Positions 1-62,844 of a stretch of DNA of 62,844 nt are shown in pieces. The notes beneath the pieces are model-generated. The model searched no databases, was not told where the DNA came from, and worked only from the letters and a program-made list of their open reading frames with translations. Each line of letters starts with the position of its first letter. Within the stretch, counting starts at the first letter, position 1. Source of the DNA: Bacteroidaceae bacterium. GTDB taxonomy: Bacteria; Bacteroidota; Bacteroidia; Bacteroidales; Bacteroidaceae. The DNA lies in contig JAFXZK010000091.1 of assembly GCA_017541265.1 (NCBI GenBank), positions 1-62,844 of the forward strand, written 5' to 3'. The position numbers and the translations under genes are program-made.

Positions 1-77
1 CTCCCCCTTTGGGGGAGTGCCACAACACCGCCGATTCTCCCGAAAAAGCACTCCCCAAAAGGGGGAGCGGGGAGGGG
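1..77. repeat. Palindromic CTCCCCC/GGGGGAG element inside the M16 gene
   Basis: Bases 1-20 and 49-68 are inverted copies of each other with about one mismatch, and each half is itself a short palindrome (CCCCCTTTGGGGG). The reading frame of the M16 gene continues through it. It belongs to the same family as the elements at 33952-34073, 36331-36372, 38371-38388 and 53431-53466. The left boundary may be outside the window. Confidence 0.6.
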
Positions 78-700
78 GCTCTCTCCACCTGTTTAATCAC
101 CTTCTCTGGCTCCATGTTGCCAAGCACATAGAGCACCATCCTTTCGGGGTGATAGAGCCGGCGGGTGAAGGCATGCATGTCGGCTGTGCGGAAAGTGCGC
201 AGCGTTTCGGCATCGCCCAGGATGTTACGGCCGAGGGGATGGCCAGGGAACATCAGGCTCTCGAACTCGTCGTAGATAAGCTCCGAAGGCTGGTCCTGAT
301 AGCTCTCTATCTCGTCGACAACCACCTCCGCCTCGCGGTTCATCTCCTCCTGTGGGTAGGTACTGTTCAGCGTAATATCGAGCAGGAGGTCGATGGCGCG
401 AGGGACGTGCTGCCCCAGACAAGTGCAGTAATAGACGGTCTCTTCCTTGCCGGTGAAGGCGTTCAGCTCACCGCCCACGCTCTCCATGCAGGAGATGACC
501 TGCCGTGCCGAGCGCCGTCCGGTGCCCTTGAACGACATGTGTTCGGTCAGGTGCGCCATGCCGCTCTCCGATGGCAGCTCGTGTCGCGTGCCGGCATCCA
601 CGGCAATGCCCATGTAGACAACGTCCGTCTGCCCGGGCGCGCAGATGATGCGCAGCCCCTGGGGCAGCGTATAAGTGAAGATTTCCTGGTTCTTTTCCAT
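1..700 (-). CDS. M16 family zinc metallopeptidase (3' end outside window)
   Basis: The reverse strand from the ATG at 700 encodes an insulinase/pitrilysin-type peptidase of the kind that cleaves peptides and processed proteins. The inverted zinc-binding motif HxxEH is seen as H50-L-T-E53-H54, and a downstream REAEVVVDEIESY segment supplies the usual third zinc-ligand Glu. About 233 residues are visible and the frame stays open to base 1, so the C-terminal part of the first M16 domain and any second domain lie outside the window. Near the left edge the protein reads APSPLPLLGSAF and WHSPKGG, encoded by a CTCCCCC palindromic repeat that looks inserted in frame. The gene is divergent from the regulator at 930. 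The family call is secure; the substrate is unknown. Confidence 0.88.
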   Translation of the reverse strand, partial: MEKNQEIFTYTLPQGLRIICAPGQTDVVYMGIAVDAGTRHELPSESGMAHLTEHMSFKGTGRRSARQVISCMESVGGELNAFTGKEETVYYCTCLGQHVPRAIDLLLDITLNSTYPQEEMNREAEVVVDEIESYQDQPSELIYDEFESLMFPGHPLGRNILGDAETLRTFRTADMHAFTRRLYHPERMVLYVLGNMEPEKVIKQVERAPSPLPLLGSAFSGESAVLWHSPKGG

Positions 701-877
701 ATTTCAGCCTGCAAAGTTACGGAAAATATCCGGAACTGCGGCTCCCCGCGGCAAAACTTTTGATTTGTTTCCCTCTGCTTTTCCATGCAAAGGGATGGCA
801 AGAGGGTGGAAAATCAGCCTGCAAACAGTTAAATATCAGAAGGCAACAGGTAGAAGAACGGTTTCCACCCTTATCTC

Positions 878-908
878 TTGTGCAAGCCGCAGATTTGCCG
901 TACCTTTG
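878..908 (+). promoter_or_regulatory. Bacteroidota promoter for the regulator gene at 930
   Basis: TTG at 878-880, a 20-base spacer, then TACCTTTG at 901-908, matching the phylum's -33/-7 promoter. It lies inside the longest open frame starting at 675, so it argues for the ATG at 930 as the true start. Confidence 0.7.
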
Positions 909-929
909 CAGCAGGAAACCGAAAAAGGC

Positions 930-2543
930 ATGAAAAGAAAGACATTTGGCATCCTCATTGCGGTGCTTGCGCTGGCCTTGGCTGGCGGCACAGGATGGAG
1001 CCTGCGGGACCTGCCGCAGAAGCGGTTGCTCCGGACGGCAGAGAACATTGTGTTCGCGGATGCGGACAGTACGGAACGGCTGCTGGAGCAGGTCGATACG
1101 ACGCGGCTGACGGAAAGCTCGCGGATGCTCTACGACCTGCTGCGGGCCCTGGTGTACGAGGAACGATGGTACTTGCTCCGCGCCGACACAGCCTCCTGCC
1201 TCTCGTCGGATGCCGAGACATGGACCTTCGCACGCCAGTCGGACAGCCGGGACAAGGACGGCCAGGCCGTGCCGGATGACAGCTGTCGCCTGCGCATATA
1301 CCATTATTATGACGAGAAGAGCCTCGGAGGAACCGCCGGCGACGCGGACGATTTGCGCCGCTTCGGGCGTATCTGCTTTGCGCTCAGCCGTCGGCAGAAC
1401 GACAGTATCGTGCCCATGCAGATCAACCGGCTCTTCCTCCTGGCCATCCATTGTGCCGAAACGACCGAGGACCACGCCTTGGCCTACCGCGCCTACGACA
1501 AGTACTTCAATCGCCTGCCCTTCCACAATACGGCTTACCCCGAGTTCTACCTGCACCGTGCCTTGGAGCACTATCGCCTGTCGCCCGACCAGCCGCGCTG
1601 GCTGCTGACGATGCTCAACGACTATGGCTACACCGTGCTCCTCCGCGCTCCCTTCGACCTGCATCACTTCGGCTCGCTGGAACGCATCGCTGCCCTCGCG
1701 GCGCGGCACCTCGAAGCGCCTCCCTCGCCTGCGGTCTGCGACTCCATCTTTCTCTGCCTCGACTCGCTCTGGGCATTGCCACACGCCGACTTTGGCTACA
1801 CATGTACCTTGCGCGTGTCAAAATCCACGTTCACCTTCGGAGAGGTCACCGTGCCTGTCGGCATGTACGAGGAAGCACAAAACGAGCACAAGGAGGATGA
1901 CCAGAAGCATTGGCGGCAATCGTATGAAAGCGAGACGAAACAGGAAGAGCAGAACTTCTCCGTCAACCGCGACACATACCTTGCGCCTGGCTACGTAAAG
2001 AAGTCGGCCATGCTGCAGCGAAGGCTGATGACGGCTGCCATCGTCGTGCTGGTGCTGGCAGTGCTCGTCCTGTTGCTCGTCTTCCGCTGGCTGGCTGGCA
2101 ACGTGCGGCGACGCCACGAGGCGGAGCGGAACGCCCACCAGCGCGAGGCGGAACAGCTGGCGGAACGTCTGCGCCAGAAGGATGCCATGATAGCCATGCT
2201 GCGCGGCCACATCATGGACAAGAGCGAAATCCTCGACATGCTGGAGCCTACGGCAGGCAAGCGCACCGTCATCAACGCCCGCAACTGGCGCGAGATAGAA
2301 ATGACGCTCGACACGGCCGACGGGAACTTCGTCAGCCGCCTGCGAGCGGAGCATCCGCAGTTCAGCGAGGACGACATCCGCCTGTGCATGCTGGCCCGCC
2401 TGCAGCTCTCCAATGCCGCCCTGTCCGCCATCTATCTCATTTCCGTCTCCGCCGTGCAGCACCGAAAGCAGAAGCTGAAGAAGGAAGGCTTCGGCATCAC
2501 CGACCCCGCCGTCGCCTTCGACCAGATAATCGCCGACTACTAA
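930..2543 (+). CDS. Membrane-anchored regulator with C-terminal helix-turn-helix (DUF6377-like)
   Basis: A 537-residue protein with an N-terminal signal/anchor (MKRKTFGILIAVLALALAGG), a long helical, probably TPR-like extracytoplasmic region, one strong transmembrane helix near residues 366-390, a charged coiled coil (about 391-430) and a C-terminal segment (EDDIRLCMLARLQLSNAALS followed by SVSAVQHRKQKLKK) resembling the LuxR-type helix-turn-helix of Bacteroidota TPR/DUF6377 regulators. The open frame extends upstream to 675, but a promoter at 878-908 makes 930 the likely start. It lies 13 bases before the outer-membrane barrel gene at 2557, so the two are probably co-transcribed and it may sense an envelope signal related to that protein. 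Confident on topology, moderate on family, no knowledge of ligand. Confidence 0.72.
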   Translation: MKRKTFGILIAVLALALAGGTGWSLRDLPQKRLLRTAENIVFADADSTERLLEQVDTTRLTESSRMLYDLLRALVYEERWYLLRADTASCLSSDAETWTFARQSDSRDKDGQAVPDDSCRLRIYHYYDEKSLGGTAGDADDLRRFGRICFALSRRQNDSIVPMQINRLFLLAIHCAETTEDHALAYRAYDKYFNRLPFHNTAYPEFYLHRALEHYRLSPDQPRWLLTMLNDYGYTVLLRAPFDLHHFGSLERIAALAARHLEAPPSPAVCDSIFLCLDSLWALPHADFGYTCTLRVSKSTFTFGEVTVPVGMYEEAQNEHKEDDQKHWRQSYESETKQEEQNFSVNRDTYLAPGYVKKSAMLQRRLMTAAIVVLVLAVLVLLLVFRWLAGNVRRRHEAERNAHQREAEQLAERLRQKDAMIAMLRGHIMDKSEILDMLEPTAGKRTVINARNWREIEMTLDTADGNFVSRLRAEHPQFSEDDIRLCMLARLQLSNAALSAIYLISVSAVQHRKQKLKKEGFGITDPAVAFDQIIADY

Positions 2544-2556
2544 TCCTTAATACAAC

Positions 2557-5280
2557 ATGAGAACAAGTCATTTCCGGTGCGGAAACCTCCGCATCCTGCT
2601 CTTGCTGTGCCTTTTTGTAAGCAAGCTGTCAACAGTTCAGGCCGACATCGTGAAGGGCCGCGTGGTGGATGCCGAAACGAAGGAGCCACTGCCCGAAGCC
2701 TCGGTGAAGCTGACTCAGCGGCTTGGCGACTACGGCACCACGATCGAAAGTGTGAAAGCCGATTCCCTCGGCTTTTTCTCCCTCTTTGCCAGCGGACGCG
2801 GCAGCATCGAGGCTTCAATGCTGGGCTACTACGCGAAGTCGAAACCGGTGCTGGCCTTCAGCGACAGCCGCAAGGACACGCTCGACGTAGGGACGATTGA
2901 GCTGAAGATGTCGCCGCAGATGCTGAAGATGGTGGAGGTGACGGGCCGCGCCCGGCGCTTCACCGTCAGAGGCGACACGATTGTCTTCCATCCCGAAGCC
3001 TTCCACCTGCACGAGGGAGCGAGGCTCGACGAACTGATCAGGCAGTTGCCGGGCGTAGAGGCAGACGGTGAGGGACGGCTCTCGTGGAACGGCAAGCCTA
3101 TCCGCATCACGATGGACGGCGAGAGCTTCCTCGGCGGTGATGCCCTGGTGAAGCAGTTGCCAGCCGAGGCCGTACAGGACATCAAGGCATACAACCGCCA
3201 GTCGGAGCTAAGCGAACGCACGGGCAAGGACGACGGCAAGGAGGACATGGTGCTCGACCTCACCATCAAGCCCGGCTTCCTCGACCGCTGGTACGGCGAC
3301 GTAAAGGCTGGCTACCAGACCGAAAAGTACTACGACGGCGAGTTGCTGATGAACCGTCTGTCGAAGACCGACCCCGTGATGGTCTTCGCCAACGCCAACA
3401 ACGTCGACAAGCATTGGCGTCGCAACATGAACGGGAGCACTGCCAATATGGGCAACGGCTTCGGCAAGGAGCACGGCGCATCGGCAGGCTGGCAGCACAA
3501 TTGGCAGCGCAAGGCGGGAACGCACGACCTGAAGAGCCACTTCAGCGCAACCGGCGGCTTTGCACACGACGACAACGACAGAAACAACCACCAGGTGACG
3601 GAAAACTACTTCCCGAACACAGTAGCCACCCGCACCACATCGGAGAACCAGCAGCACAGCCACAAGCTGGAGACGCGACAGAAAGCCGACCTTCGCTGGA
3701 TACGCGACTCGCTGAACACCTTCACGCTGAGTGCAAGCGCAGAACACACCAGCAGCCGCTCCAACAGCACCCGTACCACCGAACAGCAGGAAGCCCTCGC
3801 CCCCAACGTCCCCTATGCTGCGACACTGTCGCAGCTCACCGCCTCCCACACCGACGCCCGCCAAACCGCCCTCAACACCCAAGCAGGCTGGGAGCATTAC
3901 GTCAAGGACGGCGCACTCGGAGCCAGCTTCAAGCTGAACTACCGCGACGAAAAGGCCGACGGACGGACCGACCGCATCATCACAGCACACAGCCCCGCCT
4001 ACACCTCCTCGCTGCTCATCCAGACCTACACGTCACCCACAAGGCAGTTCTCCGTCAATGCCGAGGTGCACCATGCCCGCTGGCTCACGAAGAAATGGAT
4101 GATGCAGGCACAGTACTCGCTGACCTACAGCCGCAACCGCAGCGACCGCGACTTCCTGACCGACGGCACAGCCGATGCTGCCAACAGCTACCGCAACCTC
4201 TACATCCGCCACGAGCACAGCCTGCGACTCGCACAGACCATCAACCTCATGCCCGTACAGCTCATGCCCGACGTCTCCGTTCGCTGGCAGCGCGAGAGCC
4301 AGGACTACCGGCGAGGCACGCTCGACACAGCCGCCGTGCGCCGCCTCGTCTTCGTCGACCCTTCCCTGCGTGCCACTTGGAAGCTCAGCAAGACCGCCGG
4401 CTTCGAACTGAACTACAGCTTCACGACACGGCAGCCCGGCATCATCCAGACCATCGGCTACCGCGACCTCACCGACCCGCTCTCCATCACCGAGGGCAAC
4501 CCCGACCTGCGGAACACGCACGTCCATGACATGAAGCTGACCTACAACATGATGCTCGCCCGCAGCCAGACCTCGCTCAGCGCCACCGTCGGCTACACTC
4601 ACGACGACCGCGAGACAACCACCGCCCTCAGCTACGACCCTGCGACCGCCGTCTACGTCAGCCGTCCGGTGAACGTCCGTGGCAGCCGCTCATGGGACAT
4701 ACGCCTGAACCTCGACCAAGCCCTCGGCGACTACCTGCGCCTGCAAAGCGACTTCCGCATGAACGGCAGTCAGCGCTACGGCTACCTTACGCTCCTGCCT
4801 ACGCAAACAGAGCGTATAGAGAACCGACAGAGCAGCCTCAACCCACGCGAGAACCTCACCCTTTCGCTCGACTACGACTGGCTCAAAGCCTCCGTCTTCG
4901 CTGAAATCAGCGCCGACCGCCTGCGCTACACAGCCTCGCCCGAACAGAACACCACCCACTGGAACAATAACTTCGGACTCCGGGCCGAGGCCACCTTTGG
5001 CAACTTTATCTTCGCTTCATCCCTCACCGAGCGCATCAGCCGAGGCTACACCGTCGGCAGCATGAACCGCAACATCCTCGTCTGGGATGCAGCCATTGGC
5101 TGGAAGATACTGAAGAACAAAGCGCGCCTCATGCTGGAGTTCGACGACATCCTGAACAACGAGGACGGCCGCCGTAGCGAGCAGTCCGCCTACCAGCAGA
5201 CCACCTCGTGGCACGACTTCCGCCACCACCACATCGGCATCAGGTTCGCATACCACCTCGACGCAAAGAAGAAGGAATAA
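2557..5280 (+). CDS. Outer-membrane beta-barrel protein with CarboxypepD_reg-like N-terminus
   Basis: A 907-residue protein: signal peptide (about 1-29), a carboxypeptidase-regulatory-like beta-sandwich beginning DIVKGRVVDAETKEPLPEAS (about 30-115), a plug-like region (LDELIRQLPGVEADGEGRLS) and a long barrel of alternating aromatic strands ending HHIGIRFAYHLDAKKKE. This matches the TonB-dependent-receptor-like OMP_b-brl_3 group. No SusD partner follows, so it is not a standard glycan importer; roles in peptide, metal or surface assembly are possible. It follows the regulator by 13 bases and ends before a strong terminator. Confidence 0.8.
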   Translation: MRTSHFRCGNLRILLLLCLFVSKLSTVQADIVKGRVVDAETKEPLPEASVKLTQRLGDYGTTIESVKADSLGFFSLFASGRGSIEASMLGYYAKSKPVLAFSDSRKDTLDVGTIELKMSPQMLKMVEVTGRARRFTVRGDTIVFHPEAFHLHEGARLDELIRQLPGVEADGEGRLSWNGKPIRITMDGESFLGGDALVKQLPAEAVQDIKAYNRQSELSERTGKDDGKEDMVLDLTIKPGFLDRWYGDVKAGYQTEKYYDGELLMNRLSKTDPVMVFANANNVDKHWRRNMNGSTANMGNGFGKEHGASAGWQHNWQRKAGTHDLKSHFSATGGFAHDDNDRNNHQVTENYFPNTVATRTTSENQQHSHKLETRQKADLRWIRDSLNTFTLSASAEHTSSRSNSTRTTEQQEALAPNVPYAATLSQLTASHTDARQTALNTQAGWEHYVKDGALGASFKLNYRDEKADGRTDRIITAHSPAYTSSLLIQTYTSPTRQFSVNAEVHHARWLTKKWMMQAQYSLTYSRNRSDRDFLTDGTADAANSYRNLYIRHEHSLRLAQTINLMPVQLMPDVSVRWQRESQDYRRGTLDTAAVRRLVFVDPSLRATWKLSKTAGFELNYSFTTRQPGIIQTIGYRDLTDPLSITEGNPDLRNTHVHDMKLTYNMMLARSQTSLSATVGYTHDDRETTTALSYDPATAVYVSRPVNVRGSRSWDIRLNLDQALGDYLRLQSDFRMNGSQRYGYLTLLPTQTERIENRQSSLNPRENLTLSLDYDWLKASVFAEISADRLRYTASPEQNTTHWNNNFGLRAEATFGNFIFASSLTERISRGYTVGSMNRNILVWDAAIGWKILKNKARLMLEFDDILNNEDGRRSEQSAYQQTTSWHDFRHHHIGIRFAYHLDAKKKE

Positions 5281-5341
5281 ATCATGCTTCCTTCCAAACT
5301 ATCATTCCTCGCGCCGCTCTTCGCCTTTCCCTACGGCACAC

Positions 5342-5381
5342 AAAAAGGGCGGATGACCTTCTACAGCCATCCGCCCTTTTG
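5342..5381. terminator. Bidirectional terminator
   Basis: A 14-base stem (AAAAAGGGCGGATG with CATCCGCCCTTTTG) and a 12-base loop with an A-tract on one side and T-tract on the other. It lies between the converging outer-membrane gene and the ribosomal cluster. Confidence 0.85.
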
Positions 5382-5397
5382 TTTATAAAGTATTTAC

Positions 5398-5556
5398 TTA
5401 GTTCTTGAAGAAATCCTTAACGGCCTCGTTGGGAACCATCTGCTCGTCGAAAGCGTAGGAACCCGTCTGAGGATTCTTCACCATCTTGATAACCTTGGTG
5501 TAGGAACGACCTTCGGTTCTACCCGTCTGCAGGGTAGCAACTGCTTTCTTTGCCAT
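5398..5556 (-). CDS. DUF4295 small ribosome-associated protein
   Basis: A 52-residue basic protein beginning MAKKAVATLQTGRTEG and ending VPNEAVKDFFKN, below the usual ORF size cut-off. It matches DUF4295, a Bacteroidota-specific protein nearly always encoded after rpmB and rpmG and found as an extra ribosomal component in this phylum. It is the last gene of the rpmB-rpmG-DUF4295 cluster here and stops about 17 bases before the terminator at 5342-5381. In many relatives ftsY follows; here it does not. Confidence 0.92.
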   Translation of the reverse strand: MAKKAVATLQTGRTEGRSYTKVIKMVKNPQTGSYAFDEQMVPNEAVKDFFKN

Positions 5557-5648
5557 ATTCTGTTAGGTTTTGAGGTTGCTGGTCGCTTCGCTTTCAGGTC
5601 TTGAGGTTTTACAACCTTATGACCTTACGACCTTATAACCTTTAATAA
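5557..5648. repeat. ACCTTATA-type short repeats between rpmG and DUF4295
   Basis: The spacer carries repeated 7-9 base words (GGTTTTGAGGT, AACCTTATGACC, TTACGACCTTATAACC). The left and right halves are partly inverse complements, so the RNA could fold. A diverged copy with the same arrangement lies at 5838-5942. Confidence 0.6.
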
Positions 5649-5837
5649 TTACTTAATTTCCTTATGAACAGTCATCTTCTTCAAGATGGGGTTGTACTTC
5701 TTAAGCTCGAGACGCTCGGGAGTATTCTTCCTGTTCTTCGTGGTGATGTAGCGGGATGTGCCGGGCAGACCGCTCTGCTTCATCTCGGTGCATTCCAGAA
5801 TCACCTGGATTCTGTTGCCTTTAACTTTCTTTGCCAT
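5649..5837 (-). CDS. rpmG: 50S ribosomal protein L33
   Basis: A 62-residue protein beginning [20 protein letters not shown] with the L33 segments [21 protein letters not shown] and a basic tail. L33 sits near the E site of the large subunit. Notably it lacks the CxxC pairs of zinc-binding L33, having only one Cys, so it is the zinc-independent form. It is the middle gene of the rpmB-rpmG-DUF4295 cluster and is flanked on both sides by short-repeat spacers. Confidence 0.95.
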
Positions 5838-5942
5838 AATTCTTTTAGGTTTTGAGGTGTCAGGTCGCTTTGCTTTAAGGTTCTAAGGTGAGTGTTCCAA
5901 CCTCATAACCTTATAACCCTACAACCTTATAACCATCATTGT
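5838..5942. repeat. ACCTTATA-type short repeats between rpmB and rpmG
   Basis: Second copy of the spacer type seen at 5557-5648: AGGTTTTGAGGTGTCAGGTC on the left and CCTCATAACCTTATAACCC with CAACCTTATAACC on the right, again partly self-complementary. Confidence 0.6.
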
Positions 5943-6203
5943 TTAGCCGATTACACGAATGTTCTTCCAATCACAATACCCCTGGGCCACTGCGTTCTTC
6001 AGAGCGGCGTCGAGTCCAACCTTGTTAATATAGCGCAGACCGGAAGCGCTGATGCTCAGACTGATCCAGCAGTCCTCTTCTACATAGTAGAACTTCTTGG
6101 TGAAGAGGTTCACGTCGAAGCTCCTCTTCGTGCGGCGCTTGGAGTGCGACACGTTGTTGCCAATCATGGCCTTCTTACCGGTAATTTGACAAATCTTAGC
6201 CAT
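5943..6203 (-). CDS. rpmB: 50S ribosomal protein L28
   Basis: An 86-residue protein beginning [20 protein letters not shown] followed by [13 protein letters not shown], the diagnostic L28 N-terminus. First gene of the L28-L33-DUF4295 operon. A clean Bacteroidota promoter lies 56 bases upstream. Length and sequence are normal for the family, with no sign of a defect. Confidence 0.96.
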
Positions 6204-6258
6204 TTCTAATCTTCTCTTTTTAGTCTATTCCAATAGACGACTTTTTCCAAACCGGCTG

Positions 6259-6288
6259 CAAAGGTACGACATTTTTTCAATCCGCCAA
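6259..6288 (-). promoter_or_regulatory. Promoter of rpmB operon
   Basis: On the minus strand TTG (6288-6286), a 19-base spacer and TACCTTTG (6266-6259). Confidence 0.75.
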
Positions 6289-6353
6289 GCATTTTCCCCC
6301 TTTTTTCTTGCCAAATATGTGTTTTTATGCAAGAAACGCTGTTAAAAGAGCAC

Positions 6354-6381
6354 CCCCGCGCCGGTTTGAAGCCGCGCGGGG
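6354..6381 (-). terminator. GC-rich terminator of the BspA-like gene
   Basis: Stem CCCCGCGC with GCGCGGGG around a TTCAAA-type loop, followed on the minus strand by a short T-run (CTCTTTT), 43 bases after the BspA-like stop codon. Confidence 0.6.
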
Positions 6382-6423
6382 ATGCCTTTACAATTATTTA
6401 TGTGTCTGTTTCATCATGCAGGC

Positions 6424-9400
6424 TTACCGCAGCAGCACCTTGACGCTGCGTTCGCCGATGCGCACGACGGCTGTGCTTCCAGCCCGCAGGCTCGTGGCGA
6501 TGCTGGTGGCTGCACCGGCTGCCGTGGCCTTGCCTACCAGCTTTCCGCTGAGGTCATAGACGGCGATGAGGGTTCCCTCCTCTGCTCCGCTGACGGAGAG
6601 GATGCCGTCGTGGTTCTGGATGAGAACAGGAATGGCCTTTATCTCGGTTACACCCACAGCATCGTCGTCGCCGCCGACGGCAGGTGTGGCGTCAATCCAG
6701 CAGAGCGTGCCGGTCACGATGTCGGAGTTGTCGAAGCCGTCCTTCGTGGCATATGCCTTGATGACGTAGGTGACGGTGAGGTCGATGATGTCTGTGTCGT
6801 ACGTCTTAATGTCGCTATCCGTGATTTCGGTAACGAAGGATGCGCCCTCTGTTTCGCAAGTCAGGCGCAGCTGTCCGCCATCGTAAACCATTTGGGGAGC
6901 GGCGCACTTGTTGTCGCCTTCGTTAGGTGCATTCTCCATCACGTCGATGGTTCCGAAGTTCTTCCACGGTTCAGCTGCCTTGTAGTCCTCAATGACAGAG
7001 GAGGGCACATAGAGGGATGCCGTGTAGCTGCTGAAAGCATTGCCGGCGGTGGCGGGAATGTCGACGCAGTAGTTCTTGATGGTCTGGATGGCATTGCAGC
7101 CATTGAAGCAATTGGCACTGATGACCGCGCATCCGTCCTTGATAGTAATTTGTTCCAATGCGGCACAACCAGAGAACACGCCTGTGCCCATCGTAGCGAT
7201 GCGCTTGCCAAGAGTAACCTTTTTCAGCGAGGTGCAGTTCTGGAACTGCTCACCATTATCGTAGGCGCTGTTACGAAATGCAAGTTTAGTACAGTAATCC
7301 GGAATTACTACCTCTTCCAGTGCTTTGCAACCAAAGAAGGCACGATAGCCAATGGTGCGCACGTCTGCACCGATAGTAAGCTGTGCCAGTTGCGTGCACT
7401 CTGCAAATGCCAACGGGCCGACATAGGTGACACCATCGCCAATGACGGCCTTGGTCATGGCAGAGCATTTATAGAATGCATTTTCCTGTACCTCAGACAC
7501 GCTTTCGGGGATAATGACCTCTGTCAGGCTGGGGCAGTTCTGGAAGCAGTACTTGCCGATGATGGCACAGCCGTTGTGTATCTCCACTGTCTTCAGAGCA
7601 GTGCAATCGGCGAACACGCCGTCGCCCATCGATTCCACCTTCTTGCCCAGCACCACTTTTGTAAGACTTGTACAGCCTTGGAAGGTCTCTGCATTATCAT
7701 AAGCACTATTGCGAACAGCAAATGTTTTAATCTGATCTGTCAGATTGATATCATTCAAATCTGTACAGAAGGCGAAGGCACGATAGCCAATGGTACGAAC
7801 ATCGCTACCTATCTTGACCTTTGTCAGCTTCGTACAGTTCTGGAATGACTGTGCGCCAATGGTGGTTACTCCATCGCCTATAATGGCTTCCATCATACTT
7901 GAACATTCATAGAATGCAGCGGCACCTATGGCGGTGACGCTCTGTGGCACGTTGATATTCTTCAAAGCCGTGCATTGATAGAAAGCTTCGTCGCCAATGC
8001 TCTCCACAGTATTGGGGATAATAACAGAAGGCAATTTTGAGCAGCCCCTGAAACAAGCAGCACCAATAAGCGAACATCCCTCCTTGATGGTCACGTTTTT
8101 AAGCGCAGTGCAATTCAAGAATACGCCAGTGCCCATGTTAGCCACTTTCGCTCCGATTGTGGCATCCGTGAGACTGGTACATCCCATAAACTGCTCACCA
8201 TTGGCGTAAGCGCTATTACGCACAGCAAGCGTTACCACATTGTCAGTCAGAGTTATCTCCTCCAAATCGATACAGTTGGCGAACGCCTGCCAGCCGATAG
8301 TGCGCACATCGTTACCCATATTCACTGTAGCCAGCCTATCGCAGCTGAAGAATGCCTGCTGGCCGATGGTGTTTACGCCGTCGCCGATAGTGGCACTGGT
8401 CATGTTGTCGCAATTATAGAAAGCCTGGTTGCCGATGATTGTCACGCTGTTGGGAATGTTTATAGACTTCAGTGCCGTACACTCATAGAAAGCCTCGTAG
8501 CCGATGCTCGTCACCGTGTTGGGGATGGTTAAGTTGGCTATCTTTGTGCAGCCGCGGAAACAACCGCCGCCTATGACGGAGCAACCCTCCTTGATAGTAA
8601 CGGTGCGCAGAGCGGTACAACCCTTGAAGGTATATGAACCCATTTCTGCCAGTTTCTGACCAATGGTAACTTCCTCCAAACTGGTACAATTAAGGAATGC
8701 CTCATTGTTGTCGTATGCAGAATTTCTGACAGCAAGCGAAAGTACGCTGTCTGGCAGTACGATTGACTCCAGGTCTGTGCAGTTTGCAAATGCTTGGAAG
8801 TTGATAGTACGGAGCGTTTTGCCTAACGTGGCAGAACGCAGATGCGAACAGTTCAGGAAAGCTTGGGTGCCAATCGCCTTAACACCTTCACCCATAGTGA
8901 TAGTGGTCAAGCGGGAACAGTCTTGGAAGGCATATGCTCCGATGAAGGTGATGCTGTTCGGGAAATTGACAGTCGTCAGCTTTGCACAGCCCTTGAAGCT
9001 TCCTTCGCTGATGTAGTTGCAGCCATCTTTGATGGTCAGCGAAGTGATGTTCGAACAGTTCTCAAAAGCGTAGGTACCCATTACACTGATACCTGCACCA
9101 AGGGTAACACTGGTTAAACTGGAGCAACCAATGAATGCCTCTGAATTATCGTATGCGCTGTTGCGCACAGCAAGTGTCGTCACATTGTCGGGGATGACAA
9201 TCTCTTCCAACTCTTCGCAGCCATAGAAAGCGCGATAGCCGATAGAGGTGACGTTGCTGCCGATGTTGACACCCGTCAGGTGGATGCTGTTCTGGAATGC
9301 TTGGGGAGCAATGGCTGTGACGTTGTAGGTCAAGCCTTCGTTCTGCACCGAGGCAGGGATGGTGACGGTGCCGGAGTAGCCGTCGCCGCTGACAACGGAA

Positions 9401-9531
9401 ACCGTGCCTGGGATGTCCCCCGAAGGAGCCTTTGTGATGTCGTAATACACGCCGCCCACGTTGAAGCTATAGGCTGAGGCCGCCAACACGAAAATTTGCG
9501 CCAATAGCGCTAAAGTAACTTTTTTCTTCAT
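6424..9531 (-). CDS. BspA-like leucine-rich-repeat surface protein with secretion tail
   Basis: A 1,035-residue secreted protein: signal peptide (MKKKVTLALLAQIFVLAASAYS), then about 30 LRR_5 (BspA/Treponema pallidum type) units of 23 residues, each with an AF-x-NC/GC core and a leading V-x-x-IG. Five units carry an 8-residue-longer AVRNSAYDN insert. They are spaced exactly 146, 169, 169 and 146 residues apart, so the array is built from super-repeats of six or seven LRRs. After the array come an FN3/CHB_HEX_C-like domain (about 850-940) and a tail (VYDLSGKLVGKATAAGA to RSVKVLLR) of the T9SS sorting type. BspA relatives bind host matrix proteins and other bacteria. It is expressed alone, with its own promoter and terminator. 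Confidence 0.9.
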   Translation of the reverse strand: MKKKVTLALLAQIFVLAASAYSFNVGGVYYDITKAPSGDIPGTVSVVSGDGYSGTVTIPASVQNEGLTYNVTAIAPQAFQNSIHLTGVNIGSNVTSIGYRAFYGCEELEEIVIPDNVTTLAVRNSAYDNSEAFIGCSSLTSVTLGAGISVMGTYAFENCSNITSLTIKDGCNYISEGSFKGCAKLTTVNFPNSITFIGAYAFQDCSRLTTITMGEGVKAIGTQAFLNCSHLRSATLGKTLRTINFQAFANCTDLESIVLPDSVLSLAVRNSAYDNNEAFLNCTSLEEVTIGQKLAEMGSYTFKGCTALRTVTIKEGCSVIGGGCFRGCTKIANLTIPNTVTSIGYEAFYECTALKSINIPNSVTIIGNQAFYNCDNMTSATIGDGVNTIGQQAFFSCDRLATVNMGNDVRTIGWQAFANCIDLEEITLTDNVVTLAVRNSAYANGEQFMGCTSLTDATIGAKVANMGTGVFLNCTALKNVTIKEGCSLIGAACFRGCSKLPSVIIPNTVESIGDEAFYQCTALKNINVPQSVTAIGAAAFYECSSMMEAIIGDGVTTIGAQSFQNCTKLTKVKIGSDVRTIGYRAFAFCTDLNDINLTDQIKTFAVRNSAYDNAETFQGCTSLTKVVLGKKVESMGDGVFADCTALKTVEIHNGCAIIGKYCFQNCPSLTEVIIPESVSEVQENAFYKCSAMTKAVIGDGVTYVGPLAFAECTQLAQLTIGADVRTIGYRAFFGCKALEEVVIPDYCTKLAFRNSAYDNGEQFQNCTSLKKVTLGKRIATMGTGVFSGCAALEQITIKDGCAVISANCFNGCNAIQTIKNYCVDIPATAGNAFSSYTASLYVPSSVIEDYKAAEPWKNFGTIDVMENAPNEGDNKCAAPQMVYDGGQLRLTCETEGASFVTEITDSDIKTYDTDIIDLTVTYVIKAYATKDGFDNSDIVTGTLCWIDATPAVGGDDDAVGVTEIKAIPVLIQNHDGILSVSGAEEGTLIAVYDLSGKLVGKATAAGAATSIATSLRAGSTAVVRIGERSVKVLLR

Positions 9532-9613
9532 ACCTTTTTAATTTTAATTGTTTATTATTTGATGTTTGTCCGTTTTCTTCGACAGGAGTGCCGTGTCCAA
9601 GCTAACACGGGAA

Positions 9614-9644
9614 CAAAGATATGAATAAATGCCCAAACCGCCAA
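9614..9644 (-). promoter_or_regulatory. Promoter of the BspA-like gene
   Basis: Minus-strand TTG (9644-9642), 20-base spacer, TATCTTTG (9621-9614). The implied 5' leader is about 75 bases. Confidence 0.7.
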
Positions 9645-9698
9645 GCGATTTGAAGAAAATTTCTTCTCTTTTGCCGACGAGGCTGAATAACCGCAGAC

Positions 9699-9780
9699 AA
9701 GTACACGCTCTTATGCCAATAAGTACACGTTCTTATGTCAACAAGTACACGTTCTTATGCGGATAAGTACAGGGGCTTTT
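9699..9780. repeat. 22-base-period tandem repeat, array 1
   Basis: Three complete units starting at 9699, 9721 and 9743 (AAGTACACGTTCTTATG plus five variable bases) and a partial fourth. Each unit is near-palindromic around ACGT. Same family as the arrays at 14668-14777 and 35884-35971. Confidence 0.85.
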
Positions 9781-9801
9781 TTCAATTATGAATTTATTCG
9801 T

Positions 9802-9832
9802 TTTGATTTTTGAATTATTCGTCGTATCTTTG
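9802..9832 (+). promoter_or_regulatory. Promoter of the acid phosphatase gene
   Basis: TTTG at 9802-9805, 19-base spacer, TATCTTTG at 9825-9832. It falls inside the longest open frame (from 9788) and so supports the ATG at 9866. Confidence 0.75.
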
Positions 9833-9865
9833 CAGGCGGAAAAACCCTTCAAACAACATAAAACT

Positions 9866-10582
9866 ATGAAAAAGACAACCTGTATCATCGCTCTTCTGTT
9901 CGCAGCCGTCGTCTGCTACGGACAGTCCAACCATTATCTGACCAAGGAGGAGGCTCCGCACGACACCGTCTTCATGGGCGCTCCCCCTGCCTTCGGCTCA
10001 CTGCTGTTCGAGCAGGACTTCCACATGTACCAGTACGGCAAGACGCTCCGCCCCACCCCGCGCGGACAGCAGGCCGTCAAGGACGCCGACACCTCGGCGG
10101 GAAGCGTCCTGGAGGGCTTCTCGGAGGCCTTCGGAATGACGCTCTCGAAGGAGAACACACCGGAAATCTACAAGCTCATCGCAAGGATGAAGGAGGACGC
10201 CGGAAGCTATGCGACGCGCTGCACCAAGAACTTCTACAAGCGCACACGCCCCTACGCCCTCTATAACGAGCCGACGGCCGTGCCCGAGGCTGAAGAGGGA
10301 CTCCGGAACAACGGCAGCTACGTCTCCGGCCACAGCGCAATAGGCGTTGCCGTCTCGATGGTGCTCGCCACCATCAATCCCGAACGACAGGACCAGCTCT
10401 TCAAGCGCGGTCTCGACTTCGGCGATAGCCGCTGGATCGTTGGCTTCCACCACTACAGCGACGTCAAGGCCGGACAGATGGTGGGCGCTCTGGTGCTGCC
10501 CGCCCTCCTGAACAACGCCGAGTTCATGGAGCAGCTCGCCAAGGCAAAGGCAGAGTTCGCCCGCCTGAAAGCAGGGAAGTGA
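9866..10582 (+). CDS. phoN: Class A non-specific acid phosphatase (PAP2 superfamily)
   Basis: A 238-residue periplasmic phosphomonoesterase with signal peptide (to about residue 18, ending CYGQ). The three PAP2/class A signature blocks are intact: KNFYKRTRP (KxxxxxxRP), SYVSGHSAIG (SGH block) and SRWIVGFHHYSD (SRxxxxxHxxxD), which supply the phosphate-binding Lys/Arg and the two catalytic His. Length fits the PhoN/PhoC family (about 230-250). It would release phosphate from nucleotides or sugar phosphates. A single-gene unit with its own promoter, ending in a terminator shared with the convergent gene. Confidence 0.92.
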   Translation: MKKTTCIIALLFAAVVCYGQSNHYLTKEEAPHDTVFMGAPPAFGSLLFEQDFHMYQYGKTLRPTPRGQQAVKDADTSAGSVLEGFSEAFGMTLSKENTPEIYKLIARMKEDAGSYATRCTKNFYKRTRPYALYNEPTAVPEAEEGLRNNGSYVSGHSAIGVAVSMVLATINPERQDQLFKRGLDFGDSRWIVGFHHYSDVKAGQMVGALVLPALLNNAEFMEQLAKAKAEFARLKAGK

Positions 10583-10633
10583 ACCGGCATTGTTCCCAAA
10601 GTCCGCACCTGTGGGCGGCAGGACACACAAGAC

Positions 10634-10663
10634 AGAAGCCCGTGACGATGGTCGCGGGCTTCT
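10634..10663. terminator. Bidirectional terminator
   Basis: Nine-base stem AGAAGCCCG / CGGGCTTCT with a 12-base loop, followed by TACTTTT, between two convergent genes. Confidence 0.75.
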
Positions 10664-10684
10664 ACTTTTCACAGGGACAAGGGC

Positions 10685-11092
10685 TCAATAGGTCATTACG
10701 GGCTTAAGCTCCTTGGCCAGGGCAATCATCTTCTCAACCTGCTTCACGGAAGGAACGCGGCGGACAAGGCGCTTCGCGTCGTTCGTCTCCTGCATCTTCT
10801 GCACCAGGTTCGCAGCTACACGGTGGCGGAGCTCCTTGACAGTGTCGACACCTGCGGCCTCGAGCAGCTCGGCGAACTGCGGGCCGACGCCCTTGATGCG
10901 GAACAGGTCGGCATGGTTGGTCCACTTCAAGATGAGCTTGTCGCTGATGCCAGTGGCCTCGGCCAGCTCGGCACGCCCCTTGGGAGCGGCGCACTTCTTC
11001 AACAGGTCCTCAACCTTCACAATGCCAGCCTTCTGGAGTTTCGGAGCATAAGCCTCGCCCACGCCCTCGATGTCGATAATTTTGTAAGTCAT
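10685..11092 (-). CDS. DUF4332 helix-hairpin-helix protein
   Basis: A 135-residue protein starting MTYKIIDIEGVGEAYAPKLQ. It contains two helix-hairpin-helix units (IEGVGEAYAPKLQKAGI near residue 7 and IKGVGPQFAELLEAAGV near 72), as in DUF4332, a small family related to the HhH DNA-binding repeats of radA and polA. The frame extends upstream to 11134, but the promoter at 11165-11196 and the family start favour 11092. The cellular role is not known; non-specific nucleic-acid binding is plausible. Single-gene unit. Confidence 0.82.
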   Translation of the reverse strand: MTYKIIDIEGVGEAYAPKLQKAGIVKVEDLLKKCAAPKGRAELAEATGISDKLILKWTNHADLFRIKGVGPQFAELLEAAGVDTVKELRHRVAANLVQKMQETNDAKRLVRRVPSVKQVEKMIALAKELKPVMTY

Positions 11093-11164
11093 AGTGTTTG
11101 GAGTTTTTGGAGTTAATAATTTAGGGATTAACAATAGTTATAATATAATGTTGTCTCTGCCCCA

Positions 11165-11196
11165 CAAAGTTACGATAAAGCAAAGGAAAATCCAAA
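11165..11196 (-). promoter_or_regulatory. Promoter of DUF4332 gene
   Basis: Minus-strand TTTG (11196-11193), 20-base spacer, TAACTTTG (11172-11165). Confidence 0.7.
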
Positions 11197-11288
11197 GAAA
11201 AGCACATTTTTCTTCCGATTTCCGGGCAAAAGTGGCTTTGCAAAGCTGAAGTTACGGCTTTTTCGTCAGATGTAAACCCTGCCGTCGG

Positions 11289-11420
11289 CACGAAAAGTCC
11301 GTATGCCTCTGTTGAAATGTCCACATGCCTCTGTTGAAATTGTCCGCATACCTCTGTTGAAAAGTCCGTATGACTCTGTTGAAAAGTCCGTATGACTCTG
11401 TTGAAAAGTCGTATGCCTCT
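11289..11420. repeat. 22-base-period tandem repeat, array 2
   Basis: Six units of GTTGAAAAGTCCGTATGACTCT type, starting near 11289, 11311, 11333, 11356, 11378 and 11400. Four units are 22 bases, one 23 and one 21. Sequence is unlike array 1 but the period is the same. No gene is credible here. Confidence 0.85.
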
Positions 11421-11916
11421 GTAATCTGTCTTTTTGCCTTCATGGTGCGGAGATTGGTAACACTTGCCGCGTTCTGGTACGAACTTCGGGAAGACTTAAC
11501 CCACAAAATGCCTGCTTTCGCCTCACTTGGTGCGAAACCCAGGAACATTTTATGCCGTTTTAGCACCCAGACAAGGTGTCTGGTGCGGACTTGTGGAAGA
11601 CTTTTGCGCGATTTAGCATAGCTTGTAGCCAAATCCTTTCCTAATAATTGAAACACTTCCCTAAATTCGCACCTCATTTAGGCTGTCTGTGTGCCTTGGT
11701 GCGAACTTTAGGTACACTTCTCGCGCTTTGGGGGTCTTCAACACACAAAATGGCGTCGTCCAGATTGAAAAAACGTGCGAAAAAGGTGCACCTGCTTGAT
11801 GGAAAAACTCCATGCTTGAACAAAAATTTGACAAAAGGCAGCTTGAAAACCAACAGACGCAGCCTATTTTGAAAGAAACAGGTTCCGAAGACAAAAACAA
11901 CCCGTGTCTCGTTGAC
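11421..11916. other. Non-coding, repeat-bearing flank of the replication locus
   Basis: No credible gene. The motif GGTGCGAACTT or GGTGCGGACTT occurs around 11447, 11528, 11582 and 11697, with an inverted copy near 11664, each followed by a GGAAGACTT-like word. The same words recur at 14280-14640 on the other side of the partition genes, so this probably belongs to the origin region. Confidence 0.5.
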
Positions 11917-12128
11917 AATAAGAACGTGCCTAGTTGGCGATAAGAACGTGCCTAGTTGGCGATAAGAACGTGTCCTATTGGCAATAAGAACGTGCTTCGT
12001 TGGCAATAAGAACGTGTGTAGTTGGTGATAAGAGCGTGCCTAGTTGGCGATAAGAACGTGTCCAATTGGCAATAAGAACGTGCCTCGTTGGCGATAAGAA
12101 CGTGTGTTGTTGGTGATAAGAGCGTGCC
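11917..12128. repeat. 22-base-period tandem repeat, array 3, with 88-base higher-order repeat
   Basis: Nine full 22-base units (consensus GATAAGAACGTGCCTAGTTGGC) from 11917 plus a partial tenth. Units 2-5 (11939-12026) and 6-9 (12027-12114) match in order, so a block of four units has been duplicated. All three minus-strand frames are open through the array because 22 is not a multiple of three, so the predicted proteins there are artefacts. Confidence 0.9.
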
Positions 12129-12164
12129 AGACCAAAGGGAAGAACGGCATGAAAGGCCAGCAGG

Positions 12165-12340
12165 CACATTGCCCAGGGCATCGCCCTGGGTTTGAGTGCA
12201 ATGGAGATGTTCGCCCTGTAAGGGCAAAAGAATTCGATAATAAAGCTTTTGCCCTTACTTGGCGGGTTACCCTTAGGGAGGCAAACATACCCAGGACGTG
12301 CCCTGGGCTAACTGCGTTTTGCCCCTTCGGGGCGAACTCT
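12165..12340. repeat. GCCCAGGGC-type dispersed palindromic repeat
   Basis: Contains GCCCAGGGCATCGCCCTGGG, CGCCCTGTAAGGGC, CCCAGGACGTGCCCTGGG and GCCCCTTCGGGGC hairpins. I recall similar repeats scattered between genes in Bacteroidota genomes. No coding potential is apparent. Confidence 0.6.
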
Positions 12341-12370
12341 GGTGGTTCGATTGCGGATAAACAAAAAGAA

Positions 12371-12415
12371 AAGGCTCAAATTGCTGCGAAAAATTTTTAC
12401 AACATTTTGAGCCTT
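12371..12415. terminator. Inverted repeat, possible terminator or small RNA
   Basis: AAGGCTCAAA (12371-12380) pairs with TTTGAGCCTT (12406-12415), and the loop contains AAAAATTTTT. It lies downstream of the ParA partner gene on the minus strand. Confidence 0.45.
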
Positions 12416-12574
12416 AGTCCCTACCCTACCCAATTTCTAGGGCGATTTTGACCATTTAGAGGGTTTTTAGCCCACTATTCGAAGATTTACCAAAACGGCT
12501 TCGCGTACTCTCTGAACTTAACTCGAAAACAATACAAGCCTGCGCAAAAATAGCTCAACCTCGCTCCGTGGGCT

Positions 12575-12946
12575 TTATACCCACTGGTAAACGGTGTCCT
12601 CGTACTGCTCGATGATGCGCAAGGACTCCGCGTCGAGTCCCTGTCCCTCCTTGTAGTGCTGACGAAGGAACTGATGGAGTGCGGCACGGACGACATTCTG
12701 CTTCTCCAGCTTCTGGCGGAAGGCGATGTAGTCGAGGGCGTTGCGGTCGTCCTCCGCCGTGAAGAAGCTGAAGCCTCCGACCTTCTGGATGGTGCAGACG
12801 CGGCGCAGGGGCTTGGGCGCAGGCGTCTCTTGAACAATCTGTGTGCGCACTGCCTCGTTGGTCGCCAGAGGCTTCGGAGCCACGAAATTGCGTGTGGCAT
12901 CCTCGGCCACACGGCTGATATTCAACGATTTCTTCTTAATAGCCAT
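12575..12946 (-). CDS. Small ParA partner, candidate centromere-binding protein
   Basis: A 123-residue protein starting MAIKKKSLNISRVAEDATRN, with a basic N-terminus, a Pro-rich linker (APKPLATNEAV, ETPAPKPLRR) and a C-terminal helical region (FRQKLEKQNVVRAALHQFL). The frame extends to 12988, but that extra segment reads through repeat-like DNA. It follows parA by 56 bases on the same strand, the position of a parB-type gene, and its size and basic N-terminus fit the small non-ParB adaptor proteins that partner plasmid ParAs. It also recalls DUF3408 partners next to ParA in Bacteroides mobile elements. No motif proves DNA binding. Confidence 0.6.
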   Translation of the reverse strand: MAIKKKSLNISRVAEDATRNFVAPKPLATNEAVRTQIVQETPAPKPLRRVCTIQKVGGFSFFTAEDDRNALDYIAFRQKLEKQNVVRAALHQFLRQHYKEGQGLDAESLRIIEQYEDTVYQWV

Positions 12947-13002
12947 ATACTTGTGTATTTTGATGTTTGCGTATTCAGATATTTGCATACTTGGCTCTCG
13001 GC

Positions 13003-13890
13003 CTACTTGCTTCGCTCACGGATGAAGTTCTCGTAGGCGGCATTGGCAATTTGTCCCCAACGGGCTGGCGTCCAGCTCTTTGGACGAGCTTTGCGGCCAA
13101 TCATGTATTCAGCAACGCGCATATAGTCGTCGGCCACGGGGCTATTGCTGGCGTACTCAAAGAGGGACATCTCGTTAGCGACGGATTCAGTACACCTCAC
13201 GCTTTCGCGGACACTAATAGGAAAGAGCGGAGCTTTGACTTCCTCTATATTGCTATAATACTCCTTCACTTCGCGGCTGAGATTGCGGTTGTTGTTCCAG
13301 CGAACCAGGAGGTAGCCCATGATGCGGACCGGGCACCGGAGCTGCGTACGAACCTTATTTATATAGTCGAGCAGACGCGGCAAGCCCTGTAAACTGTAGA
13401 TGCCTGCTTCTGTCGGGACAATGACGAAATCACTGGCAACCAAAGCGTTAGTGTTCATCAGCGTCTCGCCTCCAGGGGCACAATCGATGAAGACATAGTC
13501 GTACATATCACGAATCCTCTGTCCACTTTCCGGGTCAGTAAGGTTCAGAAAATCAGCCAGTCGGCGCTCACGGTTATACATCAGCTGCAGCTCCGCATTG
13601 ATGTTGCTCATGCTGTGACTTCCCGGCACATAGTCCAGCCCGCCGTAGCGCGTGTAGATGGGCAGGGGCAGCGACTCGCCGGGCTGGGCGTCGTGGAGCC
13701 ATTCGTAGATTGTGCTTTCCGCCTCGAGGTGAACGGTCTTATCGACGGTGTCGGTAAGGTTACACTGTGGGTCTGTATCGACGAGCAGAACCTTTTTACC
13801 AAGCAGCCAGAGCGCGAAGCCCAGGTTGACGCATGTGGTTGTCTTTGCACAGCCACCCTTATCATGTAAAAGAGAAATAACTTGTGACAT
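13003..13890 (-). CDS. parA: ParA family partition ATPase
   Basis: A 295-residue ParA/Soj ATPase that moves replicon copies apart. The deviant Walker A motif KGGCAKTTT occurs near residues 11-19, the A' motif is VDTDPQCN, and a Walker B-like segment reads YVFIDCAPGG. The protein lacks the extra N-terminal helix-turn-helix of type Ia plasmid ParAs, so it is closer to chromosomal Soj and type Ib proteins. Its start lies 32 bases from a promoter, and repeated ATATTCA words, possible centromere sites, lie on both sides of the operon. It pairs with the gene at 12575 and is divergent from the replication initiator at 15451. Confidence 0.93.
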   Translation of the reverse strand: MSQVISLLHDKGGCAKTTTCVNLGFALWLLGKKVLLVDTDPQCNLTDTVDKTVHLEAESTIYEWLHDAQPGESLPLPIYTRYGGLDYVPGSHSMSNINAELQLMYNRERRLADFLNLTDPESGQRIRDMYDYVFIDCAPGGETLMNTNALVASDFVIVPTEAGIYSLQGLPRLLDYINKVRTQLRCPVRIMGYLLVRWNNNRNLSREVKEYYSNIEEVKAPLFPISVRESVRCTESVANEMSLFEYASNSPVADDYMRVAEYMIGRKARPKSWTPARWGQIANAAYENFIRERSK

Positions 13891-13922
13891 ATCTGTTAGA
13901 CATTATCGTTTGTATTGCGTTG

Positions 13923-13953
13923 CAAAGGTAGTGTTTTTTGTTGAGAACTGCAA
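13923..13953 (-). promoter_or_regulatory. parA promoter
   Basis: Minus-strand TTG (13953-13951), 20-base spacer, TACCTTTG (13930-13923). Confidence 0.75.
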
Positions 13954-13964
13954 GAAAATACCCA

Positions 13965-14245
13965 AGTATTTTCGCATATTTACATATCCTTATATTTCCA
14001 CACGTCTGAATATACAGCAAAAAGAGCGGTTTTATCGCTTAAAAATGGCGTATTTATATACAGATACTCAAATATCAGCACGTATTTAAACACACAAGTA
14101 GCCACAAGTATTTGGATGCAAGAATATGGAGAAACTCGGCTATAAGGATATTCAAATATACAGGCATCCGAGCACTTAGATATTCAGACACTCACACGTC
14201 TACATATACAGATATTCAAACATACGGATATAGAGACATTGTAAT
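13965..14245. repeat. ATATTCA/ATACAGATA short repeats, candidate centromere (parS-like) region
   Basis: Repeated words GATATTCAAATATACAGG, GATATTCAGACACTCAC and ACAGATATTCAAACATACGG recur at irregular spacing. A related block (GTATTCAGATATTTGCATAC) lies at 12967-12995, so candidate sites flank the par operon. No coding function seen. Confidence 0.45.
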
Positions 14246-14399
14246 ATGTAATCCAGTGTATTCAAGAAAGTGTTCACAAAGTCCGCACATTCCCAAAGTC
14301 CTCACCAAATGTTCACATAGACATCATCTTGTGTTCCAAACTCTCGCACCTTGTGTTCTGGTTGTTCGCACCTCTAATAGTGTATCAGCATGAAAAACA

Positions 14400-14515
14400 A
14401 CGGTTTATGGATGCCTATATATAAAATAAGATAATCAATCATTATAAAAATAAATGTTTAATTTTAAAATATCAATTATAAAATTATTGTTTTATATTAC
14501 TTATAAGTAACACCA
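14400..14515. other. AT-rich region, candidate DNA unwinding element
   Basis: More than 80% A+T over about 110 bases, in marked contrast to its surroundings. It lies between the partition operon and the repeat arrays that precede the replication initiator, as expected for the melting site of an iteron origin. Confidence 0.55.
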
Positions 14516-14667
14516 AGCTATTGTTTTTCAATGGGATAGCAATAGCCTGGTGCGGACATTCGGAAGAATTGGTGCGACGAACGTGAAGCTTTCTTGAACA
14601 GAACGGGAAGAGTTGGTGCGAAGTTTAGGAACTATATAGATGATAAGCCTTTCTGCAGGTGTTTGCG

Positions 14668-14777
14668 ACAAGCACAGGGGCTTACGGTCATAAGTACACG
14701 TTCTTATGGGGATAAGTACAGGGACTTATGGTCGTAAGTACACGTTCTTATGGACATAAGTACAGGGACTTACGCGG
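14668..14777. repeat. 22-base-period tandem repeat, array 4
   Basis: Five units of exactly 22 bases starting at 14668, 14690, 14712, 14734 and 14756. Two types alternate: CATAAGTACACGTTCTTATG-like and CATAAGTACAGGGACTTATG-like, both near-palindromic. It directly precedes the 24-base iterons. Confidence 0.9.
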
Positions 14778-14916
14778 TGCAGATGCGGAGGTGTCTGGTT
14801 CCTGGTCGAAAGAGGGTAGGGGACAAATGGTAGGGGACAAACAAAAAAAAGTGATGCTCTGGGTTTACAAAAGAGCAGTTGCGATGTATATATATAGTAG
14901 AGTGGGGTAGGGGACA

Positions 14917-15365
14917 GGTACGCGCCGGTGCAGAGAGGTAGGCACACACCGCTGCAGAGAGCCAGGTACACACTAGTGCAGAGGGGAAGGAACACGCTGG
15001 TAGAGAGGCAGGAACACACCGGTGCATAGTGGCTGGAACACGCTTGTGCAGATGGGCAGGAACACTATGGTGCAGAGAGACGGGTACACGCTAATGCCGA
15101 GATATAGGTACATGCAGGTGCAGGTAGGCTGGTACACCGAGGTGTGAGAGAGTATTTAAATCAAAGTATGAGAGTGCATTCAAACCGAAGTGTGAGAGTT
15201 CACTAAGACTGCAGTGTGAGGGTATGGTAAAACAAGGTGCAAAAGCTCAACAAGAGTGTGGTGCTAAAGTACTACAAGAACATGGTGCAAATTCACCGTA
15301 AGAGAATGGTGCTAATGTGCAGACAAAGTGACGTGCGAGGCATGAATTACAACAAAGTGCGAATT
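14917..15365. repeat. 24-base iteron array, candidate replication origin
   Basis: Units start at 14917, 14941, 14965, 14989, 15011, 15035, 15059, 15083, 15107 and 15131, so 24 bases apart apart from one 22-base step (consensus GGnACACnnnnGTGCAGAG). The register continues with diverged units (GTGCnAAnn...) up to the initiator promoter, giving about 18-19 units. Direct tandem repeats immediately upstream of a Rep_3-type initiator are the hallmark of an iteron-controlled origin. Spurious open frames cross the region and none looks real. Confidence 0.82.
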
Positions 15366-15389
15366 TTTGGAACATTTTTAATAAAAAAA

Positions 15390-15421
15390 TTTGTTTATTA
15401 CGATGGAATCGATTAATTTTG
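15390..15421 (+). promoter_or_regulatory. Promoter of the replication initiator
   Basis: TTTG (15390-15393), 20-base spacer, TAATTTTG (15414-15421). It overlaps the codons that would follow an ATG at 15403, so transcription probably begins after that ATG and translation starts at 15451. It abuts the last iteron, which suggests autoregulation by Rep. Confidence 0.7.
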
Positions 15422-15450
15422 CAGCAGAAAACTTAGAAGAAGACGACGAA

Positions 15451-16899
15451 ATGGCCAAGAAAAAAGGACCTGCTATTGTCAGTACTACGAACGAACTCGT
15501 GCAGACGATAGCCAACAACCGCGATTTGGATTTCATCCTTAATCCGGTGAGTTATACACAGATACGCGGCAACTTCTCGTTGGTTCAGACCAACCTGATG
15601 ATTGCCATCATATCGCAGTTGCAAGACCGCATCCGGGAGCAGCTCAGCATGGGCGAGAGCACATTCCTTTTCAAGCCGGAGGATTTGGCCGGCAATCTGC
15701 TCAACTTCGAGATACCGCTTCGCGAGTTGGGCATCAGCCCGAAGAAGTATGATGAGCTGGAGGCGGCCTGCGAGGCGTTGCTGAAGGTGGACATGTCCTA
15801 CAAGCGCTACGACGAATACGAGCGTGTAGAGTATTATGTCAAGCAGAACGTCTTTCACAAGATTGAGTTTCCGAAGGCGGAGATCAATGCCGCGGGCGAG
15901 AAGGTCGCCTACAAGGGCGGTCTGCGCAGGAAGGGAGTCATCAAAATTTCGATGGTCGATGAGAGCGCCCGCGAGATTCTGAACCTGCGCAAGGGCTACA
16001 CCCGCCACTTGAAGGGCATCACCTCCCTCTGCCGCAGCCCCCGCACGCCGCGCCTCTACATCTATCTGAGCGCCTGGCGCAGGATAGGCAGCTGCACCGT
16101 GAACTACATCGACCTGAAGGAGTTCTTCGGTGTGCTCACCTTCAGCAAGGACCACAAGCGCATCGTCGAGAACCGCTACGTCAAGTACGGCGCGTTCCAT
16201 CGCGATGTGCTCGACCCTGTCGTGAAGGAGATGAGGAAGCTCTCGGACGAGGGCAAGGTGGAGTTCTGCTTCGAGTACGAGCCTGTCTATCCGCACGGCG
16301 TCAGTCGCGGCGACCCCGACAGCATCCGCTTTACCATCATCGAAGGCAAGATGGGGCAGGCGCAGCTGCACGAGAATTTCCTGGGCAAGATGCGTGCCAC
16401 GCTCATCACGCGCTACGGCCTTCAGCCGATGGAATGGTCGAGACTGGAGGATCTCATCTACGACGGGCTCGACCTCAAGCCCGAGCTTGCACGCATCGAC
16501 AAGCTCATCGAGGAGAAACAGCCCGACAACGTCCATGCCTACGTCACCGAAGTGCTCTACCGCTGGCTTCAGGAGCAGCAGAAGCCCCGCCAGCCCGAGT
16601 TCGCGGAGGCCGTCGAGGTGAAGGACGAAGAACCGGAACGTCCGTATGTCCAGCCTGTCTATCTGGAGAAGTGGAACCTCTGGATGGAGAAGGCCCGCGA
16701 ACGTCTCGGCGAGGAGTTCTTTAACCGGTACATGACCTGTGCCAGCCTCTGGTCCGTCCGCGACAAGACCGTCTTTGTCTCAGTGCCCAACAGGTTCGTT
16801 TCCGAGCAGTGGGAAGAGCAAATCGACAAAATCAACAGCTTCTTCTACAGCGCCTTCGGCGCCGACAAGAAGATGACATACATCTTCCAGGACGTGTGA
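15451..16899 (+). CDS. RepB-family replication initiator with DnaA domain I-like C-terminus
   Basis: A 482-residue (from 15451) Rep_3/RepB-type initiator: paired winged-helix domains from VSTTNELVQ through LYIYLSAWRRIGSCTVNYID and FGVLTFSKDHKRIVENRYVK, which would bind the iterons just upstream. The last about 75 residues (from EKWNLWMEKARERLGEEFFN, then FVSVPNRFVSEQWEEQIDKI) resemble DnaA domain I, the part of DnaA that contacts the replicative helicase. Such a fusion could load the helicase without DnaA. An ATG at 15403 would add 16 residues, but the promoter at 15390-15421 argues against it. Together with parA this is a full replication-partition unit. Confidence 0.85.
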   Translation: MAKKKGPAIVSTTNELVQTIANNRDLDFILNPVSYTQIRGNFSLVQTNLMIAIISQLQDRIREQLSMGESTFLFKPEDLAGNLLNFEIPLRELGISPKKYDELEAACEALLKVDMSYKRYDEYERVEYYVKQNVFHKIEFPKAEINAAGEKVAYKGGLRRKGVIKISMVDESAREILNLRKGYTRHLKGITSLCRSPRTPRLYIYLSAWRRIGSCTVNYIDLKEFFGVLTFSKDHKRIVENRYVKYGAFHRDVLDPVVKEMRKLSDEGKVEFCFEYEPVYPHGVSRGDPDSIRFTIIEGKMGQAQLHENFLGKMRATLITRYGLQPMEWSRLEDLIYDGLDLKPELARIDKLIEEKQPDNVHAYVTEVLYRWLQEQQKPRQPEFAEAVEVKDEEPERPYVQPVYLEKWNLWMEKARERLGEEFFNRYMTCASLWSVRDKTVFVSVPNRFVSEQWEEQIDKINSFFYSAFGADKKMTYIFQDV

Positions 16900-16945
16900 A
16901 CCACGGATTTCCTTCGACAAACTCAGGATTAAAATGGTGTCTCTG

Positions 16946-16977
16946 TTTGGACAGTTAAGAAAATAGTTGTATCTTTG
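16946..16977 (+). promoter_or_regulatory. Promoter of the restriction-modification genes
   Basis: TTTG (16946-16949), 20-base spacer, TATCTTTG (16970-16977), about 48 bases before the methyltransferase start. Confidence 0.7.
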
Positions 16978-17024
16978 TCGGACAAAAGGAATATCGTCAA
17001 TTAAAAGGCAGGCCGACCGATAAG

Positions 17025-18317
17025 ATGGCAGACACAAGGGAAAATAAGAAGGCAGTCAGTCTCTTCTGTTCCTCGGGAATAGGGGATTTGGGTTTGCAGG
17101 CAAACGGAATAGACACCGTTGTTGCCTGTGAGCTTATGCCTGAACGTGCGCGTTTGTTCCGCCACAACCATCCGGAGGCCAAGATGTTCTGCGGCGATAT
17201 ATGGGAGCTGAAGGACGAAATAGTGAAGCACTATCAGACAACCTTCCCCCAGCCTCCCTTCATCCTGATTGCCACCCCGCCCTGTCAGGGAATGTCATCC
17301 AACGGAATGGGAACAATCCTTAACAATTCAAAGAGGGGAGAGCGTCCCGAATTTGACCCGCGCAACAGGCTGATTATCCCAGCAGTTGAGATTGTGAAGA
17401 GACTAAGGCCGGAATGGGTCATCTTTGAAAATGTACCCAATATGTTGAATACCGTTATAGAGGACGGACAGGGAACAGTCAACATCATTGACTATATAAC
17501 AAGAGAGTTGGGCGACGAATATATAGGAAGGCCGGAAGTGGTAGATGTTGCCAACTACGGCGTGCCGCAGCACCGATACCGGCTGATAACCATACTGACG
17601 CGCACAGAGAAGGGCAAGGCAGAGTTCAAGGAAGCAGGGAAACTTCTGCCAGACTTTACTCATTCGGAGTGCGCCACGATGTTCAGCCAGAAATGGGTTA
17701 CCCTTAGGGATGCAATTGAAGGATTGCCGCCCATCAGTTCAAGAAAAGGGGAAAACATCGACCCAGAAAATCCACTACATAAGGTTCCCGTCTTGGATGA
17801 TGTTAAGATGTCTTGGGTTCATCACACGCCAGAGGGACAGACGGCAATGAACAACCAGTGCATCAATCCAGAGTGTATGTATGAGGGGAATACCTTGCAT
17901 GGTGCCAAGCATAATTCCGAAGGTGTGAATAGGGCAAATACAGACACGCCGCTTTACTGCGAGAAGTGCGGGTCACTATTGCCGCGACCTTACACCGTTG
18001 ACAAAAAAACAGGAGAAAAGAGGATAATGAAGGCATTTACCAGTGCGTACAAGCGTATGTCATGGGATGTGCCTGCAAGCACTCTGACACAAAACTTCCA
18101 GTATGCCTGCTCCGACAACAAACTGCACCCCACCCAGGACAGGGTGCTGTCGTTGTATGAAGGCATGGTAATTCAGACAATAGCCCAGTACCCATACTCT
18201 TTTGAAATAGAAGGGAAGCAAGTAGGCGACGGCCTGATTCGTGACACCATCGGCGAAAGCGTTCCTCCGCTGCTGATAGACAAGATAGCTCAGCACCTTT
18301 TGGAAATCTCGAAATAG
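17025..18317 (+). CDS. Type II DNA (cytosine-5) methyltransferase
   Basis: A 430-residue m5C methyltransferase. Seen motifs: I (VSLFCSSGIGDLGLQANGID, a variant of FxGxG), IV (TPPCQGMSSNG, with the catalytic Cys of PCQ), VI (FENVPNML), VIII (YGVPQHRYRLI) and a C-terminal motif X-like segment (GDGLIRDTIGESVPPLLIDK). Between VIII and X lies a target-recognition region with a probable zinc ribbon (CINPEC ... CEKCG). It protects DNA from the endonuclease encoded next. The recognition sequence cannot be read from the protein. Both genes form a compact insert between the replication initiator and the msrC-like gene. Confidence 0.92.
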   Translation: MADTRENKKAVSLFCSSGIGDLGLQANGIDTVVACELMPERARLFRHNHPEAKMFCGDIWELKDEIVKHYQTTFPQPPFILIATPPCQGMSSNGMGTILNNSKRGERPEFDPRNRLIIPAVEIVKRLRPEWVIFENVPNMLNTVIEDGQGTVNIIDYITRELGDEYIGRPEVVDVANYGVPQHRYRLITILTRTEKGKAEFKEAGKLLPDFTHSECATMFSQKWVTLRDAIEGLPPISSRKGENIDPENPLHKVPVLDDVKMSWVHHTPEGQTAMNNQCINPECMYEGNTLHGAKHNSEGVNRANTDTPLYCEKCGSLLPRPYTVDKKTGEKRIMKAFTSAYKRMSWDVPASTLTQNFQYACSDNKLHPTQDRVLSLYEGMVIQTIAQYPYSFEIEGKQVGDGLIRDTIGESVPPLLIDKIAQHLLEISK

Positions 18318-18544
18318 GAATAAACAAAAACAAGATATGTATGTAACAACTTAGGAATGATATTATCCATGACCTGATAGAGTATCAGAATTAGCACTTC
18401 AAAAAGACTCCAGGTTGTCCGGGTTCAATGGATATTCACGCTCCAACAGAGGGCGTGGATAGACAGATTGTTGTCTGGAGTGGGTCGTGCTAAACCTTGA
18501 TACCAACAATCGCTACCATGCCCTCTTTTCAAATACAAGCTATT

Positions 18545-19342
18545 ATGAAAAGAGACTACATCCAAAACCCAAGAACGAGTGTCGCTTACGAGGGCGTACC
18601 AGTACTGACGGCACAAGAAGTTGTTGATGCAATGAATGTCGCAAACAATGCAATTAAGGATTTGAGTGACACGACCATGAAATTCGACATAAACATCTTC
18701 GAGACACTGGGTATGAGAAACCTCAGTGGCATGGTTGGGGAGTATTTTGCCAGAAGCGTTGTGAAGGTATCAAGCGGCAAGCTTGAATCCAATCCCCACC
18801 AGGATGGCTATCCTGACTTGCTCTTGGTTGACACCAGACAGAAGAAGGAGTATTTGGACACACTCTTTATTATGAAGGACGGCAAACGACATCCTATTGA
18901 CAAAGAGCATTTCAGCCCGTTTCAGTACGGAGGCATTGAAGTGAAGGCCACTTGTGGAGACACACCGTCAGCCAAAAAGGTTCCCAAACCTCTGATAGGA
19001 GAACAGCGTGTAGGTCTTGTTAATAGTTTTAACTGGAAGGCCCATCACAGGGAAACCAATCATCTGCTTGCTGTCCTATGGGATTTCATAGACGGCTTGC
19101 CGACGTATGTGGCAGCTTTCTATCAAGAGGGGCTTGAGGTGGACGACTGGGGTAGGCTTGTAAAGCCAAAAGATGGAGGTGGCAGAACAACCAGTGTGTC
19201 TGTTATGAAATCATCAGGAGTTAAGAAAATGTGCAGCAACTGGGTAGCTGTCATCAACGACGAGAAGTATATCGATTTACTGTCTAATAGGAAATGGATA
19301 GGCTACAGGGTTGATAGTGTTGCTCCAATGAAGAAGAAATAA
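18545..19342 (+). CDS. Type II restriction endonuclease (PD-(D/E)XK)
   Basis: A 265-residue protein directly downstream of the methyltransferase on the same strand. The catalytic core is visible as GYPDLLLVD followed about 45 residues later by YGGIEVKATCG, that is PD-x(n)-ExK. Its pairing with an m5C methyltransferase makes it the cognate nuclease; the exact family is not recognised. The start MKRDYIQNPRTSV at 18545 is preferred over an upstream ATG at 18497. The 227-base gap after the methyltransferase is unusual and could hold a separate weak promoter. The stop codon abuts the ATG of the next gene (TAAATG). Confidence 0.82.
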   Translation: MKRDYIQNPRTSVAYEGVPVLTAQEVVDAMNVANNAIKDLSDTTMKFDINIFETLGMRNLSGMVGEYFARSVVKVSSGKLESNPHQDGYPDLLLVDTRQKKEYLDTLFIMKDGKRHPIDKEHFSPFQYGGIEVKATCGDTPSAKKVPKPLIGEQRVGLVNSFNWKAHHRETNHLLAVLWDFIDGLPTYVAAFYQEGLEVDDWGRLVKPKDGGGRTTSVSVMKSSGVKKMCSNWVAVINDEKYIDLLSNRKWIGYRVDSVAPMKKK

Positions 19343-19813
19343 ATGGAATCGTTAGTTATTCAAGGTTCGACGAAGCAGGAGCGCTACGAATCGCTCCTGC
19401 CTCAGATAGCTTCAGTTGTCGATGGCGAGGCAGACCTCATAGCCAATATGGCGAACGTGGCGGCCATGCTCCACGAGACGTTCGACTTCTGGTGGACGGG
19501 CTTCTATCGTGTCGAGGGCGAGGAGCTGGTGCTCGGTCCGTTCCAAGGCCCGATGGCCTGCACGAGAATAAGAAAGGGTAGGGGAGTGTGCGGCACGGCT
19601 TGGGCGAAGGCAGAGACGCAGGTTGTGCCCGACGTTGATAAGTTCCCCGGTCACATTGCCTGCTCTTCGGCTTCGAGAAGCGAGATTGTCGTGCCTGTTT
19701 TCCGAGAGGGAATGGTCATCGCCGTCCTTGACATCGACAGCGCCGAACTCAACACTTTCGACCAGACCGACCGCCTGCACTTAGAGCAAATCGTGCAATT
19801 GCTAAAGGCGTAG
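19343..19813 (+). CDS. msrC: Free methionine-(R)-sulfoxide reductase (GAF domain)
   Basis: A 156-residue GAF-domain enzyme of the fRMsr/YebR family, which reduces free Met-R-sulfoxide in the cytoplasm. The cysteines of the family are present: C in PMACTRIRKGRGVCGTAW (two Cys) and HIACSSASRSEIVVP, as is the IDSAELNTFDQTD ending. Length is normal. The ATG follows immediately after the stop of the restriction gene with no space for its own promoter, which suggests that the restriction-modification unit was inserted just in front of it. A terminator follows. Confidence 0.93.
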   Translation: MESLVIQGSTKQERYESLLPQIASVVDGEADLIANMANVAAMLHETFDFWWTGFYRVEGEELVLGPFQGPMACTRIRKGRGVCGTAWAKAETQVVPDVDKFPGHIACSSASRSEIVVPVFREGMVIAVLDIDSAELNTFDQTDRLHLEQIVQLLKA

Positions 19814-19819
19814 CACTTC

Positions 19820-19839
19820 AAGACGTGTTACGTCTTTTT
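19820..19839 (+). terminator. Terminator after msrC
   Basis: Stem AAGACGT-GTT-ACGTCTT followed by TTT, 7 bases after the stop. Confidence 0.75.
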
Positions 19840-19850
19840 GTCGTGATTTG

Positions 19851-19882
19851 TTTGGCTTATTGCTCATTTATTTGTATCTTTG
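19851..19882 (+). promoter_or_regulatory. Promoter of the GH43 gene
   Basis: TTTG (19851-19854), 20-base spacer, TATCTTTG (19875-19882). It supports ATG 19907 rather than the upstream frame. Confidence 0.75.
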
Positions 19883-19906
19883 TACGCAGAAAAACAAATC
19901 TTACTT

Positions 19907-21508
19907 ATGAAAAAGTTAGCAACTCTGTTATTTGCGTGTCTGTCTATCCTGACTGTTCAGGCACAAGTTGAAAAGCCAACCAATCCGAGCGACGCGGGCG
20001 ACTGCTACATCAACCCCATCGTCCGTGCCGACTATCCCGACCCGGATGTGATTCGCGTCGGCACGACCTACTACATGGTCAGCACCACGATGCAGCTCTT
20101 CCCAGGCGCAACCATTCTGAAGAGCGAGGACCTTGTCAACTGGGAGTACTGCGCCCAGCCACTGAAGGCGTTGCTTGACGACGACCGCTACAACCTGCGC
20201 AACGGGCAGAATGCCTATGCGAAGGGTATGTGGGCATCGACGATGAAGTACCACAACGGCAAGTTCTGGCTCCTCGTCAACGGCAACGACGACCGCGCCT
20301 GGCTGCTCTCGGCAACGAACCCCGAGGGCGAATGGGACGTGAAGCGCCTCTCGCGCAACTATTACGACCCGGGAATGCTCTTCGACGGCGACAAGGTCTA
20401 TATCGCGTGCGGCTACTGCAACATCTCGATGTGCGAACTCGACAAGGACTTCAACTTCATTCAGGAGAAGGAAATCATCGTCAGGGAGCGCTCGGGGCTT
20501 GAGGGCTGCCACGTCTATAAGATTGGCGACTACTATTATATCTATGCCACTTACGGCGGCTTCCCGAGCGGGCAGGCGGCTTTCCGTGCGAAGAGTCCTT
20601 TCGGGCCGTTCGAGGAGAAGATGCTCGTCGAGAAGCACTACGACGGACAGATCAACACCATCCACCAGGGCGCCCTCTTCGAGGATGTGGAAGGCAAGTG
20701 GTGGACAGTGATGCAGGAAGACCTTGGCGCGTTCGGTCGCTTCCCCAACCTGCTGCCCGTCACTTGGCAGGACGGCTGGCCTGTCGTGGCAGAAGGCAAG
20801 AGACCGCCCGTCAGCTTCGTTGACAAGGTTCCTCGTCCGAGGATTCAGAATAACCCGAGTACTCAGAAGGTTCTTCCGACCTCTGACGACTTCAGCGGAA
20901 AGGAATTAGGGATGCAGTGGCAATGGAACCACAATCCCGTTCCATCGGCTTGGAGTCTCACAGAGCGTCCGGGCTGGCTGCGGCTGAAGACGACAGGCAT
21001 TTCCCAGGAACTTCATCAGGCGCAGGGCATGCTCACGCAGCGCATCTTCGCCGACCCCGAGCGACCTTCTTTAGGCACGGTTCGTGTTGACGTCAAAGAC
21101 CTCAAGGAAGGCGACCGCGCAGGCATCTGCATCTTTCAGGACCCGTATGCTTATATCTGCGTGGAGAAGACCTCCTCTAAGGGGAGAACAAAAGGCTCTG
21201 CTTATCAGCTCGTTTGGCGACAGGACAAGGTTCGCAATGCCGGCAGAGACTTCGAGGCAGCAGAAAAGGTTCTGCCGATAAAGCCGAAAAAGGGCATCGT
21301 TTATCTTCGCGGAGCCATAAAATACGGTGAGAACAAGGCTCACTTCCTCTATTCCCTCGACGGCAAGAAATGGGAACCTTTCGGCGGCGAGACACCGCAG
21401 ACCTTCAACCTCTCCGTCTTCGTCGGCTCCCGGTTCGGCATCTTCTGCTACGCCACCAAGCAAGCCGGCGGCTATGCCGACTTCGACTGGTTCAGTACGG
21501 AGCCATAG
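19907..21508 (+). CDS. Secreted GH43 glycosidase with beta-sandwich C-terminal domain
   Basis: A 533-residue protein: signal peptide (MKKLATLLFACLSILTVQAQ), a five-bladed GH43 propeller (about 30-315) and a C-terminal concanavalin-like beta-sandwich (about 335-530) as in GH43 xylosidases and arabinofuranosidases. The catalytic base Asp is in ADYPDPDVIRV, the transition-state Asp probably in YYDPGMLFDG, and the acid Glu in SGLEGCHVYK. The QLFPGATILKSEDLVNWE pattern suggests an exo-acting alpha-arabinofuranosidase or beta-xylosidase. A short CCTCTAAGGGGAG stretch (protein SSKGRTKGS, near 21174) looks like a small insert. Monocistronic with a very strong terminator; it may cooperate with the glycanases at 29-45 kb. 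Confidence 0.88.
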   Translation: MKKLATLLFACLSILTVQAQVEKPTNPSDAGDCYINPIVRADYPDPDVIRVGTTYYMVSTTMQLFPGATILKSEDLVNWEYCAQPLKALLDDDRYNLRNGQNAYAKGMWASTMKYHNGKFWLLVNGNDDRAWLLSATNPEGEWDVKRLSRNYYDPGMLFDGDKVYIACGYCNISMCELDKDFNFIQEKEIIVRERSGLEGCHVYKIGDYYYIYATYGGFPSGQAAFRAKSPFGPFEEKMLVEKHYDGQINTIHQGALFEDVEGKWWTVMQEDLGAFGRFPNLLPVTWQDGWPVVAEGKRPPVSFVDKVPRPRIQNNPSTQKVLPTSDDFSGKELGMQWQWNHNPVPSAWSLTERPGWLRLKTTGISQELHQAQGMLTQRIFADPERPSLGTVRVDVKDLKEGDRAGICIFQDPYAYICVEKTSSKGRTKGSAYQLVWRQDKVRNAGRDFEAAEKVLPIKPKKGIVYLRGAIKYGENKAHFLYSLDGKKWEPFGGETPQTFNLSVFVGSRFGIFCYATKQAGGYADFDWFSTEP

Positions 21509-21530
21509 TCTTCTATAATACATTGTCTTA

Positions 21531-21571
21531 ATGTTCACCAACTGGTGTAACACCAGTTGGTGAACATTTTT
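21531..21571 (+). terminator. Strong terminator with 17-base perfect stem
   Basis: TGTTCACCAACTGGTG-TAA-CACCAGTTGGTGAACA followed by TTTTTA, 23 bases after the GH43 stop. Confidence 0.9.
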
Positions 21572-21873
21572 ATATATAAGAATTCTTCCTTATATTCAGA
21601 CTGTTGGTTAATTTCAGAAGTGATTGATGCCACAACCATCTCGGGGTATGTGATTTACAAGATACAGGTTTGGAATAAGGTCTCAACAACAACGCTTAAC
21701 AAAGCTTGCTCAGGACGGGTATGGAAAGTAAAAACGAGTAAAGAATTCTTTGACTTACTGGGACAAACGGATAATCAAGAAATTGAAAATTGACAAAATC
21801 CTGAGGTAAATCGTGATAATATCGCGGAAAATGTGTATCTTTGCAGCGGAAATTCATTTTCAGCGCATAGAAT

Positions 21874-22152
21874 ATGACGACTAGACGCGAGAAGTCGAAG
21901 CCGCAGAAGCCGCAACAGAACAAACAGCAGGAAGCTGCGGAAGCAACGGAACAGAAACCGATAGTGAACCCGCGAAAGGAAAAATTTGCTGACTTCTTAA
22001 TTGATGTCGCAAAGTATGTACTTACCGGCGTGGTCATCACTTCACTCTTCAACGATGTCACAGACAAGACAACCATCTACTTAGTAGGTTTGGGCGTCGT
22101 GTGCCTGACATTGCTGTTAGGATTAAGTTTAACAAGTAAAAGAAAGGACTAA
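21874..22152 (+). CDS. DUF6722-like small membrane protein
   Basis: A 92-residue protein with a charged, Gln- and Lys-rich cytoplasmic N-terminus (about 1-40), then DFLIDVAKYVLTGVVITSLF and TTIYLVGLGVVCLTLLLGLSL, two transmembrane helices forming a hairpin, and a basic tail. This resembles the DUF6722 family of Bacteroidales. A -7 box TATCTTTG at 21836-21843 precedes it. It is followed 4 bases later by a still smaller membrane protein, and in my recollection the two occur together in Bacteroides. Function unknown. Confidence 0.7.
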   Translation: MTTRREKSKPQKPQQNKQQEAAEATEQKPIVNPRKEKFADFLIDVAKYVLTGVVITSLFNDVTDKTTIYLVGLGVVCLTLLLGLSLTSKRKD

Positions 22153-22156
22153 TAGT

Positions 22157-22270
22157 ATGGGAATGTATTTAGTTGGACTATTTGTTGGTTTGCCGTGCTT
22201 GATAGCACTCATCTATTTGTGGCTAACCCCTCCAGGAAGACGCTGGATGCGAATGAACGGCCTTCTTTGA
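22157..22270 (+). CDS. 37-residue single-span membrane protein
   Basis: ATG 22157 to TGA 22268-22270 encodes MGMYLVGLFVGLPCLIALIY followed by LWLTPPGRRWMRMNGLL. It has one hydrophobic helix and a basic tail with the conserved-looking LTPPGRRWMRMNGL ending. It begins 4 bases after the DUF6722-like stop, so the two are likely translated together. Too short for normal ORF filters. Function unknown; small-subunit or regulatory membrane peptide is possible. Confidence 0.6.
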   Translation: MGMYLVGLFVGLPCLIALIYLWLTPPGRRWMRMNGLL

Positions 22271-22295
22271 GCCGCACTCCTCCGAGAATTATCCG

Positions 22296-22327
22296 CCGCC
22301 GAGACGTCCGCTAAGATGTTCCGGCGG
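22296..22327. terminator. Possible terminator between convergent genes
   Basis: CCGCCG and CGGCGG pair around a 20-base loop and are followed by CTTCCGTTTTG. It lies between the 37-residue gene and the convergent transporter gene. Confidence 0.4.
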
Positions 22328-22372
22328 CTTCCGTTTTGTCTCAGGAAGGTGATGAATGGGCGAAGCACGCTC

Positions 22373-23641
22373 TTATTCTATGAACGACGGGTCGATTTTC
22401 GAGAACTCCTGTTGTGCTTCTTCGTAGTCGATGGCTTCCTTGTTCTTTGGAATGGAGAAGGTGAGGAGCAGGGCGATGAGGTAGAGCGCGGCAAGCACGA
22501 CGTAGAGGTACTCGTAGGGCTTTTCCCATTGATTGATGATGAGGTTGGAGAGCTGGTTGCCGCTCAAGCCTGCCCACGCCCATGCGCTGAGTGCCAAGCC
22601 GTGGATGGTGCTTATCTTCTCCATGCCGAACTTGCTCTGCAAGAGCGTTGGCAATGTCGAGAAGCCGCCGCCATAGCCTGCATTGATGACGCAAAGCATC
22701 AGCACGATGACGAAAGTTGAAAGATTGAAAAGTTGAAAAGTTGAAAAGGCAAAGCCCAGGAGCATGGCAAGCACAGACGAGGCAAGTAGTATCTTGTAGA
22801 TGGTCTGCTTGTTCTCTGTATAGTCCGACACGGTGGAGTAGCCGAAGCGTCCTGCCGTGTTGAAGAAGGCGGTGAGCGACGACAGCAGTCCAATCATGAC
22901 AGCAGCGATGCCGACCGTCACGGCGATGTTCTTCTCGAAGGCGATAAGCGCCAGGCCGCAGGTGATGTTGATGTAGAACACGAACCAGATCTTCAGGAAT
23001 GTGCCGTTCTTGAGTACCTGCCAGTAGTCCTTGAGTTTCCATCTCACCTTCGGCTCCACCCAGTCCGCGGGCTTCTTGATGAGCCAGGCCGCCGTGAGCA
23101 TCGAGAAGATGCTGATGACGGACATCGAGACGAGCGTCGTGGAGATGTCGTAACGTGCAGTACACCATTCGATGTAGGGCGAGAAGATGACCTTCGACAG
23201 CCCGAATCCGCTGATGGCGATGCCTGTGGCGAGGCCCTTGTGCTCCTTGAACCACAGCATGAGCGTCTTGACCGGAGAGAGATAGCCTATGCCCAGTCCG
23301 ACGCCCATCAGGCAGCCGTAGCTCAGCATGATGCCCAGCACGCTCTTCGAGTAGATGGAGAAGACTGTGAGCAGCAGGCCTGTGCTGAAGCAGAGGCACG
23401 AGACGACCGAAGCCGCCGTAACGTTTTTCTCGACGAACCTGCCTCCGAAGGCTGCCGACATGCCGAGGAAGAAGATGGCCAGCGAGAAGGCGAACTCAAT
23501 TTCCTTCACGGAGCAGCCGACCTCGGTTGCAATGTCGCCCTTGAGCAGCGACCAGCAATAGACGCTGCCGATGCAGGCGTGAATCAGCAATGCAGGCACA
23601 GCCGCCCGCATCCATTTGTTGTTCAAGTATGAAGCTTTCAT
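22373..23641 (-). CDS. MFS transporter, OxlT-like (oxalate/formate antiporter group)
   Basis: A 422-residue (from MKASYLNNKW; 428 from the alternative ATG at 23659) twelve-helix major facilitator. The N-terminal HACIGSVYCWSLLKGDIATE and the central LKDYWQVLKN...FLKIWFVFYINITCGLALI are typical of the oxalate:formate antiporter-like family, which exchanges small carboxylates. A predicted helix contains FAFSTFQLFNLSTFVIVLM, encoded by a short tandem repeat (GTTGAAAA units at 22715-22748) that looks inserted. The substrate is unknown. It is on the same strand as the secreted hydrolase genes upstream, 36 bases after the gene ending at 23678, and may be their last gene. Confidence 0.82.
   Translation of the reverse strand: MKASYLNNKWMRAAVPALLIHACIGSVYCWSLLKGDIATEVGCSVKEIEFAFSLAIFFLGMSAAFGGRFVEKNVTAASVVSCLCFSTGLLLTVFSIYSKSVLGIMLSYGCLMGVGLGIGYLSPVKTLMLWFKEHKGLATGIAISGFGLSKVIFSPYIEWCTARYDISTTLVSMSVISIFSMLTAAWLIKKPADWVEPKVRWKLKDYWQVLKNGTFLKIWFVFYINITCGLALIAFEKNIAVTVGIAAVMIGLLSSLTAFFNTAGRFGYSTVSDYTENKQTIYKILLASSVLAMLLGFAFSTFQLFNLSTFVIVLMLCVINAGYGGGFSTLPTLLQSKFGMEKISTIHGLALSAWAWAGLSGNQLSNLIINQWEKPYEYLYVVLAALYLIALLLTFSIPKNKEAIDYEEAQQEFSKIDPSFIE
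22715..22748. repeat. 8-base tandem repeat inside the MFS gene
   Basis: Four near-identical GTTGAAAA units. The period is not a multiple of three, so gain or loss of one unit would shift the frame of the transporter. Confidence 0.7.
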
Positions 23642-23677
23642 GTTTGTGTGGTTAATCATTCTGACGGTGAAGCAGGT

Positions 23678-24193
23678 TCAGTGCATTATCTTCCTGCGGT
23701 TGCGGATGATGATTTGCCCGTTTCGTGGCGTGATGATTCTGCGGCCTTGCAGGTCGAAGCACGCATCATCGTTTATCTCTTTTAGCTCATCGCTTTTCAG
23801 TTCATCGATGCCATCCTGGTCATCGGGCAGGAAGACGGCCGTATAGTGCAGGGCGGCAGTGGGGTAGAGGTCGTTGCCGCTGACGATGCCGTCCTCCTCC
23901 TGGGCACTCTCTGTGGTTGCCCAGAGGCGTATCTCGGCGAGTGGCGTGTCGGGCGTCACCATCTGTCCGTTCTCGTCGGCGAAGCCTGCGAAGCGAAAGC
24001 CCTCGTCGGCCTTCACCCAGGCATAGCATGAGGAGCGCCCCTCGGTGCCTGCAATGACCCATTTCGTCTCGATGCGGTCGCCATAGTCGGCTTCCGAGAG
24101 CGGTAGCCGCCAGTCGCCGGTGGCATAGACCTGACCTCCAGTGGTGGCGGTGATGATGACGTAGTACCAGTAGAAAAGAACTTTGGGAATCAT
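23678..24193 (-). CDS. Secreted protein with Bact_rpt-like domain and T9SS-like tail
   Basis: A 171-residue protein. After a weak hydrophobic leader (MIPKVLFYWYYVIITATTGG) comes a GGQVYA...FRFAGFADENG segment like the bacterial beta-repeat (InlB B-repeat/Bact_rpt) modules in Bacteroidota surface proteins. The C-terminus ACFDLQGRRIITPRNGQIII looks like the short T9SS-type sorting tail common in Prevotella. It starts 11 bases after the stop of the alpha/beta hydrolase on the same strand, so it could be a detached C-terminal part of that protein or a co-expressed partner. No catalytic motif seen. Confidence 0.6.
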   Translation of the reverse strand: MIPKVLFYWYYVIITATTGGQVYATGDWRLPLSEADYGDRIETKWVIAGTEGRSSCYAWVKADEGFRFAGFADENGQMVTPDTPLAEIRLWATTESAQEEDGIVSGNDLYPTAALHYTAVFLPDDQDGIDELKSDELKEINDDACFDLQGRRIITPRNGQIIIRNRRKIMH

Positions 24194-24204
24194 GGCTTGG
24201 TTGT

Positions 24205-25791
24205 TTATTCTTTATATCCTCCGAAAATCATCTTTACGAAAAACTCGGCACAGGACACGACGTGCTGGATGCCGAAAGTGGTCTGGCGCGTCTCGAACAC
24301 GCCCTGGCATTTGTCTTGCAGCCCATTGACGGCAGAGACGAGGTTGAGGTGGGGCACGACATCGTCGTTGGGGTGATAGTAGAGGATGACGTCGGCCTTG
24401 GGCGACCAGTCGCGTGTCAGGTCGCATTGCCCGAAGGCTTTCAGAAGCTTCTGTGAGAGGTCGGAGTTGAGGTCCTGAGCTTCGGGCGAGAGGATGCCTT
24501 GCATGTTGCCGCCGCAGGATTCCCTGATGGCACCGGCAATCTCCTCGCTCTCATATTCGTGCGAGCGTATCATGTCAATGATGCCTGCCTCGAGGAAAGC
24601 GTCCGAGAAGTATTCCTCCGCCTTCGTGTCGCCGAAGATGTCGGGGAAGCCTGACACCATGCCGATGATGAGCAGAGGTACGACCGAGGGCACGGAAACA
24701 TCATTCGTGAAGATGTAGTGCGAGAGCGTGGCCAGCGGGTTGTAGGCTCCGGCACAGGCACTGGTGCGCACCCAGTTGATGGCGTTGCGCTGCTCGTTGG
24801 TCAGGCGGGGGGAAGTTTCCACATACCGCTGGCAGGCCAGGATGATGGAGCCTCCCTGCGAGCTGCCGATGCCGTATGTCGGCAGCTGTGCCTGCGCGCA
24901 GTCCGTCTGGTGCAGGTCGCGCATCAGGTCGTGGGCAGCCAGCAGCATGTCCACGCTCTCCTCGGCCATGATGTCGGTGGCAATATAGGGGTGGTCCCAG
25001 TCCGTCGTGATGCCGCACCCCAGGTAGTCAGGCTCCACCATCACGGGTTTGTTCGAGGAGAACTTGAAGGAATAGCCGTCGAGAGGGTCGCTCGATGTAG
25101 GCCACTCGGAACGCTTGCACATTGTGTAATGAGAAGAAAAGAGGAAGTGGTCGGCAACGGATGGTCCGCCCTCGCCATCGGTAGGCACAGCCATCCAGCC
25201 CGACATCCAGAGTTCGCCGCCCTTTGGTGAGCGTGAGCGGTAGGCGATGCTGTAGCGCGAATCGCCCGACGAGCGGGTCATCGACATGAGGCGGTAACTG
25301 TAGTCCTTCGGGTGCGACGTGGGCATAAACATCCAGTCGCAGAAGGCCGATGCGTCGCGGACGGGAGCAAGCTCTCCGTTGCCTTCGTCGTCCACCTCTA
25401 TGCCAAGGTATCGGTCGCTGGCCAGGAAGCGGTAGTGGAAGGTGAAGGCACCCGGTGTCGTCTCGCTTGGCTTCATGTCCGTCGTGTTTGCCTCTGGGGA
25501 AAAGTTGACACGCCAGGAGAAGCTGCTGTAGTCCAGCTGCAGGATTGTCTCGTCCGAGTGGATGAAGCATGACATCTCCGGCGAGGTGGTGAAGATGGTG
25601 TCGTTCGTCACTACGCGCCAGTTTGCTGCCTCGCGCTCGTCGGCGGTCAGGGTGCCGTCCTTCATCAGGTACGCCCCTGTCCCCACATTGCGCAGGACGT
25701 ATTGCGCCCCAGGCAGCACGGCAATCTCATCGTTGGCCTTGCCCCCACTGACCAGCAGGAGCATGGCGAGTATCGTCAGGTGTCTTTTCAT
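24205..25791 (-). CDS. Secreted alpha/beta hydrolase (lipase/esterase-like)
   Basis: A 528-residue protein with signal peptide (MKRHLTILAMLLLVSGGKAN). Residues about 25-160 resemble a beta-trefoil-like ligand domain (AQYVLRNVGTGAYLMKDGTL). The catalytic domain has the nucleophile elbow GIGSSQGGS near residue 310, an acid in YYHPNDDVVPHLN and a His in FGIQHVVSC, which fits secretory lipases and peptidase-like esterases. The start codon directly abuts the stop of the 999-residue phosphoesterase and its stop lies 11 bases before the next gene, so this is the middle of an operon of secreted proteins. Confidence 0.75.
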   Translation of the reverse strand: MKRHLTILAMLLLVSGGKANDEIAVLPGAQYVLRNVGTGAYLMKDGTLTADEREAANWRVVTNDTIFTTSPEMSCFIHSDETILQLDYSSFSWRVNFSPEANTTDMKPSETTPGAFTFHYRFLASDRYLGIEVDDEGNGELAPVRDASAFCDWMFMPTSHPKDYSYRLMSMTRSSGDSRYSIAYRSRSPKGGELWMSGWMAVPTDGEGGPSVADHFLFSSHYTMCKRSEWPTSSDPLDGYSFKFSSNKPVMVEPDYLGCGITTDWDHPYIATDIMAEESVDMLLAAHDLMRDLHQTDCAQAQLPTYGIGSSQGGSIILACQRYVETSPRLTNEQRNAINWVRTSACAGAYNPLATLSHYIFTNDVSVPSVVPLLIIGMVSGFPDIFGDTKAEEYFSDAFLEAGIIDMIRSHEYESEEIAGAIRESCGGNMQGILSPEAQDLNSDLSQKLLKAFGQCDLTRDWSPKADVILYYHPNDDVVPHLNLVSAVNGLQDKCQGVFETRQTTFGIQHVVSCAEFFVKMIFGGYKE

Positions 25792-28791
25792 TTATTCTGT
25801 CTCCACGCTGCCGAGTTCCTGCACTTGGGTGTCTGAGAGGACTTTGTCCCAGAAGCGTATCTCGGCGGTTATAATGGGTTTCTCCTCGCCGTCGTTGTCG
25901 GCAAAGAAGAGGGCGCCGGTGGTGAGTTTCCAGTGTTCGTTGCAGGCATTGCTGCTTTGGCCAACCTTCGTGCCGTCGATATAGACCGTGCCGTAGCCAC
26001 TATCGACCACGAAGATGACGCGGTGCCACTTGCCTGCGGTCAGGCTGCCGTTGTAGCCCAAGCCATGCGAGCCGTTCAGTCCGACCTTGCCGTTCAGGAT
26101 GAAGAGACTGCCGTCCTTGGTGTTGGTGAGGTCGTTCTGCAGAAGGGGGCTGTAGCCGCTAATGTCGTTGGCGCGAATGTCCCACATGACGCTGTAGGTG
26201 TTCAGCTCATCCACACCGAGGTTGGTGGTCATCATCAGGCTATAACCAACGGGAATGGCGATGGCATCGTTGCCGTTGCGGGGGCCTGCTGCGGGTGTGA
26301 TACCGTCTCCCCCAACAGCGTAGGAGTAGGGAGTCACATGGCCTTTGACATGGGTGGTAGGCATCATGGAGGAAATCCCCTGCTGAGCGAAGAGGTCGTA
26401 AGGATTGTCGAATCTCCACCAGCCAATAGGCTCGGGCACGGGTTCTGGTTCCGGTGCTGCTTCGTCCGTGGCGGTGCCGAGCGTGAGGACTTGCTTGCTG
26501 CTGAGGGCCATGTCCCAGAAGCGGACTTCGGATGTCTCAACCCGATGCTCCTCGCCGTCGTTGTCGATGAAGAAGAGCGCGCCTGTACCCATCAGCCAAT
26601 GGTCGTTGTTGGCCGATGCTGCCTGTCCTATCTGACGACCATCCAAGTAGATGGTGGGCAGGTTGTTCCTGACTACAAAGACGACGCGGTGCCACTTGCC
26701 GGAGGTGAGGACGCCGTTATAGCCCAGGCCGTTGGAGTTCAGCCCAAGCTGCCCGTTCTTGATGAAGAAGCTGCCGTCCTTCGTGTTGGTGATGTCATTC
26801 TGGTAGATTGCCGTGTAGCCGTTGAGTTCTTCCGAGCGAATGTCGAACATGTAGGTGTAGCTGCTGAGGCTCTGCTCCTCGAGGTTGGAGGTCATCTTCA
26901 GGCCAGAGCCGATAGGGATGGTGATAGCTCCGTTGCCTTCTGCCTGACCTGCGACGGGTGTAATGCCAAAGGCGGAAAGGTCGTCGCCGAAGGTCATGCT
27001 TCCCGCCTTCAGGATTGCGCCCGTGAGGGTTGCTGTGCCAGTGCCGGCAAGCAGATTACTTGGGTCGTCGAACGTCCAGGTGCCGACAGCTTCGGGCACA
27101 GTTCCGTCGTCATTGAGTGTGGTGAAGGTGGCAGTGAGCGGCGTGGACTGGTTGTCCCAGGAGTCGTAGGCAATCACTTCCGCTGTGTATTCTGTGCCGG
27201 ATGTCAGGCCTCCCACGTCGCAGGAGAGGCGTTCGGGCATATCGGTGTTGAGGTAGAACTGCGAGAAGATGAAGGAACTCTTGACGACCGTGTTGCCTTT
27301 GCGCACGGTGACCTTGTAGCGGAAGACGCACTCGTTGTCGGTAGCCTGCGGGAAGGTAATCTTCACATCCTCGGCTGTCGGCTTCAGTGTGAGTGTGGCT
27401 TCGCTCCCAAACACAGGAGCCGGCAGTCCGTCGCGCAGAGGCACGTTGTTCGGGTTGTCGTCGGCATCGCGGATGTCGGCGTATTGGAACTGGCTGCCGT
27501 CGAAGGGAGCCTTCAGCACCCAGCGGTGCTCGGGGTCTATCTCCAAGTCGCGATAGGTGTCGTAGCGGCGAATCTCGATGTCGCCGTTAGGCTGCTCCAC
27601 GAGGATCATGCCTTCGGTGACGTCCTTGAAGCCTTCGGGGTGTATGCCTGCATCGACGGCTCCCGGATTGATTTCCGAATAGGTGATGCTGGCTGTGTTG
27701 ATGGCTGTGTAGTAGTTGTTGCGCGAGCTGTTGGGGTTGGCTCCTTGATGGATGCTGCGCGGGTCGCCAAGGGGATAATGGCTGTGACCGCCGAAGACGA
27801 CGACTTGCGGGTATTGGTTGAGGACAGGGTTCAGCACCTTCATTGCCCAGGCTGCGCCCTCAATCTCGCCCCAGGAGCTGTAGCAAGTCCAGCGGGGCGG
27901 CACATGCGTGAAAACGAAGATGGGCTTGCCGGGAGCATCCTCTGCTGCTTGTCTGAGGTAGCGCTTCAGGGTGTTGACTACAGTGCTTGGGTAGGAAGCC
28001 GTGCCATTCGAAGGGTTGTCGTCGTTGTTGGCACCGCCACGGACACTTATCAAGATGAAAGGATAGCCCTTGATGAGGACATATTGGTCGAGGGGATAAA
28101 GCTTGTTGCCGTTTAGCTTCTTCAGTCCGCTCTTGAAGTTTGTCTGTCCGCTGCTGTTGTAGTTGTCGTGATTGCCCATCGTGAAGAGGAAGTTGTCAAC
28201 GGGGTTGATGAAGTTCTCGCTGTTGCCGAAGAGCTGCACGAACTCCGTGTACTGCCCTGTGTCGCCGTGGTCGGTGAGGTCGCCCACGACGGCGATGGCG
28301 TCGAGCTTGCCTTTGCCCGTCAGCCTTTTGAGTGTATTAGAAACCTTCTCCGCATACCTTCCGCCATAGCTGTTGCCAACATGTGTATCTGAGATAACGG
28401 CAAAGGCGAGGCGGGCTTCCTGCTTGACGGTGATGAGCAGGGGACGGAAGTCCTTGCTGCGAACTGCGATAATGGCTGTGCGAGCCTCTTCGCCTGTGTT
28501 CTCTGTTACGGTCAGGGTGAGTGTCTTGTCCGTGTATGAAGCCTGGCACCAGTCGGCGTCGCAGCTGACGGTGGCATCCTGATTGGTCTCAATCTCGATG
28601 GTCTCTGTCGCGGCAGCGAAGGGAAGGGAGATGACACCATCGACAATCTTGTCGGCAGTGAAGGTGGCTGCACCAGGGGTTGCCAGCGAGCCGACGAGAT
28701 ATGTCTGTGCCCATATCATTGAACATTGAACATTGAACATTGAACATGGGGCGAGGAACAATGCCATTATAAGGAGAATATGCTTTTTCAT
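25792..28791 (-). CDS. Secreted calcineurin-like phosphoesterase with BACON, FN3 and two LamG domains
   Basis: A 999-residue protein. Order: signal peptide; BACON-like beta-sandwich (about 45-125, DADWCQASYTDKTLTLTV); metallophosphatase (about 133-400) with the metal motifs SDTHVG, VGDLTDHGD, MGNHDN, FTHVPP and GGHSH intact; an FN3-like domain (about 480-560); then two related LamG/concanavalin-type domains (about 575-765 and 795-990) sharing GKWHRV(V/I)FVV and TGALFF(I/A)DNDGEE. The LamG pair probably binds polysaccharide and the enzyme could act on phosphorylated glycans or lipids. A 7-base tandem repeat lies in the signal peptide coding region. First gene of the operon with the alpha/beta hydrolase. 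Confidence 0.88.
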   Translation of the reverse strand: MKKHILLIMALFLAPCSMFNVQCSMIWAQTYLVGSLATPGAATFTADKIVDGVISLPFAAATETIEIETNQDATVSCDADWCQASYTDKTLTLTVTENTGEEARTAIIAVRSKDFRPLLITVKQEARLAFAVISDTHVGNSYGGRYAEKVSNTLKRLTGKGKLDAIAVVGDLTDHGDTGQYTEFVQLFGNSENFINPVDNFLFTMGNHDNYNSSGQTNFKSGLKKLNGNKLYPLDQYVLIKGYPFILISVRGGANNDDNPSNGTASYPSTVVNTLKRYLRQAAEDAPGKPIFVFTHVPPRWTCYSSWGEIEGAAWAMKVLNPVLNQYPQVVVFGGHSHYPLGDPRSIHQGANPNSSRNNYYTAINTASITYSEINPGAVDAGIHPEGFKDVTEGMILVEQPNGDIEIRRYDTYRDLEIDPEHRWVLKAPFDGSQFQYADIRDADDNPNNVPLRDGLPAPVFGSEATLTLKPTAEDVKITFPQATDNECVFRYKVTVRKGNTVVKSSFIFSQFYLNTDMPERLSCDVGGLTSGTEYTAEVIAYDSWDNQSTPLTATFTTLNDDGTVPEAVGTWTFDDPSNLLAGTGTATLTGAILKAGSMTFGDDLSAFGITPVAGQAEGNGAITIPIGSGLKMTSNLEEQSLSSYTYMFDIRSEELNGYTAIYQNDITNTKDGSFFIKNGQLGLNSNGLGYNGVLTSGKWHRVVFVVRNNLPTIYLDGRQIGQAASANNDHWLMGTGALFFIDNDGEEHRVETSEVRFWDMALSSKQVLTLGTATDEAAPEPEPVPEPIGWWRFDNPYDLFAQQGISSMMPTTHVKGHVTPYSYAVGGDGITPAAGPRNGNDAIAIPVGYSLMMTTNLGVDELNTYSVMWDIRANDISGYSPLLQNDLTNTKDGSLFILNGKVGLNGSHGLGYNGSLTAGKWHRVIFVVDSGYGTVYIDGTKVGQSSNACNEHWKLTTGALFFADNDGEEKPIITAEIRFWDKVLSDTQVQELGSVETE
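28719..28747. repeat. Heptanucleotide tandem repeat in signal-peptide codons
   Basis: Four TTCAATG units (minus strand), giving protein CSMFNVQCSM near residue 16-25 of the phosphoesterase. Seven is not a multiple of three, so slippage would switch the gene off. Confidence 0.75.
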
Positions 28792-28865
28792 TGTTTTAGT
28801 CTTTAATTATCATATTGTCGTTATTTCGTTATGACGTTATTCCGTTATAACGTCTCTGTTCTCTA

Positions 28866-29600
28866 TCATGGGATAGCCACTTTCACTGTCTTCTGCGGCA
28901 GCTTCACCATATAAACGCCTGTGGGCAGGGAAACGGTGCGCGGCATTTCCTCGCCTTCGGCATTGAACAGTTGCCAATCCGTGCTTCCGCTCACAGAGAT
29001 GCGCCTGCCCTTTATGCGGATAACGGCATTGTCTGTCTTGGGGGCGGAGCCGATGCCTGTCTCAATCTCGACGGGGAAGAACTTCCAGCCGATGATGGAC
29101 TTGCTCTCGCCCGATTCGGGGTAGGCAAACTCTTCTTCTCCTGTCAGGATCAGGCAACGGTTCACGCCGTCGTCCTCCACGCTCTCCAGCTTGAAGGCAT
29201 TGTCGCCGAGGGACGTAGCGGTGAACCCTGGCGTAGCAAGATAAGTGAGCTGAGTGGCGTTGATGTCGTCGGTGCTGACAGATGCACTGTTGATTTGCTG
29301 TCCTGTGGCACGGTTGGTGATGACGACCTTGCCGTCCTCGCCTGCCGTCAGCTTCCATTGGGAGTGAAGCTCTTCTGTTTCTGTCGGCAGCAGGAAGATT
29401 GTGCTATAATACACACAAAGAGGCGTCATGCCGTTGCAATCCGTCATGGCGTGGTCCTCCATTCCGGGCAGGGCGCAGCAGATGCGGTACCAGCACGTCT
29501 CCTCTTCATTGCTCAATTGCAGCTCGGAGTCAAACTCCTGGGCGCTTGCCGACAGGGAAACCAGCAAGGCAAGCCCCGTGAAAAAGGTTTTGTAGGTCAT
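28866..29600 (-). CDS. Secreted protein with T9SS-like tail, possible ricin-like fold
   Basis: A 244-residue protein: signal peptide (MTYKTFFTGLALLVSLSASA), a beta-rich body containing QWKLTAGEDGKVVITNRATG and NAFKLESVEDDGVNRCLILT, which resembles the RICIN/QXW-type ligand domains (also seen at the N-terminus of the hydrolase at 24205), and a C-terminal GRRISVSGSTDWQLFNAEGE with GVYMVKLPQKTVKVAIP, a T9SS sorting-tail pattern. It begins 5 bases after the GH30 gene, so it is co-transcribed with it and may help the enzyme bind its glycan. No enzyme motif. Confidence 0.6.
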   Translation of the reverse strand: MTYKTFFTGLALLVSLSASAQEFDSELQLSNEEETCWYRICCALPGMEDHAMTDCNGMTPLCVYYSTIFLLPTETEELHSQWKLTAGEDGKVVITNRATGQQINSASVSTDDINATQLTYLATPGFTATSLGDNAFKLESVEDDGVNRCLILTGEEEFAYPESGESKSIIGWKFFPVEIETGIGSAPKTDNAVIRIKGRRISVSGSTDWQLFNAEGEEMPRTVSLPTGVYMVKLPQKTVKVAIP

Positions 29601-29605
29601 AGGTA

Positions 29606-31036
29606 TTAGGGTTTATAGTTGTTGTTTGTCTGCAAAATGACGAGTGTGGTGATTGACTGTTTGGGCAGGGCGACACTTAAGGTGTTCCCCTTTATGCTGA
29701 TGCCATCCTCAACGACAGCCATGTTCTCATTGGCCGAGGTACGGTATGCCTTGCAATCATCAATTCGTGAAATCGTGAAATTGTCGAATGTAATGTTGTG
29801 GACGGCCTCTTTTCCTTCGTTCAATAGTACCAATGTCAACGTGTCGCGACTGGCGCTGATGGCTGCCAACGCCTGCGGACATTCTGTGGCAAGGATGTCG
29901 TAGCCCCTTTTGATGAAGCGGCTGCACTGCTGCCTGACGTAGTAGTTCTTCACTTTTGCATAGGTTTGGTTCCGGAAGCTGCCGTTTATGGTACACCATT
30001 GGTCGCCCCATTCTTCCATGTACTGCCAGTCGCACCAAGCCTCGGGCTGTAGGTGACGGACATCATCCATCAAGCGTTGAGCCATCCTCAGGTTGCCGTG
30101 AAGCCCCCTCCCGCCAGAGCCTGTCTCGCTCATCCAGAGGGGTATTGCGGCCTGTCGTGTCAGTTGGTGCAGGCGGTCGCGAAGGTCATTGTCCGCTTGA
30201 TAAGTGTGGGTGTTCCATTGTCCCACGAGTGGCAGTACGCCGGCCTTGCGATATGCCTCGAACGCTTTCACGGAGTGGGCCACGCTTGTCTCGTCGGAGG
30301 CAGAGATGATGGTGCTGAGGCCTGACTCCTTGAGAACGGGAGCCAGCACGCGCAGGAAGGCAATCTGCGACTGGTAGTCGAAGTGGCAACCCTCCTGTGA
30401 GCCGCCCTGATACCAATAGTTGGTTGCCGATTCGTTGAAAGGTTCCAGCGTCTTGAACTCGATGCCATACACATCTTTATAATGTTTGCACACGTCCACA
30501 AGATAGTGGGCGAACTCCTCGTAGAACTCAGGCTTCAGGTTGTCCTTGCTGCCATCGGCATTGCCGCCCACGCAGCCGCTCCAAGTCATGTAGTAGGGCG
30601 CAGAGTTGCTGAATGCCTCGAACACGGCATCAGGCCGCTTCTCCCTGATTTTGAGCATTATCTTGCGCTGTGCTGCGTCGCGCTCCCAGTGATACTGGTC
30701 GCCGCTGAAGTCCTTGAAGCCCTCCATCTCGGCGCGTAGTCCCTTGCCCTTCCCCATGTGGTGAAGGGTGCAGTGGCGGTTCTCCGGGTCGTCGCCGCCC
30801 CCGATGTTGTAGCGGAAGTGGCTGTAGTTGAGACCCTCGGGGCTGACGAGCCACTCGATGATTTCGTCAATCTTCTCATCATCCCACTTGCCGCATTGCC
30901 CGGCCCACCAGCAGAGCGACACGCCCCAGCCGTCCCAGTGCTGCCGCACCTGTCTGGCATCTACCGTATAGCTGACGGTGGCAGCCTTTGCGACACCCGC
31001 AAAGAAAAGAATCAGTGACAGAAGATACTTGCTCAT
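29606..31036 (-). CDS. GH30 glycosidase (endo-beta-1,6-galactanase-like)
   Basis: A 476-residue secreted enzyme with signal peptide (MSKYLLSLILFFAGVAKA), a (beta/alpha)8 GH30 domain and the accompanying C-terminal beta-domain. The N-terminal DGWGVSLCWWA and YNIGGG are typical of the beta-1,6-galactanase subgroup. The acid/base Glu is in LEPFNES (about residue 201) and the nucleophile in LWMSETGSGG (about 303). It would cut beta-1,6-linked galactan side chains such as those of arabinogalactan; beta-glucosylceramidase-type activity is the alternative. A -7 box (TATCTTTG) lies at 31068-31061. Co-transcribed with the gene at 28866. Confidence 0.88.
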   Translation of the reverse strand: MSKYLLSLILFFAGVAKAATVSYTVDARQVRQHWDGWGVSLCWWAGQCGKWDDEKIDEIIEWLVSPEGLNYSHFRYNIGGGDDPENRHCTLHHMGKGKGLRAEMEGFKDFSGDQYHWERDAAQRKIMLKIREKRPDAVFEAFSNSAPYYMTWSGCVGGNADGSKDNLKPEFYEEFAHYLVDVCKHYKDVYGIEFKTLEPFNESATNYWYQGGSQEGCHFDYQSQIAFLRVLAPVLKESGLSTIISASDETSVAHSVKAFEAYRKAGVLPLVGQWNTHTYQADNDLRDRLHQLTRQAAIPLWMSETGSGGRGLHGNLRMAQRLMDDVRHLQPEAWCDWQYMEEWGDQWCTINGSFRNQTYAKVKNYYVRQQCSRFIKRGYDILATECPQALAAISASRDTLTLVLLNEGKEAVHNITFDNFTISRIDDCKAYRTSANENMAVVEDGISIKGNTLSVALPKQSITTLVILQTNNNYKP

Positions 31037-31188
31037 GTAGGTTTGATGACTTTTCGCCTACAAAGATACGAATTATTTTGTTTATTCTTTACTTGTATTG
31101 AAAAAATCGCATACCATTTGTTCAATCGCTCCTCGAACGAGGCTCCCCGAAAGAGTTTATGTGCAAATGGCATGAAGGATTCCTCGAA

Positions 31189-32766
31189 TCAGAACCCTGA
31201 CCAGAACTGACGCCAGTACTTACGGGCGAGTTCGTCCCAACGACCGACGGTGGCATTGAAGAAATCGGCGGTGTAGCCATTGAGGAAAGCTGTCCGCTCC
31301 TTCTCGTCGGTGCTCCACCAGGTTCGTTCCACGAAGGGCTGTTCACGCTCTGCTTTTTCGAGGAAGTATTGTTGTGCCGCCTGCAAGGATTGGCGCGTTT
31401 GTCCCCATTTCAACGAGGAGATGCGGTTGGCTTCGCGGTAATGCCAGAGGGCGGCATCGTCGCGTTTGCGGTGCTGACCGCAGATGCCGAGCATCATGGG
31501 CAGTTCGGTGTTGCCTGCGAAGACTGGGAAGCGGGGCGACTGTCCCGGATTGTCGAGCGCTATCCAAGCCACGCCGCCAATCGCGTCGGGCATCCACGAG
31601 CGCAGCTGGATGACGGTGCTGTAGGCGCACCACGACACGCTGACGGTGCGGATGTTCGCCATCGTCGAGTCGTTCAGCAAACCGGCATAGCGGCGTATCT
31701 CGTCGGGACGCATCCACGGGTTGCTAATCGAGGGCTTGCCTCCCTTGAGCTTCACCCCATCGCCATCCTTCGCGAGGGAGTCGATGCGGCAGGACAGGCT
31801 TTGCTCCGTGCCTTCGTAGTAGGAGCCGAGGAGCTTGGAAACAGTCTGGACGGAAAGCTTCTCTTTCGGCTTTACCGAAAGTGGAAGCTCTTCGAGGTCG
31901 TTGGTAAACCCGGCATCGGGAGCCAGCTGCTACATGATGAATAGTTCGCGCACGCTGTAGTTCTTCGGCTCGTCGAAGTAATTGCCGCCCGAGTAGGCTT
32001 TCCAGAAGGAGAACTCGCCCTTGCCGTCCCACAGGTTGAGCTGCCTGGCGACGGAGAAGACGTTGTCCGAAGCCATGAAGTGGTCGGTGTCGGAGAGGTC
32101 GAGCCTGCCGATGCGCGAGATGTTTGCGCTGACCGCAACCTCGTCGTCCGGGATGCGCTGGGCTGCCCACACGCCGCCTTTTTGCTTCGGCCCTTCGCCG
32201 AACACCTCGAATATCCACACCTCGGCGGGGTCGGCAATGGTGAGGCACTCGCCACTGTCGCCGTAGCCGTATTGTTTGATGAGACTGCCCATGAGGCGAA
32301 TGGCTTCGCGTGCCGTCGTGCAACGTTGCAGGGCGACGCGTTGCAGCTCCTCGATGAGGAAGAGTCCCTCCTTGTTCTGCAGGGTGTCGCGACCGCTGAT
32401 GGTCGTCTCGCCCATCGCCAGCTGCCTCTCGTTGAGGCAGGGGTAGGCCGTGTTGAGGAAGCGGTAGGTGTGGCGTGCCTGCGGGATGGTTCCTTTTTCC
32501 TTCACGCCAGTCATGTCCTTCTGGTGCTCGGTGTGCATCAGCCCCTCGTAGATGCTCATGATGGTGTCGCGAGGATAGTCCTTGGCTGGCTCAATGCTCA
32601 TCCAAGTGCGATACCAGGAGTCGCAGGTGTGGCTCGTCATCACGGAGCCGTCCACGGAAGCCTTCTTGCCCACCATGATGCTGGTGCAGGCATCCCGTTC
32701 TGTCTGTGCCATTGTACATAGGCTGCCCAGACAAAGTATTACCAATACATAAATAGCTCTTTTCAT
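31189..32766 (-). pseudogene. C69 family dipeptidase, interrupted by one in-frame TAG
   Basis: The frame from 32766 encodes a signal peptide and then QTERDACTSIMVGKKASVDG, where C27 would be the N-terminal nucleophile of the self-processing C69 (Ntn-hydrolase, PepD-like) family. A TAG at 31932-31930 stops it after 278 residues. The same frame continues without any other stop for 246 more codons (QLAPDAGFTNDLEEL to YWRQFWSGF), which is the normal C-terminal half, and the total of about 525 residues is normal for the family. So there is a single nonsense codon: a recent loss, read-through, or a sequence error. It lies upstream of GH30 and is separated from it by a promoter. Confidence 0.8.
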
Positions 32767-32810
32767 AGATGTTTGAAGTTAAATGTTCTGCGCATGACAG
32801 CAACGCTTGT

Positions 32811-34523
32811 TTATTTCCCAAGCTTCCAAAGCAGGTCGTTGAATCGTTGGAGCAGTGCGGCGGGGTCTTTGTCTTTCTCGTAGGTGTTAGGTGCGAAGTA
32901 TCGGAGCATTTCATCGAGGTCCTTGGCTTCCTTGAGGCTGAGCGTGGGGCGTAGCAGACGCACCTTCTCGTAGGCTTGGATGCCTTCTACGAGGCGCTCG
33001 AAGCGGATGCTGCTGCCGCCGGGATAGACAAGGTAGGTGTCTCCCGCAGGCCAGTTACCGAAGCGGCTGTCCTCGTTGGGTTGCTTTGGCCAGCTGTTGT
33101 ACGCCCAGCGCAGATAGCCGTCGTAGCCACAAGCCAGGGCGTGCAGGCCGAGGTAGGCCGACTCTGCCGGGGGCGAGAAGGTGAAGGTATTGGGACGCTC
33201 CGGGCCGCAGCAAGTATAGAAGGTTATCTTCTGCCCCTTGGCGGCACGACGCTTCAAGCCTTCGCCCTTGATGAGGTTGTACTCGAAGCCAACGCTGATG
33301 TCGTCCACGCGGTCTGCCGCCTCGCTATCCACGCTGTAGTTCGCTGCTCCTTCTATCTTGAACTCTGGGTCGGCGTCCTGAATAGTCTGCCAAGCGGCTT
33401 CCATCTGGTCCTTCGGGCGCTCGTCCATCGCGATATGGGTACGCTCGAACCATCCTTTTTGGCGAAGATGACGGCTGAAGTCTTTCAAGAAAGGCACGAT
33501 GAAATCGCGGTATTTTGCTTCTCCGGGACGGCAGGCGAGCTGCTTCACGCTGTTCGTGGCGCAGTCGTAATAGTCGAAGCGATAGTGCCACGGCACGAGG
33601 GTGTAGCAGTCGATTTGCTCCGTGATGCCGCACGACATCATGAACTCCACCCAGCGGTCGAAGACGGTGTAGTCGTACCGCCAAGTGCCGTCGAGCTGCT
33701 TCATCTTGGCAATCATGCTCTCGAAGGGGTCGTAGGTCTGTCCGTTCCAAGGGCGGCTGATGATGGAGCAGGTGATGACCTTCTGCCCGGCTGCCGCAAG
33801 CATCTGCATCAGCGGGCGCATCACGTCGAAGTGCTGCTGGCTCCAGAGCGGCACATCAAAGTAACGGGCCACTGCGTATGGGTTTTGCCAGAGGTCGAGG
33901 TGGAAAGCCCACTGGCTGGGTTCGGGCAGCACGCGGTCAGCCACTTGCAGGACAATAGGAAGACCCTCTCCCAACCTCTCCCTTGTAGGGAGAGGAGCAG
34001 ATACTGTTTCAGATGCAGAACTATTTACTCCCCTCCCTACAAGGGAGGGGGCGGGGGTGGGTCTGCCTATTGTTAGGGTGCCTTTATATGTCCCTGGCTT
34101 TGCATCGGCAGGCACATGGATGTCGAGCCAGATGGCTTGCGTCGTGCCTGCTTCAACCTTTAGCGTCTCCACTGGATCGAGGCGGTCGCTGACCATCATG
34201 GAGTCCTTCTTATTATAGAACGGCGCAGCCAGGACCTCGCGAACGAAGTACTTCTTTATGGCAGAAGCCGGAATGATATCCTTGCCGCTCTTGAGGTCGC
34301 TGACCGTGAACGAGACGTCCTTCAGTTCTTTCGTTGTAGCGAAAACAGCTTGTGCTGCCACTCTTTCTCCTCTCCACGCACGCAACAGCGGCGACTTCTG
34401 TGTCGTCTGTGGCACTTCGTTCTTGTTGTAGCGCACATCGATACTGCCCCAGCCAAGCGTTACTTGTGCATTGGCGCAAAGGCCAAAAATCGCGATGAAA
34501 TGGACAAAAATGAATCGTTTCAT
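32811..34523 (-). CDS. GH123-like secreted glycosidase (DUF4091), carrying an in-frame hairpin element
   Basis: A 570-residue protein with signal peptide (MKRFIFVHFIAIFGLCANAQ), an N-terminal beta-sandwich and a C-terminal TIM barrel of the DUF4091/GH123 type. The adjacent Asp-Glu pair used by GH123 beta-N-acetylgalactosaminidases is present in HIAMDERPKD (about residues 365-366), and the ending GDTYLVYPGGSSIRFERLVE is typical. Residues encoded by 33952-34073 (RPTPAPSLVGRGV ... APLPTRERLGEGLPI) come from an inserted 122-base hairpin and interrupt the linker before the barrel without breaking the frame. The longer open frame (to 34724) is not credible upstream of the signal peptide. Target is probably a terminal HexNAc or a related sugar. 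Confidence 0.8.
   Translation of the reverse strand: MKRFIFVHFIAIFGLCANAQVTLGWGSIDVRYNKNEVPQTTQKSPLLRAWRGERVAAQAVFATTKELKDVSFTVSDLKSGKDIIPASAIKKYFVREVLAAPFYNKKDSMMVSDRLDPVETLKVEAGTTQAIWLDIHVPADAKPGTYKGTLTIGRPTPAPSLVGRGVNSSASETVSAPLPTRERLGEGLPIVLQVADRVLPEPSQWAFHLDLWQNPYAVARYFDVPLWSQQHFDVMRPLMQMLAAAGQKVITCSIISRPWNGQTYDPFESMIAKMKQLDGTWRYDYTVFDRWVEFMMSCGITEQIDCYTLVPWHYRFDYYDCATNSVKQLACRPGEAKYRDFIVPFLKDFSRHLRQKGWFERTHIAMDERPKDQMEAAWQTIQDADPEFKIEGAANYSVDSEAADRVDDISVGFEYNLIKGEGLKRRAAKGQKITFYTCCGPERPNTFTFSPPAESAYLGLHALACGYDGYLRWAYNSWPKQPNEDSRFGNWPAGDTYLVYPGGSSIRFERLVEGIQAYEKVRLLRPTLSLKEAKDLDEMLRYFAPNTYEKDKDPAALLQRFNDLLWKLGK
33952..34073. mobile_element. MITE-like 122-base hairpin element inserted in frame
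   Basis: Arms of about 46 bases start ACAATAGG-A-AGACCC on the left and end GGGTCT-G-CCTATTGT on the right. Inside, both arms carry CTCCCTTGTAGGGAG with a few substitutions, and the spacer is about 30 bases. It encodes no protein of its own. Sub-blocks match the elements at 1-77 and 53431-53466. Confidence 0.75.
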
Positions 34524-34536
34524 AGTATATTCTTGT

Positions 34537-35100
34537 TTATAGCATTCCCTGTCTTTTAAGTTCGTTGGCGGTGTTGCAGAGCTCGTCGTACCATTCTTTG
34601 CCGAAGCGGCGGATGAGCGGTTCGCGCAGGAACTCGTAGAGGCGGATGCCGCGTTCTGTGCCGAGGCGGATGGCGTCCTGGCAGATGTTCCAGCGATGGT
34701 AATTAAGGCCTGTGAGCGGCCCAAGCTTCTTCTCGCGGATTGGATAGAGGTGGCAGCTGATGGGCTTCTGTTTCAGGAGGCAGCCGTTCGAGCCTCGGAA
34801 GACACAGTTGCCGCCACAGATGATGCTCGTCACAAGCTCGCCCTCGCGGTCGGGATAGGCAACACCCTGGCGGTCGATGACTGCCTGCGCGCCTGCCGAG
34901 AGCTGCGGCCAAAGTGCATCGAGGTTCGCCTCGATGTCTGCAATCTCGTCGAGCGTGACCGGCGCACCGGCATCCCCCTCCTCGCAGCAACGGCCGTGGC
35001 AGCTCTCGATGTCGCAGCAGAAGTACTCCGTCAGGATGTCCGAGTGCAGGATGACGTCGCCCACCTCGATGAGGTTACCAAACGATTGGTGGCTGCCCAT
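34537..35100 (-). CDS. DUF3109 cysteine-rich protein
   Basis: A 187-residue protein starting [20 protein letters not shown]. Cysteines cluster in [48 protein letters not shown] and NICQDA, the pattern of DUF3109, a metal-cluster-like family related to YkgJ proteins. The open frame extends to 35154, but 35100 gives the family start and overlaps the end of ung by 26 bases, indicating translational coupling. Role unknown; co-occurrence with ung in this phylum is my recollection only. Confidence 0.85.
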
Positions 35101-35737
35101 GTTGCGTGAGGTATTCGTTGCACTTGAGGAAATGTCCGTTGCCCATGAAGCCACGCATAGCGCTCAGGGGGCTGGGGTGTGCGCTTTGCAGGACAAGATG
35201 GCGGAACGGGTCGATGAAGGCAGCCTTCCTGCCTGCCGGAGCGCCCCAAAGCATGAAGACAAGGTTGTTGCGCCCCCTGTTGAGGGCAGCGATGGCAGCA
35301 TCGGTAAAGGTCTCCCAACCCTTACCGCTGTGGCTGAACGCCTGATGCTGCCTGACCGTGAGGCAAGTGTTGAGCAGGAACACGCCCTGCTTCGCCCATC
35401 GTGTCAGGTTGCCGCTCTGTGGAATGGGCGCTCCCGTTTCATCGTGTATCTCCTTGAAAATGTTTTGGAGCGACGGCGGGAAGGGAATCCCGTCGTTCAC
35501 GCTAAAGCAAAGTCCGTGCGCCTGCCCGGGGCCGTGATAAGGGTCTTGCCCGAGGATGACCACGCGCACCTGGTCGAACGGCGTCGTGTCGAAGGCATTG
35601 AAGATGAGCCGTCCCGGCGGATAGCAAGTGCCAGCCGCGTACTCCTGCCGCACGAACTGCGTCAGCTGCTCAAAGTACGGCTTGTCGAACTCCTCTTGCA
35701 ACTGCGCCTTCCACGAAGATTCTATCTTTACATCCAT
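35075..35737 (-). CDS. ung: Uracil-DNA glycosylase, family 1
   Basis: A 220-residue enzyme that removes uracil from DNA and starts base-excision repair. Motifs: [19 protein letters not shown] (water-activating Asp in GQDPYHG), [33 protein letters not shown] and the minor-groove intercalation loop [13 protein letters not shown]. Full length. The -7 box TACCTTTG at 35765-35758 precedes it. First gene of a two-gene unit with DUF3109, lying as a housekeeping island in the glycan-degradation block. Confidence 0.97.
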
Positions 35738-35883
35738 GATTTTACCTGTTTGTAGGGCAAAGGTACGATTTATTTTTCAAATAAGCGTGCGAAAACCTAA
35801 AATGTTGCGTCTTTTGCAAAACTCTTCGGCCATATTGTTCAGTTCCACGCAGTCAGCGCGACAGATGTGGCGCTTACCAGCGT

Positions 35884-35971
35884 CATAAGTCCCTGTTCTT
35901 GTCGTCATAAGTACACGTTCTTATTGCCATAAGTCCCTGTACTTATCGCCATAAGTACAGGGACTTGTTAG
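35884..35971. repeat. 22-base-period tandem repeat, array 5
   Basis: Four exact 22-base units (35884, 35906, 35928, 35950) mixing CATAAGTACACGTTCTTAT and CATAAGTACAGGGACTTGT-type words, the same family as arrays 1 and 4. It lies upstream of ung in a gene-free stretch. Confidence 0.88.
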
Positions 35972-36076
35972 GCTCTCTACCAGACATCTGGGAATCAGGC
36001 ACTTCCTTTCGGGCGTTCTCCTGGATGCTTTAGCACCCTCCGCCTGCGTCCAAGAATTAGGTTAGCCTAAATGGGC

Positions 36077-36164
36077 AACGAGGCACGCTTAGTAGCAGAA
36101 CTAAACATGCCTCGTTGGATAACGCAACGTGCTTCGTTGGATAACGCAACGTGCTTCGTTGGGC
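36077..36164. repeat. 22-base-period tandem repeat, array 6
   Basis: Four 22-base units (36077, 36099, 36121, 36143). The last two are near-identical (AACGCAACGTGCTTCGTTGG). Sequence resembles array 3 (CGTGCTTCGTTGG) more than array 5, which is only 105 bases away. It follows the stop of the 1,827-residue gene. Confidence 0.85.
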
Positions 36165-36200
36165 TAAAGCATGAGTGAAAGAGATAGTATTCGCTGGCCT

Positions 36201-39200
36201 TTATTTGGTTTGGGTCATCAACTGTTTCTTTCCGCCTTTGATGTAAATGCCTTGCGATTGACTACCTGCCGTCGAGCGTCCGCCGCTGGTGATTAACTTG
36301 CCGTTGAGGTCATAGACGGCTCCCTCCGAAGTTCCCTGAGGGGAGGCTCCTGTTTCCTCGCCCTCAGGGGACACGAAAGGGGGCCTTATGCCAGTTTCGT
36401 CGTCATCGAAGCGTATGCGTATCTCGGTGGGGCTGTTCCACATGTTCGTGCTGTTGCCGGAGCAGAGAAGTCGCACGAAGCGCGCTGTGACGGGGTTGAT
36501 GCGATAGCGCTCCATCTCGTTGGTGAGGCCGGAGGAGGTGAGGTCGCCTGTGGCATCCGTCCATGTGGAACTGTTGTCGGAGGTCTGCACCTTGAAGTAG
36601 AAGACGCGCGAATTGCCGTTATAGAACGCTACATCGACTGCCCAGATGTACTTCTTGCCCCTGAGGTCGAAGCGTATCCACTGGTTGGTGCCTTCCTGGC
36701 TCCAGCGCGTGTCGAGCGACCCGTCGTTGACGTTTGTGTGAGGGTTGCCGGACTGAGAACCGATGGCAGTGATGCCGATATTCGTCTGCGGAGCGTCGAG
36801 CGGCACGGTGCGGAGGAGGGTGCGCTGCTGGTTGGCGGCAAGCGCACCGCCTTCGCTGCTGTGCAGTCCGTCGACGGAGAAGGTGTAGAGTCCGTAGTCG
36901 ATGGCTTGAGTGAGGACAAGCGTGACGACGCTGCCCTGAATGCTGGCGCTCTCCACGCTGAGGGGCTGTCCGTCGAGGAGATAGTGCGAGGCTTCAGCCG
37001 CTTCCGTGGCATTGGGAGGAAGGTTGAACGTCACGTCGAGGCGGGTGGCATCGGTGGAAAGCGTAGCACCTGTCATACGGAGCTTGGGCAGCTCGGTGCC
37101 GTTTGCAGCCAGACGACTCATCTCGGAGGCAGCGAGGAGGTAGGCTCCCACGCCGAAGTCGTGATAGTCGGTTGCCTTGACGGTAGTATTCGGGCTGGCA
37201 TTCTCGCCAATGGGCTGGATGTAGCCCACCGTGCCGTCGGGTTGCAAGGCGACGGTGGTGAGGTAGTTCCAGGCTCGCTCGATGGTCTGACCGTATTCCA
37301 GCTCGTCGAGAATCCCGTTGCGCACGCCCCAGGCAAAGGCGAAGGTGTTGAGCGCAGTTCCCGATGTCTCGTAGCCAGGAGCCTGTGCGGGGTCGAGCAA
37401 CGAGCGTGTCCAGTAGCCTTCCTCCTGCTGGCACTTCTTGAGCGCAGCAGCGAGGCGGCGGTAGTATTGGATGTATTCGCTGCGATGGCTGTCCGTAGCG
37501 GGCAGGTCGGCCAGCACTTTGGCAAAGCAGGCGAATATCCAGCCGTCGCCGCGTGCCCAGAAGTCCTTCTTGCCGGAATTGGTGGTATGTGCGGGATAGA
37601 CGTACTTGGCATCGCGGAAGTAGAGGCCAGTCTCGTTGTCGTACATGATGCCGTTGGCGTACTGCCAATAGGCATACATCTTGTCGAGGTAAGTCTGGTC
37701 GCCCGTGATGTTGTAGAGCTTTGTCATGATGGGCATCACCATGAAGAGGCCGTCCACCCACCAGAGGTAATCGACGTTGGAGGTGGAAATCTCGTAGCCC
37801 ATCACCTCGAGTGCGCGGGCAATCTTTGTCTCGTCCTTCACCTCGTCGAGGTTGTAGAGGTCGATATAGGTCTGGAAGCAGACTTGGTTGTCGCCGAAGA
37901 GCACATAGTCTGCCCCTTCGCCATAGTTGGCGTACTTCCAGTTGGCCTTGTCGGTGCTGGTGGCTCCCCACCAGTTGTTCTTCGTGGCCCAAGCCGTCGA
38001 GAAGTCGCGATACTGCTGCATCCCCGTAGCGGCGTATGCCTCCATGTTGCCGATGTGATAGACGGCACGGTTCCAGAAGTAGTCGCCGTGGTTGGGGAAA
38101 CGCTGCTGCCAGGTCTCGTTCACGGTATTGATGATGTCCAGCACATCTTCGCGGACGGGGAGATTCCTCATGGAAGTAGCTGTCAGCGGACTCTCCACGG
38201 TCTGGCTGAACTTATACAAAGCCTCGAACCACTCATCGTCCTGCGAGTACCTTCCTGCGGGGAAGATGTTCCATCCTGCTCCGAAGTAGAAGGTGAGGTC
38301 AGTACCTACCTCATAGTCCACGACGAGGCAGAGGTGATTGTCGATGACCTCGGTGGTAGCCCCCTCCTGGCCTCCCCCTTGGGGGAGGTATGCTCCCTGA
38401 TAGAAGCGTGCGCCGGGGCTGGTCACAGAGCCTTCGCTCTTGTTGTCGGCCCATCCGATGATGCCGTTCCTTTCGGTGTAGGCTACACCTTCGGCGTTAT
38501 GAGACATGTCGGTGTGCTGGTAGAGGGCAATGGCAAGCCGTATCGTGGCAGCGGGACCGTCCAAGCGCACCTTGGCACGGTTGAGAAGCCTTCCGGCCTC
38601 TGCCTCCACGCTCAGCGTCTCGGTGTAGCTTTGCCCGCCTGCCATTACATTATTATATTTAAGGGTGAAGGAGGAAGCGAGTGCATCGTTGGCGGTAATG
38701 CTGTAGGTGTTGTAGGGGTCGTGCATGACGAGGTGTCCGTCCTCCACAACTGCCACGCCGCCGCAGCCGAGGCGCTTGCCGTTGACGGAGTAGGCATCCA
38801 CGCCGTACTCGCTCTCGTTGTGATAGTTCGAGAGGTTGTACATGTCGTCGATGATGGGCGTGGCCTTCTTCTTCGACCACACATCGACGCCTTGTGCCGT
38901 GTTGGGTTCCGAGGCCAGGAGCTTGGCGGCGTACATACGGTAGGCCGAGAGGTCATTCTCCCAAGCCATATCCTCGCGGGAAGTAGATTTGATGGCGGCA
39001 TAGGTGAGCTTCGTCGGTGTCGTGGGCGTGCCTTCGGCGAGGGTGTAGCCTCGGGTCTTGCCAGCTGCCACTGTAGCCTGGAAGCGGATGGCTGTGGTGC
39101 CTACAGGCTCGAAGGGAATCACATTGCCGTCCTCGTCGGTGAGGGTGCAGGCAGCTGGGTTGGTGCCTTCGGGCACAGCCACCTCGACAGTCTCGCCCGT

Positions 39201-41684
39201 GCGGTCGAAGCCGAGGCTGTTGCGCAGGCGGAAGGTGAACGTCTCGGAAGTTATGGGGTCGGTGTCTTCCTTCTTGGTGATGACGATGTTGTCCCATCCA
39301 ATGATTTTCTCGCTGCCGTTATTGTTGTGGTACGCCGAGAGAGAGACTGTCGTGGTGGCCTTGCCGTCGCTCTTGAAGCTAAGGCTGACCTCTTGCCAGG
39401 CCTCCTTGTTCTCCATCGACGGTGCTGTGACGGTGGCACCGCCTTCGGTGATGACGCTGATTACGGCATCGCCGCCCAGACCGCTCTTCCACAGATCCAT
39501 GCTGAGGGTGTAGTTCCCTTCGGGCAACATCAGCTCCTGACTAAGCGTGATGGTCGATGTTCCCCATTTCTGGCGCACCCAATAGGTCTTGTCGCCATGT
39601 GTGGAGGGCTTGGCAAGGTTGCCGAAGAACTGGTCGAAATACAGGTCACCCGTTTTGAGTGCAGAGAGGTCGTTCTCGTCGCGCGAGGAGTAGCTGATGC
39701 TCCATCCATCAGGTACATAGATGGCGCGGTCGGTGCTCACGCCGCTGTTCTCCATTGCCTTGTAGCTGCCCTCGAAGTCGCCGTTCTGCAGCTCTGTGGG
39801 CAACTGGTTCTTGCGTTCAGCTTCGGCCTGGATGAGTGCCTGCTGAGCGAGTGCCTGCACGGTCATGGGCGAGGCACAGGCGTAATAGACAGACTGGTAC
39901 ACGAGCGTGTGCTTGTATTCGTCGCCATCGGTGTTGGCTGAAGCGTTTTCCAGTCCCTCGATGGCTATCACCTGGTCCACGAGTCCGTTGCGGTAGGTGG
40001 TGAGCACCTGCCCGTCGTAGGTGAGGGAGAGAATCCACATGGACAGCATTGTCGGGTGGTTGTCGCCGTTCGTGCCGGTGGAGCCTGTGGCCCAGTTGTC
40101 GCTGGTGAGCAGGCGGTTCTGGCTGCGGTAGGTGTTCCCGCCGACGCTGATGACGGGATAATAGTCAGCATCCAGGCTGTACTTCATGTCCCCGATGGTG
40201 AAGAGCGGCCCGCCGTAGCTGTCCTGGTTCATGACAAAGGCCAGGTTGAGCGTCTTGTTCTTGCCGAGGCAGAAGCATCTTATGCGCGGGTTCACGCTCT
40301 CGTCCTCCTCGGGTGTCAGCTCCTCCTGCCAGGCGTAGTGGCAGCGTATGTCTGTGGGATAGCCCTTGGGGTAGTTCTTGTTGACCATCCAGTAGTAGTA
40401 GTCTCCGTTCATCCAGGCAAGCCGCATCTGTGAGTCCTTGGAGCCGGGGATGATGAAGGGCCGCGAGTTGTTCTTCGCGGAGTTCACGGTGATTTGCTGG
40501 CTACCAACGACGGTGCCATCGTCGCCGATGGTGTATTTCCATATCTCATAGACGCCGTCTCTGTTGTAGGTGCCGTTCTTGGTTGGGATGGAGAGGTAGA
40601 GGTCGCCCACGTTGTCCGGGTCGAGGGCCATGCCGCCGCTGTAGCAGCGCTCTGTCTGGTTCCAGTTCTGGTGGAAGGCGTGACCGGCATCGCAGACGCG
40701 CGTGGTCTTCCAGGCCGACCCCGTCCAGCGGGCATACCAGTACTCGTGACCCGTCTTGTCGTTGTCGATGTGGGGATAGGCGATGACTGGGTTCCCGTCG
40801 GCATCCAGGGCAATCTGCCACACCCAGTTGCGAACGCTCGAGCTGTTGTCCACGATGGCTGTTGGGTGGGCTGAGGCATAGCTGCTCTGCTTGTTGACGT
40901 TGTGAGGGCCGTTCGCGATGATGCTGAGCTGGTTACCGCTGATGTCGCGCAGGAGGGGGCTGCCGCCATTGATGTCGATGACGTTGAGGTAGAGCCAATC
41001 GGGCATCTCGTTGTCAGGATGTCCGGTGGTATAGGTGAGGTAGATTTTGTCCTTGCCGTTGCTCTGGTACTTGGCGTAAGGCCGTGCGCCAGTGCTCTGG
41101 ACAATCTGCTTGGGTCCGAAGTCGAACGCGCAGTTGTCGTTCTCGTCAGGCATCGTCAGACGTGCAATCGTCGGGTGCCAGTTGATGCCGCGCCAGCAGA
41201 GGTAAATGTGCGTCGGGTCATCGCTCAGGATGAAGGGCGACGGATAGGTCGTGTTGTTGGCCGTGGCGAGGTATTTCTCCTCGCCCAGGGCGGTGATGTC
41301 GCCGGGCTTGCGGGAGATGCGGTACCATATCTTGGCCTCGTCGGTGTGGCGCGTGTAGAAGATCATCACGCGCTCGTCCGGCAGCACGATGAACGTCGGG
41401 TTGTTGTGGTCGTCGGGCTGGAAGTAGCTGCGGATGAGTACCTCCGTCTTGCGACCCGTCAGCCAGTCGTACTGTGCAGCCTTCACGTTGCCATGCACGT
41501 CGATGTAGCCGAGATAGGTGGCGTTGATGGTGCCGGCGGCGTTCTCGTAGTGGAGGGCGCGCGGGTCGGCAAACCAGCACCAGGCTCCTTCGTCGGTCAC
41601 GACGGAGCCGCTGTAGCTCTCTTGTGCCCAGGCAGACGTCAGCGCGGCCAAGGCAAACAGGGAAATCGTCAGAAATCTTTTCAT
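36201..41684 (-). CDS. Multi-domain secreted enzyme: BNR_4, carbohydrate-binding, DUF4861, GH105, F5/8C
   Basis: A 1,827-residue protein. Order: signal peptide (to QES); BNR_4-type propeller (about 25-430; WCWFADPRALHYEN, YFQPDDHNNPTFIVLPDERV); CBM-like beta-sandwich (about 630-830); DUF4861 (about 900-1180); GH105 unsaturated glycuronyl hydrolase (alpha/alpha)6 barrel (about 1190-1530) with the catalytic Asp in LWWVDGLFM (about 1309); F5/8-type C domain (about 1638-1758; VNDGSLDTRWSQEGTNQWIR); T9SS-like tail (AVYDLNGKLITSGG). Such activities are usually separate proteins in pectin or arabinogalactan clusters. Two palindromic inserts (36331-36372 and 38371-38388) add Pro/Gly-rich stretches (SPEGEETGASPQGTSEG, LPQGGGQEG). 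Six bases separate it from the GH2 gene upstream. Confidence 0.85.
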   Translation of the reverse strand: MKRFLTISLFALAALTSAWAQESYSGSVVTDEGAWCWFADPRALHYENAAGTINATYLGYIDVHGNVKAAQYDWLTGRKTEVLIRSYFQPDDHNNPTFIVLPDERVMIFYTRHTDEAKIWYRISRKPGDITALGEEKYLATANNTTYPSPFILSDDPTHIYLCWRGINWHPTIARLTMPDENDNCAFDFGPKQIVQSTGARPYAKYQSNGKDKIYLTYTTGHPDNEMPDWLYLNVIDINGGSPLLRDISGNQLSIIANGPHNVNKQSSYASAHPTAIVDNSSSVRNWVWQIALDADGNPVIAYPHIDNDKTGHEYWYARWTGSAWKTTRVCDAGHAFHQNWNQTERCYSGGMALDPDNVGDLYLSIPTKNGTYNRDGVYEIWKYTIGDDGTVVGSQQITVNSAKNNSRPFIIPGSKDSQMRLAWMNGDYYYWMVNKNYPKGYPTDIRCHYAWQEELTPEEDESVNPRIRCFCLGKNKTLNLAFVMNQDSYGGPLFTIGDMKYSLDADYYPVISVGGNTYRSQNRLLTSDNWATGSTGTNGDNHPTMLSMWILSLTYDGQVLTTYRNGLVDQVIAIEGLENASANTDGDEYKHTLVYQSVYYACASPMTVQALAQQALIQAEAERKNQLPTELQNGDFEGSYKAMENSGVSTDRAIYVPDGWSISYSSRDENDLSALKTGDLYFDQFFGNLAKPSTHGDKTYWVRQKWGTSTITLSQELMLPEGNYTLSMDLWKSGLGGDAVISVITEGGATVTAPSMENKEAWQEVSLSFKSDGKATTTVSLSAYHNNNGSEKIIGWDNIVITKKEDTDPITSETFTFRLRNSLGFDRTGETVEVAVPEGTNPAACTLTDEDGNVIPFEPVGTTAIRFQATVAAGKTRGYTLAEGTPTTPTKLTYAAIKSTSREDMAWENDLSAYRMYAAKLLASEPNTAQGVDVWSKKKATPIIDDMYNLSNYHNESEYGVDAYSVNGKRLGCGGVAVVEDGHLVMHDPYNTYSITANDALASSFTLKYNNVMAGGQSYTETLSVEAEAGRLLNRAKVRLDGPAATIRLAIALYQHTDMSHNAEGVAYTERNGIIGWADNKSEGSVTSPGARFYQGAYLPQGGGQEGATTEVIDNHLCLVVDYEVGTDLTFYFGAGWNIFPAGRYSQDDEWFEALYKFSQTVESPLTATSMRNLPVREDVLDIINTVNETWQQRFPNHGDYFWNRAVYHIGNMEAYAATGMQQYRDFSTAWATKNNWWGATSTDKANWKYANYGEGADYVLFGDNQVCFQTYIDLYNLDEVKDETKIARALEVMGYEISTSNVDYLWWVDGLFMVMPIMTKLYNITGDQTYLDKMYAYWQYANGIMYDNETGLYFRDAKYVYPAHTTNSGKKDFWARGDGWIFACFAKVLADLPATDSHRSEYIQYYRRLAAALKKCQQEEGYWTRSLLDPAQAPGYETSGTALNTFAFAWGVRNGILDELEYGQTIERAWNYLTTVALQPDGTVGYIQPIGENASPNTTVKATDYHDFGVGAYLLAASEMSRLAANGTELPKLRMTGATLSTDATRLDVTFNLPPNATEAAEASHYLLDGQPLSVESASIQGSVVTLVLTQAIDYGLYTFSVDGLHSSEGGALAANQQRTLLRTVPLDAPQTNIGITAIGSQSGNPHTNVNDGSLDTRWSQEGTNQWIRFDLRGKKYIWAVDVAFYNGNSRVFYFKVQTSDNSSTWTDATGDLTSSGLTNEMERYRINPVTARFVRLLCSGNSTNMWNSPTEIRIRFDDDETGIRPPFVSPEGEETGASPQGTSEGAVYDLNGKLITSGGRSTAGSQSQGIYIKGGKKQLMTQTK
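36331..36372. repeat. In-frame palindromic element near the 3' end of the fusion gene
   Basis: GTTCCCTGAGGGGAGG pairs with the inverse complement block CCTCGCCCTCAGGGGAC. It encodes SPEGEETGASPQG, between the F5/8C domain and the secretion tail. Confidence 0.55.
38371..38388. repeat. In-frame CCTCCCCCTTGGGGGAGG palindrome
   Basis: A perfect 18-base palindrome inside the DUF4861 region of the fusion gene, with CCCCCTCCTGG just to its left, as in the larger elements of this family. Confidence 0.6.
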
Positions 41685-41690
41685 GGTTAT

Positions 41691-44855
<3,165 letters not shown>

Positions 44856-44910
44856 TTAATAGATTGTTTCGTTATTGTCATTCGGTCCAGGTTTTTCCTT
44901 ATTTGTTGGA

Positions 44911-44941
44911 CAAAGGTACGAATAAGTGAGAGAAAAGCAAA
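44911..44941 (-). promoter_or_regulatory. Promoter of the GH2 operon (proximal copy)
   Basis: Minus-strand TTTG (44941-44938), 19-base spacer, TACCTTTG (44918-44911). It lies in the first copy of a 25-base perfect direct repeat (44911-44935). Confidence 0.7.
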
Positions 44942-44993
44942 AGAAAAGCTTGTTTTTCTTTGTTTTTCCGAGCGAGAGTACCTAAGACGCAGT

Positions 44994-45025
44994 CAAAGGT
45001 ACGAATAAGTGAGAGAAATACCAAA
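44994..45025 (-). promoter_or_regulatory. Second, duplicated promoter pointing to GH2
   Basis: The 25-base repeat recurs at 44994-45018. It again gives TTTG (45025-45022), 20-base spacer, TACCTTTG (45001-44994). Confidence 0.55.
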
Positions 45026-45039
45026 TTTATTTGCGTATT

Positions 45040-45071
45040 TTTGGAAGTGTCGAGGGAATGTATTACATTTG
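45040..45071 (+). promoter_or_regulatory. Promoter of the RHH/YafQ toxin-antitoxin operon
   Basis: TTTG (45040-45043), 20-base spacer, TACATTTG (45064-45071). It is divergent from, and only 15 bases away from, the upstream GH2 promoter copy. Confidence 0.75.
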
Positions 45072-45101
45072 CACACAGAAGCAATACAAATGCAGTCGTT
45101 T

Positions 45102-45359
45102 ATGGAAACAACAATCACAAGAAGACCCACCTCTTTCCGGCTTAGGACAGACCTTCTGGAGGGACTGAAGCGCAAGGCAGCCCGCGAGAACCGCACGCTC
45201 AACAACTATGTAGAAAGCGTGCTGCTTGACATCGTTTACGACGAGCCTAATGAAGTGACCAAGGCCGCCATACATGAGGCTATGTCGAGGCGCAACTACA
45301 ACAAAGTTTATAGTAGTGTTGATGAGATGTTCAATGATATTCTTAATGAGGAAGAATGA
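45102..45359 (+). CDS. Ribbon-helix-helix antitoxin
   Basis: An 85-residue protein beginning METTITRRPTSFRLRTDLLE, with an RHH DNA-binding fold (SFRLRTDLLEGLKRKAAREN, then RTLNNYVESVLLD) and an acidic C-terminal tail (SVDEMFNDILNEEE) suited to wrapping a toxin. It would repress its own promoter and neutralise the YafQ-like toxin. An ATG at 45090 is an alternative start, and the longer frame from 45009 contains the promoter and is rejected. Its stop overlaps the toxin start by 4 bases (ATGA). Confidence 0.82.
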   Translation: METTITRRPTSFRLRTDLLEGLKRKAARENRTLNNYVESVLLDIVYDEPNEVTKAAIHEAMSRRNYNKVYSSVDEMFNDILNEEE

Positions 45360-45628
45360 AGGATCTCCAACCTACCACTCAATATCGAAAAGACCTCAAA
45401 AGATATAAGAACCAACCCAAGAAGTTGGATGCCTTGAAAGAGGTTCTTAGGATGCTTCAGAACGAACAGCCCATCCCTGCGGAATATAAGCCCCATATAC
45501 TTTTGGGACAATACAAGGGCTGCATGGAATGCCATATCCAAGGTGACTTTCTGCTGATTTGGTTCGACCCGGAGCACGACATTATTGAGCTTGTCCGCCT
45601 CGGCACTCACTCGGAACTGTTTAGGTGA
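45356..45628 (+). CDS. YafQ-family mRNA interferase toxin
   Basis: A 90-residue RelE/ParE-superfamily toxin starting MKDLQPTTQYRKDLKRYKNQ. The HILLGQYKGCMECHIQGDFL, IWFDPEHDIIELVRLGTHSELF pattern, with His residues and the terminal GTHSELF, matches the YafQ family, which cleaves mRNA in the ribosome. Translationally coupled to the antitoxin before it. Confidence 0.88.
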   Translation: MKDLQPTTQYRKDLKRYKNQPKKLDALKEVLRMLQNEQPIPAEYKPHILLGQYKGCMECHIQGDFLLIWFDPEHDIIELVRLGTHSELFR

Positions 45629-45838
45629 AGAGTTTGTCTTCCTGCACTTGCGGGTTGACTCTACACGTTCTTTTTATAGAATCTTTTGTTAAAAAGAAGC
45701 GGTTCCCTGCTTGAGTTTCACAGATTTTGACTAACTTTTCTATGCAAGGACAGTAATCTCATGGAAGAGTATTTCAGGTCTTTGGGGAATGTTTTTGTTT
45801 TGTTTTTCTCCTTTTTCCCATAAATTATTGTTCTTAAA
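45629..45838. other. Gene-free stretch between two toxin-antitoxin pairs
   Basis: About 210 bases with T-rich runs and no gene, hairpin or repeat that I would defend. Confidence 0.4.
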
Positions 45839-45870
45839 TTTGCGAACAATCGAATAATGTATTAATTTTG
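45839..45870 (+). promoter_or_regulatory. higBA promoter
   Basis: TTTG (45839-45842), 20-base spacer, TAATTTTG (45863-45870), only 7 bases before the higB ATG. Confidence 0.75.
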
Positions 45871-45877
45871 CAGCCGT

Positions 45878-46195
45878 ATGATAGTTACTTTCGACCAGAC
45901 ATATCTGCAAGAACTCTATACAAACGGGCAGGCCAGCGACAAACATCATCGCTTCCAGCCCCAGATAGTCAGCAAGTATGTGAAGGTGGTGAACCTGATG
46001 AAGCAGCAGGAGAACGTACTCGGACTCACCCGCTTCGGTTCGCTGCACTACGAAAAGCTGCACGGCGACAAGGAAGGACTCTGTTCCGTCCGCGTCAACG
46101 ACCAGTACCGCATTGAGTTCGAGGAGTCTCTCGAAAAAGGTAAGCAGATTGCCACGATTTGTAACATCACAGAATTGTCGAACCATTATAAATAG
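45878..46195 (+). CDS. higB: HigB-type toxin (RelE superfamily)
   Basis: A 105-residue ribosome-dependent mRNA endonuclease beginning MIVTFDQTYLQELYTNGQAS, with the family segments GLTRFGSLHYEKLHGDKEGL, VRVNDQYRIEFEE and a C-terminal ATICNITELSNHYK. The gene order toxin-before-antitoxin is that of higBA. 13 bases separate it from higA. Confidence 0.9.
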   Translation: MIVTFDQTYLQELYTNGQASDKHHRFQPQIVSKYVKVVNLMKQQENVLGLTRFGSLHYEKLHGDKEGLCSVRVNDQYRIEFEESLEKGKQIATICNITELSNHYK

Positions 46196-46208
46196 GGAGG
46201 AACCAGAG

Positions 46209-46553
46209 ATGATAACTATTGAAGGAATAGAGCCAAAGATGATTGCCAACAATCTAAAGCCCTACAAACCCACACATCCAGGTGAGGTGCTGAAGGACGA
46301 GTTGGAGTACCGAGGCATTTCACAGCGCGGACTGGCCAAGGAAATGGGGATTTCCTATTCAGCCCTCAACGAAGTGCTTAATGCCAAGCGTGCCCTTAAT
46401 CCGGAGTTGGCTATGATGATGGAAGCCGCCCTCGGTGTAGATGCCGCCCCTCTGCTGGCCATGCAGAACGAGTACGACATGTTGATGGCCGAACACAATA
46501 AGTCATTCATGGAGAAGCTGAAAAAGATTCGCCGCATTGCTGCGGTATTCTAA
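46209..46553 (+). CDS. higA: HigA-type antitoxin (XRE helix-turn-helix)
   Basis: A 114-residue protein with the HigA signature PTHPGEVLKDELEYRGIS and the helix-turn-helix SQRGLAKEMGISYSALNEVL with NAKRALNPELAMMMEAALGV. It binds HigB and represses the operon. The start at 46209 (MITIEGIEPKM) leaves 13 bases after higB. Convergent with the DUF4435 gene, whose stop is 18 bases away. Confidence 0.92.
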   Translation: MITIEGIEPKMIANNLKPYKPTHPGEVLKDELEYRGISQRGLAKEMGISYSALNEVLNAKRALNPELAMMMEAALGVDAAPLLAMQNEYDMLMAEHNKSFMEKLKKIRRIAAVF

Positions 46554-46570
46554 GAGAACAGAAGTAGAAT

Positions 46571-47437
46571 TCACACTATTATTTCAGCAATATCCTCAGC
46601 AACTTTCTTGATTTGCCAATACGTCTGTGGTGGCAGCTTGTTCATCATAACATCTTCTTTGAACGAAACTGAAGTACCGCGACAAAGTAAGTTGCCGATG
46701 TAGGCGACAAGTTCAAAAAGATTGTGCCCTCGTATGTGGAGATAAGCATTCTGCTCGTTCACATTGAGAGAGTGACAATAATTGCTTTCGGCCTCGAAAT
46801 CAACGGACTTTGCAAACGGAGTATTCAAATGCTTCTTGAAGTTCTTGGCGATTCTCTCAATTAGCAGTTTGCCGTTGTCGGCCAGTTCTACACGTTTGCA
46901 TTGCTTTGGCAAACAGGCAGAGAACATATTCAGATTAAAATCGGGCTTGTCATTCTTGAGGCAGTAGAGCAAAAGCAACATTGGCTTATACACTGTCTTT
47001 GAAAGAGTTGAAAGGAAGGCTGAGAAATCAAAAGTCGTTGCTTTCTCAGGACATTGTGCTTCAAATCGCTCATTCAAAGCAGAGGCTTCGCAATAGTGAT
47101 TCTCCCAAGAATACGTATAGGTTTGACATATGAAGTTGTCAGCATTGAGACCCGTCTCTTGCAACAGATAGCGCATATCACTGTCAATGCAGATGAAGAA
47201 TCGCTTCGACAGGTAAGGACGGTATTTCAGACATTGCTCACAGCCAGAAGTGTCAAATCCTTTGGGACTACGGCTTTGTGTGATGAAGTAATAATGCCCA
47301 GGCTTTCGGTTTTGCAGCACCATATTCCAGAACAATTTATCATCACCATTCTCCAAATGGACGCTGGCTACCACACCACTCTGCATAAGCGGCACATTAG
47401 CAAAGTACCGCGCTTGCTCCAGATAAACGTCTGCCAT
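46571..47437 (-). CDS. DUF4435 protein, AriB-like TOPRIM effector of a PARIS-type defence pair
   Basis: A 288-residue protein. The N-terminal VASVHLENGDDKLFWNMVLQ and the following RFFICIDSDMRYLL give the E...DxD pattern of TOPRIM nucleases as found in DUF4435, the domain of AriB in PARIS, where the released nuclease acts on tRNA. The rest is helical. It overlaps the ATPase stop by one base (TAATG), so the pair is translationally coupled. AT-richer than the glycan block, as expected for a transferred defence gene. Assignment to PARIS rests on the ATPase+DUF4435 pairing; an OLD-like split system is the alternative. Confidence 0.68.
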   Translation of the reverse strand: MADVYLEQARYFANVPLMQSGVVASVHLENGDDKLFWNMVLQNRKPGHYYFITQSRSPKGFDTSGCEQCLKYRPYLSKRFFICIDSDMRYLLQETGLNADNFICQTYTYSWENHYCEASALNERFEAQCPEKATTFDFSAFLSTLSKTVYKPMLLLLYCLKNDKPDFNLNMFSACLPKQCKRVELADNGKLLIERIAKNFKKHLNTPFAKSVDFEAESNYCHSLNVNEQNAYLHIRGHNLFELVAYIGNLLCRGTSVSFKEDVMMNKLPPQTYWQIKKVAEDIAEIIV

Positions 47438-48348
47438 TATTTTCGAGTGTTAGTGGTGATGTTTTCCATATATATAGCCTTGTCCCCCCAACCGTCCGAG
47501 AATATCATCGGCGAATGTGTTGTGAGGATAATCTGCACATTAGGATTCAACTGCAGAATCATGTCAATTAACTTATACTGCCAGCTGATGTGCATGGAAA
47601 TCTCTGGCTCGTCCATCATCAGCACATACTCCTGACCGTCCTCCAACAATACTGTCAATAGAATGATGAGCAGTTGTTTCTCGCCAGAAGATAATTTGTC
47701 AGCATCAATAGCGGTCTTTTCGTCTATGATAAAACGCAGCTTGTCGGAATTGTTGTCTAACACCTTTCCTGTCTCTTTGAAAGCCTCATTAACAAGAATC
47801 TCAAAAAGAATTTTACGAGCATAAATTTTATTATAGTCTTCTTTTGTCACATTTCCTTGAGCACTTAGGTTTTCTGTAAACTTTTTTAAAAGGCCATTCA
47901 GGTAGTAACCATAGTCGCTCTGCAACTGCACAAGCCGTTTGTCAAGCAATGTCTGTTGCGTGTTTACATCCTTATCCTTAATGTCGAAGGTGGAGATAAA
48001 GTCTAACTTCAGACACTTGGCAAATTCTTCCAATGGCAACTCTTTGCCATTTTTCGCAACCTCCCTTGAAGAAAGAGTCAAGGAAACCCTCGCTTTTTCA
48101 TCACTATTCTTTGAATGGGTAGTCGTTGGACTACTAATTACAGTAATGCCATCTTTCAACGAAATAGCAGCACTCTCGTATGTAAATGTAGGCTCTACAC
48201 CATTGAATGCCAAGAATCGAATAAAACCCAATATGGTTGACTTAAACGTACCATTGTTGCCAATAATGATATTCACCTTCTCATCAATCCGAGATTTGAA
48301 GGAGTATTTACCATAGAGATTCTCTATTTCAAAATCTTTAATCCTCAT
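47437..48348 (-). CDS. AAA/ABC-type ATPase, AriA-like partner of DUF4435
   Basis: A 303-residue SMC/ABC-like ATPase: Walker A region NIIIGNNGTFKSTIL (residues 30-38, with Phe where GKS is normally preceded by Gly), signature DKLSSGEKQLLIILLTVLLE, Walker B YVLMMDEPEISMH and switch His LTTHSPMIF. It is shorter than AriA of E. coli PARIS, as I recall it, so the insert between Walker A and the signature is reduced. In such systems the ATPase holds the nuclease until a phage protein triggers it. First gene of a two-gene operon. Confidence 0.7.
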   Translation of the reverse strand: MRIKDFEIENLYGKYSFKSRIDEKVNIIIGNNGTFKSTILGFIRFLAFNGVEPTFTYESAAISLKDGITVISSPTTTHSKNSDEKARVSLTLSSREVAKNGKELPLEEFAKCLKLDFISTFDIKDKDVNTQQTLLDKRLVQLQSDYGYYLNGLLKKFTENLSAQGNVTKEDYNKIYARKILFEILVNEAFKETGKVLDNNSDKLRFIIDEKTAIDADKLSSGEKQLLIILLTVLLEDGQEYVLMMDEPEISMHISWQYKLIDMILQLNPNVQIILTTHSPMIFSDGWGDKAIYMENITTNTRK

Positions 48349-48724
48349 AATAGTAGTTGTGTCGTTTTGCTTGCAAAATTAAGCATTTTCTCGCAAAGAG
48401 CAAAGAATAATAAGGCAAAAATACCTTATTTAATAGAAATGATTTGGCTATGTGCCAAAGAATGATTACCTTTGCATCATGTTTAACGAAAAATGGTATG
48501 CCAATGAACAGATAAAAGACAATAGGACATAAGACTGAACGTCCACTTTTGATTCTTGTTTTCCGACAATTGGGGGATTGAAAGAAAAAGTAGCAAGAAC
48601 TGAAGTAGATTGTTCACGCCGTTTGGTGTGGGCATTTACTCGTTTAAGGCATAAAGGTTATCCCCAAAACCTCTGAAACGTAAGTGAAGTAGATTGCTCA
48701 CGCTTTTCATTCAAAAAGAAGAAA
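48349..48724. other. Intergenic stretch with a 19-base direct repeat
   Basis: Divergent promoters must lie here. TGAAGTAGATTGTTCACGC at 48601-48619 recurs with one change at 48685-48703 (84 bases apart), each time followed by a T-rich run. No gene. Confidence 0.5.
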
Positions 48725-49864
48725 ATGAGCTATATATCGGGACATTATAGAAAAGGTCATTTCCGTAATGGGAAATGGGTCAGTGGTGGCTATGTAAAAG
48801 GTCATTATCGTAGTGGATTAGCGTATGGATATAGTTCGTATTCTGTAAATGCACATAGTACAGCAACAGAGGAGGCAACTCTTCCTAATGATATAGAATT
48901 GGAAGAATTGCTTTCGCCGCAGAATATAGAGATCATAAGTGAAATGATGGAAAATTTAGATAACTTTTCATACGCAAGAACACTTAGATTTTTTGATGCG
49001 TACTATCCTTACGATGTTGAAGATGTTCATTATGCCGAAGTGTTGTTGTCAATGAATACTTGTTTATCAATTGATGATTTGTTATCAGTACGTGAATTTG
49101 TAAAAGAAAAGATAACTAAGATTAGCCAATCATCTGTAGAAAAACTGCCAGATGATATAAGCAAGGAGCTTTCAGAGTGTGTTTCTAAAGTTTTAGGTTG
49201 GAACAACATCAGTTTTAATAGACTTAAAGATAACTTAAGAGCCGATGTCAATTCTTGTTACGATGAAAATCTATTCCGTCTTTTTAAGGAAAGTAAAACA
49301 ATAACGACCGACATCTGTGGTGAGTGTTTTATCAACCTATCATTTTGCTCTAAGTACTCGAAATACAAGGATTTGATTAGCCATGAAGCCAAAGAAAGAG
49401 GCAATATTGATGTATCTGGGTTATTAGAGACAATAGCGAAACGTTATGAAGGTTTTAGAACACATTGGAATGAATTCAAAGGGTTCAAAGAGGGAATGAA
49501 TGGCTATGCTGCTGCCAAACAAGTGGTGGAAGACGATTTCGATTATTTGAAACAATTCAATTGGAGATTGTTGCCTTGGGAAAAATCATACTATAGCGAG
49601 ATAGATAGAGAAGAAATTCGGAAAAGGGATGAACAAGTCAAAATACAGAAAGATAATCAAATAGAAAAGGAAAGGCAAAAGAAAGATGAAGAGAAAATCC
49701 GACAGGAGGAAGAGTATAGAAAAGAACGCAACAATACCATAATTAAAATTATTATTGGAGTAATTGTATGTGTGCCTATAGTGATTCTCTTGGTCCAGAT
49801 ACCTTCTGAAGTATGGAATTGGATAATCGCAATTCTAGTCATCCTAGCATTAATGAAAAAGTGA
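48725..49864 (+). CDS. Unrecognised membrane protein with GHYR-repeat N-terminus and coiled coil
   Basis: A 379-residue protein I cannot assign. Residues 6-31 hold a duplicated aromatic-basic motif (GHYRKGHFRNGKWVSGG, YVKGHYRSG). A helical body follows (about 55-300), then a strongly charged coiled coil (about 300-335; EIRKRDEQVKIQKDNQIEKE) and two transmembrane helices at the very end (TIIKIIIGVIVCVPIVILLV and VWNWIIAILVILALM). The body is probably cytoplasmic and tail-anchored. Low GC compared with the flanks. A RES-domain gene follows after about 100 bases on the same strand. A defence sensor or membrane effector role is a guess from context. Confidence 0.55.
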   Translation: MSYISGHYRKGHFRNGKWVSGGYVKGHYRSGLAYGYSSYSVNAHSTATEEATLPNDIELEELLSPQNIEIISEMMENLDNFSYARTLRFFDAYYPYDVEDVHYAEVLLSMNTCLSIDDLLSVREFVKEKITKISQSSVEKLPDDISKELSECVSKVLGWNNISFNRLKDNLRADVNSCYDENLFRLFKESKTITTDICGECFINLSFCSKYSKYKDLISHEAKERGNIDVSGLLETIAKRYEGFRTHWNEFKGFKEGMNGYAAAKQVVEDDFDYLKQFNWRLLPWEKSYYSEIDREEIRKRDEQVKIQKDNQIEKERQKKDEEKIRQEEEYRKERNNTIIKIIIGVIVCVPIVILLVQIPSEVWNWIIAILVILALMKK

Positions 49865-49966
49865 TTATAACAATAATTCAAGATTCGCATGTTATACAAG
49901 AAAGCGTGGGTTAATTAGCATTTGAGTGTAAAGAATCTATGAAGTTTCATTTCTATAATTCAATCT

Positions 49967-51181
49967 ATGAAAGCAGAAAATATTAACCCAGAGAACTTGA
50001 AACAGATTGTAAAAGAACTTGAATCTTTGAAAAACAATCTTTCCTCGGCCAAGGACGAAGAAGATGCAAGAAAGGTCCAAGAGGAGGCTATCAATATGTC
50101 TGTCGGGGTAGTATATGCGGAGTCCAAAGCTGACGACCTGCTGTTTAGGTGTAGCTCATGTTTTAATGTGCCAGAAGATTTGACATGCGCCAATCGTTAT
50201 TCATACCCTCCAGAAGATAAGGTGAGTAATCCACAACGGATGAATATTAAGAATGATTCTGTCTTTTATGGAGCATCTGATATAAAAACAGCCTTACATG
50301 AAACAGGCATAAAAGAGAACCAAGTTTTTTATGTCAGTGCATGGGAAATGAAAGATGATGCAAAGATGTTAATGTTCCCATGCATACCATTGGGAGTCAT
50401 ATCAAAAGCATTACAATCAAAAGAGACTTATGCTCCTTTTGCACAATTTGCAAACTTTATTAAATCATCTCCAGAATTAGAAGCTTGGTATGACAAATTG
50501 ACAGAGATAATGTCTATTCCCCATAACGAAAAAGACGCATTACATAAATACATATATTATCTGACTGGAGGTCTGGCAAATAATATCCGTCATATTAAAG
50601 TACCATATAAGGACTCCTTAAGGGATATTGATGCAATACTATACCCCAGTGTCATGTTAGAGGGAGGAAAACACAATCTTGCAATTCGTCCGCAATTTGT
50701 AAAAGAACACATGCAAATAAAATATATCATGAAAGGAATCTACAATCAAGGAGAGGTTACATGTTCTTTCAAATACATCGGGTTTGATGAAGAAGAAAGA
50801 ATAAAATGGAAGCAATTATCTAAACAGGTCGTTAGGACAAAAATTATACAATATCAAGACCACAATAGGATATACAATATAGTAGGAAATGAGATAATAC
50901 CCTTCGAAGGTAAATTGTGCTCAATAGCAGACCTGGAAAATACTTTGATAAACAAGTTGAATCGACAAGATTCGCCTCTCAAAGACTTACCTTTCAAACA
51001 CGATAAAGATATTTCTATTTGCAGTCCAAGATGGATAGACGAATGGATGAAAGATCATGTCGTGGATCTGATAATAAATGATGATCTAATGCGGGATATA
51101 CAAGTATCCGCTACTTTGCACTCTTTCTTCTCTGAAGATGGTGTTAAACTTACGGATGTTTTTGAGGAGAATGTGAATTAA
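49967..51181 (+). CDS. RES-domain protein with C-terminal extension
   Basis: A 404-residue protein. Residues about 72-245 fit the RES fold of NAD+-consuming toxins: RYSYPPEDKVSNPQRMN (Arg), VFYGASDIKTALHE (Tyr and Glu), YVSAWEM (Ser) and the closing DAILYPSVMLEGGKHNLAIR. RES toxins of the Xre-RES type are usually 150-230 residues; here a helical N-terminus and about 160 extra C-terminal residues are present, and no Xre antitoxin is adjacent. It follows the unrecognised GHYR membrane protein by about 100 bases. Plausibly an NAD+-depleting abortive-infection effector whose extension controls it. Low GC. Confidence 0.65.
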   Translation: MKAENINPENLKQIVKELESLKNNLSSAKDEEDARKVQEEAINMSVGVVYAESKADDLLFRCSSCFNVPEDLTCANRYSYPPEDKVSNPQRMNIKNDSVFYGASDIKTALHETGIKENQVFYVSAWEMKDDAKMLMFPCIPLGVISKALQSKETYAPFAQFANFIKSSPELEAWYDKLTEIMSIPHNEKDALHKYIYYLTGGLANNIRHIKVPYKDSLRDIDAILYPSVMLEGGKHNLAIRPQFVKEHMQIKYIMKGIYNQGEVTCSFKYIGFDEEERIKWKQLSKQVVRTKIIQYQDHNRIYNIVGNEIIPFEGKLCSIADLENTLINKLNRQDSPLKDLPFKHDKDISICSPRWIDEWMKDHVVDLIINDDLMRDIQVSATLHSFFSEDGVKLTDVFEENVN

Positions 51182-51449
51182 TAAAATTTTCACTTTTATC
51201 TTTTCACTTCTGCAAGGACGACCGCTTCTTTCTTGCAGCCATCGACTTTGATGGTTATAGGGGCAGAAACTGAGCTGCTTCATCATTGCGGAGTGCTAGA
51301 AAACAGCAAACGGGAACGCTGACAAGGCTTCGGAATGGCGGGATATAATCTAATTCGGGAAGTAGATTATATCTCGGTGCTGTTTGAAGGTGTTTTTCTT
51401 GGCGGTTTCGATATTTCTCTGTAATTTTGCAGAAAAATCGGAGAAAGAC
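51182..51449. other. Gene-free stretch with an 11-base inverted repeat
   Basis: GATATAATCTA (51342-51352) and TAGATTATATC (51363-51373) are a perfect inverted pair with a 10-base loop and no T-run, more like an operator than a terminator. TAATTTTG at about 51422-51429 is the -7 box of the next gene. Confidence 0.5.
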
Positions 51450-52002
51450 ATGGGAAGAGACGGATTCGGACACGCCTGGAGGGACAGGCAGTGGATAAAG
51501 AAAAGCAGTAGGCCGAGGGAATTGGCTCCAAGAGAGCTGAAGGAAGAGCCGCAGTTCAAGTTCAAGGACATCTACATCACTCCGCTGCGGCAGAAGCGGC
51601 ACTTACGCGGAGGACGGGTACGTCAGCTATGTGGTGATGAACCGCAACACGTCGCCGACGGGCATCCGCATTTTCGACGCATACCTGAACTACCTGACCG
51701 ACGGCGGCTCGGACCTGCAGGAGTTCGCCAAGCGGCTCGGGCTGCGACGCGACGACATCGACTCGCTGGTGTTCGTGCTGACGGGCATGAGGGGCGTAGA
51801 TTTCCGCATGAAGTATCAGGTGCTCATGGCCGACCAACTGCTGCGCTTCACGGACATGACCATCGCCGAGGTCTCGAAACGTGCGGGGTTCGGCTCGGCC
51901 AACAACCTCTACCTGACGTACAAGCGCGAGTTCAACATCGCTCCTGGCTACCGCAGCCCCCAACTTCGACAGGAGGGCGACGTGGGGAGGTACAAGCTGT
52001 GA
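51450..52002 (+). pseudogene. AraC-like helix-turn-helix regulator, frameshifted
   Basis: ATG 51450 starts MGRDGFGHAWRDRQWIKKSS in one frame. After about 51590-51603 the sensible sequence continues in another frame as TYAEDGYVSYVVMNRNTSPT and onwards to 52002, ending in an AraC-type helix-turn-helix (DMTIAEVSKRAGFGSANNLY). Joined, they give a small regulator of about 180 residues with one frameshift around CGGCAGAAGCGGC. The promoter is in place. Either a recent loss, a frameshifting signal or a sequence error. Confidence 0.6.
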
Positions 52003-52053
52003 CGAAAAACAGGCGGGAGTTTTATTGTACTTTTGCAAACAAATTATCAGAGT

Positions 52054-53430
52054 ATGGCAACGATTAACGAGTTTTTCCAGCTTTTGAGTTCTTTCCTGTG
52101 GGGGTGGCCCATGATTGTGCTGCTGCTTGGCACGCATATATTCTTGACGATTCGCCTGCGTGTGCCGCAACGCAAACTGCTGACGGGCATCCGTTTGTCG
52201 GTACAGAAAGACAAGGGCGCCAAGGGCGAGGTCAGTCAGTTCGGGGCCTTGACCACTGCCCTTGCCGCCACAATCGGAACGGGCAACATCGTGGGCGTTG
52301 CCACAGCCGTTGCTCTTGGTGGACCTGGTGCCGTGCTGTGGTGCTGGCTGACGGGTGTGTTCGGTATGGCTACGAAATATGCCGAAGGGCTGTTGGCCGT
52401 GAAGTATCGTGTGCGGGATGCAAGCGGACGAACCTACGGTGGCCCGATGTATGCCCTTGAATACGGACTTGGCATGAAGTGGCTGGCTGTACTCTTTGCC
52501 TCCTTCACGGCTCTGGCTTCCTTTGGCATCGGCTGTACGGTACAAGCCAACAGTATCGCCTTGTTGGCGAACGAGACCTTTGGCATCTCCACCTCGCTTG
52601 TCGGAGTGCTGGTGTGTCTGCTTACGGCTTCGGTTATCCTGGGAGGCGTGAAAGCCATCGCCCGCGTCTGCTCCATCTTCGTGCCTTTCATGGCGTTGCT
52701 CTATGTCATCGGCTGCATCGTCATCCTTTGCATGAACGGCCCATACGTTTGGCCCGCCATCCGGCTCATCGTGCATTCTGCCTTCAACCCCTCGGCAGCA
52801 GGAGGCGGCTTTGTGGGAGCTACGGTGATGATTGCTGCCCGCTACGGTATTGCCCGCGGACTCTTCTCCAACGAGAGCGGCATGGGTTCGGCTCCGATTG
52901 TGGCTGCTGCCGCTCAGACACGCAATCCCGTCCGTCAAGCTTTGGTGAGCAGTACGGGCACCTTCTGGGACACGGTCGTCATCTGTGCCCTCACAGGACT
53001 GGTGCTTGTCAGCAGCATCATTGCCTACCCTGACATCACCTTCGACGACGGCGCAGCCCTCACCAAGGTTGCCTTCTCCAAAATTCCCTACATCGGTGCG
53101 CCGCTGCTTGCTTTCGGCATCCTCACCTTTGCCTTCAGCACCATCCTCGGCTGGAGTTACTACGGCGAGAGTGCTGTGAGCTACTTAGATGCGAGAGGCA
53201 AGAAAGGAGAGGTGAGGCGTGGTTCGCGCTTCTACCGTATTCTCTACATTGTGGCGCTGTTCTTCGGCAGCATCATCAACCTCGACATCATCTGGAACAT
53301 TGCCGACAGCATGAATGCTCTGATGACGATTCCCAACCTCGTCGCCCTGCTTCTTCTGAGCAAAGTGGCGGCCCAAGAGACAAAGCAATATCTCTGGGCC
53401 AACCGCCTGGATGAGGAAATGGAAGAGTGA
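52054..53430 (+). CDS. AGCS family sodium:alanine/glycine symporter
   Basis: A 458-residue inner-membrane carrier with about eleven helices. Family marks: FGALTTALAATIGTGNIVGV, GGPGAVLWCWLTGVFGMATK, YGGPMYALEYGLGMKW and the signature GLFSNESGMGSAPIVAAAAQ. ATG 52054 (MATINEFFQLL) is preferred because the -7 box TACTTTTG at about 52028-52035 lies within the longer frame. It would import alanine or glycine with Na+. A half-copy of the palindromic repeat directly after the stop seems to act as its terminator. Confidence 0.94.
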   Translation: MATINEFFQLLSSFLWGWPMIVLLLGTHIFLTIRLRVPQRKLLTGIRLSVQKDKGAKGEVSQFGALTTALAATIGTGNIVGVATAVALGGPGAVLWCWLTGVFGMATKYAEGLLAVKYRVRDASGRTYGGPMYALEYGLGMKWLAVLFASFTALASFGIGCTVQANSIALLANETFGISTSLVGVLVCLLTASVILGGVKAIARVCSIFVPFMALLYVIGCIVILCMNGPYVWPAIRLIVHSAFNPSAAGGGFVGATVMIAARYGIARGLFSNESGMGSAPIVAAAAQTRNPVRQALVSSTGTFWDTVVICALTGLVLVSSIIAYPDITFDDGAALTKVAFSKIPYIGAPLLAFGILTFAFSTILGWSYYGESAVSYLDARGKKGEVRRGSRFYRILYIVALFFGSIINLDIIWNIADSMNALMTIPNLVALLLLSKVAAQETKQYLWANRLDEEMEE

Positions 53431-53466
53431 AGACCCTCCCAAACCCTCCCTTGAGGGAGGGTGTTT
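53431..53466 (+). terminator. Palindromic element used as a terminator
   Basis: AGACCCTCCCAAACCCTCCC-TTGAGGGAGGGTGTTT starts on the base after the symporter stop codon. It matches one arm of the hairpin element at 33952-34073 (AGACCCTCTCCCAACC...). Confidence 0.6.
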
Positions 53467-53631
53467 GCAAGGGTAAATATATGTATTTTCTTTGAATTAT
53501 TGTGTGAACTTGAAGAAACTTTGGCAAAGATGTTTTAAAATTGTATCTTTGCACTGGATAATCAAGAAATCGTTAATCATCAACCCCTTTTAACCCTTTT
53601 ACTTTTTTACCTTTTTACCTTTTTATTATAT

Positions 53632-55020
53632 ATGGAACTCATCTATCTTTTATATCTCATCATCGGCATCGCCTTGGGAGCGGTTGCTGTGTATTTCGCG
53701 ATGCGGTCGCAGGTGCAGGCGGCAAAGGAAAGGACAAGCCTTGCAGAACAGCAGAAACAGCAGGAAGGAGACTCGCTTCGGCAGCAGATGCGCGAACAGC
53801 AGGAGACATTCCGCCAGCAGATGCAGGCGCAGCAAGAAGCCCAGCAACAGCAGGTGCGTGAGCAACGGGAGTCCCTTCAACAGCAAATGCGTTCGCAGCA
53901 GGAAGCCCAGCAACAGCAGATGGCGCAGCAGATGGCACTCCTGCGCGAACAGATGAGTACCACTTCCGAGCGCGTCCTCAAGGAGCGTGCCGAGGAACTC
54001 TCTGCTGTCAACAGCGAACAGCTCTCGAAGATACTTTCTCCGCTTCAACAGAACCTTCAGCTCATGCGCTCCCAGACGGAGAAGATGCAGAAGGACCACG
54101 ACGACTCCCTGCGCGAACTGAAGGCCGCCATACAGACAAACATGGAGCGCGAACGGGCGATGGGTGAGCAGACGGAACGCTTGGCGCAGGCACTCACGGG
54201 GCAGAACAAGGTGCAGGGCAACTTCGGCGAACTCAAGCTGAGCCAGATACTGGAGCAGATGGAGTTGGAGCGCGGCTTGCAGTACGACACGCAGGAGACG
54301 ATGCGAGACGCTCAAGGCCGTCCCATCACAAGCGAGGAAGGCCGCCGCATGATTCCCGATGCCGTGCTGCACTTCCCCGACGGTCGCGACGTCATCATCG
54401 ACAGCAAGATGTCCTTCACCGCCTTCGTCGATTACATGAACGCCGAGGACGAAGCGACCAGGAACGAGGCCCTTCGCCGCCACCTCGCCAGCATGAGGCA
54501 GCACGTCCGCGAACTGGCACAGAAGCAGTACTTCCGCTATGCCAAGAGCGACAAGGGCCGCCTCGACTTCGTGCTGATGTACGTCTTCCAGGAGAGCGCC
54601 CTGCAACTTGCTTTGCAAAGCGATACGACGCTCTGGAAGGAAGCCTACGACCAAGGCGTCATCATTTCCGGCAGCCAGTCACTCTACATGACCTTGCGCG
54701 TGCTCGAACTCACCTGGAAGCAGACGCGCCAGGTGGAGAACCAGGAGAAGATGATGCAGTGCGCCAACACCCTTGTTGAGCGTGTCCAGCTCTTTGCCGA
54801 ACGCTTCGAGCGCGTCGGCGACCTCCTCGACAAGACCCGCCGCGGGTTCGACGACCTCACCGTCGTCACCGCCCCCTCCGGCCCCAGCATCACCACCGCC
54901 GCCCGCAACCTCCTCAAATTCGGCGCCCAAGAGAACAAAAAGAAGAAATCCCTCAACTCGCCGTCCATGCTCGACAACACAGAAGACAACAACACGCCAG
55001 AGCTGCCTTTGGAAGAGTGA
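53632..55020 (+). CDS. rmuC: RmuC family DNA recombination protein
   Basis: A 462-residue protein: N-terminal membrane anchor (MELIYLLYLIIGIALGAVAV), a long coiled coil (about 25-185) whose first part is an extremely Gln-rich repeat of about 18 residues (QAQQEAQQQQVREQRESLQQ and similar), and the RmuC endonuclease-like core (GNFGELKLSQILEQMELERG, PDAVLHFPDGRDVIIDSKMS, LMYVFQESALQLAL). RmuC limits recombination at inverted repeats. The upstream leader holds repeated TTTTTACC words. A well-conserved housekeeping gene, not part of the defence genes. Confidence 0.92.
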   Translation: MELIYLLYLIIGIALGAVAVYFAMRSQVQAAKERTSLAEQQKQQEGDSLRQQMREQQETFRQQMQAQQEAQQQQVREQRESLQQQMRSQQEAQQQQMAQQMALLREQMSTTSERVLKERAEELSAVNSEQLSKILSPLQQNLQLMRSQTEKMQKDHDDSLRELKAAIQTNMERERAMGEQTERLAQALTGQNKVQGNFGELKLSQILEQMELERGLQYDTQETMRDAQGRPITSEEGRRMIPDAVLHFPDGRDVIIDSKMSFTAFVDYMNAEDEATRNEALRRHLASMRQHVRELAQKQYFRYAKSDKGRLDFVLMYVFQESALQLALQSDTTLWKEAYDQGVIISGSQSLYMTLRVLELTWKQTRQVENQEKMMQCANTLVERVQLFAERFERVGDLLDKTRRGFDDLTVVTAPSGPSITTAARNLLKFGAQENKKKKSLNSPSMLDNTEDNNTPELPLEE

Positions 55021-55307
55021 TGCAAAACAATCTTCCACGTATCATCCGCAGACGTCACACATCTCATTGACAAACTACTCTAAAGTAAATCGCAAACGAC
55101 ACGAGAGAAAAATCGCATATTACTCTTGAATAAATTACAAACTACTCGTGCGTCGATTGGAGACACCCCAATACGGGAAAGCAACAAAAATGAGATTTTC
55201 GGCATTTTCTTATGTTTGAACAGCGAGATTTTCGGCAAAAGCAGGCAACTTTGTGAGATTTTCGGCATTTTCCTTTGTTTGAATAGTGAGGTTTCGGCAA
55301 AAACATG
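55021..55307. repeat. AGATTTTCGGC tandem repeats upstream of the DUF4143 ATPase
   Basis: GAGATTTTCGGCATTTTC with TTTGTTTGAAnAGnGAG recurs two to three times between 55192 and 55305, with a fragment GAGATTTTCGGCAAAAG between, roughly 38 to 78 bases apart. No gene is credible; a TATCTTTG -7 box at 55308-55315 ends the array. Confidence 0.6.
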
Positions 55308-55348
55308 TATCTTTGCCGCAAAGAAATACGAAACCAAACTTTAAGGAA

Positions 55349-56689
55349 ATGGGAGAAAGAATCTTTAAGCGTAAACTGTACGACAAGATGCTTCGATGGA
55401 AGCAGGAACGGCAGGGCAGTACTGCGCTGCTCATCAAGGGAGCCAGACGTGTAGGAAAATCCACGCTTGCTGAGGAATTTGCCAAGCATGAATACGAGTC
55501 GTATCTCCTCATTGACTTTACAGAAACATCCAAGGAAGTAAGGAACTTGTTCGACGACATATCAAACCTTGACGATTTGCTCTTCCAGTTGCAATTCCGT
55601 TTCCAGAAAAGGCTCACGCCCCGAAAGTCTGTCATCATCTTTGATGAAGTGCAGAACTGCCCGATGGCACGGCAGGCAATCAAGAAACTGGTGAAAGACG
55701 GACGCTATGACTATATCGAAACAGGCTCTCTAATCTCCATCAAGAAGCACACACAGGGCATCCGCATCCCAAGCGAGGAAACGCGACTGACACTTTATCC
55801 AATGGACTACGAAGAGTTCAAATGGGCTTTGGGCGATGAGGTCACAATACCGATGTTGCGTGAGGCTTTTGATACCAGACGGCATTTTGGCGATGCCTTG
55901 ACAAGGAAGCTACAGCGCGATTTCAGGCTTTACATGCTGATAGGTGGTATGCCGCAGGCTGTGAGTGCATATCTTGATGCCAATAACCTAAGTGTCGTGG
56001 ATGACGTGAAGAGGGAAATCATAGAACTCTATGCCGATGACTTCCGAAAGATTGACCCGACGGGAAAAGCAACAAGGATGTTCTATGCAATACCCGGACA
56101 ACTTGGCAAGAACGCTTCGAGATACCAGATTTCGAGTGTCATTGAGCAAGGAAGACAAGAACGGCTGGACGAACTGGTACAGGACATGGAGGATTCGCAG
56201 GTCGTGCTTCTGTCTCATCATGCCAACGACCCTAATGTGGGGATGTCGCTGCACGCGGACTCCAACAGATACAAGATGTTCCTGAACGATACAGGACTGT
56301 TCGTCACACTCGCCTTCAGAGACAAAGACATCACAGAGAACGTCATCTACCAAAAACTGCTAACCGACAAGCTGTCGGCAGACCTCGGCTATGTCTATGA
56401 GAACGTTGTGGCACAGATGCTGAAGGCTGCCGGCAATGAACTCTATTATCACACCTGGCCCACGGAAAGCGGCAAGCACAACTACGAGATAGACTTCCTG
56501 CTTTCGCGAGGAAGCAAGATATGTCCGATAGAGGTCAAGTCCTCCGGGTACAAAAGCCATGCCTCGCTCGATGCCTTCTTCAGAAAGTTCCCTGACAGAA
56601 TCTCACACCGCTACCTTGTATATACTAAGGACATGAGAAAAGACGCAGACATACAGATGGTGCCTGTCTTCCTAACAATGTTCCTCTAA
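55349..56689 (+). CDS. AAA_14/DUF4143 ATPase
   Basis: A 446-residue protein starting MGERIFKRKLYDKMLRWKQE. It has Walker A IKGARRVGKST, Walker B SVIIFDEVQNCP, sensor ETGSLISIK and the YPMDYEEFKWAL segment of AAA_14 proteins, then the C-terminal DUF4143 domain with a PD-(D/E)XK-like core (YEIDFLLSRGSKICPIEVKS). These proteins are abundant in gut Bacteroidales, are often laterally transferred, and have no settled function. The promoter lies at 55308; the gene stands alone. Confidence 0.88.
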   Translation: MGERIFKRKLYDKMLRWKQERQGSTALLIKGARRVGKSTLAEEFAKHEYESYLLIDFTETSKEVRNLFDDISNLDDLLFQLQFRFQKRLTPRKSVIIFDEVQNCPMARQAIKKLVKDGRYDYIETGSLISIKKHTQGIRIPSEETRLTLYPMDYEEFKWALGDEVTIPMLREAFDTRRHFGDALTRKLQRDFRLYMLIGGMPQAVSAYLDANNLSVVDDVKREIIELYADDFRKIDPTGKATRMFYAIPGQLGKNASRYQISSVIEQGRQERLDELVQDMEDSQVVLLSHHANDPNVGMSLHADSNRYKMFLNDTGLFVTLAFRDKDITENVIYQKLLTDKLSADLGYVYENVVAQMLKAAGNELYYHTWPTESGKHNYEIDFLLSRGSKICPIEVKSSGYKSHASLDAFFRKFPDRISHRYLVYTKDMRKDADIQMVPVFLTMFL

Positions 56690-57395
56690 CTCTTAAAATA
56701 AAAATTTTGCATTTATCTATTCACCTATTCACTTTTCTGTGTTAAGCCATTGTAGATAAGATGTATAGATAGGTGAATAGATGGATGAAGTCTTCGCTTG
56801 GCTATTCACCTTGCATTGATTGTCCAAAAACACCTTTTTCTGCACCTAACAAAAGCCAGGAAAGGTCTTCAATCAATGGAGTTTGATTCTGTTTCACATG
56901 CTGAAACGATTTGTTTCACATGTGAAACACTTTGTTTCAACGAGTGAAACAGTTTGCTTCAGCATTAACTTTTCATCGTGAACACAGTGTATTTCAATTG
57001 ATAAGCTACGCTGCGAACGCTATCACATCATGTTTTCATCCACAAAAGTGAATAGCTGTATGCAAAAGCGAACTCTCTATTCACCTTGTTACTTTTTGAA
57101 TTTCATAATGTTATTTGCAAAAGTGAATAGGTGAATAGGTAAATCACTAATCTTTCGTAAAGAAAACTTTCATGTTGACATTCGTCGAGTTTTACTTCCG
57201 AAAAAGGTTTTGTTCATTATGTATTCATAAGGATGTCCAACTTTATGCGACAGCAGAGGGGACATTAAAAGAGGGAGAGAATAGGGATTTATGAAGGAGG
57301 CTTTCAAAAAGAGGAAATAATTATTCTTTCCTCTTAAAGGCAATAGATTACTGATATTTTTCCTTCAAAAGCTTTTGATGTATTCCTTTTCTTTG
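56690..57395. other. Long gene-free stretch with 22-base repeats
   Basis: About 700 bases without a gene. Words such as TTCACCTATTCACTTT and GTGAATAGNTGNAT recur on both strands. The region 56890-56955 is listed separately as array 7. The segment is AT-rich and probably the decayed edge of the mobile defence region. Confidence 0.5.
56890..56955. repeat. 22-base-period tandem repeat, array 7
   Basis: Three exact 22-base units (56890, 56912, 56934), each a GTTTCA...TGAAAC palindrome (for example GTTTCACATGTGAAAC). Confidence 0.8.
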
Positions 57396-57403
57396 TACCT
57401 TTG
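57374..57403 (+). promoter_or_regulatory. Promoter of the lost type IIG gene, now in front of the three-gene operon
   Basis: TTTG (57374-57377), 18-base spacer, TACCTTTG (57396-57403), 19 bases before the ATG of the 35-codon remnant. Confidence 0.65.
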
Positions 57404-57421
57404 TAGGCAAATACATCTCCT

Positions 57422-57529
57422 ATGCTATTCCAAAAGGACATCATCAAGAAGCACCTCACCACCCTGCCCGCTGAACAAACAGCTGGTGAGAAAGCGTATG
57501 CCAACGTGCCTGACAAAAAAGTTATGTAA
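57422..57529 (+). pseudogene. N-terminal remnant of a type IIG (Eco57I-like) restriction-modification gene
   Basis: ATG 57422 to TAA encodes MLFQKDIIKKHLTTLPAEQT and ends AYANVPDKKVM. The beginning matches, from memory, the N-terminus of the long Eco57I-like methyltransferase/nuclease fusions of Bacteroidales. The rest, normally about 1,000 residues, is missing, and after 35 codons the sequence runs into the three-gene operon, whose first ATG is 16 bases downstream. So the promoter and leader of one defence gene appear to drive another. Confidence 0.5.
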
Positions 57530-57544
57530 TTAATCTCTATATAT

Positions 57545-58066
57545 ATGATTGAACGTGAAATAAGTGAAAGATATTTTTTTAACTTGCATGACTTTAACGA
57601 AAAAGGACGAAGACGCAAAGATGGACTTTCATTTCGAGATGTTGTGCGCGAATTTGAAAGAGACTTCCACGCACGGCACTCGACGGAGTATGCCTTGAAT
57701 TTCTATGGCAATTCCAAAACAATGAGACTTTTGGAAAAGTCTTGCGATGCTGCACCATTTCTTACATATGGAATGGACTTGACTCAAGGAACGGCTTTTG
57801 ATGCAGAACATGACCCTTATATTAACCACGAAATAGATAAACGCAGTAAGAATATATATGTTTATGGTATAGACTCTGCATTTATGACAGAGTTTGACAA
57901 AGATGGTTACCCCATACTTGATGAAGATGGTGACATTTTTCCACTAACGCTTCTTATAGACAAAACGATGAGAGACAATGAGGTCAGGCTGGCAGTTCCC
58001 ACACTTGACGATGGCGATGAAACAGAGGATGTAACTATAGATGTACCACATTTTGAATATGCATGA
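57545..58066 (+). CDS. Unrecognised 173-residue protein, first gene of candidate defence operon
   Basis: Begins MIEREISERYFFNLHDFNEK. I recognise no family. The N-terminal half is basic and helical (GRRRKDGLSFRDVVREFERD), the middle carries short aromatic strands (YALNFYGNSKTMRLLEK), and the C-terminal half is acidic (FDKDGYPILDEDGDIFPL, TLDDGDETEDVTIDV) with little hydrophobic core, perhaps an interaction or DNA-mimic-like surface. No membrane segment, no signal peptide. Its stop overlaps the next ATG by 4 bases (ATGATG), so the next protein is translated with it. Marked AT-richness compared with the flanks. Confidence 0.6.
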   Translation: MIEREISERYFFNLHDFNEKGRRRKDGLSFRDVVREFERDFHARHSTEYALNFYGNSKTMRLLEKSCDAAPFLTYGMDLTQGTAFDAEHDPYINHEIDKRSKNIYVYGIDSAFMTEFDKDGYPILDEDGDIFPLTLLIDKTMRDNEVRLAVPTLDDGDETEDVTIDVPHFEYA

Positions 58067-59319
58067 TGGAAACAAAGGAAAAGAATAAGCAGTGGCACTT
58101 GATTCGCAATGATAACGGCGAATGGATAAGCGACGAATACGCCGTGCTCCTCACTCCATTGGAGGCAACCATACTAAAAGTATTGGCGGTCAAGCAAAGG
58201 AAAAAACTAAGCATTCAACACGGAGAAGATGGCCTACTTTGGTGCTATAAGCATGAATATGAATCTATTGATATGAGTACTCCTCCGCCCGTTGAACACA
58301 AACTGAAAATAAAGAAAAGCTATCAGTATAGTGACAAAGTTAAAGAGTATCTACAAAAATTAGAACAGGAAATATTAAATGAAAAACAAGACATGAAAGA
58401 CAGAACTGATGATTTCGATATCATAAAGGAGATGTTAAATCAGAAAACTGGTGTTTCTGATTTACCTCAAGACTATAATTACAAATTTGAAAAACAAAAA
58501 AAGACCTTGGTGATAAAGCTTTCGGAAAAGGGTTTGAAGGCTAATATGCAAGATAATGGAAGTGCTTTTGAGAGTTGGGCAATTATATTAAAATTTTATT
58601 TGAGTGATGTTATAACTACTGTCACCATTGATTGGGAGGATTTACACTACGATGATGGGGTTAATCTCCATTTTAACAGATTTGTTTATCGTCTCACAAA
58701 ATTTATTCAAACATATGAATGGGCATCCGCAGCACGCCCCATCCCCCCAATACCTTCTGTACTCGTATGCAACTTCCCCATTGGAGGTGCTGCTAAATAT
58801 GATAAACATAGTGAAGGAAGCGAAGGTTGGATAGAATGCAAGTATGTTGAGAAGTATAGATATGATTATGAAGTAATGGATCATCAATTGCCAGTAGGAA
58901 TATTTTACAATAAGGTAAGTCGTGATACCCATTACACAACGGGACAGAAAAGTGCTATAGACATCTGGGCAATTAGGAATCAAGAACTCTTTATTTTTGA
59001 ACTAAAAAAACCAAACAATAAAGTTTTAGGTGTCATATCAGAGTTGATGTTCTACACAAATATTCTACAAGATATTTTGTCTCACAGGATACAATATCGG
59101 CTTGACACAAAAATGCAAGTTGCAATAGAAAACAATTTTAGAGGGTTTGGTGATTTATATCGGTTATATAAAAGTGGGAATATCCAGAACATTAATGCTA
59201 TCATTCTTTCTCAAAATGTACATCCATTGATTCAATTACCTCTCCTTGACTTTATCAATGATTCTGCTCGCCTAAAATATTGTCGGATTAGATATTCTAT
59301 GCAAAAAGTTGAACTATAA
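58063..59319 (+). CDS. Putative PD-(D/E)XK nuclease, second gene of candidate defence operon
   Basis: A 418-residue cytoplasmic protein with no family I can name. Residues 1-70 form a small alpha/beta domain (QWHLIRNDNGEWISDEYAVL), about 85-130 a coiled coil, about 150-240 mixed. Near the C-terminus AIDIWAIRNQELFIFELKKP places D300 and E313-L-K315 in the D-x(n)-ExK arrangement of PD-(D/E)XK nucleases, followed by a conserved-looking helix (SELMFYTNILQDIL), as in restriction-like and DUF4143-type nucleases. It overlaps the first gene and runs into the beta-CASP gene. A nuclease role is inference. Confidence 0.6.
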   Translation: MMETKEKNKQWHLIRNDNGEWISDEYAVLLTPLEATILKVLAVKQRKKLSIQHGEDGLLWCYKHEYESIDMSTPPPVEHKLKIKKSYQYSDKVKEYLQKLEQEILNEKQDMKDRTDDFDIIKEMLNQKTGVSDLPQDYNYKFEKQKKTLVIKLSEKGLKANMQDNGSAFESWAIILKFYLSDVITTVTIDWEDLHYDDGVNLHFNRFVYRLTKFIQTYEWASAARPIPPIPSVLVCNFPIGGAAKYDKHSEGSEGWIECKYVEKYRYDYEVMDHQLPVGIFYNKVSRDTHYTTGQKSAIDIWAIRNQELFIFELKKPNNKVLGVISELMFYTNILQDILSHRIQYRLDTKMQVAIENNFRGFGDLYRLYKSGNIQNINAIILSQNVHPLIQLPLLDFINDSARLKYCRIRYSMQKVEL

Positions 59320-59329
59320 TCTAAAGCAC

Positions 59330-60598
59330 ATGAAGATTACCATTCATCGCGGAGCCAATCAGATTGGAGGCTGTATTACGGAAATTGCCACCGATGGAGC
59401 AAAGGTCTTTATCGACTTCGGCTGCAATCTGCCTGGTTCAAAGAAGGAAGAACTAACAGCCAAGGAGGTGGATGAAATAGCTGGAGATGCTGATGCCATT
59501 TTCTACTCTCATTATCATGGCGACCATGTCGGGCTGCACCACCTTATCCCCGAACATACAGCCCAATACATGGGGGCTGGGGCTATTGATGTCATGCGCT
59601 GCAAGTACGAAACATTGAATGCTCATCAGGATTTCAGCCAGCAGTTGACAGCCATTAAAAGAATGATTCCCTTCAAAGAACGAGAGCGCATTGCCGTAAA
59701 GAACAACATCTTTGTCACTCCCTTCTTTGTCAGTCATTCCGCTTTTGATGCCTATATGTTTCTGATTGAGTGCGAAGGCAAGAGGATTCTTCATACTGGT
59801 GATTTCCGTCGTCACGGGTATCTCGGCAAGGGGCTGTTCCCTACATTGGAAAAATTCATAGGCAAGGTTGACATACTCATCACAGAGGGAACAATGCTTG
59901 GACGGAGCCAAGAACAAGTAGTCACAGAGCATCAGATACAACTAAACACTATTCAAGCCATCAGTGAGCGTAAACATAAACATAAATACGTTTTTGCCCT
60001 CTGTTCCTCTACGGATATTGACCGTCTTGCCTCTTTCCACGCAGCATGCAAAAAGACAGGAAGGCTTTTCCTCGTGGATGCCTATCAACGCCGCGTGCTT
60101 GATGTGTTCTCGGAATATAGCGGTAGCAAAAGTTCACTTTATAAATTTGACAATGTCTTTGAATTGCGTGACCATAAATCTTATCGGATAGAAAAGATAA
60201 CCAATTATCTTCGGGACAAAGGTTTCTTGATGCCTGTGCGGATGAATAGTCTGTGGCTAATAGAGGATATGGTGCAGGTCTTCAATGATGAAGCGCCGTG
60301 GCTACTGTATTCCATGTGGAACGGTTATGCAGAAGAGGGTGGAGAAAATGCCAACGAGAATGTTATCGCTATCCGTCGCCTCTTTGAAAACCACATCCTC
60401 GATGGTGTAGAAAAAGGCTTCCATACAAGCGGTCATGCAGATATTGCAACTCTTCGTGAAGTTTGCCAGGCAGTAAGCCCGTCAATTGGTGTGATACCTA
60501 TTCACAAAGATGTTGGGATGAAATACGAATCACAAACCCATCGGGTGTTTAACGAAGGAATCTTTACAATATCAGGAATTGAAATAGATGTCCATTAA
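59330..60598 (+). CDS. Beta-CASP metallo-beta-lactamase-fold nuclease (RNase J-like), third gene of operon
   Basis: A 422-residue protein starting MKITIHRGANQIGGCITEIA. Metal motif H61-Y-H63-G-D65-H66 in FYSHYHGDHVGLHH, third ligand region FFVSHSAFDAYMFLIE, HTGDFRRHG and the beta-CASP closing motif HTSGHADIATLREV followed by IGVIPIHKD, as in RNase J and CPSF-73-type RNases. It lacks the C-terminal dimerisation domain of RNase J, so it is a short version. The frame extends to 59309 (MNYNLKHM), overlapping the previous gene. In this operon it is probably an RNA- or DNA-degrading partner of the PD-(D/E)XK-like protein. Confidence 0.78.
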   Translation: MKITIHRGANQIGGCITEIATDGAKVFIDFGCNLPGSKKEELTAKEVDEIAGDADAIFYSHYHGDHVGLHHLIPEHTAQYMGAGAIDVMRCKYETLNAHQDFSQQLTAIKRMIPFKERERIAVKNNIFVTPFFVSHSAFDAYMFLIECEGKRILHTGDFRRHGYLGKGLFPTLEKFIGKVDILITEGTMLGRSQEQVVTEHQIQLNTIQAISERKHKHKYVFALCSSTDIDRLASFHAACKKTGRLFLVDAYQRRVLDVFSEYSGSKSSLYKFDNVFELRDHKSYRIEKITNYLRDKGFLMPVRMNSLWLIEDMVQVFNDEAPWLLYSMWNGYAEEGGENANENVIAIRRLFENHILDGVEKGFHTSGHADIATLREVCQAVSPSIGVIPIHKDVGMKYESQTHRVFNEGIFTISGIEIDVH

Positions 60599-60683
60599 AA
60601 TAAGGTGGCAGACATTCTAAGGTAACATGTTTCATAATAATGTAAAGAAAAGTAATAGCAACAGCCACAAGACTATACAATTT

Positions 60684-60791
60684 ATGAAAAACAATAAAGG
60701 ACAAATCTATTATATCAGACTACCGATGGTGAGTCGCACATTGAAGTCGTTGCAAATTTGCAACAATCAGTCGATGCCACGTCATAAATGA
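60684..60791 (+). pseudogene. Decayed 5' fragment of a second rhuM copy
   Basis: From 60684 the DNA follows the start of the intact rhuM at 60831 (ATAAAGGACAAAT, CTATTATATCAGACT, GAGTCGCACATTGA), with a one-base deletion that destroys the frame. It then jumps to a TTGCAAATTTGCAACAA segment like that near 61026, so an internal piece is missing. Only about 100 bases remain. Confidence 0.65.
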
Positions 60792-60804
60792 TAAATAAAA
60801 GTCG

Positions 60805-60842
60805 TACCTTTGCAAACGAAACATGATGATATGGCAAACGAT
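60805..60842 (+). repeat. 34-base direct repeat, left copy (promoter and start of rhuM)
   Basis: CTTTGCAAACGAAACATGAT followed by GATATGGCAAACGA (60809-60842) is identical at 61864-61897, where it starts the DUF1016 gene. It covers part of the -7 box (TACCTTTG 60805-60812), the leader and the first codons. Confidence 0.85.
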
Positions 60843-61853
60843 AAAGGACAAATACTATTATATCAGACTCCAGATGGAGAGTCACGCATTGAGGTGAGGC
60901 TGCAGGATGAGACCGTGTGGCTGAGCCTTGACCAAATGGCAGAGCTGTTTCAGCGCAACAAATCCACCATCTCCCGACACATCAAGAATGTGTTTGAGGA
61001 GGGAGAACTGCAGAAAGAAGCGACAGTTGCAAATTTTGCAACTGTCGTAAATAGAGGAATAAGAGGCGAGGTGGAAGACAGAATCGTTTTCTACAACCTT
61101 GACATGATTATCAGCGTCGGTTATCGCGTGCATTCCTATCGAGGTGTGCAGTTCCGCATGTGGGCGACAAGAGTGCTGAAGGAATACATCGTGAAAGGCT
61201 TTGCTCTGAACGACGACCTGCTGAAACGCGCTGGCGGTGGCAATTACTTCAACGAGTTGTTAGCCCGCATCCGTGACATACGTTCTTCAGAAAAGGTGTT
61301 CTACAGGAAGGTGCTCGAAATCTACGCCCTCAGCATCGACTATGACCCTCGCGTAGAAATGACACAGGAGTTCTTCAAGACGGTGCAGAACAAGATGCAC
61401 TATTCCGTGCATGGGCATACAGCGGCTGAGATTATCTACGAAAGGGCTGATGCACAGAAGGACTTCATGGGGCTGACCACCTGGACAGGCGCGATGCCCA
61501 AGAGAACTGACGCGGAGATAGCGAAGAACTATCTGTCGCAGGAAGAGGTTACGACGCTTAATCGTATCGTCAGCCTGTATCTCGATTTCGCCGAATTACA
61601 GGCGGAGGAGCATCGCCCGATGTATATGAAGGATTGGATTGCCATCCTTGATGACTTCCTGCTCATCTCTCGAAAAGACATCTTGACCCATGCAGGACGT
61701 GTCTCTGCACAATTGGCAAAAGCGAAAGCAGATGCAGAGTACGACAAGTTCAAAGAAAGGACAAAGAATGAACTGTCGGCTGTCGAAATTCACTTTCTTG
61801 AGCAGTTTGAAAGGGAGCAGAAGAAACTGACTGAGAAAAAGGACAAAAGATAA
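60831..61853 (+). CDS. RhuM family protein
   Basis: A 340-residue protein starting MANDKGQILLYQTPDGESRI. The N-terminal half has a helix-turn-helix-like region (VWLSLDQMAELFQRNKSTIS, HIKNVFEEGEL) and the family blocks GIRGEVEDRIVFYNLDMIIS, VGYRVHSYRGVQFRMWATRV and FALNDDLLKRAGGG. A C-terminal Fic/Doc-like region (HYSVHGHTAAEIIYERADAQ, KDFMGLTTWTG) follows. RhuM (named from Salmonella virulence) is common in restriction-modification and defence loci; its reaction is not settled. It sits between a decayed copy of itself and the DUF1016 nuclease and shares their promoter-start sequence. Confidence 0.88.
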   Translation: MANDKGQILLYQTPDGESRIEVRLQDETVWLSLDQMAELFQRNKSTISRHIKNVFEEGELQKEATVANFATVVNRGIRGEVEDRIVFYNLDMIISVGYRVHSYRGVQFRMWATRVLKEYIVKGFALNDDLLKRAGGGNYFNELLARIRDIRSSEKVFYRKVLEIYALSIDYDPRVEMTQEFFKTVQNKMHYSVHGHTAAEIIYERADAQKDFMGLTTWTGAMPKRTDAEIAKNYLSQEEVTTLNRIVSLYLDFAELQAEEHRPMYMKDWIAILDDFLLISRKDILTHAGRVSAQLAKAKADAEYDKFKERTKNELSAVEIHFLEQFEREQKKLTEKKDKR

Positions 61854-61863
61854 TAGTTGTATC

Positions 61864-61897
61864 TTTGCAAACGAAACATGATGATATGGCAAACGAA
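61864..61897 (+). repeat. 34-base direct repeat, right copy (promoter and start of DUF1016)
   Basis: Identical to 60809-60842. The -7 box TATCTTTG is at 61860-61867. Confidence 0.85.
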
Positions 61898-62844
61898 ATA
61901 GAGAAAACATCTGCTGCATCGACGCAGACATTGATAAAGGATTTGCGTCAGATAATCAATCAGGCACGTTGTCGCGTCGCCTCAACAGCCAATGCAGAAC
62001 TCACCATGATGTATTGGCATATAGGCGAACGCATCAACCGTGAAGTTCTTGGCAATCAACGCGCCGAATACGGCAAGCAAATTGTCGCATCAGTGGCGCG
62101 ACAATTGCAAGAAGACTTTGGAACGAAGGGATTTGAAAAGAGTTCCATCACAAGAATGATGAAATTCGCAATGCTTTTTCCAGATGAACAAATTGTTGCG
62201 CGGGCGGCGCAACAATTATCTTGGTCGCATTTTGTAGAGGTTCTACCCCTTAAAGATGACCTTCAACGAGTGTTTTATATCACTATGGCTGCATCCGAAA
62301 GATGGAGCCGCGACCATCTTCGCAAGGAGATTGACGGGATGCTTTTTGAGCGGACTGCAATTGCCAACAAGCCCGACGAACTCATCAAGAAAGAGCTTTC
62401 AACCCTGCGGGACGACAATGTGCTCTCGCCCGACTTGGTTTTCAAAAGTCCCTACTTCTTGGAGTTCACAGGTCTTAAAGGGATGTATAGCGAGAGGACA
62501 TTGGAGGATAGTCTTGTGGCGCATTTAGAACAGTTCATCGTCGAGTTGGGCAATGGCTTCACATTTGTTGCACGACAGAAGCGGATGATTATCGATGGCG
62601 AAGACTTCTATCTTGATTTGCTTTTCTATCATCGCCGGCTGCATCGTCTGATTGCCATTGACCTCAAGCTTGGTCGCTTCAAAGCACAGTACAAAGGTCA
62701 GATGGAACTTTATCTTCGCTGGTTAGAGCAAAACGAGATGGAGCCTGGCGAAGAGTCGCCCTTGGGCTTGTTGCTTTGCACAGAGGGAGGAGAAGAACAG
62801 ATAGAATTGCTGCAACTCGACAAGGCTGGCATCAAAGTCGCCCA
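61886..62844 (+). CDS. DUF1016 (YhcG-like) PDDEXK nuclease family protein, 3' end outside window
   Basis: From ATG 61886 about 319 residues are visible and the frame is open to the end: MANEIEKTSAASTQTLIKDL, an N-terminal helical domain (AELTMMYWHIGERINREVLG), SSITRMMKFAMLFPDEQIVA, SWSHFVEVLPLKDDLQRVFY, then the nuclease core FYLDLLFYHRRLHRLIAIDL-K with LGRFKAQYKGQMELYLRWLE (D...D-x-K). Full family length is about 340-360, so only the last few dozen residues are missing. The two repeated CGCGACAATT/GCGGCGCAACAATT words in its 5' half make two near-identical VARQLQ/ARAAQQL stretches. It forms a small operon-like set with rhuM. Confidence 0.9.
   Translation, partial: MANEIEKTSAASTQTLIKDLRQIINQARCRVASTANAELTMMYWHIGERINREVLGNQRAEYGKQIVASVARQLQEDFGTKGFEKSSITRMMKFAMLFPDEQIVARAAQQLSWSHFVEVLPLKDDLQRVFYITMAASERWSRDHLRKEIDGMLFERTAIANKPDELIKKELSTLRDDNVLSPDLVFKSPYFLEFTGLKGMYSERTLEDSLVAHLEQFIVELGNGFTFVARQKRMIIDGEDFYLDLLFYHRRLHRLIAIDLKLGRFKAQYKGQMELYLRWLEQNEMEPGEESPLGLLLCTEGGEEQIELLQLDKAGIKVA

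Follow-up and report, generated by a model that had tools for sequence, protein, structure and literature searches.

An RNase J-like beta-CASP gene paired with exchangeable PD-(D/E)XK-type genes, a candidate mobile two-nuclease module in Bacteroidaceae and beyond

Three closely spaced genes on the forward strand of a Bacteroidaceae contig raise the question of whether they form one system and, if so, what that system acts on. An earlier note on the window (the whole stretch of DNA analysed, 62,844 nucleotides) had described a tightly coupled same-strand operon, and we confirmed its open reading frames A, B, and C. The features of the locus are as follows:

57396..57403, forward strand: TACCTTTG box, read from the sequence; the operon's promoter may have its Bacteroidetes -7 element here
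57422-57529, forward strand: 35-aa ORF preceding gene A; likely an unrelated remnant
57545-58066, forward strand: gene A, 173 aa, acidic; optional accessory that co-occurs with BN
58063-59319, forward strand: gene B, 418 aa, with its C-terminal ~300 residues of PD-(D/E)XK type; interchangeable partner
58063..58317, forward strand: BN, the N-terminal ~85 residues of B
58960..59007, forward strand: PD-(D/E)XK core codons, D300 ... E313-x-K315, the motif in B
59330-60598, forward strand: gene C, 422 aa from ATG, RNase J-like beta-CASP metallo-nuclease; constant partner

The 4-base overlap of A and B (ATGA) was as described, but the spacing between B and C, given as 11 bases, is 10 nt, and position 57396 is not the start of a gene but of the TACCTTTG box, which resembles the Bacteroidetes -7 element. 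For C, the frame is open from a TTG at 59309 as well. The AT-richness of the three genes is real, with GC contents of 0.389 (A), 0.350 (B), and 0.445 (C) compared to 0.52 in the window. The arrangement goes beyond chance: another Prevotellaceae genome (L003) has the trio at 92% DNA identity next to a left flank of its own. Homology to the window starts there only 3 nt before the ATG of A; the 35-aa ORF was accordingly rejected as a conserved leader. As for the "row of defence genes" in which the trio had been placed, PARIS AriA/AriB (46571-48348) and the candidate families PDC-S01 (55286-56689) and PDC-S05/RhuM (60810-61853) are indeed nearby according to PADLOC, as is a RES-domain gene, but RmuC-like and transporter-like genes (names from reading the sequences) separate PARIS from the trio.

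The neighbourhood survey that had been proposed for the trio gave a different unit. Gene A was found in 4 of the 201 genomes of the family (its own included) vs 38 of 201 for C, and we rejected the trio as one conserved system, as A is rare and A and BN are separable; what recurs, in dozens of loci, is the pair of B and C. The earlier reading of one operon encoding two nuclease-type proteins, each from its own superfamily, was supported, but not that of the trio as a unit. Of 52 loci, 46 had a PD-(D/E)XK-type gene no more than three genes away from C: a script typed 39 of these partners, 34 of which lie directly upstream of C, while two were assigned by reading (L005 and L006) and five by motif (L007, L079, L096, L097, and L120); three of the six loci without such a partner were contig ends. 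The coupling is close, with 33 of the 34 direct upstream neighbours at most 20 nt from C and 22 overlapping it, and among further plasmid loci a partner of this type was present in five of six, one archaeal.

The constant member of the pair, C, resembles RNase J. Its HYHGDH (61-66), TGDFR (156-160), and SGHA (367-370) motifs and the missing RNase J C-terminal domain were confirmed in the sequence, and H61, H63, D65, H66, H136, D158, E186, H369, and H392 do not vary across 31 aligned rows that cover three phyla. The profile search proposed for C matched RNase J structures (E 5e-30), with C aligned to 7pcr and 2az4 over the MBL metal motifs (HxHxDH, H, D, and the final H); RNase J (PDB 7pcr and 3zq4) and the 429-aa EF2904 structure (2az4) share with C the MBL core and the aligned HxHxDH, GD, SGHA, and P-h-H. 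The invariant H392 is the beta-CASP motif C histidine, which presumably marks an RNA-type enzyme. Its sequence gives C the appearance of a nuclease with intact catalytic residues, not of a sensor. Homology to RNase J would also suit a housekeeping RNA-processing cluster derived from that enzyme, but we consider this very improbable, as C occurs in only 38 of the 201 family genomes, terminates 30 aa past motif C without the C-terminal domain, and reaches 40.8 bits against an NCBIfam RNase J cut-off of 400 bits. Unlike RNase J, C is accessory rather than universal and is coupled to PD-(D/E)XK-type genes. The type VII CRISPR effector Cas14 (MBL-beta-CASP) is of beta-CASP type too, and the PDB profile search matched 8yhd at 1e-16, but C scores 19.6 in NCBIfam against a cut-off of 800 bits.

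Protein B was recognised from its motif. The window's B has the signature E254, D300, and E313-x-K315, including the three residues (D300, E313, and K315) reported earlier; across the eight rows of alignment A2, E254, D300, and E313 were present in all, and K315 was replaced by R in one. These four columns were 94-100% conserved (90-96% under the control's settings) in alignment A6 of 49 proteins, which includes rows without the motif and three proteins whose genes are not next to C (L113, L093, and L094); since the 100% columns are partly forced by the alignment, six random sets served as the control, and in these no column was above 71% conserved. A D..ExK pattern, designed after some of these B proteins had been seen, occurred in 33 of 42 upstream neighbours of C vs 19 of 294 other ORFs. 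The nine neighbours lacking it were four cl2 members, L007 (a variant motif), L085 (a WYL gene), L087 (a wrong neighbour, to which a TatC match probably belongs), L095 (where the second upstream gene has the pattern), and L098 (degenerate). In the profile searches, B gave nothing against PDB, the window's B matched no Pfam nuclease family, and curated PD-(D/E)XK families were matched for L113 (PDDEXK_13) and L093 (REase-ARP) only. With hhalign, the window's B subfamily was weakly similar to the other subfamilies (best E about 1e-3), and relationships were found between cl6 and cl2 (99%) and between cl2 and cl29 (94%). The 49 B-type proteins gave isolated single-member hits only against PADLOC (best 4e-5).

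Comparison of loci revealed that the B gene is exchanged wholesale while C stays. In 31 of 47 locus pairs (non-independent) with C proteins at least 60% identical, the B proteins had no BLAST match to each other. The exchange can be followed at base resolution: in two close pairs, DNA homology ends 23-48 nt before B and restarts exactly at the ATG of C, and the exchanged segment contains B alone. In a natural swap (L076/L078), C and the downstream DNA are 98-99% identical and B is replaced, and three more B alleles were found on related C genes (L064, L065, and L072). Partner type is not fully free, as cl6 partners group together on the tree of C, with 5 changes vs a shuffled mean of 9.8 (0 of 500 shuffles as low), and for all partner types 20 changes or fewer were seen in 5 of 200 shuffles; this tree was made quickly and has flagged long branches, so the exchange argument leans on the close pairs only. 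Type I HsdS specificity subunits and polymorphic toxins also keep a conserved part and exchange the recognition or toxin part, whereas in the present loci the replaced part is an entire neighbouring ORF of nuclease type, bounded by a shared upstream element and the C start codon.

Our preferred, though tentative, reading is that of two nucleases in a mobile module, directed most probably against invading nucleic acid: B would recognise and cut first and C would process the product. Wholesale exchange of its gene makes it probable that B, taken as a PD-(D/E)XK-type nuclease, determines the target and is first to cut. C would be the constant, RNA-active type of beta-CASP nuclease, acting as a 5' exonuclease or endonuclease by analogy with RNase J; we infer that it acts on the cut product of B or on RNA and not on B itself, which would explain how near-identical C proteins can sit beside unrelated B proteins. 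Constant sensors with variable effectors are the usual pattern in defence systems, and constant C with variable B, exchanged at single-ORF resolution, fits it as well: C might be the trigger or sensor (e.g., processing or sensing phage or damaged RNA) and B a swappable killing DNase acting on cell or phage DNA, following the effector-exchange logic of CBASS, Lamassu, and Avs. We regard this as unlikely, though worth keeping in mind, since exchanged effectors usually change fold but the typed B subfamilies keep one PD-(D/E)XK signature (few rows lack the K), and since C has the appearance of an intact nuclease. Less probable again is a toxin-antitoxin-like arrangement with B as a DNase toxin, C as an RNase limiting the mRNA of B, and A-BN as a second layer of control. 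The pair is small, mobile, and closely coupled, and the acidic A resembles an inhibitor, but specific antitoxins move with their toxins, and here C stays while B alone is replaced; moreover, at L093 and L094 the stretch that was read contains B but no C, and L113 has another PD-(D/E)XK type.

The pair could represent a new anti-invader module, in which a constant RNase J-type nuclease with a slot for exchanged PD-(D/E)XK genes would combine changeable first-cut specificity with shared degradation. The module was found in Bacteroidota, Pseudomonadota, and Bacillota, plus an archaeal plasmid. None of the 50,697 phage records had a relative; 5 IMG/VR loci and 11 plasmid records did. None of the window's A, B, and C matched PADLOC (C none at E up to 1) and no such nuclease pair was found described in the literature searched, in line with the earlier note, which knew of no described defence system with this composition; the B-C module is widespread and seemingly undescribed. 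Pairs of an MBL pro-nuclease and a protease, in Avs1a, HamM, Lamassu, DRT, and canu, are similar in that the gene for an MBL-fold nuclease neighbours that of a second enzyme, in a small module with varied partners (PMC12799240). The MBL nucleases of those pairs are ComEC-like and protease-activated (PMC12799240), whereas here the MBL protein is of the beta-CASP type, its partner is PD-(D/E)XK-type, and PADLOC has no match. A Pfam scan of seven neighbours in the window revealed no adjacent trypsin-like or caspase protease. The module has no methylase or other self-marking gene, and no methyltransferase was found in A, B, C, and these seven neighbours.

A defence role against viruses or plasmids is plausible given the patchy distribution, the occurrence on plasmids, and the WYL genes, which 10 of 52 loci have within four genes of C. 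For WYL regulators of the BrxR family, co-localisation with defence systems is reported (PMC9122601). The WYL regulators at some of the present loci may keep the module off until needed. Enrichment next to defence genes, for which a survey had been suggested, did not appear: PADLOC gave 17 models for 104 neighbour ORFs vs 53 models for 105 control ORFs (1e-15), counting models rather than proteins (the 17 neighbour models are about nine proteins if same-name models share one, and at most 20). The control ORFs came from contig C1 (bases 3001-20000) in the same 18 genomes, two of an intended 20 having too short a contig; this is a fixed stretch and thus not random places; three of 107 neighbour ORFs (L054:12553-18000, L068:12481-17001, and L077:3-2498) and three of 108 control ORFs (L133:4393-7944, L134:16289-16999, and L135:3-470) were dropped. 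This absence of excess, and the Tn7/Tn3-like, IS21, RmuC, and sigma-70-like genes that some loci adjoin, would agree with a function outside defence, be it in mobile elements, in inter-strain competition, or in DNA or RNA repair on plasmids or hot spots. We think such a function unlikely but deserving of attention: the patchy distribution, the WYL genes, and the repeated exchange of B suggest an arms race, and some plasmid loci adjoin restriction genes (Eco57I-type and McrBC). If the module is immune, it would be a defence system absent from PADLOC whose specificity can be changed by replacing one gene, and the L076/L078 swap makes the role of B accessible through comparison of existing alleles. 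A non-immune role would still leave an evolutionary behaviour that was not found described in the literature searched, namely the swapping of nuclease-type genes at a fixed slot next to a conserved nuclease.

Lastly, A and BN form an optional, separable add-on to the B-C pair. The view of A as a separable acidic accessory protein was borne out (pI 4.6, net charge -17), and the profile search of A, also proposed earlier, gave chance-level matches only in PDB; no relative turned up when viral contigs were scanned with the profiles of A and B. A 724-aa A-like hit (L118), considered as a fusion, was rejected, being by reading a type I restriction M subunit with a weak score. A and BN, which may act as an adaptor or brake on B, occurred together in eight of eight loci with different nuclease domains. 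In L112, our simple longest-ORF gene calls had missed both, and a profile recovered them. In L111 (two copies), L112, and L113, BN stands as a gene of its own, and remnants of its tail were seen in L081 and, weakly, in L078 and L059.

The three genes of the trio encode A (an acidic 173-aa protein, strongly so as computed from its sequence), B (a 418-aa PD-(D/E)XK-type protein) and C (a 422-aa RNase J-like beta-CASP metallo-nuclease), and they are arranged in the window, which is contig C11 of a 3.24-Mb assembly that is 87% complete, as follows:
57545-58066: A, head to tail with B and C
58063-59319: B, between A and C in the same orientation
59330-60598: C, last of the three genes
The range given in the earlier note begins at 57396, where a promoter-like box is found and no gene start. 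Scans of Pfam, NCBIfam and PADLOC gave zero matches for A, nothing above cut-off for B, and for C an MBL protein with weak similarity to RNase J. One relative, a Prevotellaceae genome, was found in the named genome collection. At locus L003 (loci are DNA stretches around C, A or B matches in other genomes or plasmids), the trio and 157 nt are present at 92% DNA identity beside a left neighbour that differs from that of the window. Window positions 53632-62842 and L003 have a common slot after an RmuC-like gene (named by reading), in which the order of the trio, RhuM, a DUF1016-like gene (by reading) and AAA/DUF4143 differs between the two; in Sphingomonas (L141), too, C has an annotated rmuC gene nearby.

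Across 31 aligned C homologues from Bacteroidota, Alphaproteobacteria and Bacillota, residues H61, H63, D65, H66, H136, D158, E186, H369 and H392 were invariant (31/31). RNA-acting beta-CASP enzymes are marked by the motif-C histidine. The profile of this alignment matched EF2904 at 2e-34, a 429-aa "hypothetical protein" of known structure (PDB 2az4), and RNase J at 5e-30; a single-sequence search with the C of the window gave no match at 1e-5. Since C ends 30 residues past its last motif, the RNase J C-terminal domain is absent, as the earlier note had read it. Four homologues (L037, L066, L074 and L077) are extended at the C terminus by roughly 220 aa. C is an accessory gene, detected in 38 of 201 family genomes (source genome counted; cut-off 1e-15), 3 of 296 phylum genomes (stricter cut-off of 1e-40), 11 plasmid records (1e-10), five IMG/VR loci and none of 50,697 phage records.

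The partnership of C with a PD-(D/E)XK-type protein was widespread in the stretches fetched around C, A and B matches, in which ORFs were called. Among 52 loci with a C longer than 330 aa, which are non-independent (C is identical in L057 and L058, and the window and L003 are close), 46 had such a neighbour: 41 from one of six sequence clusters and five by a motif seen on reading (L007, L079, L096, L097 and L120). The partner was directly upstream in 34, second in three and third in two of the 39 typed by script, and downstream of C in L005 and L006, typed by reading. Nearly all direct upstream neighbours (33/34) lay no more than 20 nt from C, with overlap in 22. No partner was called at six loci, namely L074, L084 and L090 (stretch reaching only 219-329 bases upstream of C), L085 (where a WYL gene lies upstream), L098 (degenerate motif) and L004. 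Among the 42 upstream neighbours of at least 200 aa, 33 had the D..ExK pattern, vs 19 of 294 other ORFs. Columns E, D, E and K were 94-100% conserved (90-96% with control settings) in an alignment of 49 neighbours of C and B relatives (mean identity 10%), vs at most 71% for the best column in six random 49-protein alignments, a conservation that is partly forced because the 49 include neighbours without the motif on reading. A partner also adjoined C in five of six additional plasmid loci (Cereibacter, two Sphingomonas, Cupriavidus and Thermococcus barophilus, where a gene annotated "type I restriction endonuclease" adjoins one annotated "ribonuclease J"); none was found on reading in the sixth, of Rhizobium leguminosarum (L139). 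On the T. barophilus plasmid pTBMP1 (L144), the two genes so annotated stand in a row with a NYN-domain gene, possibly an archaeal version of the pair. At L093:5799-7727 (-), whose stretch as read lacks C, one protein combines a B-type domain with a second domain of the PD-(D/E)XK class (REase-ARP, E 2e-36).

B is exchanged beside a kept C. Mapped onto a quick tree built from 52 C proteins, the partner of the 41 typed loci (six types) required 20 changes (minimum 5), vs a mean of 23.5 when types were shuffled (20 or fewer in 5 of 200 shuffles); partner types are therefore partly clustered, yet exchange is frequent. Type cl6 clustered most (5 changes vs a shuffled mean of 9.8; 0 of 500 as low). 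Among 47 non-independent locus pairs, from 41 loci, with C at least 60% identical, B had no BLAST match (1e-3) in 31. L076 and L078, from incomplete assemblies with the same genus code, share a C at 98% identity with B replaced: the segment runs from 33-48 nt before the B start to the ATG of C, from whose first base identity returns. C and the following 1.1 kb are 98-99% identical, and the 446 nt ahead of the replaced segment are 92% identical; the flank is not wholly constant, as a second difference (about 1.3 kb vs 0.2 kb) lies further upstream. Likewise, L064 and L065 (C 93% identical) hold unlike B types between a common 68-nt block (97%) and the ATG of C, with little else in common. The core of this block is a 40-nt imperfect inverted repeat (arms AACGGCAT/ATGCCGTT), found with 0-1 mismatches at:
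L064:5707-5746 (-)
L065:7182-7221
L072:7045-7084, with one mismatch, preceding a third B type
The repeat may be an operator or a recombination anchor. Because the replaced segment holds B alone in both pairs, C probably needs no B-specific contact, and no B-specific immunity gene travels along.

A is linked to the first ~85 residues of B (BN): wherever a close A homologue was found, in eight loci, BN was present as well. In the window and L003, BN is joined to a cl4-type nuclease domain, and in L057, L058 and L061 to a cl6-type domain (ORF split in L061). In L111 it is a free gene, in two copies ahead of a separate cl2-type nuclease; in L112 it comes after C and A; and in L113, where the stretch read contains no C, it stands ahead of a PDDEXK_13 (Pfam) protein. 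The A of the window is 77% identical to that of L111, and so is its C, while BLAST finds no match between the nuclease domains of the two loci. In L081, a BN tail remnant (E 6e-4) stands ahead of a second gene of cl2 type; weaker remnants (E ~0.3, with position and reading as main support) directly precede B in L078 and lie at the B start in L059. Distant A-like proteins are solitary in unrelated contexts (L114-L117).

We lean toward defence of some kind, given the patchy occurrence, plasmid carriage, nuclease pair, Eco57I-type or McrBC genes beside some plasmid C loci, and the presence in 10 of 52 loci of a WYL gene no more than four genes away from C, WYL being a regulator class tied to phage defence (PMC9122601). 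The B exchange pattern suggests an arms race. The specific mechanism, in which B would set the target and cut and C would degrade the product, is only tentatively proposed. The defence-gene enrichment looked for around the module, following the earlier note, did not appear: PADLOC models (1e-15) matched less among 104 proteins flanking C than among 105 control ORFs of the same 18 genomes (17 vs 53). The literature searched, mostly outside subscription papers, yielded no description of a beta-CASP and PD-(D/E)XK pair. The sole paper found there with both "beta-CASP" and "anti-phage" (PMC13142454) concerns, in the part seen, TIR proteins, with a beta-CASP protein only as a fold match, and the CoCoNuTs paper (PMC11090510), in the passage seen, names an MBL fold in a legend only. 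The nearest published idea is the MBL pro-nuclease and protease pair (PMC12799240), which has another MBL type and another partner.

Other genes recurred near C, among them small proteins that resemble parts of the palm of DNA polymerase III alpha, one matching PF07733 (E=3e-6) and the other type assigned by reading:
L054:9606-10109 (-), 167-aa type, also at eight other loci (9/52)
L068:6089-6982 (+), further small palm-like protein
L079:184-1044 (+), further small palm-like protein
A ~190-aa metallophosphatase gene lay within four genes of C, mostly directly after it, in 11 of 52 loci (L004, L064, L076, L078, L080, L081, L083, L086, L088, L089 and L091), and an annotated metallophosphoesterase overlaps the end of C in Cereibacter (L140). 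The window itself also holds a PARIS-type AriA/AriB pair at 46571-48348 (-) (PADLOC E 2e-57 and 1e-105).
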